Positions 1 through 38,082 of a stretch of DNA of 38,082 nucleotides are shown piece after piece. The notes beneath the pieces are model-generated. The model did no database searches. It saw only the letters and a program-made list of their open reading frames with translations, and had not been told where the DNA came from. Every line of letters begins with the position of its first letter. Within the stretch, counting starts at the first letter, position 1. Source of the DNA: Fidelibacterota bacterium (GTDB lineage Bacteria; Fidelibacterota; Marinisomatia; SCGC-AAA003-L08; TS1B11). The stretch spans positions 417,341 to 455,422 of the forward strand of contig CP070638.1 of NCBI GenBank assembly GCA_020354025.1, in the 5' to 3' direction. The position numbers and the translations under genes are program-made.

Positions 1-248
1 CGAGAGGACCGGAACGAACGAACCGCTAGTGTACCAGTTGTCTCATCAGAGGCACCGCTGGGTAGCTATGTTCGGCAGGGATAAGCGCTGAAAGCATATA
101 AGCACGAAGCCCCCCCCAAGATGAGATTTCCCTCCCCGCCTTCGGGCGGGGCTGAAGGTTCCCTGTAGACGACAGGGTTGATAGGCCACAGGTGTAAGTC
201 CGGTAACGGATTCAGCCGAGTGGTACTAATAAACCGTGAGACTTGAAC
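1..248 (+). rRNA. 23S rRNA, 3' end (partial)
   Basis: This is the 3'-terminal part of the large-subunit rRNA; the rest lies left of the window. The stretch around positions 15-60, with the GTACCAGTTGT and TCATCAGAGGCACCGCTGGGTAGCTA-like blocks, matches the conserved 3' domain. So does the end near 215-247, with ATTCAGCCGAGTGGTACTAA and then the CGTGAGACTTGA tail. The exact 3' end is estimated. A 5S gene follows about 57 bases later, as expected for an rRNA operon read on the plus strand. Long ORFs across this stretch on the minus strand are spurious. Confidence 0.95.
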
Positions 249-305
249 AATCTTTTTCGATTTGATCCAGATCCGTCTGGTACAGCTTTTATTCTCCCTT
301 ACCTT

Positions 306-422
306 TCCGGTGACCATAGCGTAGGGGAAACACCCGATCCCTTTCCGAACTCGGAAGTTAAGCCCTACTGCGCCGATGGTACTGTCCGCCTACGCAGGAC
401 GGGAGAGTAGGTCGTCGCCGGA
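306..422 (+). rRNA. 5S rRNA
   Basis: This 117-base gene begins TCCGGTGACCATAGCG and ends GTCGTCGCCGGA, so its two ends pair as the 5S helix I. The conserved internal block CCGAACTCGGAAGTTAAG is present at about 343-361. It lies 3' of the 23S gene in the same orientation, forming the end of an rRNA operon. The ends are set from the terminal helix and could shift by a base or two. Confidence 0.95.
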
Positions 423-432
423 GCTCTTCTTT

Positions 433-475
433 GAAAGTCCCCTGGAAGCCGCTTTTTCGGGGATTTTCTTTTTTT
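433..475 (+). terminator. Rho-independent terminator of the rRNA operon
   Basis: A ten-base stem (433-442 with 459-468, one G-U pair) closes a loop of about 16 bases and is followed directly by a run of T (469-475). It starts 11 bases after the 5S gene, in the right place to end the rRNA transcript before the FecR operon. Confidence 0.85.
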
Positions 476-545
476 ATGCTCTTTTTCAATTTGTTTTGTG
501 ATCTATGATACATCTTCACATGCCGGGCGTTGCTAATATCGTCTT

Positions 546-587
546 ACAATCGACAGGCGGTGTTTTTATTGTAACACCGACGATTGT
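546..587 (+). promoter_or_regulatory. Bulged inverted repeat upstream of the FecR-operon
   Basis: ACAATCG (546-552) and GGTGTT (559-564) pair with AACACC (573-578) and CGATTGT (581-587). The result is a two-part stem with an asymmetric bulge and an eight-base AT-rich loop. It lies about 50 bases before the start of the first FecR-operon gene and has no U-run of its own, so it is not an obvious terminator. It could be an operator or a 5'-UTR structure; the role is unknown. Confidence 0.4.
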
Positions 588-635
588 GTATTGTATATTA
601 TTGGAGATGAAACACTCTTTGAAAGGAGGGTGATG

Positions 636-1844
636 ATGAAAAATGCGTTTTGTATACTGGTCGCTGTCTTCATGCTCAGCGGCGGCTGGGCTCATGGACA
701 GGTATTGAGGTTGGACGGAACCTTTAGGGACTTTGTTACCTTCTACGTCAGCAGTGTCGATGTTTCCACCGGTGCCACCGACGTAGAACTGTTCGATTAT
801 ACACTCTCATCGGATAGCTATCCCGTGGAAGTCAGCGTTGAATTTAGCGTGCTGATCAATTCAGCTCCGCTGAACCTCGACTACAGCAGACCTTTTCTAC
901 ATGTCACGACTCAATCATTTACTTTGCTGGATGAGGTTCACATCCGGAATACGGATTTGAACATTAACACGGACCACCTGGAATATGTCGACGGAGAGCC
1001 TCTGAGTATCACCGTAAATGATCCGGAGACGATTTTCGATGATCCTGATTTTAATCCTGATGCCATGCAAAGTCTGATCATTCAGTCTGGCCGCTTACCG
1101 GATGGAATCTACCGCCTTGATTTGGTGGTAAATAATCTAACAAATCCGGGGGGATCTGTGAGGAAGGAGGAGTCGATTATCTCCGCCCATCCCATCTCCT
1201 TGGAGCTGATATCTCCGGGCGGGCCATTCGCTGAAATACAGAATCAAACGATCATGACTACCTACCCCTTCTTCCAGTGGCAGTCCGATCCCTGCGCCAT
1301 CTGCAGCTACCGGATTAGGGTGGCCCGGTTTATCCCCAACGAACACAGCTCTGCTGAAGACGCCATCGAGGATCAGACCGTGCTGCCCATCGAACAGGCG
1401 CTTGGTTGGTACCCTGAGCAGGATATGGATGGAAAATTCTTGCCCACTACTTCCTTCCAGTATCCCCAATCTGGTGCCGTTGACCTCGAGCCTGGCAATA
1501 TATACGTATGGCAGGTGCAGAAAATCATTCCTACTACCGAAGGGGATGAATTCATCAACAGTGTGATCTATGCGTTTATGATCGAAGAACAGCAGGCCGG
1601 ATATGACCCGATCAAGGAAGCCGTGCGTACTGTCTTAGGTGATGAGCGCTACGAGCAGCTTTTTGGCGTCGGTGGAGAGCTCATGGGCTTTGTCGGCGAT
1701 GAGGAAAGTCTTTCAATCAGCGGCAGTATCAGTGTTGATGGCACTGAGCTGGAGGCAGGGAATATCGACGTGAGTACACTCCTGCTAATCGCTCGATTAA
1801 TCGAACAAGGAGAAATCTCCGTAGTAGAATCGGAGGTGCAGTAA
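636..1844 (+). CDS. Exported protein of unknown function, first gene of the FecR/CHASE2-cyclase operon
   Basis: I do not recognise a named family. The 402-residue product starts with a clear signal peptide: MKNAF, a hydrophobic core to about residue 17, and a likely cut after AHG. It is therefore secreted or periplasmic. The mature part looks beta-rich. It includes a PFFQWQSD...YRIRVAR segment resembling the fibronectin/Ig-like folds of surface proteins, with two cysteines close together (CAIC), and its C-terminal 80 residues are acidic. The start at 636 is chosen because AGGAGGG (624-630) sits six bases upstream. An ATG three bases earlier and an in-frame ATG at 591 are possible but place the ribosome site badly. 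Its stop overlaps the next gene's ATG by one base (TAATG), so the two are probably translationally coupled. A role in presenting or sensing an envelope signal is inference from context only. Confidence 0.75.
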   Translation: MKNAFCILVAVFMLSGGWAHGQVLRLDGTFRDFVTFYVSSVDVSTGATDVELFDYTLSSDSYPVEVSVEFSVLINSAPLNLDYSRPFLHVTTQSFTLLDEVHIRNTDLNINTDHLEYVDGEPLSITVNDPETIFDDPDFNPDAMQSLIIQSGRLPDGIYRLDLVVNNLTNPGGSVRKEESIISAHPISLELISPGGPFAEIQNQTIMTTYPFFQWQSDPCAICSYRIRVARFIPNEHSSAEDAIEDQTVLPIEQALGWYPEQDMDGKFLPTTSFQYPQSGAVDLEPGNIYVWQVQKIIPTTEGDEFINSVIYAFMIEEQQAGYDPIKEAVRTVLGDERYEQLFGVGGELMGFVGDEESLSISGSISVDGTELEAGNIDVSTLLLIARLIEQGEISVVESEVQ

Positions 1845-2773
1845 TGAAACGTTTAGCCTTTTTACTGGTATTCATTTCTGTATCCCTGGTCTGGGGTGCA
1901 GAAAAGATTGCATTTACTACCAAAGTCAGCGGCCAGGTTAACCTGGTGAATCTACAAGAACAGACGGTGCCGCTGAAACGCGGAACGGTTGTGAATAGCG
2001 GTGAGCAGATTGTTACCCTCACCGATGGCTTGGCTGTTATCATGTTCATTGATGACAAGAGCCTCCTGCGGATTCAGAAAAACACAACCCTCACCGTTGG
2101 CGGCGAGCGTTCGGCAACCGCCATATCAAAACAGGTTGACATGCAGTTCGGCAAGCTCAGGGCACAGGTTACCGAGCAGCGCCAAGAAGGTGCGTTCGTG
2201 ATCTCCACGCCCACCTCCGTGGCGTCGGTGAAAGGGACCGATTTCTGGGCCACCTCTGACCCGGTCCTGGGTGATATCTTTTTGGGGATAGACGGACTCA
2301 TCGAGGTGGAGAACCTGATCAGCGGTGGAGTCATCGAAGTCGGCGGCGGTCAGATGGGCACTTCAGAGCCGGATGGAACTACTGCGGTGGCGACCTACGT
2401 GCTCATCGTGAGTGAGCTTCTGAGCGTCTCGGAGAATGTGCTGACAATGGAACCGGCCGAGATCGGTGAAGGTGATGCGCGCATGCAGTTTAACGGGCAG
2501 GTAGCCTTGACTTCTCAGACTACTTACGCCGGTCCTGATCCTGAAGTTGGCAGTACTGCAACCATCTCCGGCATCGCTAACGATGACGGCTCGGTTACTG
2601 CCGTCCAGGTCGCAATTGAAGAAATCGAAGAAGAGCTCGAAGAAATCGAAGATAAAGGCCCGGATGAAGGCGAAGGTGAAGGTGAAGGTGCTGAAGCCGA
2701 AGAAGCAGAGCTGCGGATAAGGTTTGTAAATCAAGACGGCACGACTAAAGAGCTCGTTATTATTTATAAATAA
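1844..2773 (+). CDS. FecR-domain exported protein
   Basis: This is a 309-residue secreted protein with a signal peptide (MKRLAFLLVFISVSLVWGA, cut near residue 18). Residues of about 25-165 form a FecR domain: LKRGTVVNSGEQ, a hydrophobic DGLAVIMF strand, then GKLRAQV and the hallmark STPTSVASVKGTDFW. In iron-uptake systems FecR passes a signal between an outer-membrane receptor and a sigma factor. The wider family also occurs next to CHASE2 proteins with no sigma factor, as here. After the FecR domain comes a beta-rich segment, then an acidic low-complexity stretch (about 258-291, many Glu, a GEGEGEGEG run) and a short C-terminal strand. The GGAGGTG at 1832-1838 is the ribosome site. It lies in an operon with the unknown exported protein, the beta-barrel gene and the cyclase. 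The acidic repeat could bind cations, which is inferred only. Confidence 0.88.
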   Translation: MKRLAFLLVFISVSLVWGAEKIAFTTKVSGQVNLVNLQEQTVPLKRGTVVNSGEQIVTLTDGLAVIMFIDDKSLLRIQKNTTLTVGGERSATAISKQVDMQFGKLRAQVTEQRQEGAFVISTPTSVASVKGTDFWATSDPVLGDIFLGIDGLIEVENLISGGVIEVGGGQMGTSEPDGTTAVATYVLIVSELLSVSENVLTMEPAEIGEGDARMQFNGQVALTSQTTYAGPDPEVGSTATISGIANDDGSVTAVQVAIEEIEEELEEIEDKGPDEGEGEGEGAEAEEAELRIRFVNQDGTTKELVIIYK

Positions 2774-2827
2774 GCCAAATCCGAATTAACTTTTAGTTTG
2801 ATCTATAACACCGGAGGTGAACGGAAG

Positions 2828-5635
2828 GTGACTATTCGAGTCTACAGTATTGCGTATGGACTTTTGCTGCTGGCAGGGGGGCTATCGGCCAGCAGTTTTG
2901 CTGACGGGACTATCTACCATCAAGCACCGGTAGAAGCCGTTGCGCTGGAACCACTCACACTGGAAGCCGTGATTGAGGTGACGGATGCCGCCGTGGCATC
3001 GGCCAGCATATACTACCGCCCCCGAGGCCAGGAAACTTACCAGGAAGTTCCCATGTCATCAGCGGCCGGGAATCTCTTTTTCGGTACCATTCCCGCCGCT
3101 GAAATCACGGAGCTGGGGTTGGAATATTACCTGGTCGCCTTGCTGGATGATGAAAGTGTCCTGGCATACCCGGTCGATGATCCTGAGGTCAATCCGGTGT
3201 TTGTTACGATAAAGTCGGCTGCAGAAGGGATCGCTTATACACCGGAGACCCAGGAGGTCGCAGCAGACCTCCAAGAGGTCGATGTATTGATCCTTTCCCC
3301 CGAACCCGGCGATATGTATCTCCCCGATGATGTGGTGATAGCCGTTTCCTTCTTTAACGTCCAGGATTTGGATGTTTCATCCATCCGACTCCTGGTCGAC
3401 AGGCAGGATGTAACCACCCAGGCGGATGTGACCGCTGACCTGGTCACCTACACTCCTCCGGCTCTAAGGACAGGAGCCCATCAAGTTGAACTCCAACTGA
3501 ATCGCAGCTCCGGTTCGGCGTACGAGCCGGTGGCCTGGCGGTTCCTGGTTACCCAGAAAGCAGCCGTAACCACCGAACAGGCCTTTAGACAATCTGGCTC
3601 CATCACCCCGACCTACCGACGGGATGATATTGATGAAGAGCTGCTTGAGGTAAGCAGTATGAGGCTGTCTTACCGCGGCGGATGGGATTGGTTGCGATTC
3701 CGCGCCAACATGAAGCTCACCAGTGAGCAGGATCCCTACAAGCCCCATCGAAACCGCTTCTCCGCCAGCTTCAGCACACCGCTGCTGACGCTGGGTATCG
3801 GCGACGTTACCCCGCGGCTCGATCGCTTCAGCCTGGATGGCAAGCGGTTGAGGGGTTACGACGCCAACTTCACCCTGGGAATCGTCAACCTGCGGGTGGC
3901 GAAGGGGGAGCTGGAGCGAGGCATCCAGGGCCGGCCTGATGCGTCTGTCAAGGTTACCGATCATAATCTTGACACTGACAGTCTCACCGTTTCGCGCGCG
4001 GGCTATGCCTTTCGGCGCGACATCCTGGCTGTCCGGCCCAGCTTCGGATCTGGACAGCGCTTTGAGCTGGCATTCTCGCTTATAAAGGCCAAGGATAATA
4101 TTGCCTCGGTGAATCGATTTGTTGATGATGGCATTGTTCAAATTGACAGTAGCGTTGCGTGGAACTCAGACTGGATTGACAATTCCACCCGCACAATCAC
4201 CTATCGGGACCTGGACAACCTTGTCGGCTCAAAAATTCGGGTCCCTGAGAAAGACTGGGAAGGGAAGTCACCCCAGGATAATGTGGTGATCGGATCCAGC
4301 CTCACTTTCGCCTTGAACCAGCGCCGGTTCGTGGTTCAGTCAGGGTTCGCTCTGAGCATGCTAAACAAGAATATATGGGATCCGGTATTGAGCAAGAAGG
4401 AGCTGGATACCTTTGCGCCCGGTGATGATACAGCCGATGGCTTTATTGGCGGCGAAGGCGGTATCGCCGTTGAGGATTTGCCCATTGATCCAGGCGAACT
4501 TGAGGACTACTTCCATATCAATCTGAACCAAGTCCCCCTGCTACCCATCGCCATCGACTCGGCCAGTTTCGCTAGTCCCTTGAAGCTGATCGCAAATATG
4601 CCCTCCCTGGCCTATCATGCCACTGCCAAGTTCAACTACCTGCGCAACTTCATCACCCTGGAGTACCAACAGGTAGGTCCCGAGTTCAACTCCCTGGCCA
4701 ATCCTAACCTGCAGAAAAACGTGCGTGTACGTTCCATCTCCGACCGCATCCGTCTTTTCGAGAGCAGACTCTTCATCTCAGCCCTTTACCGGGCCACGGA
4801 CGATAACATCGTTAAAGTGGAAGACGAGCCCATCACTTCTACGAAAATGATCAATCTCAGTGCCAACCTCAACCTGGGCCGGGGGCTGCCCTCCCTCGTT
4901 CTGGGGCGGAGAACCTATGAGCGCAACAATGGCATTGATACCGCGAGTGCCGATCTCGGAATTTCTGACCGTCGCGAGCATGCTATTACCAAGTCACAGA
5001 ACCTGGGCCTCAGCTACCGGCTGCAGATGTTGACATCCACGCACGACCTGAACTTGAACCTGGCTGCTACGGATATCAGCGACAACCTGAAGGACGATCG
5101 ACGTGTGGGCGATACTCTCTTCGTGGCACAATCGGCCGCCTCAAATGTTTTCTCCCTGACGGCTGTTTCCAGGTTCCCGAACGGGCTGGAGACCAACGTT
5201 GTCGTCTCCACCAATAATACGGAGATCAGCGGAGGAAAGAAGCCAATCATTCAGGACATCACAAGCCTGGACCTCATGGCTCGTCTGCCGCTGCTGAAGG
5301 GGAAGCTGCGGGCCAGGGGCGGAGTTACGTTCAGGAGCAATAAGACCAACCAGGATGAAAATCCAGATGCACCGGCGTCTTTCACCCGGTTCGGTATCAA
5401 TGGCGGAGCAAGTTTTCAGCTGGTTGAGAACCTGCGGCTGGTGGGCCTTTTTAAGCTTTGGAGCAAGACGCTTACTAATCAGACCGAACCGTTTGTTGAT
5501 CTTGATGGGGATGGTATCTGGAGCGAAGAAGAATCGTATACTGACCGCAACGGTAACGGCGTCTATGATGAAGGGCCTTTCGATCTGACGCTTCCCAGTA
5601 CTGTCATTTCCACCACCCTGGAATATACATTCTAG
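2828..5635 (+). CDS. Large predicted outer-membrane beta-barrel protein with periplasmic Ig-like N-terminal half
   Basis: The product is 935 residues with a signal peptide ending near SASSFA-DG. I do not recognise a named family. The first ~260 residues read as two soluble beta-sandwich domains: one with a YYRPRGQETYQEVPM pattern, the next with an ILSPEPGDMYLPDDVVIAVSF pattern seen in Ig-like domains. From about residue 265 the sequence shows alternating polar/hydrophobic strands with frequent aromatic caps and ends LEYTF. A terminal Phe is typical of barrels inserted by BamA. Near the C-terminus (about 891-915) are two calcium-loop-like motifs, DLDGDGIWSEEE and DRNGNGVYDEG. The GTG at 2828 is chosen as start because GGAGG lies at 2813-2817 and a signal peptide follows at once. 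A longer TTG start at 2798 has no ribosome site. A role as the outer-membrane partner of the FecR protein and the downstream cyclase is inferred from context. Confidence 0.8.
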   Translation: MTIRVYSIAYGLLLLAGGLSASSFADGTIYHQAPVEAVALEPLTLEAVIEVTDAAVASASIYYRPRGQETYQEVPMSSAAGNLFFGTIPAAEITELGLEYYLVALLDDESVLAYPVDDPEVNPVFVTIKSAAEGIAYTPETQEVAADLQEVDVLILSPEPGDMYLPDDVVIAVSFFNVQDLDVSSIRLLVDRQDVTTQADVTADLVTYTPPALRTGAHQVELQLNRSSGSAYEPVAWRFLVTQKAAVTTEQAFRQSGSITPTYRRDDIDEELLEVSSMRLSYRGGWDWLRFRANMKLTSEQDPYKPHRNRFSASFSTPLLTLGIGDVTPRLDRFSLDGKRLRGYDANFTLGIVNLRVAKGELERGIQGRPDASVKVTDHNLDTDSLTVSRAGYAFRRDILAVRPSFGSGQRFELAFSLIKAKDNIASVNRFVDDGIVQIDSSVAWNSDWIDNSTRTITYRDLDNLVGSKIRVPEKDWEGKSPQDNVVIGSSLTFALNQRRFVVQSGFALSMLNKNIWDPVLSKKELDTFAPGDDTADGFIGGEGGIAVEDLPIDPGELEDYFHINLNQVPLLPIAIDSASFASPLKLIANMPSLAYHATAKFNYLRNFITLEYQQVGPEFNSLANPNLQKNVRVRSISDRIRLFESRLFISALYRATDDNIVKVEDEPITSTKMINLSANLNLGRGLPSLVLGRRTYERNNGIDTASADLGISDRREHAITKSQNLGLSYRLQMLTSTHDLNLNLAATDISDNLKDDRRVGDTLFVAQSAASNVFSLTAVSRFPNGLETNVVVSTNNTEISGGKKPIIQDITSLDLMARLPLLKGKLRARGGVTFRSNKTNQDENPDAPASFTRFGINGGASFQLVENLRLVGLFKLWSKTLTNQTEPFVDLDGDGIWSEEESYTDRNGNGVYDEGPFDLTLPSTVISTTLEYTF

Positions 5636-5648
5636 CCTCGCTTTCAAT

Positions 5649-8090
5649 TTGAACCTGAAAAAACTCATCTCAACCTACGGCGCCGGTCTTATATGGACCG
5701 GCGTTTCTATTATCCTGGTTGCCGCCCTCTACTACCTGGGATTATTCGACCTGCTGAATTATAAAGTGCTGGACTTTTCCTACACCCGTGTCAGAGGGCC
5801 CCTGGCCGGCCTGAGTGCCCGCCAGCCAATCTCACGTGACAGTCTGAAAGTCGTGCTGGTAGACGTTGATGACGAATCGTGGCGGCTGGTGCCCTACAAG
5901 TGGCCCTATCCCCGCGACGACATTTGGGCCCGGGTGGTACGTAACCTGACCGACGCTGGTTCCCGGGTAATCGTCTTTGATGTCGAGTTTGATAGCCCCG
6001 ACTTCAAGTCAGATTACCTTGAGAAGTTGAACCAGGCCGGCAGCGACATCCCGTTCCAACATGGCGACGAAGTGTTTGCCGATGCTATCAGGTATGCCCA
6101 ATCCAAGGGTACCCGCATTGTGTTGGCCTCTAAGCTGGTCAACGAACCCACCCGGCTACCGCCGGATTATATCATGTACCCCGTCACGCGCATAATGGAC
6201 TCAGATCCTGAGCCGGGATTGATTAACGAAATCAAGGATAGTGACGGCATCACTCGTAAATATTCACTCGCTTATGAGTTGTCCAGTGAGCCGGGCACCT
6301 GGTACCTACCGCTGGGAATTAAAGCTCTGAAGGAGTACTGGGGTCTCCATGACACAACGCTGCTGCAGCCCAGATGGGAAACGAACGAGATGATCTACGG
6401 CCCCGCCGTTATCAAAACTTATGGCAAGTCTGCCAGTTTCATTGTGAATTTCTATGGTCCCCCCTCCGGCACCTCCCTGCCAGGCGAGGACCCGTGGAAA
6501 ACTTTCGACCGCTTTCCCCTCGCAAATATCATTGACGACGCCGATTTCGACCTCCGCTTCATCGAAGAGGACTCCGATTGGATGGACTTTTTCAAGCTCA
6601 ACAGCGACCTGTACGGTATTGTCGGCGAAAGCCCCTTCCTGGACAAGATCGTCCTCATCGGTGTATCCGTGAACGTACTCCTCGACGTCAAGACCACCCC
6701 CTATTATAATTATGCCGGTATGCAACAGCTGATGCCGGGAGTTGAGTACCACGCTAACGCCGTTCAGACCCTTCTCGATGGTAACTACATCAATGTGGCT
6801 GGCAGTACCCTGGAGCTCACCAAGGAATCTCTGGGCACCAACCTCCTGATCATCGCCCTGCTTGCCCTGTTCACCTATATCTTCATCCAGCGCCTCTCTC
6901 CGGTTCTGGGGGGCCTGGTAGCCTTCTTTGAGGTTCTGGTCTTCTTAAATATTGCTCTGGGGTATTTTACACAGGACTATCTGTGGCTTCCGAAATTCAT
7001 CGCTATTCACGTCATGATGTGGATCGGGATTGAGTCTATTCCGGCACTGTTTACTATAGGAACGCCGGAAATAGGTGCTTCTATGTTTGTGCCGGTGGTC
7101 CCCGGGATGGCATCCGTCGTGCTGACCTATGGTAGTATCGTACTTTATCGCTTCCTGATGGAGCAGAAGGATAAACGGTTCCTCAAGCATACCTTTGGCA
7201 CCTACGTATCCCCGGAGCTCATCGACCAGATGTACGAAACCAAGCAGATGCCCGAGCTGGGCGGCGAATCCGGCGTTCGCACCGCGTACTTCACCGACAT
7301 CGCCAGCTTCTCGGCCTTCTCGGAGATCCTCTCCGCATCCAAGCTGGTGGAGCTGCTGAACGAATACCTCACCGCCATGACCGATACCCTCCTGGAGTAT
7401 CAGGGGACCCTGGACAAATATGAGGGCGACGCCATTGTGGCGTTCTTCGGTGCGCCCATTTACTTTGATGACCACGCCTACCGGGCCTGCCTGGTAGCGC
7501 TACAGATGCAGGAGAAGCTGGCCGAGCTGCGGGAGAAATGGGCTTCGGAAGAAGACAAGTGGCCCGATCTGGTGCACTTGATGCGCATGCGTATCGGCAT
7601 CAATACCGGCGAGATTGTTACCGGGAACATGGGCAGCCGGACACGAATGAACTATACTATGATGGGGGACGTGGTCAACACCGCCGCTCGCCTGGAGGCC
7701 TCGGCCAAACAATACGGCATTTATATCCAGACTACCATGCCCACCCTGGAGCTGGCCGGCAAAGACAAATTCGAGTGGCGTAATATTGACAAGGTGAAGG
7801 TCATGGGAAAGCAGGAAGCAGTGGAAGCGGTGGAGATTATGGCCCTCAAGGGACAGCTACCTGACGAGCAGCTGAAGATGAAAAGCACCTATGATGAAGG
7901 AATGGAACTGTACTGGAAGCAAGAATGGGATGCCGGGATGGCAAAGTTCAAGGCTTCCGAGGCAATGGAGGAAGTCTTTCCCAAGCGGCCCACCACTCCC
8001 AGCAAAGTCTACCTCGAGCGTTGCGAATATTTCAAGGCTAATCCCCCAGGGCCCGACTGGGACGGTTCCTGGACCCTTACCGCCAAGTGA
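5649..8090 (+). CDS. CHASE2-domain class III adenylate/guanylate cyclase
   Basis: This 813-residue membrane enzyme makes a cyclic nucleotide, probably cAMP. It has an N-terminal helix (about 12-32), a periplasmic CHASE2 sensor (about 36-390, with VVLVDVDDESW and a GSRVIVFDVEFDSPD block), then four membrane helices (about 396-503) and a cytoplasmic class III cyclase domain (about 540-720). Catalytic residues are visible: metal-binding Asp550 in YFTDIASF and Asp594 in KYEGDAIVAFFG, purine-contacting Lys590 and Asp674, and Asn677 and Arg681 in GDVVNTAARLE. Lys plus Asp in the base-binding positions favours ATP over GTP. About 90 residues follow the cyclase domain. The start is a TTG 13 bases after the previous stop; no clear ribosome site is seen and the next Met is far inside CHASE2, so coupled translation is likely. 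CHASE2 is an extracytoplasmic sensor domain, so the operon's exported proteins may supply its signal. Confidence 0.93.
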   Translation: MNLKKLISTYGAGLIWTGVSIILVAALYYLGLFDLLNYKVLDFSYTRVRGPLAGLSARQPISRDSLKVVLVDVDDESWRLVPYKWPYPRDDIWARVVRNLTDAGSRVIVFDVEFDSPDFKSDYLEKLNQAGSDIPFQHGDEVFADAIRYAQSKGTRIVLASKLVNEPTRLPPDYIMYPVTRIMDSDPEPGLINEIKDSDGITRKYSLAYELSSEPGTWYLPLGIKALKEYWGLHDTTLLQPRWETNEMIYGPAVIKTYGKSASFIVNFYGPPSGTSLPGEDPWKTFDRFPLANIIDDADFDLRFIEEDSDWMDFFKLNSDLYGIVGESPFLDKIVLIGVSVNVLLDVKTTPYYNYAGMQQLMPGVEYHANAVQTLLDGNYINVAGSTLELTKESLGTNLLIIALLALFTYIFIQRLSPVLGGLVAFFEVLVFLNIALGYFTQDYLWLPKFIAIHVMMWIGIESIPALFTIGTPEIGASMFVPVVPGMASVVLTYGSIVLYRFLMEQKDKRFLKHTFGTYVSPELIDQMYETKQMPELGGESGVRTAYFTDIASFSAFSEILSASKLVELLNEYLTAMTDTLLEYQGTLDKYEGDAIVAFFGAPIYFDDHAYRACLVALQMQEKLAELREKWASEEDKWPDLVHLMRMRIGINTGEIVTGNMGSRTRMNYTMMGDVVNTAARLEASAKQYGIYIQTTMPTLELAGKDKFEWRNIDKVKVMGKQEAVEAVEIMALKGQLPDEQLKMKSTYDEGMELYWKQEWDAGMAKFKASEAMEEVFPKRPTTPSKVYLERCEYFKANPPGPDWDGSWTLTAK

Positions 8091-8354
8091 CAGGTCTACT
8101 GTAATTAATTGCAGTCAAAGGATTCTCTAGCAACTTCCCCAACAATCAGTCTTCTATCATCGCGGGTCCTCGGGAAAGTGTGAAGGGCGGGGTGAGTTTG
8201 ACCGATCATTACTGCTAGAGAGTGCCAACAATATATTCTTACTAAATAGTCAGTATTGTCAGAGGACCTGCCCGGTAGCCGAAATGGTCTACTATCATCT
8301 CACTCTGCCCAGGATGGCTCGCTGAAAAATCGGATTTACAGCTAACTTATCGGC

Positions 8355-9488
8355 ATGACTCTCACCTGTACCGCCTGTAAGGCCACCTACACCCCTCACC
8401 TGCTCCAGACAGTCTGCCGAAAGTGTGGACAGCCACTGCGGGCAGACTACTTTTTTAGACCTAAACAGTTTACTGCAGACGACCTGGAAGTTTTTCCCAG
8501 TCTGTGGCGATATCATCTTTTCCTGCCATCCATACCGGAGTTGTACCGCATATCCCTGGGTGAAGCGAACACGCCCTTGGAGGCGCATGATTACCGGGAA
8601 TGCAAGGTGTACCTTAAGGACGAGACCGTCAACCCAACCGGCTCCTTCAAAGACCGAGGCATGTGTCTGGCTTTGTCCGTAGCCCGGGCGCTGGGCGTTA
8701 CCCACGTAGCCTTGCCCTCAGCGGGGAACGCCGCCATAGCCGCCGCCACCTATGCCCTGGCTGGTGGCCTCAACTGCCGGGTCTATTTGCCTGAAACCAT
8801 ACCGGCAGTCTTTATAACCGAGCTGCAAGACAGCGGCGCCGAAGTCATCCTAGCCGGGCAAACCATCGCCGAAGCGGGAGCAACCATGGCCGGACAGCTT
8901 GACGACAGTTGGTTCAATGTTTCAACCCTCAAGGAGCCCTACCGGGTAGAGGGTAAAAAGACCATGGGCTTGGAGATCGCCGAGCAATTGGGCTTGACCG
9001 GTGATCCGAAGGAGTGGGACTTCCCGGACGTAGTGGTCTACCCCACCGGTGGGGGCACCGGCCTCATTGGCATATGGAAAGCCTTCCAGGAGCTGCTCAA
9101 TCTCGATTGGGTTCGCAAGCCCCTGCCTCGGATGGTGGCAGTGCAGACCGAGGGCTGTGCGCCCGTGGTTAAAGCCTTCCTTGATGGCGCCGACGCCACC
9201 ACACCTTGGCTTGATCCGCAGACCTGCGCGCTGGGGCTTAATGTGCCGTCACCACTCGGCGGAGCCTGGATGCTGTCAGTCCTGCGAGCCAGCAGAGGCA
9301 CGGCGCTGGCTGTACCTGAAAACGACATTACCGGGGCTCAGCAGCGGCTGGCGGAGATCTCTGGTATCCCTGCCGGGCCGGAGGCGGCTGTGGCTTGGAA
9401 GGGTATGGAAGTACTGATGGAAAAGGGCTGGATAAAGGAAGGCGAGCGGGTGGTGGTGGTGGTCACCGGGGACAACCGGAGATACTGA
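8355..9488 (+). CDS. thrC: Threonine synthase-like PLP enzyme
   Basis: The 377-residue product belongs to the fold-type II PLP enzymes and most resembles threonine synthase, which converts O-phosphohomoserine to threonine. It opens with a zinc-ribbon-like CxxC...CxxC (Cys5, 8, 21, 24), as in the long-chain threonine synthase subgroup. The PLP Schiff-base lysine is Lys99 in NPTGSFKDRGM. SAGNAAIAAATYA corresponds to the substrate/PLP Asn loop, and a GGGTGLIG phosphate cup follows. The C-terminus is short and ends VVTGDNRRY. The gene stands alone: 264 bases separate it from the cyclase, a gap in which I see no terminator or small gene. It converges on the CPBP gene with only 30 bases between stops. 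No strong ribosome site precedes the ATG. A related PLP lyase of different substrate cannot be excluded. Confidence 0.78.
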   Translation: MTLTCTACKATYTPHLLQTVCRKCGQPLRADYFFRPKQFTADDLEVFPSLWRYHLFLPSIPELYRISLGEANTPLEAHDYRECKVYLKDETVNPTGSFKDRGMCLALSVARALGVTHVALPSAGNAAIAAATYALAGGLNCRVYLPETIPAVFITELQDSGAEVILAGQTIAEAGATMAGQLDDSWFNVSTLKEPYRVEGKKTMGLEIAEQLGLTGDPKEWDFPDVVVYPTGGGTGLIGIWKAFQELLNLDWVRKPLPRMVAVQTEGCAPVVKAFLDGADATTPWLDPQTCALGLNVPSPLGGAWMLSVLRASRGTALAVPENDITGAQQRLAEISGIPAGPEAAVAWKGMEVLMEKGWIKEGERVVVVVTGDNRRY

Positions 9489-9518
9489 GGAATATCCAAG
9501 CAATCAGGTTCATCCCTG

Positions 9519-10421
9519 TCATTCCTGTCCGATCCCACAAATAATCGGTTTAGCTGTTAAATAGCGATCATACACAACAAGTACTATATTGGCCAGGGCT
9601 AATACAATGAGGCCCGCGAGTCCGGTAACTCCTACAACGAGATCATTGCCACCACTCACCAATAAGATAGCAAAACCCCCTGCACCATTAAGAGATCCGT
9701 GGAGTAGAGCCGCAGCAATAACCGAACCCGATTTCTCCCGGATATAAAAGAAAATCGGAGACCATAACAGGCAGAAACCAGTCATCATAAAAACACCGGC
9801 CACCGGATGCTGGGGATAGTTGTGGCCCATGAGAATGAGCGGTGTGTGCCAGATACCCCATATGAACCCAATTATAGCCGATGCTCGCCAGTAACCCCAG
9901 CCACGCCAGGCTCGATGCAGGAAGCCACGCCAGCCCAGCTCCTCACCAAAAGCCGCTATGGCGTTTACGGTTACACCTGCCAGGAGGCCCTGGAGCAGGG
10001 TAATCCAGAAAGGATGGACCGGCAGGGACTGCGTCTGCTCTTCAATCTGAGACAGCTGCTCGGGTGTCATCAGGTGGCGAAACCGCTCGAACATGCCCAC
10101 CATTTCCGGGGAATAATCAACGGAATGAAAGAGGAGGCTTACTCCGAATGTCGTAAAGGCGATCAATGGCGGCAACAGCCAGGCCACCAGGAACCACCGA
10201 TTGAGGCGAAAAGAAATATTTAGGGGCTCGACTAGCGCAGCCTTTATTATGCCCTTCTGAACAATCAGAACCATGATCAACGGCACATACATATACCCTA
10301 TGCCGATAACAATGGCTGGCGTAGTATTCCACCTGCCGCCTGCAAGAAAGAATATCAGGGCAATCATCCAGCTTACGGCAAAGGTCAGCAGGAGAAAGAG
10401 AATAGACCTATTATTATTCAT
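9519..10421 (-). CDS. CPBP-family intramembrane metalloprotease
   Basis: This 300-residue polytopic membrane protein has about eight hydrophobic segments. The CPBP (CAAX protease/bacteriocin-processing, formerly Abi) motifs are all present: GEELGWRGFL with Glu160, Glu161 and Arg165; WGIWHTPLIL with His192; and AALLHGSLNG with His241 and Asn245. These residues form the active site in the family, whose members cleave substrates within the membrane. Substrates of most bacterial members are unknown, and none can be assigned here. The gene begins 19 bases after the YggS-like gene in the same direction, so they are probably cotranscribed. No partner bacteriocin or peptide gene is seen nearby. Confidence 0.9.
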   Translation of the reverse strand: MNNNRSILFLLLTFAVSWMIALIFFLAGGRWNTTPAIVIGIGYMYVPLIMVLIVQKGIIKAALVEPLNISFRLNRWFLVAWLLPPLIAFTTFGVSLLFHSVDYSPEMVGMFERFRHLMTPEQLSQIEEQTQSLPVHPFWITLLQGLLAGVTVNAIAAFGEELGWRGFLHRAWRGWGYWRASAIIGFIWGIWHTPLILMGHNYPQHPVAGVFMMTGFCLLWSPIFFYIREKSGSVIAAALLHGSLNGAGGFAILLVSGGNDLVVGVTGLAGLIVLALANIVLVVYDRYLTAKPIICGIGQE

Positions 10422-10440
10422 TGTTTTCGTTCAAAAACAA

Positions 10441-11154
10441 TTATTTAACCGGACGCTCTCCAAATAAGGCCCGCCCGATGCGCACGTGGGTGGCTCCCTC
10501 CTCAATAGCTAGCTCGAAGTCATCAGTCATGCCCATAGATAAATCGGTACAGGTGGGCAACTGCGCCTGAAGGGCATCCCGCACCTCCCGTGCAGTACGG
10601 AAGCAGTCCCGCAGGCGCCGCTCGTCACTGGTGAGGGGCGCAATGGTCATTACGCCAGCGATAAGCAAGTGCTGGACGTCAGCCACTTCAGGTAATACTT
10701 TAAGTAGCCCATCGGGGTCAAATCCGAACTTTGCCTCGTCGTGGCCAGCGTTCACCTGGAGGTAGACTGGCAGCTCCTTGCCAGCTTCCCCCGCCAGCCG
10801 ATCAACGCGCCGCAGGAGCTTCATAGTATCAATGGACTCAATGAGGTCAAACAGATCCACGGCCGTTTTGGCCTTGTTGGACTGTAGGTGACCAATCAGG
10901 CGCACTTCACACTCTGATCGTTGGGGAAACTGTGGCAGCTTGGCGACGGCTTCCTGCACCCGGCTCTCGCCGAAGACACGTAGACCGCCTTCATAGCCGG
11001 AAATCAATGTCTCCAGCGGAAAGGCCTTGGTAACAGCGACGAGGTTGACTTCCGGCGCGGCGTTGGGGCTGCGAGAACGAGCAGCAACGATCCGGGCCTG
11101 GATGTCTGCAAAGGCCTTGGGATCTAGCTTGCCTGGTCGGGAAGCTGAATGCAT
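10441..11154 (-). CDS. YggS/PLPBP-family pyridoxal-phosphate homeostasis protein
   Basis: The 237-residue product is a single-domain PLP-binding TIM-barrel protein of the YggS/PROSC family, which keeps free PLP and amino-acid pools balanced rather than catalysing a known reaction. The PLP lysine is Lys43 in LVAVTKAFP. Other family marks are IGHLQSNK, GVMTIAP, and the C-terminal LSMGMTDDFELAIEEGATHVRIG...FG block that holds the phosphate. Length is normal. It follows the gyrA terminator, so it likely has its own promoter, and it precedes the CPBP protease gene by 19 bases. Confidence 0.93.
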   Translation of the reverse strand: MHSASRPGKLDPKAFADIQARIVAARSRSPNAAPEVNLVAVTKAFPLETLISGYEGGLRVFGESRVQEAVAKLPQFPQRSECEVRLIGHLQSNKAKTAVDLFDLIESIDTMKLLRRVDRLAGEAGKELPVYLQVNAGHDEAKFGFDPDGLLKVLPEVADVQHLLIAGVMTIAPLTSDERRLRDCFRTAREVRDALQAQLPTCTDLSMGMTDDFELAIEEGATHVRIGRALFGERPVK

Positions 11155-11183
11155 AACGGGGGAATTTAATAACTCTCAGGTTG

Positions 11184-11218
11184 AAAAAACGGCGCCAGGA
11201 TCGGGATTAAGGCGCCGT
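11184..11218 (-). terminator. Rho-independent terminator after gyrA
   Basis: On the minus strand ACGGCGCC (11218-11211) pairs perfectly with GGCGCCGT (11196-11189) around a 14-base loop and runs into six Ts (11189-11184). It sits about 100 bases past the gyrA stop and just before yggS, separating the two transcripts. Confidence 0.9.
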
Positions 11219-11315
11219 CAAATAAAGCTATAAATGGACAGAATAATAAGTCGCCAGAAGGCTCCATCAGTATAAATAGGCCAAGCCTTTGGACTTGGTC
11301 AAATCCACTTTTCCC

Positions 11316-13835
11316 TTATGCAATCCCAGGCTCGACTGGCTGCGGCTCTGTGCTCCCCTCTTCACTACCATTCTCTTCATCGTCCTCGATCACCCGGGAG
11401 ATGGACGCAATGCGCGATCCTTCGTCCAGACGGATAACCCGCACCCCCTGGGTAGCTCGCCCGATAGTGCGGATATCCTGGACCGGCAAACGGATCATGA
11501 CCCCCTTATCGGTGACAATCATCAGATCGTCGGTATCAACAACCTCCATGAGGGACACCATCGGGCCAACCTTCTCGGTAGTCCTCAAGGTAATGACTCC
11601 TTTTCCGCCCCGGTGTTGGACACGGTATTGCATCACGTCGGTGCGCTTACCATATCCGTTCTCGGTTACAACCAGGACCGTCCCTTCCCGGCGGACCACC
11701 ATCATACCCACCACGTAGTCGTCTGAAACAGTCTGTCCCGCCTCTGGTGAGGCCAGCCTGACGCCCACGACACCCCTGGTCTTGCGGCCGGTCGGACGGA
11801 CATCGCTCTCATGGAAGCGGATCGCCTTGCCCCTGCGGGTGCCCAGGATAATGTCGTTATCACCAAGAGAGATCTTAGCCTCGATCAGCTCGTCGCCTTC
11901 CTGGATATCTATGGCATAAATGCCCTTGCGTCGTGGATTACCGTAAGCGGAAAGGGCGGTGCGCTTGATCAGACCTTGCTTGGTGGCCATGACAATGTAC
12001 TGGTCATCGGGGAAGTCCCGCACGGCTACGAAGGCTCGTACCTTTTCGCCTGATTCGCATTCGATGAGATTTATTATGGCCCGACCCCGGGAAAGGCGCC
12101 CCGCCTGGGGTATCTCGTGAACCTTGCGCCAGTAGCACTTGCCCCTATCAGTGAAGAAAAGGATGTAATCATGGCTGGTGGCAATAAAAAGGTGCTCAAC
12201 GAAATCATCTTCACGGGTTGTAGCGCCCTGGATACCGCGCCCGCCGCGCCGCTGACGGCGCCATTGACTGCTCGGTGAACGCTTGATGAATCCGTTATGG
12301 CTGATGGTGATCACCATATCCTCATCAGCGATCATGTCCTCAACAGAAAAATCGGACTCAGCATGGATTATCTCCGTTCGACGATCATCGCCGTAGCGCC
12401 CACGGATCTCCTCCAGCTCCTCCTTGATTATGGCCATGCGGAGAGCACGGTTAGATAATATATTCTTGAGCTTCTCAATCAGCTTGATGGTCTCACGGTA
12501 TTCGACTACGACTTTATCTACCTCCATTGAAGTGAGCCGTTGTAGCCGCATATCCAGGATGGCCTGAGCCTGGCGTTTGGATAGCTTGAAAGCTTTCATC
12601 AATCCTTTGCGGGCCTCGTGCTGGTCGGCCGACCCCCGAATCAATTTGATAATCGCATCGATATTGTCCAGGGCGATCTTAAGGCCCTCCAGAATATGGG
12701 CTCGATCCTCCGCCTGTCGCAGCTCGTACTGGGTACGGCGAAGTACAACATCGTGGCGAAATTCAATAAAATGGGTCAGTAGCTGCTTAAGGTTCAGAAC
12801 CTTGGGCTGGCCGTTAACCAGCGCCAGCAGGATAATACCGTAGGTATCCTGGAGCTGGGTATACTTATAGAGGTTATTAAGAACCACTTCGGGAACCGCA
12901 TCGCGCTTCACCTCGATCACCAGGCGAATACCGTCCTTGTCCGATTCGTCCCTGACATCTCTGATGCCTTCCAGCTTTTTCGCTCGTACCAGCTCGGCGA
13001 TGCGCTCAATGATCAATGACTTATTGGTCTGGTAGGGTATTTCCGTGATAACAATCTGCTCGCGGTCGCTGCGGACTTCCTCTACCGACGCCCGGGCCCT
13101 GATAGTCAATTTGCCCCGACCCGTTGTGTAGGCTTCCCGAATACCTTCGCCACCCAATATGTAAGCGCCGGTCGGGAAATCCGGGCCGGTTACGGCCGAC
13201 ATGAGATCAATAATGGAAAAATCGGTGTTGTCAAGGTTATCGATCAGGATAATCAGGCCATTGACGATCTCCTTGAGATTGTGGGGTGGTATCTTGGTAG
13301 CCATGCCCACTGCAATGCCGTCAGATCCGTTGACCAGCAGGCTGGGAACCATGGTGGGAAGGACTGACGGCTCCTTGAGTGTATCATCAAAATTGGCAAC
13401 GAAATCAACGGTTTCCTTGTCCAGATCACGCAGGAGCTCGGCGGAAATGCGACTCATGCGGGCTTCGGTGTATCTCATGGCCGCCGCACTGTCACCGTCG
13501 ATCGAGCCGAAATTGCCCTGGCCATCCACCAGAGGATAGCGCAGGGACCACGGTTGGGCTAGACGCACTAGGGTGTCATAGACCGAGGCGTCGCCATGAG
13601 GGTGATACTTGCCCAGAACATCGCCGACGATACGGGCGCATTTCTTGTAAGGCCGATTGAAAGCTACTCCCAGCTCCGACATGCCATATAGCACCCTGCG
13701 ATGAACCGGCTTTAGCCCATCGCGCACGTCCGGCAGCGCGCGGCTGACTATCACCGACATGGAGTAGTTGAGATATGACTCGGATATCTCTTCAACTATT
13801 TCGCGAGGTTCCGTTTTCCCCCGTACTACGTCCAC
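11316..13835 (-). CDS. gyrA: DNA gyrase subunit A
   Basis: Gyrase A breaks and rejoins DNA so that the GyrB ATPase can drive negative supercoiling. The 839-residue protein has the winged-helix/tower breakage core with catalytic Tyr122 in [11 protein letters not shown], and a six-bladed C-terminal domain. The GyrA box QRRGGRG (528-534) is present and separates gyrase from topoisomerase IV. The protein ends in an acidic tail of about 25 residues. In the quinolone-contact region the E. coli numbering carries over exactly: position 83 is Ala instead of Ser, 84 is Ser and Asp87 is kept. The start is a GTG at 13835, with AAGGGAT upstream as a plausible ribosome site, and the [13 protein letters not shown] start fits the family. 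It lies 71 bases after gyrB on the same strand. Confidence 0.97.
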
Positions 13836-13906
13836 AAAAACTTATCCCTTACTTTATTATTAACAAACAATCCGCGATTGGTTCAAGAAGAAGCCGGGAA
13901 ATAAAA

Positions 13907-16203
<2,297 letters not shown>

Positions 16204-16506
16204 GAACAGCTCCGAAGAAACATATCATAATTAAGAGTTTGATGGCTTGAGCGGCCAGGACAAACATTATTAATTCCACCAGAAAAGAAAGTGGGGCTTC
16301 TTCGAATTAGAGTAGAAGAGGAAATGAGGGAATACTTAGGCTTCAAGTAAATCTAATTTTTATCTGACAAAATGTTGAAAAAGGGATTGAAAATCACTTC
16401 AGAATCCCAGTACAGCAGTCCGGATCGTGTGCACATGATAAGCACGAAGTAACACTAAAGCAAACGTGCAACTTATTTGCAGCCAGAAGCCGCTGAAAAA
16501 AGAGGG
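16204..16506 (-). other. Non-coding gap between dnaN and dciA, where recF is often found
   Basis: I see no credible gene in this 303-base stretch. It is too short for recF and no RecF motif (Walker A GxNGxGKT) can be read. It contains a TGTTGAAAA (16373-16381), the same 9-mer found in the dnaN upstream region. A promoter for dciA-gyrB-gyrA presumably lies near its left end; TATGAT can be read on the minus strand near 16230, without a good -35 partner. Confidence 0.6.
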
Positions 16507-17622
16507 TTAGTCATTTAATCTTATAGGCATAAGCAGCATAATAAGTTCCTCTTTTTCCTGCTGCTTATCGGGATAAACTACGGCGGCTGTTATAGCTGAA
16601 TGGAATTCCATGTGAACAGGGGAGCTGTCGATATGGGAGATCAAATCATGTAGGTAGTTAGCGTTGTAGCCAATGACCAACGGCTCTCCCTCATAATCAC
16701 AGGGTAGCGCCTCCTTTGCTGACGATACGGTTTCAACATCCTCCGTGGTTATTTCTAAGCCTTCGGGGCCAAGTTTCAGTGCAATCTGGTGAGTGGATTT
16801 ATTGGAAAAGATACTGACTCTCCTGACAGCAGATAAGAACGGCTCGCGATCGATTTTTAGCAGCTTATCATTATCCTTTGGAAAAACACTATCATACTCT
16901 GGAAAGCGTTCGTCAATAAGCCGTGAATATAGGGTCGTTTCGCCGCTCTCCATCATAATGTGGTTTTCGCCGATGTTTAATGTAATTGTCTCGTCGTCAT
17001 CAAGATAAGAGCTTAGGATGTTCAAGAACTTCACCGGAATAATTGAACTACCCTGATAGCTTCCGCCCTGATGGTCCTTGAACAGATACTTAACAAGCCG
17101 ATGACCGTCAGTTGCTACGGCCAGTAAGTCTTCCTCGCGGAAATTGAATAAGACCCCCATGAGAGAGGGCTTTAGCTCGTCCTTGCTGGTTGCAAAAGCA
17201 GTTTTTTCAATTACCCTGCCCAGAATCTTAGCCGGCATGCCAAGCGTTTGTTGTTCATCAATACTCGGTAGCGACGGAAACTCTTCTGTTGGCTTGCCCA
17301 TTATGGAGTAGGTACCGAAGGACGTGCTTATATTCACTTTATGGGAGCTGTCAACCTCAATGCTTATCTCACCCTCTGGTATTTCACTCGTTATTTCAAG
17401 CAATGTACGGTGTTGTACGGCTACGCTACCGTCCGCTTCAACCTCGGCCGGTATGAAAATAACTTGTGATATTTCAAGATCTGTTGCCCTGAGACTGAGT
17501 TTGCCATCTTCAGTTAACATTAGTACGGAATTCAATATAGGCAGGGTGGATCTAGATGGAGTTACCTTACTCAACTGCTGAAGTGCTTGCTGCAATGATG
17601 ACTTATCAGAGGTGAATTTCAT
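16507..17622 (-). CDS. dnaN: DNA polymerase III beta clamp
   Basis: This 371-residue sliding clamp tethers DNA polymerase III to the template and serves as a docking site for other replication and repair proteins. Three repeated clamp domains are recognisable: MKFTSDKSSLQQALQQLSKV at the start, TSKDELKPSLMGVLFNF for domain 2 and RRVSIFSNKSTHQIALKL for domain 3. The C-terminal LIMLLMPIRLND matches the ending that forms part of the peptide-binding pocket. An AT-rich 400-base gap lies upstream, where dnaA would normally be found. No dnaA or recF is adjacent. Confidence 0.97.
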   Translation of the reverse strand: MKFTSDKSSLQQALQQLSKVTPSRSTLPILNSVLMLTEDGKLSLRATDLEISQVIFIPAEVEADGSVAVQHRTLLEITSEIPEGEISIEVDSSHKVNISTSFGTYSIMGKPTEEFPSLPSIDEQQTLGMPAKILGRVIEKTAFATSKDELKPSLMGVLFNFREEDLLAVATDGHRLVKYLFKDHQGGSYQGSSIIPVKFLNILSSYLDDDETITLNIGENHIMMESGETTLYSRLIDERFPEYDSVFPKDNDKLLKIDREPFLSAVRRVSIFSNKSTHQIALKLGPEGLEITTEDVETVSSAKEALPCDYEGEPLVIGYNANYLHDLISHIDSSPVHMEFHSAITAAVVYPDKQQEKEELIMLLMPIRLND

Positions 17623-18022
17623 TTTTCAAATTTTATTGTATTGATTTCCCAAAAAAGAGAGTACAAGAGTAAACCGGTACTCATGCTGCCTGATATTACT
17701 CTTTCATGCAAGCACCTTCAAGAAAATTGTCTGTTTAGAAAAACATATTTTACGAAGGAGAAAGAAGCTCTTTTAATAAAGTAAAAATAAAATATGGTTA
17801 TTATGTTATTTTATTATTATATGCTGTTGAAAATGTGGACAAGTAATATAGTAAATTATGATTTATAAGAGCAGCAAAAGGAAAAAATAATATTTAAACA
17901 ATGTTAATAATGTATGGAAATCTATTGTGATGAACAGATCAGAAATTGATTCGCGCGACCACTATACTGGAATTGCATTGGGCAAAAGGTTTGCACATAA
18001 AGTGCACAAGATCAATTACACG
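17623..18022. other. AT-rich intergenic region upstream of dnaN, candidate replication origin
   Basis: This 400-base gap between surA and dnaN carries no gene I can support. Positions 17740-17920 are strongly AT-rich with long A/T-only runs, unlike the rest of the window. Within them two DnaA-box-like 9-mers abut at 17825-17842, and an exact DnaA box lies 98 bases beyond the gap at 18120-18128. The neighbours dnaN, dciA and gyrBA are classic origin genes and a parS-like site lies 5 kb away. Against it, most genes to the right and the rRNA to the left would be read head-on to forks leaving this point. It must also hold the dnaN promoter. Confidence 0.5.
17825..17842 (+). promoter_or_regulatory. 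Tandem DnaA-box-like 9-mers
   Basis: TGTTGAAAA (17825-17833) is followed without a gap by TGTGGACAA (17834-17842). The second is one base away from the consensus box TGTGGATAA; the first is a looser variant that recurs at 16373. They sit at the edge of the most AT-rich stretch in the window, the arrangement expected for a DnaA-bound duplex-unwinding region. They could instead be an autoregulatory site for dnaN. Confidence 0.5.
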
Positions 18023-19294
18023 TTAGTATAAAGTTTTAATAAATAATTCTTTGCGGGAATTTTCCAGCAATAAGTCCATGTATTTAGCCTGTTTTTGCCT
18101 TAAAGCCATGAAGGAAATTTGTGGATAATACTCTTCTAGATTAGGGGTGCCGCCCTCCTTAAAGTTTAGAACCTTCAAGATGTGGAAGCCCTGAGCCGTT
18201 TCAAACGGAGGTGTTATATCTCCTGAACTAACACCAAAAAGGGCTGAGCGGTATGCTTCATGCGGAAGCTGCGAGTACTCTATCCAGCCTATATAACCAA
18301 GATCAAGATTTGACTCGTCGTCAACTGAAAGCGCTTGAACCAGTGAGTCAAACAGCGCCACACTATCCTGCAAGAGAAAGTAGTAGTCCCTGGTTGTATC
18401 AAGCACTCTGTCACGATCTTCATCGCTAGGTTTGGCGGTAACCAGGATGTGGCGAGTGTGTATCCTTTCCCCTTGTTTTTCAATCAGTTGGATTATATGG
18501 TAGCCAAAGATGCTTTCAACAATATCGCTGATCTGACCCTCGGACATGCTGAAAGCAACCTCCTCATATTGTCTGACAAATTCACCACGGCGCACAAATC
18601 CCAGATCGCCACCGTTATCCCTAGAGGCAGGATCATCTGAAAGTTCGCGCGCTAGCTCAGCAAATGGCTCGCCGTTCATAAGGCGTTGATGAACAAGGGA
18701 AATAAGCTCATACGCTTCTTCATATGCGGATTCACCGGGTCGGATTGCCAGGATGATTTGGGAGAGCTCATAGCGGTTGTCAATCGGTGGAAGACTATCC
18801 TTATATGTTTTGTAGAACTCCTCAACCTCATCGCGCGTGACGCTGATAGACTGGATTTTATCCGCCTGGTAACGTTCGGCGATTATCTGGTCGCGGATAT
18901 CGTCCCAGTGATCTGATCTGAAATCACGAACGCTCTGGCCAATTGTTTCCTCAAAGCGGCTTTCGGACCCGACCTGTGCCAGAATAGTCTCGATCTGTTG
19001 TTCGAGAGCAAGATCTACTTCTTCCTCGGGTATTATGTCCATGCTGTCAATCTTGGCCCGGAAAAGGAGTACCTTCTGCAATAGCAGAGCATCAAAGGCA
19101 ACATTCTGAAACTGCATGACAAGCTCAGGCTGAGAATAGATATCTACACGATTCTGTATAGCGTTAAGCTGTGCCAGCTGGAGGACATCGCTTTTCAAAA
19201 TAATATTATCTCCAACAATAGCGGCTACGCCATCTACTAGCTCTTGGGCTAAAGTAACAAACGGGATGATAAAGATGAAAAGCCACTTAGTCAT
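18023..19294 (-). CDS. surA: SurA-like periplasmic peptidyl-prolyl isomerase/chaperone
   Basis: This 423-residue exported chaperone is predicted to escort outer-membrane proteins through the periplasm. It has a short signal peptide (MTKWLFIFIIPFVTLAQ). The SurA N-terminal domain begins LVDGVAAIVGDNIILKSDV, and two parvulin domains follow at about 174-272 and 278-378, each ending in a GFHIL/GYHIIQL-type strand. The ATG at 19294 is chosen because GAGG lies six bases upstream and the signal peptide starts there; a longer frame to 19399 would run deep into the upstream gene. It overlaps that gene by eight bases. It is the last gene of the rpmH-to-surA block, and its 3' end contains an exact DnaA-box sequence. 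Confidence 0.9.
   Translation of the reverse strand: MTKWLFIFIIPFVTLAQELVDGVAAIVGDNIILKSDVLQLAQLNAIQNRVDIYSQPELVMQFQNVAFDALLLQKVLLFRAKIDSMDIIPEEEVDLALEQQIETILAQVGSESRFEETIGQSVRDFRSDHWDDIRDQIIAERYQADKIQSISVTRDEVEEFYKTYKDSLPPIDNRYELSQIILAIRPGESAYEEAYELISLVHQRLMNGEPFAELARELSDDPASRDNGGDLGFVRRGEFVRQYEEVAFSMSEGQISDIVESIFGYHIIQLIEKQGERIHTRHILVTAKPSDEDRDRVLDTTRDYYFLLQDSVALFDSLVQALSVDDESNLDLGYIGWIEYSQLPHEAYRSALFGVSSGDITPPFETAQGFHILKVLNFKEGGTPNLEEYYPQISFMALRQKQAKYMDLLLENSRKELFIKTLY
18120..18128 (-). promoter_or_regulatory. Exact DnaA-box consensus (TTATCCACA)
   Basis: The plus strand reads TGTGGATAA, so the minus strand is exactly TTATCCACA. It lies in the 3' coding end of surA, 278 bases from the tandem boxes upstream of dnaN. 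By chance about 0.3 exact matches are expected in a window of this size on both strands, so its place beside dnaN is suggestive, not decisive. Confidence 0.5.
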
Positions 19295-20093
19295 GGTAAA
19301 CCTCAATATCGAGCGTCTCCCGCAAGCTGTCCAGGATCGTAGAACGCGCCAGGGGAAGCTGCTGCTGGAAGGTGTGTTCATAGATGTGTTTCTCAACAAG
19401 CGAAAATGGAATAGTGTGTCCTCGGTTAAAAAAGCGCTCCACTAGAAAAACGTGATAGCCGAAGTCGGAAGCTATTGGCCCGTAAACTTGGTTTTCAGTA
19501 GCGGCGAATATCGCGCGATCAAGAACGGGTATAAACCGGCGGCGATAGACAATCTGGCGGTCGTAATTATAACGGTCCGAAAGGGAATCAAGGAACGAAG
19601 GTGAAGATCGCAACGCCTCGAGAGCCACTCTAGCATGCTCGATACTGGTAAAACCAAGGTGGATTACTAGGGCGGCGCTATCTTGGAACTGGAAATCATG
19701 AAGGTTATTGACATAATACTCTCTAATAGACTCGGGATCAATCTTTATATAGCGCATAAGAAGCGAATCAATAACCATCCCGGCAATTACACGCCGTTCA
19801 TATGCCCTCAAGCGTGAAGAGGAAAGAGATCTATCGTAAGGTCGCGATACTTTTGCATGTTCTAAAAGCACCTGCTCGTCTATCCAGCGTTCTGCTGTTT
19901 CACCAAGGGAAAAATTGGTAAGCAAGGACACTTCCTTGAGATCGTTCAGAGTAATGGTAAGGTCCTCAACCCTGGCTAACGGGGAATCACCACCCTTTGA
20001 TTGACCAGAAAAATTAACTAAGAATAACACTAGCGCAACCAGGAGGACTATAAGGACTGCTGAGAAAAGGAGAACTAAGGTTTTCTTACTCAT
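19287..20093 (-). CDS. Membrane-anchored PpiC-like peptidyl-prolyl isomerase
   Basis: The 268-residue product has an uncleaved-looking N-terminal hydrophobic helix (about 5-28, LVLLFSAVLIVLLVALVLFL) and a periplasmic region. A helical segment resembles the SurA/PpiC N-terminal arm (about 55-125). It is followed by a single degenerate parvulin-like domain with a DFGYHVFLVERFF strand. Several residues typical of active parvulins are hard to place, so it may be a chaperone rather than an isomerase. It lies between mfd (39 bases upstream) and surA (8-base overlap); pairing with SurA suggests joint work in envelope-protein folding. That link is inferred. Confidence 0.75.
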   Translation of the reverse strand: MSKKTLVLLFSAVLIVLLVALVLFLVNFSGQSKGGDSPLARVEDLTITLNDLKEVSLLTNFSLGETAERWIDEQVLLEHAKVSRPYDRSLSSSRLRAYERRVIAGMVIDSLLMRYIKIDPESIREYYVNNLHDFQFQDSAALVIHLGFTSIEHARVALEALRSSPSFLDSLSDRYNYDRQIVYRRRFIPVLDRAIFAATENQVYGPIASDFGYHVFLVERFFNRGHTIPFSLVEKHIYEHTFQQQLPLARSTILDSLRETLDIEVYHD

Positions 20094-20132
20094 GATGAGA
20101 ACATGTACAGACGGTGAACGGGCTATGATACT

Positions 20133-23100
20133 TCATTGCGTTTGTTTTTCTTCAAGGCCGCCTAAAACATATTGCAAAATATGGCCAGATTCCTCGTCAC
20201 CCAAGCTAATTGATAGGCGAAGGTCATCATGCTTAAGGTTAATGAAACGATATTCGCACTCAACTGGTTCCATGATGGCCTGAAGCTTGTGTATCAGGGC
20301 CGCAGGATTGTCAGAAAACCTGAAGTCAATGTGAATTAGATCCCCATTTGATAGTTTTACCGAACGAATTCCAATACGCTGTGCCTTTATTCGATACATA
20401 ACTGTCTGTATAAAGTGCTCTACCTCTTGGGGAAAGGCTCCAAAACGGTCTACAAGTTCTGACCTGAAGTGTTTTAGGTCTTCCTGGTCATCAATAAACG
20501 ATAATCGGCGATAAAGGTTTAATCGAAGATGAGGATCTGGTATATAATGATCAGGAATACCAGCATTTAAAAAGATCCTGATAGTAGTATCGTCATGTGT
20601 AAGAAATGGAGTAATGCCGCCATCCGGTAGGAGATTGCGTTCCCGCACGATACCCTGGATAATCCGCGTATAGAGGTCCAACCCAACTGCCGCTACATGG
20701 CCGCTCTGTTCCAGACCAAAGATATTACCGGCACCACGCAGCTCGAGGTCCTTCAAGGATATGGCATAGCCGGAGCCGAGGGATGTATAGCGTTCGATGG
20801 TTTTAAGGCGTTTGATAGCTTCACGGCTGGGTTCTGGACGGTTGGGGATTAGCAGCAAGGCATAGGCCTGCCTGTTTGAGCGTCCAACTCGACCCCTTAT
20901 CTGGTACAGCTGTGCCAGACCGAAGCGATGAGCATTGTTAATAACTACGGTATTTACATTTGGCAGATCAATACCTGATTCGATTATGCTGGTGCAGACT
21001 AGAAGCTGGAAGCGTTTTTCGGAGAAAGCCAGCATGGTGTTCTCAAGATCGCGGGCATTCATCTGGCCATGGGCAACAGCGATTGTCACCTCCGGCAACA
21101 GCTCACGTAATTTGTCAGCTACATTGTCAATGCTTTTTACTTCGCTATGCACAAAATATACTTGGCCATCTCGCTTTATTTCCCTCAAAACTGACTGATG
21201 AATAAGGTCACTGCTATAGTAGTTGACTGAGGTAATTATAGGGATACGTTCCAGAGGAGGTGTATCAAGGCGGGAGATTTCACGGATCCCGGAAAGAGAA
21301 AAATGTAGCGTTCGCGGAATAGGCGTTGCTGATAGGCTAAGGACATCAACATTAGTCCTGAGTTCCTTAATGCGTTCTTTCTGCTTGACACCAAAGCGTT
21401 GCTCTTCATCAATAATAAGCAATCCCAACCGTTTGAAGGAAACATCGCCGGAAAGGACCCGGTGTGTTCCTACAAGCAAATCAACCTCACCAGACGAAAT
21501 ACCCTTCAGGATCCGGCGTTGATCTAGAGGAGAAACAAAGCGTGACAGCATTTGAACATTTACGGCAAAAGGGTCCAGACGGGCGCGAAAGGAAATAAAG
21601 TGCTGGTCAGCCAGGATGGTTGTCGGGGCAAGCAACGCCACCTGGTACCCACCGCGTATGGCCTTGAAAGCGGCCCTGAGAGCAAGCTCCGTCTTGCCAA
21701 AACCAACGTCCCCGCATAACAGCCGGTCCATCGGCTTGAAGAGCTCCATGTCACGCTTGATCTCTTCGGTGGCGCGCACCTGGTCAGGAGTATCGTCGTA
21801 GGGAAAAGATTCTTCAAACTCTCTCTGGAATTCGTCATCGGCAATGTGAGCAATACCGGCTGTGGTATCACGTTGGGCGTAGAGCTGCGCCAGCTGGTCA
21901 ATGACCTCTTCAGCAGAGCGGATTGTCCGCCGCTTGACACGCTCCCAGCGACGAGCCTGGAGTGAGTCCAGCTGGATCGGCTGTCCGTCCTCAAAAGTAT
22001 ATGGAAAAACCAGGGCAATCTTGTCAGTTGAAACATATACCCGGTCACTACCAGCATATTCAATTGTGAGACATTCCTGGATTGATTCTCCGACACTTAA
22101 ATTGGTCAGACCAAGATAGCGCCCTATTCCATAGTGGATATGCACAACGTGATCACCCGGCTCAAGGAAGTCCAGATGATTATCGAAGGTCGAACGCGAT
22201 GCAATACCCTTTCGATGAGGATGAAGGCTTATCCGGGGACGATTGAATATTTCTGATGGGGTAAGTACCATCAAACCCAGCGCAGCTGAAGTGAAGCCGG
22301 AAGGGTAGGTGCCACGATGATGCCGAATTGGAATTCCTGTGAGTGTGGAAGCGGCGCGATCGAACTGGGTTTGTCGCTCGCAAATGAAACAGCCCATCGA
22401 TTCCGGTTCAATGGACAACAGGAGGTCCCAACGAGCCTGCAATAGCTCGGCCGTGATATTCCTGCCGCTGAATGGCTCTATTTGAAGATTGACTGTTCCG
22501 GTAGGTTGGGATACTGTATCAGAAATAAGCGAATACAGCCCATCCTCCTCCTGACGGGCAAGCACCCAACCGTCGGGATAATGATCAAAGACAGGTACGC
22601 TCTCGCCGGTGTCAAAGGCAATCGGTAACAGGCTAATGCAGTCAAGGCTATTGGTGCTCACCTGTGAATGAATGTCGAATTCACGAACCTCTACTAGGTT
22701 GTCACCATCAAAGTCAAACCGTATGGGAGCTGGCAGGTTGACTGGATAACAATCTATGACGCTGCCCCGACGGGCAAAAGAGCCAGGATCGGTTACCAGA
22801 GGAGCGGGTTCATATCCATTATCAGGGAGCCAGGAGCGTAAATCGGTATAGGTAATGGAGCCGGGCTTGATTTTTAAGATCGCCCGCTGGAGGACTTTCT
22901 TAGAGGGAAGCCCCTCAGAAAGTAGATCCTGTGTGAAGAGAAAAAATTGCGGCGGTTCATTAGCGGTCAGTGCCTCTAGAGCTGCCAATCGGTGATTCTC
23001 AAGCGGTGAGGAAAAACCTGTTGGGGACGAATCGGTAGAGGCCCGGCCGGGATAGAAGGCAGCCTTGACGCTGTCATCTGAAGTAGCAAGGGCGTCACGA

Positions 23101-23294
23101 ACAAATAGAGCCTCTTCGTCAGCGGCAAGGAAAGTAAGGATTGGCAAGCCGGTTGAAACCGATAAATGGGCTAATACCAGGGGTAGTGCCACGATAGGTA
23201 GGCCCTCAACCCGAATCCCGGGTGCTACGCCTAGTTGCCTGATAGATGAAGAGAAAGACTCAAGCAGCTCAATCGGGGGGGCAGGTGCGGTCAT
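20133..23294 (-). CDS. mfd: Transcription-repair coupling factor Mfd
   Basis: Mfd removes RNA polymerase stalled at lesions and recruits UvrA. The 1053-residue protein has full family length. It has an N-terminal UvrB-like region and an RNA-polymerase-interacting domain (about 375-445, [20 protein letters not shown]). The translocase has GDVGFGKTE at about 528-536, DEEQ at 629-632, the [13 protein letters not shown] and SATPIPRTL motifs, QIRGRVGR and the [17 protein letters not shown]-type motif. A C-terminal D7 domain completes it. The start at 23294 overlaps the mnmG stop by four bases (ATGA). A longer frame to 23321 starts inside the parS-like site and is less likely. It is followed by the ppiC-like and surA genes. 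Confidence 0.96.
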
Positions 23295-25195
23295 GGGGGT
23301 GTTCCACGTGAAACACGCCACCGCTTGAGGTGGATCGATAGCAGGGCGATATCGGGTGGATTTACCCCGGCAATCCGCGCCGCCTGACCCAGCGTCTCGG
23401 GTCTCACCCGGCTCAGCTTCTCCCGGGCCTCCCGCCGCATCGCCGTGATAGCCGCTATCTCAAATTCAGGATCAATGCGCGTTTCGTCTAAACGGATCAT
23501 ACTGCGCGCCAGGGCGTGCTGCCTCTCAAGATAGCCCGCATACCGTATGTCGGTCTCAGCGGTAAATAAGTCTGCTGTCGGTAGGTCGTTCAACGCCGGC
23601 GGCATATAAGGCCTAACCTCTTCTAAAGTTACCTCCGGGCGCCTCAATAGGTCAGCTAGGGCTATGCGGGTTTGAACGGCTGGATTGTCATTTTTTCCCG
23701 CTCTGTTCTGATTTCGGGCCACGGCCACCCGCGTCTGCTGGCAGAAGTCCTTGAAAGCGGCGATATTCCGCCTGCGGACCTCAAGCCGCTTGGCAGCACC
23801 GTCGCTCAGCAGACCATAGCGTATGCCCAGGTGACCCAGGCGCAGATCGGTATTATCCGGCCGCAGCAGGAGGCGATATTCGGCCCGGGAGGTGAACATG
23901 CGGTACGGCTCATCGGCGTCCTTGGTGATCAGGTCGTCCACCAGCACACCAAGATAGGATGTATCCCGGCGCAATACCATTTGCTCCAGCCCCTTGATCC
24001 TGGCCGCAGCGTTTATACCGGCCAGCAGACCCTGACCGGCAGCCTCCTCGTACCCCGAGGTGCCGTTGATCTGGCCCGCTAAGTACAGCCCCGCCACATC
24101 CTTGCTCTCCAGGGTGGCCCGCAGCTGTCGGGGAGGGAAAAAATCGTACTCTATCGCGTAGCCCGGCCGGACAAATATGGCCTTTTCCAGCCCGGGAACA
24201 CCACGCAGGGCCTCCAGCTGGACCTCCTCCGGCAGGCTGGTGGAAAAGCCATTTACGTAGATCTGATCAGATCCAGCCCACTCTGGCTCAAGGAAAAGCT
24301 GGTGCTGCTCGCGGCTGGCAAAGCGTACTACCTTGTCTTCAATGCTGGGGCAATACCGGGGACCGACACCCTCTATCTCTCCGGCATACAGCGGCGAGCG
24401 GTCCAGGTTTGCCCGAATAACGTCGTGTACCTCCGGCCCGGTATGAGTGATATGGCAGGGTATATTTGCAGGCTTGAAAGGTAGGGGCGTTCGGAATGAG
24501 AATGGTGTTGGCTCATTATCGCCCCAGGTCGCTTTCGTCTGTTCCCAGTCTATGGAATCATGGCGCAGTCGGGGACAGGTTCCGGTCTTAAGCCGGCCGG
24601 AGCGGAAGCCAATTGCAGTCAGCGCTTCGGTTATCCCCTGGGAAGGGCGTTCCCCCAGCCGCCCGGCGTTATACTTTCGTTCGCCGATATGGATAAGCCC
24701 GTTGAGGAACGTCCCGCAGGTTAGAATTGCCGCCCGGGTGAGTAGCCTTCTATCGTGATTGAGGATCACGCCCTCCAGGTCCGCGCCTTTTAATGCTACC
24801 TCGGTTATCTCACCCCTTATCAGCGTCAGGTTTTTCTCCCCGCCGATGATCGTCTTCATCCGCTCGGCGTAGGCCCGCTTATCGATCTGGGCCCGGGGGC
24901 TCCATACCGCCCGGCCCTTGCTCTTGTTCAAAGTCTTGTATTGCAGGCCGGTCTGGTCTGCAACTAAACCCATCTCTCCGCCTAAAGCGTCAATCTCCCG
25001 CACCAGGTGGCCTTTCGCCAGACCGCCTATGGCCGGATTGCATGACATGCGCCCAATTGCTTCCGGCTCCATGGTGACCAGCAGGCTCCGGCAACCCATT
25101 CGGGCCGCGGCCAGGGCGGCTTCTATGCCGGCATGTCCACCGCCGGCGATTACTACGTCCCACGTCTGATCGGTGATATTTCCGGACGGGCGCAT
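23291..25195 (-). CDS. mnmG: tRNA uridine-5-carboxymethylaminomethyl modification enzyme MnmG (GidA)
   Basis: With MnmE this FAD enzyme modifies the wobble uridine of several tRNAs. The 634-residue protein starts with a dinucleotide fold [16 protein letters not shown] (GGGHAG at 18-23). Family blocks follow: [70 protein letters not shown] and [19 protein letters not shown]. The C-terminal helical domain that contacts MnmE and tRNA is complete. The start at 25195 lies one base after the mnmE stop; a longer frame within mnmE is rejected because [19 protein letters not shown] fits the family N-terminus. The last codons include a parS-like palindrome. Confidence 0.97.
23300..23315. promoter_or_regulatory. 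parS-like ParB-binding site inside the 3' end of mnmG
   Basis: TGTTCCACGTGAAACA differs by one base from the parS consensus TGTTTCACGTGAAACA. It is embedded in mnmG codons for Val-Ser-Arg-Gly-Thr, a few codons before the stop. parS sites cluster near replication origins, and mnmG often lies next to parAB. No parA or parB gene is in the window. Confidence 0.8.
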
Positions 25196-25196
25196 G

Positions 25197-26582
25197 TTAC
25201 TTTCCCACACAGAACTCGCTGAATATCCGCTGAATAACTTCTTCACTCGTTGTCTCGCCGATGATTTCGGCCAGACTGTTGACCGCCAGGCGGATCTCGC
25301 CGCTGAGTATGTCAATCGGCTGACCTGCCTGTAGCTGCTCCTTCACTCCTTCAAGGTACTTTACAGCGGCTGTTAGCCCGTGCAGTTGACGCTCGGACGC
25401 AATAATGGCACCCTCGTGCTGTGGTATGTAGCTGTGCAGGGCTGCCTTCAAGTGCTCGATCAGGTTGTCCAACCCATCCTCGCGCATTATCGAGGAGGTG
25501 ATTATGTCTTTCCTGCCGCTTATGGCGGATTCATCAGCCTTTGACTTGATATGCATCACCGTTTTGCCGCCGGTTTCCGGTTCCAGTTTGACAGCCTCAG
25601 GATTATCGGGATCCAGCACAAGGACTATGTCTGCCCGGGCCAGCTGTTGGCGGCTGCGGGTAATACTTATCTGTTCGATAGTATTGCCACCCTCGCATAG
25701 CCCGGCGGTATCAACCAGGCAGACCGGGAAGCCGTCTACGTCTATCCAGGCCTCGAGACTGTCCCGGGTCGTTCCCGGAATATCGGTTACTATGGCCCGT
25801 TCGTGGCCAATGAGTGCGTTGAACAGGCTGGACTTGCCCGCGTTTGGCGGTCCGGCAAGGATCACCCGCACGCCGTCTCTGATTATTCGCCCATAAGGCG
25901 CCGTATCCTGCAGATGTTGCAGGCGAGCGATGGCCGTGTTGAGGGCTCGGCTCATCTCCTGGGTGGATGTGAGGTCAATTTCATCTTCCGAAAAGTCCAG
26001 CTCGTGCTCAATAATTGTCAGCAGCTCTATCAAACTGTCTCGCACCGCTTCGATTTCCCGCGTTAGACGCCCGGTGAGGTTCTCGGTGGCGGCAGCCTGA
26101 CTGCGCCGGCTCAGGCTCGATATCATCTGGTTAAGTGCCTCGGCCTCGGCCAGGTTCATCTTGCCGTTAAGGAAGGCCCGCAGGCTGAACTCACCCGGAC
26201 CCGCCAGCCGCGCACCCAGTTCGGTGATGGTCCGGATTATTCTGGCAGGTGTAACATGACCGCCATGGGTACTGATCTCGACAACGTCTTCACCGGTGAA
26301 TGAAGCAGGCGCCTTATAATATGTTATCAGCGCCTTGTCCAGGAGCTGCTCCTCTTTTGCGGAGACAATTTCTACCAGCTGCGCATGTCTTTGGCTTCCG
26401 GATAGGGGAGTTTTGCTGAGCCGCTGGGCAATTGGTAAGGCTTGGGGACCGCTGATCCGTAAAACAGCTACGCCACCACGGCCGGGTGGCGTTGCCTGTG
26501 CCACGATAGTGTCAGCAGAATACCCGATCGGCCCTTTTTCGGCCTGGCTGGAAGGTCGGATTTTTTCTGTTGGCTGTGCCAT
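25197..26582 (-). CDS. mnmE: tRNA modification GTPase MnmE (TrmE)
   Basis: The 461-residue partner of MnmG has a tetrahydrofolate-binding N-terminal domain ([21 protein letters not shown], residues of about 24-44) and a helical domain. An inserted G domain has P-loop GPPNAGKS (244-251), switch region IPGTTRD and DTAG (291-294). It ends FCVGK, with the family's Cys458. The G4 motif, usually NKxD, reads SKAD (347-350), an Asn-to-Ser change at the guanine-contacting position. Length is normal for the family, allowing for about 20 extra N-terminal residues. The gene lies 41 bases after yidC and one base before mnmG. Confidence 0.96.
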
Positions 26583-26623
26583 GGCTGTGGAATGTACAGC
26601 TAAAGCCCGGCACCGTAAATACT

Positions 26624-28408
26624 TTAGCTCTTCTTCGGTTTTTTCTTTGCTGGTAATTCGGACGTCTGATCCACCTTAAGGTGCCTGCGCACATTGCGTT
26701 GCTGAAAGATGGCCAGGATGTTGGAGAAAGCGTAGTACAGGTTAAGCCCGCTGGGGAACTGGTTGAAGATCAGGAAGAACATGCCCGACATCATATACAT
26801 CATTGGTTTTTGCTGAGGATTGGTGCCGGCTCCGCTGATCTTCTGCTGGATGAACATTGTGAGACCCATAATTATGGCCAGAATGGTCACGCCGTTGCCG
26901 TAGAGCGGTATGGAAAAGGGCAGGGTATATACCACGTCCGGTACCGACAGGTCGGTTACCCACAGGATAAATGGCTGGCCTCGCAGCTCTATGGTGGTGC
27001 GGAAGACAATAAATAGAGCAAACAGTACCGGCATCTGGATCAGGATTGGCAGGCAGCCGCCAAGGGGATTGACTCCCTCGGATTTCCACAAGGCCATCGT
27101 CTCCTGGTTCAGCTTCTGGGGATTGCCCTTGTACTTCTCCTGGAGGGCCTTCACTTTCGGCTGAACTAGCTGCATTTTCTGGGTCGATATGGCGCTCTTC
27201 TTGGTAAGCGGGTTGGTAAGCACTCGGACAATGATCGCGAACAGGATCAGGATGACGCCATAGTTTGGGATATAGTTGTGAAAGAAGACCAGGGTAAAGA
27301 GGACCAGCTTGCTTATTGGCCGTATGAGCGAGAATCCCAGGTTCATTATCCGCTCGAGGTCAACGTCCAGGTCCTTAATTATATCATATGAGAGCGGTCC
27401 CAGGTAAAGGGTCATTTTTACCGGCAGGCGGGCGTCATAGCCGATGGCCATGAAATAGCGGGTGATCGAGGCATCATTTTTTCCCGTCGCTTCATGGTAT
27501 GGCACGGGTGCAGCCGATATGGCTCCATAGATGCCGGGCTCATTGGCTTCACTGATATAGGCCGCGGTAAAATACTTGTTGCGCAGTGCCACCCATTGCG
27601 TGTTCCCATTCAGCTGCTGGCGCTTTACCGGTCCTTTGCGGGCGGATCCCTGGTTGGCCAGTTCGCCCCCCTGGTACACGTATACTTTCCCGTAGGTTTC
27701 GTCCTCTTTGACCTTCTTCTCGGCCGGGTTCAATCCGCCAGGCCAGGCAATCTCGTAAGTGTTAATCCCCAGCTCTAACTCGGGATGTTCCCAGGCGATC
27801 TCTACGGGGATGGTGTAGCTGTCGGCCTGGAAGGTCAGCCGCTTGGTCACGCGCGCCCCGGAGGAAAATGTGTGTCTATAGGCCAGGGTAATGGCACCTT
27901 CGGTCAGGTAGGTACGGTCAGTGCCGGGCACTTCCAGTACCTCAAAATTCTGCACAAGGTAAGTGCTGTCACCATCAAGGTTTATATAGCTCAGGCGTAG
28001 GTTTATGTCAACCCCGTCCCCGGCGATCAGCTGCACGTTACCCTCGCCACTGCCGTGCCGGTAATTCTTGAGCTCAAAGTCCACCAGGTGCCCGCCACCC
28101 CGGGAAGATACAACAGCACGGTATATGTCTGTTTCTATTGTGGTTATCTCTTCCTGCCAGGCTTGAGCCTGTGGCTGGATCACAGCCGTTCTTGTCTTGA
28201 GGACCGGCGTTTCCCTCTCCTCTGGTGGCTCAGGTAGCGGCGCGTCAACCGGAACGGGCGCGAGGGTATCGGCGTCGGTCAAGGCCTTTTCTCCGGCGGG
28301 TGCCGCCTCCTCTTTGGCCGGCGCTATCCAACGGAGGTACCTGGGAGTAAGGATCAGGACCAGGGCGATCAGTATGAATGCCAGGACGGTTTTCCTGGTG
28401 TCAGTCAT
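26624..28408 (-). CDS. yidC: Membrane protein insertase YidC
   Basis: YidC inserts and folds inner-membrane proteins, alone or with SecYEG. The 594-residue protein is the long Gram-negative type. It has an N-terminal helix (about 6-22), a proline-rich linker, a large periplasmic P1 domain (about 85-345), then the conserved five-helix core (about 355-575). The key hydrophilic-groove arginine is Arg395 in AIIVRVLTNPLTKKS. GVNPLGGCLPILIQMPVLFALF and FNQFPSGLNLYYAFSN are the other core marks. A lysine-rich tail ends the protein (KKKPKKS). It starts two bases after yidD. Confidence 0.97.
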   Translation of the reverse strand: MTDTRKTVLAFILIALVLILTPRYLRWIAPAKEEAAPAGEKALTDADTLAPVPVDAPLPEPPEERETPVLKTRTAVIQPQAQAWQEEITTIETDIYRAVVSSRGGGHLVDFELKNYRHGSGEGNVQLIAGDGVDINLRLSYINLDGDSTYLVQNFEVLEVPGTDRTYLTEGAITLAYRHTFSSGARVTKRLTFQADSYTIPVEIAWEHPELELGINTYEIAWPGGLNPAEKKVKEDETYGKVYVYQGGELANQGSARKGPVKRQQLNGNTQWVALRNKYFTAAYISEANEPGIYGAISAAPVPYHEATGKNDASITRYFMAIGYDARLPVKMTLYLGPLSYDIIKDLDVDLERIMNLGFSLIRPISKLVLFTLVFFHNYIPNYGVILILFAIIVRVLTNPLTKKSAISTQKMQLVQPKVKALQEKYKGNPQKLNQETMALWKSEGVNPLGGCLPILIQMPVLFALFIVFRTTIELRGQPFILWVTDLSVPDVVYTLPFSIPLYGNGVTILAIIMGLTMFIQQKISGAGTNPQQKPMMYMMSGMFFLIFNQFPSGLNLYYAFSNILAIFQQRNVRRHLKVDQTSELPAKKKPKKS

Positions 28409-28410
28409 TC

Positions 28411-28647
28411 TCAGGCCGGATCGTACCCGCTGTGGGTGGTGAAGGGATGGCAGCGCATGAGGCGCTTGCCGGACAGGTATAGTCCTTTTATGGCCCCGTG
28501 CTTGTTCAGCGCGTCAATGGCATATTGCGAGCAGCTGGGTGTATAACGGCATGCCGGGGGGAACAATAGGGAAAAGGTGTTCTGGTAGACCCGTATGATT
28601 ACCGTTAGGATCTTAACTGTCGCTTTTCTGATTATGGACCGTATCAT
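28411..28647 (-). CDS. yidD: Membrane protein insertion efficiency factor YidD
   Basis: This 78-residue small protein of the YidD family helps YidC-dependent insertion. The cysteine block [18 protein letters not shown] and the RLMRCHPF segment are diagnostic, and an amphipathic N-terminal helix likely lies on the inner membrane. Its 5' end overlaps rnpA by 35 bases in another frame, and yidC follows two bases later. The order rpmH-rnpA-yidD-yidC is widely conserved. Confidence 0.96.
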
Positions 28648-28966
28648 GGTTGATTAGGTATTGGAAGAAGTCTGATATTTCCCGGTAGCCGATGTCGCTG
28701 CTTCGTCCCTTGCAGGTGATGACCATATCCGCTGCTGGCATTTGCTGGTAGAGCTGCCTGAACGCTGCCCGTACCCGGCGCTTGAATAGGTTCCGCTGGA
28801 CGTTGCTTCCATATTTTCGCGATAGGGCTATTCCCAGACGGGGATTCGGCGCTGCTGCTATCCTGGCGCTTATGCCTTGGTGCGCTATTCTCTTTCCGCT
28901 GGTGAAAACTCGGTCGAACTCCTTTTTTCGGGTGAGCCGCCGTGTACGGGGCAGTTGCTGGCTCAA
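28613..28966 (-). CDS. rnpA: Ribonuclease P protein component
   Basis: The 117-residue protein partner of the RNase P ribozyme matures tRNA 5' ends. Its N-terminal [18 protein letters not shown] and the central basic stretch [17 protein letters not shown] match the family's RNA-binding helix. [14 protein letters not shown] segment occupies the place of the usual (I/V)VRRGA strand. The start is six bases after the rpmH stop. The C-terminal end overlaps yidD. Confidence 0.95.
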
Positions 28967-28972
28967 TGGTGT

Positions 28973-29107
28973 TCAGGCGGAGAGAACTTTGCGGCCCTTG
29001 CTGCGGCGATGTGCAATAATTGCCCGGCCGGACTTGGTCCTGTTGCGGGCGCGGAAGCCATGCTTGTTCTTGCGCTTACGGTTACTTATTCGAATTCTTA
29101 CTTTCAT
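28973..29107 (-). CDS. rpmH: 50S ribosomal protein L34
   Basis: This 44-residue, very basic protein is typical L34 in its body ([15 protein letters not shown], then [13 protein letters not shown]). Only the first residues, MKVRIRI, differ from the common MKRTxQP start. No strong ribosome site precedes the ATG at 29107. It heads the rpmH-rnpA-yidD-yidC-mnmE-mnmG-mfd-ppiC-surA block; a promoter must lie in the 236 bases upstream. Confidence 0.96.
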
Positions 29108-29170
29108 ATTACAGTCGCTATTTTTTTAGCCGTCAAATTTAGGTTTGCGCTGAGATAAATGAAATGTTTA

Positions 29171-29198
29171 TTGCGGTCCGCCCGCGGTCCGTCCGCAA
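29171..29198. repeat. Short GC-rich direct/inverted repeat upstream of rpmH
   Basis: GCGGTCCG occurs twice (29173-29180 and 29184-29191). The outer arms TTGCGG (29171-29176) and CCGCAA (29193-29198) are inverted. It lies in the gap between rpmH and the MBL-fold gene. Function is unknown; it could be a protein-binding site for the rpmH promoter region or part of a leftover hairpin. Confidence 0.4.
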
Positions 29199-29343
29199 TC
29201 CGGTCTTGGCCGCCATAATTGCCCTTGCTGCGAGTCCGCCTGGTCGAGGAGTGGAAGCTCATGACCTGTTATTTACTTTAGCGGCTGCTCAGCCGTCTGG
29301 CAGCATTCACAGGCCTACAAGAATTTCCCCCTGATTTCCTGGT

Positions 29344-30147
29344 CTAATGAGAGAAGCGTAGTACCTTACCCGCACCAATGGAAATAAAATCTTCCCCGTA
29401 CGCTTCTTCAAATAGTCCGATAGCCTGCCCACCCGTGCAATGGGTAGCACCACACTTCTTCACACCAAGTAATTTGAACTTCTGAATGATCTCGTTGATC
29501 TGCTCGTCGGAATGTTGTAGCAGATGGAAGCCTCCAAACACCAGGTAGATGTTTTTCTGATGCAGCTCTTTTGCCCTTTCGAGGATATTCACAATGCCTT
29601 GATGGGAGCAGCCGGTGATGATTACCAGCCCCTCTTCCGTATCCAGGATTAACGATTGCTCTTTAATTCCGTAACCCATCTCTCCTGTTAAGTAGGCGCC
29701 CCTGAATATTTCAACTGGCTCACTAACCCGTACCGGTTTGGCGCTCTTCGCTGCTATGTTATCGACAAGTTCTTTACGAAACGAAGCCGGGAAGTAAACC
29801 GTCACCTCGGGATTATTGTCGAGTATCTTGGCAATCCCGCCTGCATGGTCAAAATGGCTGTGTGAGATCACGATCATTTGGACCTTGTCCAGATCAACGT
29901 TTAATCGCTCAGCATTTCGAAACAGGAGATCACTCTTGGCTCCGGCATCAAACAGGATGACCTTTTCCATTCCTTCAATCAGGCATGAAAATCCCCAATC
30001 CGATTCGATCCCCTCAGTGGCGGTATAATTGTCGTATAGCACAGTTAGTACTATCTGGTCTTTTGCCTGCAAGGATGCCGCGGCAAGTCCTGTGAGGAAG
30101 GTGATTAAACAGACTATGATAAAATGAGTGCGTCTATTCCAGCTCAT
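29344..30147 (-). CDS. Exported metallo-beta-lactamase-fold hydrolase, DHPS-like subgroup
   Basis: The 267-residue protein has a signal peptide (hydrophobic 9-25, cut near SLQA-KD) and an MBL fold. The metal ligands are visible: His96, His98, Asp100 and His101 in SHSHFDHAGG; His182 in GCSHQGIVN; His208 in GGFHLL and His236 in ATHCTGG. The GCSHxGIVN and GGFHL pattern is that of the group annotated as 7,8-dihydropterin-6-yl-methyl-4-(beta-D-ribofuranosyl)aminobenzene 5'-phosphate synthase-like. True substrates of that group are mostly unknown, and an exported member is unlikely to do cytoplasmic cofactor synthesis. The ATG at 30147 is chosen because AGGGGGTG lies just upstream and the signal peptide starts there; a longer frame to 30183 exists. 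Confidence 0.85.
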   Translation of the reverse strand: MSWNRRTHFIIVCLITFLTGLAAASLQAKDQIVLTVLYDNYTATEGIESDWGFSCLIEGMEKVILFDAGAKSDLLFRNAERLNVDLDKVQMIVISHSHFDHAGGIAKILDNNPEVTVYFPASFRKELVDNIAAKSAKPVRVSEPVEIFRGAYLTGEMGYGIKEQSLILDTEEGLVIITGCSHQGIVNILERAKELHQKNIYLVFGGFHLLQHSDEQINEIIQKFKLLGVKKCGATHCTGGQAIGLFEEAYGEDFISIGAGKVLRFSH

Positions 30148-30169
30148 TTTGCACCCCCTGTTCGTTGTT

Positions 30170-30259
30170 TCAATTGGTGACACCTTCCGGTTCCCGATAT
30201 TCCATGAGGCCGGAGAGGCAGTACTTCTGTTTGTAGAGAAAGGCGGTGAGTTTACGCAT
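30170..30259 (-). CDS. Possible 29-residue small ORF between the cyclase and MBL genes
   Basis: An ATG at 30259 opens 29 codons, beginning MRKLTAFLYKQKYC and ending EPEGVTN, and stops 22 bases before the MBL start. It fills most of the gap between the cyclase-TPR gene and the MBL gene. The ribosome site is not convincing and I recognise no family. It may be chance. Confidence 0.2.
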   Translation of the reverse strand: MRKLTAFLYKQKYCLSGLMEYREPEGVTN

Positions 30260-30286
30260 GCTTTACTTACTAACTAGTAGGGACAA

Positions 30287-32575
30287 TCATGGATTCTCGG
30301 CAACTAGCTGTTGGAACCGCGAGTGCTCCCGTAGCGGATCCCACACCCGGTGAAACCGAAGGTCACTAACTCTTGCACCAGCGGGCATCTTCACCAGCTT
30401 TTCTAACAGGTCGATCGCAGCCTCGTATTCACCCACAATAGTATAGATCTCAGCCAGGTGTTGAACATAATCTGGCCCAGCTGTTGCATCCATGGAGACA
30501 GGCAGCGAATCGACGGCTTTCCGGCCTTCCCGGATCGCTTCATTCGTCAACCCAAGGTGGGCATATACCTTGCCTAACGCGGCGTGAATCCTTTCGTGGT
30601 TTGGACTTTCACGCACCTTTTCCTCCAGCAGCGCGCGGGCTTTCTCAAAATGCAAGTCCGCTTCTGCCGGTTCACCCATCAGCTTGAGAATCCAACCGAC
30701 GTAAAATTCTTTCGGCATGAACACTACCGGATCTTCTCGCACATCTTCTGGGATGGCAGTCAGTCGTTCAAGGGCATCATCATAACGGTCGTCTTCAATA
30801 TCAAACTCAACCAATGTCCACATAAGATGGAGTGGATCGGCAAGCCGCATCCCTTCCGCCAGGACCTGTCGGGCGCTTTCTGTATCGCCCGATATGTCTA
30901 CCTGCAGCCATGCCTTGGCGAGATACGGAGCCACATAGTCTGGGGCCAATACTATCGCCCGGTCATAAGCCTGTTCCGCCAGGTCGTCCAAACGCAATAT
31001 CCTGTAGGTACCGCCCAGTTCCAAAATAAGCCGGGCGGACCGGGGATCATATTCCTGTGCGGTCTTCTGATTGGCCAATGCCTCTTCAAACCTGCCCAGG
31101 CGGCGCTGTACATAGGCGATGTTTTCGGCGTGTAATCCATTTCCCGGCTCCAGTCTCTGGGCAAAAAAGAACTGTTCCAGGGCTCTGGTATGATCCCGCA
31201 AACCATAATAATAGTAATAGCCATTGCCCATGCGTACCACCGGATCATCGGGCTTGATGCTCAAGGCCTGGTCAACGGCCTCCCTGGCCGTAGCTAGGCG
31301 TTGGTTGGTGCGATCATATCCGCGCCAGTACATGTATGAGTGGATGCGGCCAAGACGTGCATATGCCTGGGCGAAGCGCGGATCGATCTCTACGGCCTTT
31401 TTATATAGATCGCTGGCGATTTCCAGGGTTTTTCTCTCCCAGCCCTTTTGATCGTATTCATAGGCCCGCAGGTAAAGGTCGTAGGCGGTTGTTGATTCGG
31501 TGGGTAGTTGTTCGATGCGCTGCCTTTCCTCGGGGGAGAGCATGGTTTCCAATGCGGCGGCGATGTTCCGGGCTACGTCGCTCTGTATTAAAAAAATATC
31601 GGTTAGGTCACGGTCATAGGTCTCGGCCCAGAGGTGTTGGTCCGTCCGGGCATCGATGAGCTGGCCGGTGATCCGCACCTTGTCCCCGGCTCGACGGACG
31701 GTCCCTTCCAGGATGTTGGGAACACCCAACTCATTAGCTATAATCCTCAGGGATTTTGGAGAATCCTTGTAAAGCATAGCCGAAGTCCGTGAGATCACTT
31801 TTAGGTCGCCGATCTTTGTCAGATGGGTGATAATATCATCGGTCACTCCATCACTGAAGTACTCATCCTCCTTGCTGTCACTGAGGTTGGCAAAGGGCAG
31901 CACCGCGACGGACTTGGGACCCAGTAAAGGTTCCGGGAGGGCTTCCTTGCCAAAACCAAGCCACCAGACCACCACAGCTATGATGGCCACCCCTGCCGCT
32001 GTTCCCGTCCATGTCCACCAGCGGCGGCCTAGCGGCCGGATAGTGGCCCGCACTTGCTCTACCAGGGGTGCTCTGATCTCTGATACGGCATAGACCTTGA
32101 TAGGGTGATCCACTCCCTTGAGCTTTTTCTCTCCCAGGAGCGTAGCCTCTATGCCCCGCTTGTTGCGGATCGCCTCATAAACCTGCTCGGAAACACAGAC
32201 GCTACCCGGTTCGGCCAACGGCTCAATCCGTGAGGCCACGTTCACCCCATCCCCGAAGACGTCACCATCTTCAAATACCACGTCGCCGATGTGGATACCG
32301 ATACGTAGGCTCAGGTTGGGATCACTTTGGAGGATATGCTGGATCTCCAGCGCGCAGTTGACCGCTTCCACGGCGCTGGCAAAGCTCGAAAGCGTGCCGT
32401 CGCCCATCTCTTTAAGCCACTCGCCGCGGAACTGCTCGATAACCGGCTTTAGCAGCGCCCGGTTCTTTTTAAGAAGCTCAAGCGCCTTCTCCTCGTCCTG
32501 GGACATCATCGCCGTATAGCCCACGATATCAGTGAACATTATGGCGGCCAGTTTTCTCTGTGGGACTACAGCCAT
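30287..32575 (-). CDS. Class III adenylate/guanylate cyclase with single membrane helix, TolB-like domain and TPRs
   Basis: The 762-residue protein has a cytoplasmic cyclase domain at the N-terminus (about 7-165) with metal Asp16 in IMFTDIVGYTAM and Asp59 in EMGDGTLSSF. Lys55, Asp109, Asn112 and Arg116 in FGDGVNVASRIE are the base-binding and transition-state residues. One membrane helix follows (about 188-206). Next is a TolB-like/FlgO-like domain of the COG5616 type (about 220-345, KSVAVLPFANLSDSKEDEYF through HLWAETYDRDLTDIF), then about ten TPR-like helical pairs to the end. With the cyclase inside, the TolB-like/TPR part would be periplasmic and could be the sensor. ATG 32575 is chosen; a GTG at 32584 overlaps the stop of a 32-codon upstream ORF (GTGA) and is also plausible. 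Confidence 0.93.
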   Translation of the reverse strand: MAVVPQRKLAAIMFTDIVGYTAMMSQDEEKALELLKKNRALLKPVIEQFRGEWLKEMGDGTLSSFASAVEAVNCALEIQHILQSDPNLSLRIGIHIGDVVFEDGDVFGDGVNVASRIEPLAEPGSVCVSEQVYEAIRNKRGIEATLLGEKKLKGVDHPIKVYAVSEIRAPLVEQVRATIRPLGRRWWTWTGTAAGVAIIAVVVWWLGFGKEALPEPLLGPKSVAVLPFANLSDSKEDEYFSDGVTDDIITHLTKIGDLKVISRTSAMLYKDSPKSLRIIANELGVPNILEGTVRRAGDKVRITGQLIDARTDQHLWAETYDRDLTDIFLIQSDVARNIAAALETMLSPEERQRIEQLPTESTTAYDLYLRAYEYDQKGWERKTLEIASDLYKKAVEIDPRFAQAYARLGRIHSYMYWRGYDRTNQRLATAREAVDQALSIKPDDPVVRMGNGYYYYYGLRDHTRALEQFFFAQRLEPGNGLHAENIAYVQRRLGRFEEALANQKTAQEYDPRSARLILELGGTYRILRLDDLAEQAYDRAIVLAPDYVAPYLAKAWLQVDISGDTESARQVLAEGMRLADPLHLMWTLVEFDIEDDRYDDALERLTAIPEDVREDPVVFMPKEFYVGWILKLMGEPAEADLHFEKARALLEEKVRESPNHERIHAALGKVYAHLGLTNEAIREGRKAVDSLPVSMDATAGPDYVQHLAEIYTIVGEYEAAIDLLEKLVKMPAGARVSDLRFHRVWDPLREHSRFQQLVAENP

Positions 32576-32580
32576 ACTGG

Positions 32581-32679
32581 TCACTCGTGGAACACCCGGC
32601 GGCGACCTGCCCCGCCATCGGCGGGGTTGAGCTCGGCGAGGAAGGCTGCGAGTCTGGAAGGAGGATCACTCATGGTCAT
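32581..32679 (-). pseudogene. Fossil or leader ORF: truncated N-terminus of the TolB/TPR paralogue family
   Basis: Thirty-two codons read MTMSDPPSRLAAFLAELN, seven inserted residues PADGGAG-like, then RRRVFHE and stop. Apart from the insert this is the N-terminus of the neighbouring paralogue (MMPDPPSRLAAFIAELKRRRVFRVA), and the DNA matches too. The membrane helices that should follow are missing. Its TGA overlaps a GTG that can start the cyclase gene. It is probably the remnant left when a cyclase domain replaced the membrane module. It might still act as a translated leader that couples to the cyclase. Confidence 0.75.
32610..32626. repeat. Small GC palindrome inserted in the fossil leader
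   Basis: CCCCGCC (32610-32616) and GGCGGGG (32620-32626) form a perfect seven-base stem with a three-base loop. It sits inside a net 21-base, in-frame insertion relative to the paralogue's DNA, between the GAGCTCAA and CGCCGCCGGGTGTTC blocks on the minus strand. Confidence 0.6.
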
Positions 32680-32766
32680 GCCTCTTGAAAAAGCATACAG
32701 TAACTAATATGAAGATATTTTATCATAAAGTGCTGGGAATACAAGTAATTAATCCACTCCCCTTTC

Positions 32767-32823
32767 CCCCCTCCCTTTAAAAGGGAGGGGGCGACGCGAA
32801 GTGTCGGGGGCGGGTTTTTTCCC
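32767..32823. repeat. REP-like double hairpin at the 3' end of the TPR paralogue
   Basis: CCCCCTCCCTTT (32767-32778) pairs perfectly with AAAGGGAGGGGG (32780-32791). It is followed by a second small stem, CGACGC/GTGTCG, around GAA (32792-32806), then GGGGGCGGGTTTTTT. The element touches the stop of the first TPR paralogue. The T-run lies on the plus strand, so it is not a normal terminator for minus-strand genes, though the stem could protect the mRNA 3' end. It looks like an intergenic palindromic repeat of the REP/BIME type. Other copies would have to be found elsewhere in the genome. Confidence 0.55.
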
Positions 32824-34664
32824 TACCGAATCCTCTGGCCATGTTCATCGAATACTTCCGTCAGGCCCATTTTCTGGATTAGTGCCTTGAACCGGGGCTC
32901 TGCGCGGAGGAAGTCAAATCCCTGACCATACACGAGCCCTGTAGGGTAATATGACTCTTTGGTGGTATCTTCATAGGCCTTTTCCAGCAGGCTGAGGACC
33001 TTATCCCTCTCGCCCATGATGGCATAAAGACGGGCAGACCAGAATGGATGCTCCTGCTCCCGCTGCTGCAGCTCCCCGGTGGACCTCAGCGAATCACGAA
33101 CTGCGTATACTTTCTCCCGGTTTCCAAGGGCCCACTCGGCCCGCTGCCACAACCAGAAATAAAACGTACTATCCGCCCCGTTAGTGGCTTCCGCGTACGC
33201 TTTTCCCGCCTCGTCGGCGGCTTCCGCGTATCGGCCCTGCTGCATGGCGATTTCATGCTTTGTCAAAGCTAGAAAGTAGGGCGCAGCCATATGGTTGGGA
33301 GCAAGCTCTAAAACGGCCTGCCAGTATTCCAGGGCTTTATCATACTGGCGGGTGTCACGATAAACCTCGCCGATACCCGTCAGGGGCAGAGGATTAAGGG
33401 GATCCAACTCCTGGGCCCGCCGATACTCTTCCAGGCCTTCTTCAGGCCGGCCGGTGCGGCGCAAAAACTCGCCGTATTCGAAGCGGGCATAGACATTATT
33501 GGGATCCAGCTCCAGCGCCCGCCTGAAAGACGCTTCTGCCCCGGGAATGTCATATTTCCGAAGATACTGGTAAATCCCCAGACCCGCATGGGCTTCCGCC
33601 TGGTTGGAATCCAGCTCCAGGGCTTTATCCAACGCCTGTTTCATCCGATTATAGGCATAATCCACACTCCAACCGCCCAACCATTGCATCTGAAGGTAGC
33701 TATGGCCCAAAGCCGCCCAGGCCCGGGCGAAGGTGGGGTTCAGCGCTACGGCCTGCTCCAGGTATTCCACGGCCTTGGGCATGCTCTCTTCACTCTCCAG
33801 CTTACGGAAATGCCACCCCTTGAGATACAGGTTATAGGCCTCGGGATTCACCTGCGGGGCGCTGGCCAGGTCCGCTTCCTCCTCCGGCTTCAGGGCCAGC
33901 CCGATCTCTCCGGCAATAGCCCCGGCAATGGTCTTCTGCAGGGACAGAATGTCGGTCAGGTCCCCCTCGTAGTCGTTGGACCACAGGTGCTCATCGGAGG
34001 CGCCGTGGATCAGCTGCGCCGTGATGCGCACCCGGTCCCCGGCCTTCAGGACCGATCCCTCCACCAGTGCGTCCACATTGAGCTCGCGGGCTATCTCCGG
34101 CATCAGTTTATCGGTATCCTTGTAGCGCATCGCCGAAGTGCGGGAGATCACCTTCAATACACTGAGGCGGTTCAGGTTGGTAATGATAGCGTCGTGCATT
34201 CCCTCCACGAAATAGTCCTCGGCTGGGTCGCCCATCTGGTTGTCCAGCGGTAGGACAGCGATGGAGCTGATGGCGACACCGCCCGGTGAAGGCTCCCTGA
34301 GCCACGACCAGATTCCGAAAGCAATTGCCAGAACGGCGATAGCGGCCAGGGCTTTGTTGCCTACCAGGGGATGGTGCGGGACTTTGGCAGCGGTGGGTTC
34401 CCGCTTGGGCTTGGTCCGCACCAGTCCCTGCTCGGTAATATCAAACGCCCAGGCCAGGGCTACGGCGATGGGGAAGCCGATGAGAAGCAGGACGATGATG
34501 GTGGTTCCTACCCAATCAGGGATATGGAGCGGCTCGAAAATAGCGTCAATGATCTGGAAGACTATAAACGCTACGCCAGCATAGACTATTGCCACCCGGA
34601 ACACCCGGCGGCGTTTGAGCTCGGCGATAAAAGCGGCTAGCCTGGAAGGAGGATCAGGCATCAT
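32823..34664 (-). CDS. TolB-like/TPR membrane protein, paralogue 1
   Basis: The 613-residue protein opens with PPSRLAAFIAELKRRRVFRVA. Two membrane helices follow (about 22-42 and 52-72), then a basic cytoplasmic loop (LVRTKPKREP) and a third helix (about 105-122). Next come a TolB-like COG5616 domain (about 132-255, SIAVLPLDNQMGDPAEDYFVEGM through HLWSNDYEGDLTDI) and TPRs to the end. It closes with PLRAEPRFKAL-like and GLTEVFDEHGQRIR motifs shared with the other two paralogues. Positive-inside charge places the TolB/TPR part in the periplasm. There is no cyclase or other catalytic domain. The start at 34664 lies ten bases after the previous gene's stop; a second ATG follows at once. The function is unknown. 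The TolB-like domain and TPRs suggest binding of peptides or proteins. Confidence 0.88.
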   Translation of the reverse strand: MMPDPPSRLAAFIAELKRRRVFRVAIVYAGVAFIVFQIIDAIFEPLHIPDWVGTTIIVLLLIGFPIAVALAWAFDITEQGLVRTKPKREPTAAKVPHHPLVGNKALAAIAVLAIAFGIWSWLREPSPGGVAISSIAVLPLDNQMGDPAEDYFVEGMHDAIITNLNRLSVLKVISRTSAMRYKDTDKLMPEIARELNVDALVEGSVLKAGDRVRITAQLIHGASDEHLWSNDYEGDLTDILSLQKTIAGAIAGEIGLALKPEEEADLASAPQVNPEAYNLYLKGWHFRKLESEESMPKAVEYLEQAVALNPTFARAWAALGHSYLQMQWLGGWSVDYAYNRMKQALDKALELDSNQAEAHAGLGIYQYLRKYDIPGAEASFRRALELDPNNVYARFEYGEFLRRTGRPEEGLEEYRRAQELDPLNPLPLTGIGEVYRDTRQYDKALEYWQAVLELAPNHMAAPYFLALTKHEIAMQQGRYAEAADEAGKAYAEATNGADSTFYFWLWQRAEWALGNREKVYAVRDSLRSTGELQQREQEHPFWSARLYAIMGERDKVLSLLEKAYEDTTKESYYPTGLVYGQGFDFLRAEPRFKALIQKMGLTEVFDEHGQRIR

Positions 34665-34674
34665 CTTAGCCCGC

Positions 34675-36501
34675 CTACCGAATCCTCTGCCCGTATTCAT
34701 CGAATACTTCCGTCAGCCCTATTTTCTCCAGCAAGGCCTTGAACCGGGGCTCGGCGCGGAGGGAGTCAAATTCTGGGAGATACACGAGATTTATTATTTG
34801 CCCCAATGAAAAGGTATCTTCATAGGCCCTTTCCAACAGGTCTAGGGCTATATCCATCTCCCTCATAATGGCATAGAGGCGCGCAGCCCAGTATGGATTC
34901 TCCTGCTTCCCCCCGGTGAACCTCAGCGAATCACGAACCGTGTATGCTTTCTCCCTATTCCCTAGGTTCCATTCAGCCGCCAGCTGCCCTAATAAAGCCT
35001 CCGCTTTTAACCATTCAATAGCGGCTTCCGCGTACGATTTTTCCGCGTTGTCAGCGGCTTCCGCGTAGCGGCCCTGCTGCATGAGTATGTAATACTCTAT
35101 GCCAACTAGCCATATGCGAGCCTCAAACTGGTCGGGAGAGAGCTCCAAAACGGCCTGGTAGTATTCCTGGGCTTTATCATACTGACGGGTGAGGTAAAAA
35201 ACGTTAGCGACACCCAACAAGGGCTGGGGATTAAGGGGATCCAGCTCCTGGGCCCGCCGAAACTCGGTCAGAGCATCGTCAGGCCGGCCGGTGCGGGATA
35301 AAAACCAGCCATATTCGCAACGGGCAAGGACGAGATCGGGATTAAGCTCCAGCGCCCGTTTGATAGAGGCCTCGCCCCCGGTAATGTCTAATTGTTCACT
35401 GTACTGGTAAAGCCCCAGATACGCATGGGCTTCCGGCAGATTGGGGTCCAGCTCCAGGGCCTTATCAAGCGCCTGTTTCATCCGATTGTAAGCATATTCC
35501 CAACTCCATATGCCGCCGGTTCCTCCCATTAAATAGTAGCTAATGCCCAAGGCCGCCCAGGTCTGGGCGGAGCCGGGGGCCAGCGCTACGGCCTGCTCCA
35601 GGTATTCCACGGCCTTGGGTATGCTTTCTTCAGTTTGCAGATTACGGAAATGCCACCCTTTTAGATATAGAGTATAAGCCTCGGGATTCACCTGCGGGGC
35701 GCTGGTCAGGCGGGTTTCCTCCTCCGGCGTCAGAGCCAGGCCGATCTCCCCGGCGATAGCTTGGGCCACGTCGCTGTGCAGAGACAGGACATCACGGAGG
35801 TCACGGTCATACTCTTCGGCCCACAAGTGTTTGTCTGTCTTGCCATCGATAAGCTGGACGCTAATCCGTACTTGATCTCCGGCTAAGAGCACCGAACCCT
35901 CCACCACCGCATCCACGCTCAGCTCTTTGGCAATATCGGTCGCCAGCATATCGGCATCCTTATAACGCATGGCTGAAGTGCGGGAAGTCACAGTTAGAGT
36001 GCTGATGTGGTACAGCGCGGAAATCAGCGCTTCGTGCATCCCCTCAACAAAATACTCCTGTTCCGGGTCACCCATCAGGTCATCCAGGGGTAGGACGGCG
36101 ATTGAGCTGATGGCGGCGCCGCCCGGCGAGGGCTCCCTGAGCAACACCCAAGCTGCAACGATGATGGCCAGAGCCGCAATAACGGCCAGGGCCTTGTTGC
36201 CTACCCGGGGGTGATGCGGGGCTTTGGCAGCGGCCTCAAGTTTGGGCTTTGCACGAACCAGGCCTTCCTCGGTGAGGTCGAAGGCCCAGGCCAGGGCTAC
36301 GGCAATAGGGAAGCCCAGGACCAGCAATACTACAACTACCTGCCCTATCCAGGGCGGAGTCCCCATGATGTCGAAGATACCATCCACAAGCTGGATGATA
36401 ATGAAAGCCACCCCGGCATACACCACCGCCACCCGGAATACCCGGCGGTGCCGGAGCTCGGCGATAAAGGCGGCGAGTTTGGAGGGAGATTCGGGCGTCA
36501 T
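34675..36501 (-). CDS. TolB-like/TPR membrane protein, paralogue 2
   Basis: The 608-residue protein is a close relative of paralogue 1 over its whole length: SPSKLAAFIAELRHRRVFRVA, three membrane helices with a basic loop after the second, LREPSPGGAAISSIAVLPLDD, a TolB-like domain to about residue 250, TPRs, and FDEYGQRIR at the end. The TPR region differs most, including a run of tyrosine- and alanine-rich repeats (YAEAADNAEKSYAEAAIE). The 10-base gap to each neighbour and the shared strand indicate one transcript. Divergence in the TPRs with a conserved membrane module suggests different ligands for the same output, which is inference. Confidence 0.88.
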   Translation of the reverse strand: MTPESPSKLAAFIAELRHRRVFRVAVVYAGVAFIIIQLVDGIFDIMGTPPWIGQVVVVLLVLGFPIAVALAWAFDLTEEGLVRAKPKLEAAAKAPHHPRVGNKALAVIAALAIIVAAWVLLREPSPGGAAISSIAVLPLDDLMGDPEQEYFVEGMHEALISALYHISTLTVTSRTSAMRYKDADMLATDIAKELSVDAVVEGSVLLAGDQVRISVQLIDGKTDKHLWAEEYDRDLRDVLSLHSDVAQAIAGEIGLALTPEEETRLTSAPQVNPEAYTLYLKGWHFRNLQTEESIPKAVEYLEQAVALAPGSAQTWAALGISYYLMGGTGGIWSWEYAYNRMKQALDKALELDPNLPEAHAYLGLYQYSEQLDITGGEASIKRALELNPDLVLARCEYGWFLSRTGRPDDALTEFRRAQELDPLNPQPLLGVANVFYLTRQYDKAQEYYQAVLELSPDQFEARIWLVGIEYYILMQQGRYAEAADNAEKSYAEAAIEWLKAEALLGQLAAEWNLGNREKAYTVRDSLRFTGGKQENPYWAARLYAIMREMDIALDLLERAYEDTFSLGQIINLVYLPEFDSLRAEPRFKALLEKIGLTEVFDEYGQRIR

Positions 36502-36511
36502 CCTAACTCTC

Positions 36512-38082
36512 TTACCGGACCCTCTGGCCGTATTGATCGAATAATTCCGTCAGTCCTAGTTTCTCCAGCAGGGCCTTGAACCGGGGCTCGGCGCGGAGGG
36601 GATCAAATACCGGCTGAAAGCTTATGATTGAATACATATCCCAAGAACGCTCCCGGTAGGCCTCTTCCAGCAAATTCAGAGCTGCTTCCTTATCGCCCAG
36701 GAATGAGTAGATAACCGCCATGGTAACCAACCATGCTCCCGGTGGCATACCGGCAACCTTTAGGCTGTCAAAATACGCCTGCGCTTCGGTTTTCCGGCCC
36801 ATGGCATAATTGGTGTACATGATACCGGTACGATTTCCCAACTTTTGATATTCTTCAAGAGCCTCCGCATACTTCGTTTTAGCGGAGTATGCCTGCGCCA
36901 AAGTCAAGCGCGAAATGTATTGGCCGGGATCCACTTCCAGGATCCTCTTGAATTGTTCGATGGCCTTATCATACTGACGGCTCATCATGTACATAAATCC
37001 GATGCCGAAGTCGACTTGAAGGGATAGAGGATCGAGCTCCTTGGCCTGCTGCAGTTCAACCAGGGCCTCTTCGAACCGGCCCATTCTGACCAGGAACAAG
37101 CCATACTCGAAGCGGGCATGCACATGATTAGGGTCCAGCTCGATGGCCCGTCTGAAAGCCCGCTCCGCCCCACTCCAGTCCCATTCGCAGTGGAAAAAGT
37201 AAAGCCCCAGGGATATATGAGTATCAGGGATGGTGTCATCCAGCTCCAGGGCTTTTTCAATGGCATCTCTCGCATTTATTCGTGCTTCCCGGCCGGAGAT
37301 AACGCGAAAAAAATCCAGCATAATATACCCCTGAACCAACGACGCATAGGCCCGGGCGAAACTGGGGTCGTTGGCAACGGCCTGCTCCAGGTAATCCACC
37401 GCTTTCTGATAGCCTTCGGGTGTCTCCTTGGTCCGGAAATGCCAGCCCTTAAGGTAGAGGTCGTAGGCCTCGGGGTTCACCGCCCGGGGACTTCCCAGCC
37501 TCACCTGGTCTTCAGGCGTCAGGGCTACCCTAACCTGCTTGGCGATGTCCAGGGCTACTTCCTGGTGGAGGGCCAGCACGTCCCGCAAGGCCCGCTCATA
37601 GGCGTCGGCCCAAAGGTGCTGTTCCCGGCGACCATCGATGAGCTGGGCGTTGATGCGTACTCGCTCCCCCACCATCAACACCGATCCTTCGACTATGGCG
37701 TCCACACCTAAGGCCTGGGCGATCTCTGGAATGGGGGTTCCGGCCTCGCTGAAGCCCAGGGTCGAGGTGCGGGAGATCACCCGCAGGGCACTGATCTTTG
37801 CCAACTCGGTGATGAGGGCCTCATGCATACCGTCCACGAAGTAGTCCTGCTCCGGGTCGCCCATAAGGTTATCCAAGGGTAGTACGGCGATGGAGCTGAT
37901 GGCGGCACCGCCCGGTGAAGGTTCCCTGAGCAGCGCCCAAACCGCCACGATAAAGGCCAGGGCCGCCACGATGCCCAGGGTCCGATTTGTAAGGATTGGC
38001 CGTCGTGAAGTTGCCGTTGCTTGGGTCTTCCCTCTGGTACGAACGATGCCTTTATCGGTGATGTCAAAGGCCCAGGCTAATC
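36512..38082 (-). CDS. TolB-like/TPR membrane protein, paralogue 3 (5' end outside window)
   Basis: At least 523 codons of a third paralogue are present; the frame stays open through the right edge, so the true start lies outside. The edge encodes LAWAFDITDKGIVRTR, the end of the second membrane helix and the following loop. The third helix (LGIVAALAFIVAVWALL), LREPSPGGAAISSIAVLPLDN, the TolB-like domain (EEQ-less variant with RREQHLWADAYERALRDVL) and TPRs follow, ending GLTELFDQYGQRVR. A GTG at 37969 is not the true start. It is followed ten bases later by paralogue 2. It differs from its neighbours mostly in the TPRs. Confidence 0.88.
   Translation of the reverse strand, partial: LAWAFDITDKGIVRTRGKTQATATSRRPILTNRTLGIVAALAFIVAVWALLREPSPGGAAISSIAVLPLDNLMGDPEQDYFVDGMHEALITELAKISALRVISRTSTLGFSEAGTPIPEIAQALGVDAIVEGSVLMVGERVRINAQLIDGRREQHLWADAYERALRDVLALHQEVALDIAKQVRVALTPEDQVRLGSPRAVNPEAYDLYLKGWHFRTKETPEGYQKAVDYLEQAVANDPSFARAYASLVQGYIMLDFFRVISGREARINARDAIEKALELDDTIPDTHISLGLYFFHCEWDWSGAERAFRRAIELDPNHVHARFEYGLFLVRMGRFEEALVELQQAKELDPLSLQVDFGIGFMYMMSRQYDKAIEQFKRILEVDPGQYISRLTLAQAYSAKTKYAEALEEYQKLGNRTGIMYTNYAMGRKTEAQAYFDSLKVAGMPPGAWLVTMAVIYSFLGDKEAALNLLEEAYRERSWDMYSIISFQPVFDPLRAEPRFKALLEKLGLTELFDQYGQRVR

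Follow-up and report, generated by a model that had tools for sequence, protein, structure and literature searches.

The window analysed here, a stretch of 38,082 nucleotides, comes from a genome of Candidatus Neomarinimicrobiota (Fidelibacterota), marine bacteria that have received little study, and carries four genes between positions 636 and 8090, g1 to g4, all on the forward strand (Table 1). A preliminary description of this DNA presented them as a nearly contiguous block, and its coordinates and spacing were confirmed: g1 and g2 overlap by 1 base, and gaps of 54 and 13 bases separate g2 from g3 and g3 from g4, respectively. The gene located 3′ of g4 codes for threonine synthase, and neither a phosphodiesterase nor a TPR protein adjoins the quartet.

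Table 1. Features of the g1-g4 locus; positions are counted from the first base of the window.
Feature	Position	Strand	Basis and remarks
23S rRNA 3′ end	1..250	+	Rfam LSU_rRNA_bacteria; upstream neighbour, conserved synteny
5S rRNA	306..423	+	Rfam 5S; upstream neighbour; same position in 29/40 barrel-cyclase loci, the window's included
Terminator-like hairpin between 5S rRNA and g1	440..462	+	Consensus scan only; such sites in total barely exceed shuffles (12 versus a mean of 7.9)
g1, exported protein with Ig-like beta-sandwich domains, 402 aa	636..1844	+	No Pfam family; alignment; low-confidence fold
g2, exported FecR-domain protein, 309 aa	1844..2773	+	Pfam FecR; N-terminal hydrophobic stretch
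FecR domain of g2, aa 55-136	2006..2251	+	Pfam
g3, outer-membrane beta-barrel protein, 935 aa, GTG start	2828..5635	+	AlphaFold model; best VIA-align match MtrB
First Ig-like domain of g3, aa 24-131, periplasmic by inference	2897..3220	+	Match to PPAD Ig domain
Second Ig-like region of g3, aa about 152-241	3281..3550	+	Strands in model; sub-threshold Big_7
Beta-barrel of g3, about 26-28 strands, aa 252-935	3581..5632	+	Predicted model and fold search
g4, inner-membrane CHASE2 class IIIb adenylate cyclase, 813 aa, TTG start	5649..8090	+	Pfam; catalytic residues
CHASE2 domain of g4, aa 21-404	5709..6860	+	Pfam
Cyclase catalytic domain of g4, aa 545-724	7281..7820	+	Pfam; alignment to CyaB 3r5g and CyaC 1wc1

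The first gene had been set down as belonging to no family that could be named, and Pfam returned no match for it. Alignment revealed a conserved cysteine pair (C220/C223), and a fold search with the low-confidence model of g1 retrieved generic Ig-like sandwiches only, with low TM-scores. Profiles of g1 and g3 gave only weak matches to PDB sequences (best 0.015). The FecR match of g2 scores 37 bits (cut-off 24), and the FecR domain follows immediately after its signal peptide. Since this exported FecR protein has neither a cytoplasmic anti-sigma region nor the corresponding anchor arrangement, it could act in the periplasm only. The claim that no sigma factor accompanies FecR also held, as a Pfam scan of 19 window proteins revealed no sigma-factor family, this set leaving out the YggS-like (10441-11154) and GyrA-like (11316-13835) open reading frames.

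We placed the start of g3 at the GTG codon at 2828, which has GGAGGT upstream and corresponds to the position where the congeneric genes begin; the mechanical call starts earlier, at TTG 2798 (945-aa ORF). The only Pfam match of g3 is a sub-threshold Ig domain (Big_7, residues 163-231 of the 945-aa ORF). No TonB-dependent receptor, plug or signalling domain was detected by Pfam or NCBIfam, and no FecR or TPR domain by Pfam. Comparison of its AlphaFold model (pLDDT 74) with structures by VIA-align ranked MtrB first (6r2q_B; Z 19.9, 466 residues aligned, 5.7 Å), while the first Ig-like domain matched the Ig domain of PPAD (5ak8; Z 15.0, rmsd 2.1, 105 residues aligned). TonB receptors appear among the many barrels in this fold search, a listing that does not decide kinship. 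A search of a plasmid collection with g3 gave no match.

That g4 codes for a CHASE2 cyclase, as first described, is borne out by Pfam matches to CHASE2 (118 bits) and Guanylate_cyc (85 bits). Alignment to CyaB and CyaC revealed the full class IIIb set (D550, K590, D594, T670, N677 and R681), in which we take the two Asp residues to serve the metal, Lys and Thr the base, and Asn and Arg the transition state. An inactive cyclase domain had been named as a possible objection; judged by its residues, g4 keeps everything that class IIIb catalysis calls for, and all six positions are retained in 40/40 readable g4-type cyclases (of 41) and in 11/11 cyclases of a second locus type (see below). The genome encodes one protein that resembles Crp, with the domains cNMP and HTH_Crp, and seven cyclase-domain proteins, so cAMP is not specific to the quartet locus.

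To survey the linkage, we used 60 related genomes, 56 of them from other genera, in which 49 barrel loci were found (44/60 genomes). FecR lies upstream of the barrel in 48/49 loci, g1 upstream in 40/49 and CHASE2 downstream in 40/49, all three being present in 35/49; the linkage exceeds chance and is not a local feature. Barrel and FecR homologues, whose usual separation from the cyclase was the other objection foreseen, thus usually adjoin it. The nine barrel loci without CHASE2 comprise two contig ends, four weak distant paralogues and three members of a cyclase-less paralogue. Viewed from the cyclase, 39 of 68 CHASE2 loci have barrel and FecR upstream, one has a barrel without FecR and 22 follow directly after FecR, which ties FecR to CHASE2 at 61/68 loci. 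Spacing is tight, with overlaps or gaps of at most 60 bases in 36/36 g1-g2 and 36/39 g3-g4 pairs. In other classes, the full quartet was present in 14/14 loci fetched, and the locus seems to be ancient across the whole phylum.

Most relatives have the order rRNA operon - g1 - FecR - barrel - cyclase - PorX - TsaE, with TsaE/TsaB beyond PorX, and the window genome departs from it only at the PorX junction. PorX, a response regulator with a PglZ domain, follows 31/49 barrel loci and 12/14 loci of other classes, and lies within 60 bases of g4 in 19/31 loci; it adjoins the quartet only in relatives, the copy of the window genome being elsewhere (C1:1203712). In two families the quartet has been relocated, without rRNA or PorX, and is still together (L165, L167 and L168, and L169 up to the contig end).

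One paralogous clade of the tree (17 rows) has the g1-FecR-barrel trio without the cyclase, so these three genes must be of some use even by themselves. The first Ig-like domain of the barrel is missing in most cyclase-less paralogues, a correlation that is biased in that most of these loci were fetched for their short barrels. Because the tree shows a single cyclase-less clade, loss of the cyclase and of the Ig domain would represent one or two events, not many. The window genome also has a second CHASE2 locus (L033), made up of TPR-SLH, LPP20, FecR, CHASE2 cyclase and then a Peptidase_C25 protein, and this second locus type ties FecR to CHASE2 amid quite different neighbours. The C25 neighbour was considered as a second link to secretion and set aside, a downstream PorU-like match being found by phmmer in 1/11 loci of this type (L033 and L105-L114); L114 has a weak upstream PorU-like match (1.4e-9, phmmer).

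We consider it probable, as far as sequences can tell, that the four genes form one operon and encode a signalling path that crosses the envelope, with cAMP as its output. What the sequences show is which genes are present and in what order, that their linkage is deeply conserved, which domains they encode, that the catalytic residues are intact and that the genome has a Crp-like protein. From these we infer the physical contacts, the direction of signalling and the nucleotide product. The g3 protein would be a surface receptor with an outer-membrane barrel and, reaching into the periplasm, the Ig-like domains of its N-terminus; g2 and g1, the fully exported FecR protein and the exported Ig-like protein, would form the link between this barrel and CHASE2, the periplasmic domain of g4. 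When the barrel changes, the FecR-CHASE2 contact would be altered and the g4 dimer would rearrange, upon which the cytoplasmic class IIIb domain would make cAMP, to be read by Crp-like proteins encoded elsewhere. The preliminary description had proposed a path from barrel or FecR through CHASE2 to cAMP, and this is well supported by genomics because of the linkage, the catalytic residues and the relocated quartets that stay together; the novelty it implied is not supported, since the NsrA-CyaK system of Sinorhizobium meliloti precedes it (see below).

Some of the linkage could reflect synteny alone, because the whole neighbourhood (rRNA, PorX, TsaE and TsaB) is also conserved. The block could thus be an old, vertically inherited neighbourhood without a shared path, the trio carrying out an envelope task (export, assembly or transport) and the cyclase having an input of its own. 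Conservation past the quartet, to PorX in 31/49 loci with TsaE/TsaB beyond and to the 5S rRNA upstream in 29/40, would fit this, as would the trio without the cyclase. We nonetheless find it unlikely, given that the quartet is intact at sites lacking both rRNA and PorX, and also in the window, where PorX is missing, that quartet genes overlap, and that FecR is tied to CHASE2 both at the second locus type, with different neighbours, and in other phyla.

The frequent presence of PorX after g4 suggests another arrangement, in which quartet and PorX would be one circuit: the envelope signal would set cAMP, and PorX, through its phosphodiesterase-type PglZ domain, would read or degrade a nucleotide signal and tune type IX secretion. 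PorX is reported to hydrolyse cyclic and linear oligoadenylates (PMC11320123), in keeping with such a role. However, we found no report of PorX acting on 3′,5′-cAMP, and it is not beside the quartet in the window genome, L165, L167 or L168. Moreover, SprA occurs in 58/60 genomes, quartet-less ones included, so type IX secretion does not follow the distribution of the quartet and was dropped as a discriminating partner. We regard a joint circuit as distinctly unlikely. Alternatively, FecR would act in the classical way, on an ECF sigma factor from an unlinked locus, and the cyclase would be a bystander. This would agree with the FecIR regulation from which FecR domains are best known but is highly improbable, as the N-terminus of g2 is a signal peptide and the protein lacks a cytoplasmic anti-sigma region, g3 matches no TonB-receptor or plug family, and the scanned window proteins include no sigma factor.

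A wider version of the cAMP relay is speculative and, taken as a whole, rather doubtful. FecR would serve CHASE2 receptors in general as a periplasmic adaptor, and the ancestral rRNA-g1-FecR-barrel-cyclase-PorX block a core circuit of all Fidelibacterota, in which the surface barrel would report envelope state or external macromolecules (e.g. cell-wall fragments) to cAMP, PorX would provide the tie to nucleotide signals and to type IX secretion, and the first Ig-like domain of the barrel would dock on the FecR-CHASE2 relay. A natural control exists in the paralogous trio from which the cyclase and, mostly, one Ig domain have been lost. Because of this control, together with the separate genes and the phylum-wide conservation, the FecR-CHASE2 contact and the docking domain are directly testable. 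The system may also be open to experiment, since an intact quartet is present in G062, probably the genome of the cultured species Fidelibacter multiformis.

In FecIRA surface signalling, an outer-membrane barrel is combined with a FecR domain. The quartet shares both but has no sigma factor, anti-sigma domain or TonB-dependent receptor family match. FecR beside CHASE2 is a recurrent association, found with cyclases in Campylobacterota and histidine kinases in Burkholderia. The Campylobacterota clusters combine a CHASE2 cyclase with a FecR-domain outer-membrane protein, for which the authors propose one pathway (PMC9239204); as described in the sections consulted, a phosphodiesterase and a TPR protein also belong to these clusters, neither of which adjoins the quartet, whereas the window adds g1 and a separate barrel. 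In the Burkholderia BiofilmReg operon, an exported LysM-FecR protein likewise adjoins a CHASE2 receptor (PMC5192318), but the output runs through a histidine kinase and a response regulator, and the portion consulted describes no barrel gene. In Magnetospirillum, mtxA, coding for a signal-peptide protein, precedes a CHASE2 adenylate-cyclase gene, and TPR and Ig-like folds are discussed; unlike for the quartet, FecR and a barrel are not mentioned in the sections consulted (PMC4439547). Of the 588 plasmid records in which a cyclase matched, we looked at four, together with the record of S. meliloti: FecR lies beside the cyclase in Shinella and Ruegeria, and none is annotated there in Leptospira and Azospirillum.

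The closest parallel is NsrA-CyaK of S. meliloti, which acts in autoregulation of infection. Here too, according to the sections consulted, a barrel and FecR domain lie directly upstream of a CHASE2 class III cyclase and cAMP is read by a Crp-type regulator (PMC7529298, PMC13001267), and both NsrA and CyaK are required for cAMP signalling (PMC7529298). In L045, the presumed NsrA combines a FecR domain and TPRs with a weak match to a barrel, its stop overlapping the start of the CHASE2 cyclase. g4 aligns with the presumed CyaK at 35% across 249 residues in the cyclase part and, in addition, in pieces of CHASE2, and the base-reading position is Ser in the presumed CyaK and Thr in g4. No sequence kinship was detected between g3 and the presumed NsrA barrel (hhalign probability 0.1, with a single NsrA sequence). 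Whereas NsrA unites FecR, TPRs and barrel in one protein, the quartet encodes FecR (g2) and barrel (g3) separately, has no TPR and includes the extra exported Ig-like protein g1. Signal crossing of two membranes to a second messenger is known genetically in this one case, for which we found no mechanism. The path from barrel and FecR through a CHASE2 cyclase to cAMP is already known, being genetically proven for NsrA-CyaK; what is new are the separate FecR and barrel genes, the additional Ig-like exported partner, a barrel with no detected kinship to that of NsrA, and a phylum-wide locus.

The preliminary description had placed four nearly contiguous genes in the window, and these placings proved correct when their positions were confirmed in the window sequence.

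Positions of the four genes of the quartet in the window
Gene	Product	Position	Strand	Remark
g1	exported Ig-like protein	636-1844	+	
g2	exported FecR protein	1844-2773	+	one base common to g1 and g2
g3	outer-membrane barrel	from 2828	+	start codon GTG
g4	CHASE2 class III cyclase	5649-8090	+	13 bases after g3

This GTG was preferred as the start of g3 because GGAGGT precedes it and the congeners start there, which sets the g2-g3 gap at 54 bases. The quartet is preceded by the end of a 23S rRNA and then a 5S rRNA, and the next gene downstream of g4, 264 bases on, codes for threonine synthase. Housekeeping genes of the replication-origin type (a gyrA-like ORF, gyrB, dnaN, mfd, mnmG, mnmE and yidC) lie within 8295-37969, and a further cyclase-domain protein, TPR-rich and encoded on the minus strand (30287-32584), adjoins three TPR proteins at 32823-37969.

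Signal peptides were called from N-terminal sequence, without a dedicated predictor. The g1 product carries one; a family-database scan of this protein returned no family match, and its weak AlphaFold model (pLDDT 69) resembles generic Ig-like sandwiches. In the g2 product a FecR domain comes after the signal peptide, and there is no cytoplasmic part. In the g3 model (pLDDT 74), a pair of Ig-like regions precedes a barrel with some 26-28 strands; the top structural neighbour is the MtrB barrel (6r2q_B; Z 19.9, 466 residues aligned, 5.7 A), a fold likeness that implies no function. Residues 24-131 of g3, its first Ig-like domain (Ig1), match the Ig domain of Porphyromonas gingivalis peptidylarginine deiminase (Z 15.0, 2.1 A, 105 aligned), again in fold only. 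The approximate query region 34-136 also weakly matches short parts of other proteins in several genomes, e.g. at C1:1688843-1689151 of the window's own genome. The g4 product has a class III cyclase domain besides its CHASE2 domain and additional hydrophobic segments; several genomes of families f3 and f5 encode a longer form of about 1,080-1,130 aa (loci L036, L042, L043, L086 and others).

Of 245 genomes in the phylum, 167 have a g3 match at E 1e-10, and these represent 72 of 84 genera. The named relatives of g3 (14 loci) belong to Candidatus Neomarinimicrobiota or Marinimicrobia, with one record labelled FCB group; Fidelibacterota is the name given to the phylum Candidatus Neomarinimicrobiota (PMC11652737, in part). 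Among 60 related genomes, g3 occurs in 44, CHASE2 in 45, FecR in 45 and g1 in 39. Their 49 barrel loci have FecR (48/49) and g1 (40/49) upstream and CHASE2 downstream (40/49), with all three present in 35. Of the nine without CHASE2, two lie at contig ends (G034, G046), four are weak paralogues (G012:C51, G019:C45, G030, G038) and the other three are cyclase-less copies (G049:C14; G054:C114, close to a contig end; G057:C33). Seen from the cyclase, 40 of the 68 CHASE2 loci in the 60 genomes have the barrel upstream, all with FecR except that of G006, while at 22 CHASE2 directly follows FecR without a barrel and at six, at least one of them at a contig end, neither lies upstream. Gene spacing is operon-like across relatives, with 60 bases or fewer for g1-g2 (36/36), g2-g3 (34/39) and g3-g4 (36/39). 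The window's own genome has a second FecR and CHASE2 cyclase pair (L033 6913-10093; C1, about 2.824 Mb), which belongs to the type of those 22 directly FecR-linked loci. Genes for a TPR-SLH protein and for an LPP20 lipoprotein come before it, a gene order repeated in family f1.

Mere synteny would also keep the four genes together, and the usual order in most relatives is indeed a larger block: rRNA operon, g1, g2, g3, g4, PorX, TsaE, TsaB. A same-strand 5S rRNA lies directly upstream at 29 of 40 barrel-cyclase loci (window counted) and is absent from six with at least 330 bases upstream; five end too early to judge. PorX is downstream of the barrel at 31 of 49 loci, and in the window's genome PorX-TsaE-TsaB lie about 780 kb from the quartet. 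At 14 loci of other classes, a non-random choice among the g3 matches listed for the phylum, the quartet is present in all 14 and PorX in 12. The quartet occupies different sites in families f22 and f23 (L165 in G062, L167, L168 and L169, where g4 is cut by the contig end), and neither rRNA nor PorX was detected beside it at these four loci. Because the quartet stays together where its old neighbourhood is gone, this pattern argues for a joint function of the four genes over mere synteny. At two other barrel loci of these families, L166 and L170, no cyclase was seen beside the barrel; L166 (6655-10469, also in G062) carries a distant second FecR and barrel pair, cyclase-less, after a 1555-aa protein matching the g1 profile.

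For a comparison with cyclase-less barrels, 20 loci of the phylum were sampled, selected nearly all for a short barrel: 15 hold a cyclase-less barrel with FecR and/or g1, one ends too early to judge, and four are cyclase-linked and cut by contig ends or split. Among the barrels gathered for this comparison (L165-L170 left out), Ig1 is present in all 53 complete cyclase-linked barrels and missing from 14 of 16 cyclase-less ones, with one further case at the edge; five more cyclase-linked barrels appear short because they are masked, reach a contig end or have a split frame. A tree of 75 barrels gathers all 17 that are cyclase-less, including the edge case, in one group (SH-aLRT 85), which midpoint rooting puts inside the cyclase-linked barrels, and the two that keep Ig1 are sister to the 15 without it. 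The simplest story is a single duplication away from the cyclase with later loss of Ig1. The distribution, reflecting one or two events only, suggests that Ig1 of g3 serves the link to the cyclase. At L133 and L134 (contigs of L067 and L068), a cyclase-less g1-FecR-barrel trio is followed about 290 bases on by a 129-aa protein weakly matching the PorX profile, probably a lone receiver domain and possibly another output.

In an alignment with CyaB (3r5g) and CyaC (1wc1), all six catalytic residues are conserved in the g4 cyclase: the two metal aspartates and the Lys, Thr, Asn and Arg. D-K-D-T-N-R is found in 40/40 g4-type proteins readable at all six places, the remaining protein of the set of 41 being cut and masked, and in 11/11 cyclases that directly follow FecR among other neighbours (L033, L105-L114). 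The window's genome encodes seven cyclase-domain proteins and four cNMP-binding proteins, one with a Crp-type HTH. In the congener G002 the cluster is relocated near a Crp-like regulator gene (L057 6148-6825, the same as L076 2420-3097), and g1 was not found there.

The putative path from barrel or FecR through CHASE2 to cAMP, as the preliminary description had it, is well supported by comparative genomics, while the kind of system it would represent is already known. Among the open-access papers listed for the phylum in connection with cyclases, FecR, CHASE2 or PorX, none describes this operon in its title or abstract opening. According to part of PMC7529298, cAMP signalling in Sinorhizobium meliloti requires both CyaK and the outer-membrane barrel protein NsrA, and a portion of PMC13001267 gives CyaD1, CyaD2 and CyaK as its CHASE2 cyclases. 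On pSymB of strain AK21 (L045, unannotated), the gene of a 1224-aa protein, which carries FecR and TPRs and weakly matches a barrel, overlaps by one base that of a 649-aa CHASE2 cyclase; since order, size and domains fit, this pair is taken to be NsrA and CyaK. The 2018 work of Garnerone is said to place nsrA adjacent to cyaK. FecR genes also adjoin a cyclase on Shinella and Ruegeria plasmids, and in Burkholderia a LysM-FecR protein is paired with a CHASE2 kinase (PMC5192318, in part). Given NsrA-CyaK and these other FecR-CHASE2 pairs, the quartet is therefore a variant make-up, in this phylum, of a known kind of system.

Follow-up and report, generated by a model that had tools for sequence, protein, structure and literature searches.

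The four neighbouring genes described here probably encode one-component membrane receptors, in which a CadC-type periplasmic sensor serves as a cassette that has been recombined onto interchangeable membrane and output modules; we give this reading a probability of about 0.6. The genes occupy the last part of a window of 38,082 nucleotides, by which we mean the whole stretch of DNA analysed (bases 417341-455422 of the genome), and all positions below are counted from its first letter. The genome is a single scaffold of 3.40 Mb with 95% completeness, and the nearest named relatives of its source are isolates and MAGs of Candidatus Neomarinimicrobiota. At its left edge, the window takes in the last part of a 23S-5S rRNA operon.

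Organization of the locus

As described in the first-pass annotation, four genes with a TolB-like and TPR C-terminus are present on the minus strand, in open reading frames at 30287-32584 (cyclase), 32823-34664 or 34700 (gene 2), 34675-36501 (gene 3) and 36512-38080 and beyond (gene 4), the last being cut at the window edge. The description of one complete class III cyclase with one transmembrane (TM) helix and three proteins with a three-helix module but no catalytic domain was also borne out. With the ATG start, the putative receptor cyclase (cyclase, one TM helix, TolB-like domain and TPRs) is encoded at 30287..32575, and an alternative GTG start three codons upstream gives 30287-32584. The three-helix paralogues, each with a TolB-like domain and TPRs, are assigned to 32823..34664 (gene 2, by open frame, Pfam and model), 34675..36501 (gene 3, by open frame and Pfam) and 36512..38080 (gene 4, whose N-terminus is lost in a 100-N scaffold gap at the window edge).

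These three genes are tightly packed. The spacers between gene 3 and gene 2 (GCGGGCTAAG, 34665..34674, minus strand) and between gene 4 and gene 3 (GAGAGTTAGG, 36502..36511, minus strand) are both exactly ten bases long, as had been noticed, and at the former junction this holds if gene 2 begins with the ATG at 34664, the counterpart of the gene 3 start in the alignment; its longest frame starts at 34700. The cyclase gene is not a fourth unit of this array, from which it is separated by 238-247 bp that contain a hairpin and a gene stub. When the contig was extended rightward to count further copies, 100 N (L001 10424-10523) were found to end the array, and therefore three is a minimum count. 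Beyond the gap, on the same strand, there is a gene that we name from its sequence as an LCB5/YegS-like (diacylglycerol-kinase-like) lipid kinase. The N gaps of the assembly sit at these repeats, which may disturb the local copy number and some of the mosaic borders given below.

Domain content of the four proteins

In a Pfam search, Guanylate_cyc was found only in the first gene (E 3e-17), and TPRs were found in all four. The TolB-like domain gave no Pfam match in any of the four proteins; NCBIfam models of TolB, CadC and HilA match it, all below their cut-offs, and its four copies align over 155 columns with 45-69% identity to that of gene 2. No winged-helix DNA-binding domain was detected by Pfam in these proteins, the N-terminus being a cyclase in one and nothing in the other three. 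G000 has a single PF00486 match, which belongs to a 228-aa frame at another place.

The cyclase protein can be divided, all on the minus strand, into a class III catalytic domain (32075..32563, PF00211, E 3e-17), a single TM helix with basic residues toward the catalytic side (31949..32005, by hydropathy and charge), a TolB-like alpha/beta domain (31454..31915, by alignment, with model pLDDT >90) and a TPR superhelix (30287..31453, by Pfam and model). All six catalytic residues (D16, D59, K55, D105, N112 and R116) are present and are invariant in the five cyclases compared. By their spacing in Rv1625c, we take D16 and D59 to bind metal, K55 and D105 to recognize the base, and N112 and R116 to act on the transition state; the Lys/Asp base pair suggests adenylate as the substrate. 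Because an orthologue in an independent assembly (L166 in G006) has the identical module order, with an ectodomain 73% identical, the architecture of the window cyclase is not a misassembly. Its ectodomain is also 74% identical to that encoded at C1:1012843-1014468.

In gene 2, the three TM helices (34299..34604, minus strand) span residues 21-43, 51-74 and 103-122, or 21-42, 50-73 and 103-122 as seen in the model. A signature consisting of ELKRRxVFRV, three helices, LAWxFDIT, the TolB-like domain and TPRs is complete in genes 2 and 3 and is present in gene 4 where this gene is visible. The LREPSPGG linker and the GLTExFDxxGQRxR ending were confirmed in all three paralogues, and the cyclase has neither. 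The charged motifs KRRR and KPKRE, which had been noted earlier, occur literally only in gene 2; gene 3 has RHRR and KPKLE, and in gene 4 the corresponding part is not visible.

Predicted fold and topology

In the model of gene 2 (mean pLDDT 89), the three helices are accompanied by a TolB-like alpha/beta domain and by a superhelix of TPRs. Of the cyclase protein, only the part from residue 220 onward is modelled with confidence, the cyclase half being poor with a shallow alignment. A sequence search of the PDB gave no match to the TolB-like domain with a 4-row profile, and a deeper profile gave only TPRs among the 60 matches listed; a fold search was therefore needed. In this search, both models matched the CadC periplasmic domain (3ly7, 3ly8, 3ly9 and 3lya) in its two parts and along the full length of the target, with TMt 0.69-0.71 and rmsd 4.0-4.7, and the remaining top matches among the best 50 listed were to TPRs or other helical repeats. 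The prediction thus supports a CadC-like fold, an alpha/beta sandwich followed by a TPR-like helical domain, in both proteins. NF007540 also matches the cyclase protein with an E value of 1.6e-7.

Prediction likewise supports a periplasmic location of the TolB/TPR part in TM-anchored members. More basic residues are on the presumed cytoplasmic side in all 70 of 70 three-helix relatives, and the number of helices is odd (one or three) with cyclase domains on the N-side; cyclase domains need ATP. Within the family, cysteine makes up 0.15 and 0.24% of anchored ectodomains (pooled) versus 0.56% of TM-less ones, although only five TM-less rows enter here, and over all sequences the values are 0.34 and 0.28% versus 1.13%; the Mann-Whitney P of 7e-6 for anchored versus TM-less members is inflated by relatedness. 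The earlier assignment to the periplasm can therefore be kept as a prediction for the four window genes, on the basis of charge, helix count and cysteine content, but it does not extend to every architecture, and in TM-less cyclases the TolB/TPR module is presumably cytoplasmic.

Exchange of modules between protein types

Sequence comparison bears out the idea of one ectodomain on two membrane modules, in a pair of genes from the genome itself, in a tree and in two fusion proteins. The window cyclase is a chimera. Its TolB and TPR parts are 82% and 72% identical to those of L087, which is a three-helix gene at a distance of 0.56 Mb, and its catalytic domain is nearest (71% identity) to that of L088, a cyclase-TolB-TPR protein of the same genome without a TM helix, with a sharp switch of similarity near residue 205-224. 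Gene 2 is also a mosaic, with a switch near residue 260: its TolB domain is 88% identical (aa; 92-95% nt in windows) to that of L083, 2.2 Mb away, and its TPR is 73% identical (aa; up to about 90% nt in windows) to that of L002 from another genome. In a tree of 83 TolB domains, built from this single domain, which is itself subject to conversion, a minimum of 14 changes between the cyclase and three-helix labels is required. One clade (SH-aLRT 98%) unites the cyclases of the window and of G006 with L087 (labelled L092 there) and with genes of the three-helix kind from G006 and L008. Taken at the level of sequence, architecture, chimerism and repeated module exchange are well supported.

A total of 167 distinct TolB-like ORFs were collected, comprising 110 three-helix proteins, 18 cyclases with a TM helix, 18 TM-less cyclases (one of them in the genome of the window), 2 fusions of a cyclase with the three-helix module and 19 others, which include kinase versions confirmed by Pfam (L014, L015 and L062). 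In the two fusions (L177 and L184, the latter with a weak TolB match), the cyclase stands directly before an ELKRR-type module, and kinase and three-helix fusions are suggested by shared ORF lengths and coordinates in G040 and G041 of Gemmatimonadota. These fusions bear on an alternative that we consider unlikely, in which three-helix proteins are not receptors but serve envelope assembly as periplasmic TPR scaffolds or chaperones, held in the inner membrane by a module that is only an anchor. TPRs are generally scaffolds, the three-helix proteins have no catalytic domain, and models of PilW, LapB and NlpI match them, far below cut-off. However, the module is conserved beyond the needs of an anchor, with A71 and W72 invariant and six further positions (E15, L16, R19, P65, T77 and G80) nearly so, and, as would be expected of a transducer, it accepts an N-terminal cyclase (L177, L184) and apparently a kinase (G040, G041).

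The region between gene 2 and the cyclase suggests how the window cyclase may have arisen. It contains a 30-codon remnant of the N-terminus of a three-helix paralogue (32581..32673, minus strand; MSDPPSRLAAFLAEL-NPADGGAG-RRRVFHE, then a stop), the TGA of which overlaps the GTG of the cyclase ORF, and its homology to the paralogues ends at GTGTTC, immediately before the cyclase start. With this stub in front and an L087-like ectodomain behind, we infer that in an L087-like gene the three-helix module gave way to a cyclase with one helix. The stub carries a 21-bp in-frame insert (32606..32626, minus strand; palindrome CCCCGCC-GAT-GGCGGGG), which occurs at 7 places in the genome versus 0 for the reversed control. 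Between gene 2 and the stub there is a hairpin with an 11-bp stem and no T-run (32767..32791, minus strand), the fold of which is unexceptional (z -1.5), and scans for terminators and promoters between gene 2 and the cyclase gave no match. Stubs occur at array ends in several genomes; a site-specific insertion element was considered for them and rejected, as their end points vary among genomes.

Divergence of the TPRs

The TPRs had been said to differ among the paralogues, and their faster divergence is evident in the coding sequences. By NG86 with codon bootstrap, dN/dS is 0.36-0.64 in the TPR and 0.14-0.29 in the remainder for six pairs (bootstrap support 0.97-1.0), some of which are biased by dS near saturation. 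The cleanest pair is gene 2 and L083 (0.59 versus 0.29), the only one with nearly equal dS in both parts (0.52 versus 0.60). Between genes 2 and 3, dS differs from module to module (1.14 versus 0.42), which supports separate histories of the modules. The about twofold faster evolution of the TPR fits either diverging specificity or relaxed constraint.

Relaxed constraint is also what would be expected if the locus were a decaying repeat array of little joint function, beside which the cyclase landed by chance. The stub before the cyclase, the stubs at array ends in several genomes and the N gaps at repeats agree with such decay, but the open frames are full-length, dN/dS is below 1 in all modules, and the same architectures are kept in independent genomes, and we regard this explanation as very unlikely.

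Relation between cyclase and three-helix members

The co-occurrence of cyclase and cyclase-less genes was observed, and in Neomarinimicrobiota they are clustered: in four less fragmented genomes, a three-helix gene lies no more than 10 kb from 7 of the 17 TolB-cyclases, where 0.77 would be expected (block permutation on coordinates, P 2.5e-4), and neighbouring pairs are also found in G006, G009 and G004. This clustering, together with the union of both modules in L177 and L184, speaks for the proposal that the cyclase acquires specificity from orphan three-helix proteins with which it associates by contacts between TolB/TPR parts. However, shared ancestry and recombination between homologous genes can produce the same clustering, and the window cyclase ectodomain is distant from those of genes 2-4 (TolB 42-48%, TPR 26-30% identity). 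Moreover, in Gemmatimonadota, G041 has 118 TolB/TPR and 101 three-helix matches with one PF00211 in an ORF without a TolB match, G042 has 39 and 25 with one PF00211 that is not fused, and G040 has one TolB-fused cyclase for 48 and 39, respectively. Orphans can therefore be numerous without a cyclase of the TolB-fused type, and hetero-assembly for output, as suggested in the first-pass annotation, finds no support as a general rule. We consider such pairing improbable as the explanation of the family, and possible locally in Neomarinimicrobiota.

Proposed function and significance

In the receptor reading that we prefer, the product of the cyclase gene would work as a receptor on its own. Binding of a ligand or of an envelope partner to the TPR/TolB part would change the ectodomain, and the single helix would relay this change to a cyclase homodimer for the production of cAMP (or cGMP). 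The three tandem paralogues would be orphan receptors, in which a conserved three-helix module carries the same kind of sensor, and their short cytoplasmic N-terminus would have to act through another protein. The array may have grown by tandem duplication; recombination at the borders of modules would keep it mosaic as its TPRs diverge. Sensing and output are here inferred by likeness to CadC, and responsive nucleotide output and orphan signalling likewise remain proposals.

As a lead, the orphan family is of most interest for its mosaic make-up and its size, with up to about 100 three-helix proteins per genome, and tandem arrays; no description of it was found in the literature searched, and a search on the TolB/TPR cyclase family gave no relevant paper. 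Tentatively, and with less confidence than for the receptor reading itself, these proteins could form a large family of orphan envelope receptors, in which ectodomains are reshuffled among orphan, cyclase and kinase bases, repertoires diversify combinatorially, and cyclase and kinase members read the same class of signal. Our analysis links a widespread TPR family (Neomarinimicrobiota, Gemmatimonadota, Acidobacteriota, Verrucomicrobiota and Gammaproteobacteria), with a membrane module that has no Pfam name, to the CadC sensor fold. In addition, natural chimeras define swap points between sensor and output, and orphan sensing can be approached by grafting orphan ectodomains onto the cyclase.

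Comparison with known systems

Among known proteins with related parts, bacterial class III cyclase domains (3mr7, Ma1120, LipJ and Rv1264) have the same complete set of catalytic residues, the nearest solved domain being 3mr7 (E 1.8e-33), but they carry other sensor and membrane parts. CyaD/CyaK of Sinorhizobium were considered as the closest cyclase receptors and set aside, the literature found describing CHASE2 cyclases. TIGR04510 (putative peptide modification system cyclase) scores 72 bits against the window cyclase, where its cut-off is as high as 400 bits, and it matches best in the TolB/TPR part rather than in the catalytic domain. The Tol-Pal protein TolB has an N-terminal alpha/beta domain to which gene 2 is similar at residues 130-250 (E 1e-4), but its C-terminal part is a beta propeller, whereas TPRs and a membrane anchor are found here. 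The HilA/EilA model NF009037 matches some 290 residues of the TolB/TPR part in genes 2-4, with E values from 2.5e-11 to 9e-18, far below the 589-bit family cut-off, and the output of HilA/EilA is a winged helix. HilA is soluble and has no TM helix; beside CadC it represents a soluble version of the module, in parallel to the TM-less cyclases here.

The closest likeness is to CadC, the ToxR-family pH sensor and transcription activator of E. coli. Its sensor is an alpha-beta sandwich plus TPRs (PMC9214523), and pH is sensed by the protein directly, while lysine is sensed via the membrane partner LysP (PMC3096576). The cyclase protein resembles CadC in its N-in, C-out topology with one helix, and the same periplasmic alpha/beta plus TPR sensor fold is predicted (TMt 0.69-0.71). 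However, identity is 13-16%, the two disulfide cysteines of CadC have no counterpart pair in the ectodomains here (0-1 Cys), and the output of CadC is a winged-helix DNA-binding domain, compared with a cyclase or a bare three-helix module in the present proteins.

The domain composition of the TolB-like/TPR family was variable among loci of this genome and its relatives. Cyclase-TolB-TPR proteins having no transmembrane helix are encoded at L093 (8140-10062), L012 (12867-14732), L178 (5381-7408) and L169 (549-2750), and the TolB/TPR module in these proteins is therefore probably cytoplasmic. Taken as a class, the TM-less cyclases showed higher cysteine content in their ectodomains. In G006, a Neomarinimicrobiota genome with an orthologue of the window cyclase, two other genes have a cyclase joined directly to the three-helix module, which is followed by TolB/TPR at L177 (1-2531) and by a weak TolB match at L184 (11-3073). 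Downstream of the window cyclase, a metallo-beta-lactamase-fold hydrolase with a hydrophobic N-terminus is encoded at 29344-30183.

The three-helix gene also occurs as isolated N-terminal stubs, at L152, L153, L154, L155, L156, L157, L158, L159, L160 and L161; several of these lie immediately downstream of a gene of an array or of a cyclase gene. A small palindrome, CCCCGCC-N3-GGCGGGGC, is dispersed in the genome (window 32606-32626 and six further places; 0 places for the reversed control), and one copy is an in-frame insert within the window stub (32581-32673, minus strand). The L155 stub, from the same genome, extends into an N gap. Because such gaps lie at or beside family members (also the window right edge, L091 7195-8250 and L093 6817-8133), the count of family members for this genome is probably too low.

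The family is numerous in three Gemmatimonadota chromosomes. TolB/TPR, three-helix and PF00211 (class III cyclase catalytic domain) matches per genome numbered 118, 101 and 1 in CP070812.1 (L017), 48, 39 and 1 in CP070815.1 (L016), and 39, 25 and 1 in CP070722.1 (L040), respectively. Tandem arrays are frequent among the TolB/TPR and three-helix matches of these chromosomes, and six consecutive family members occur at L022.
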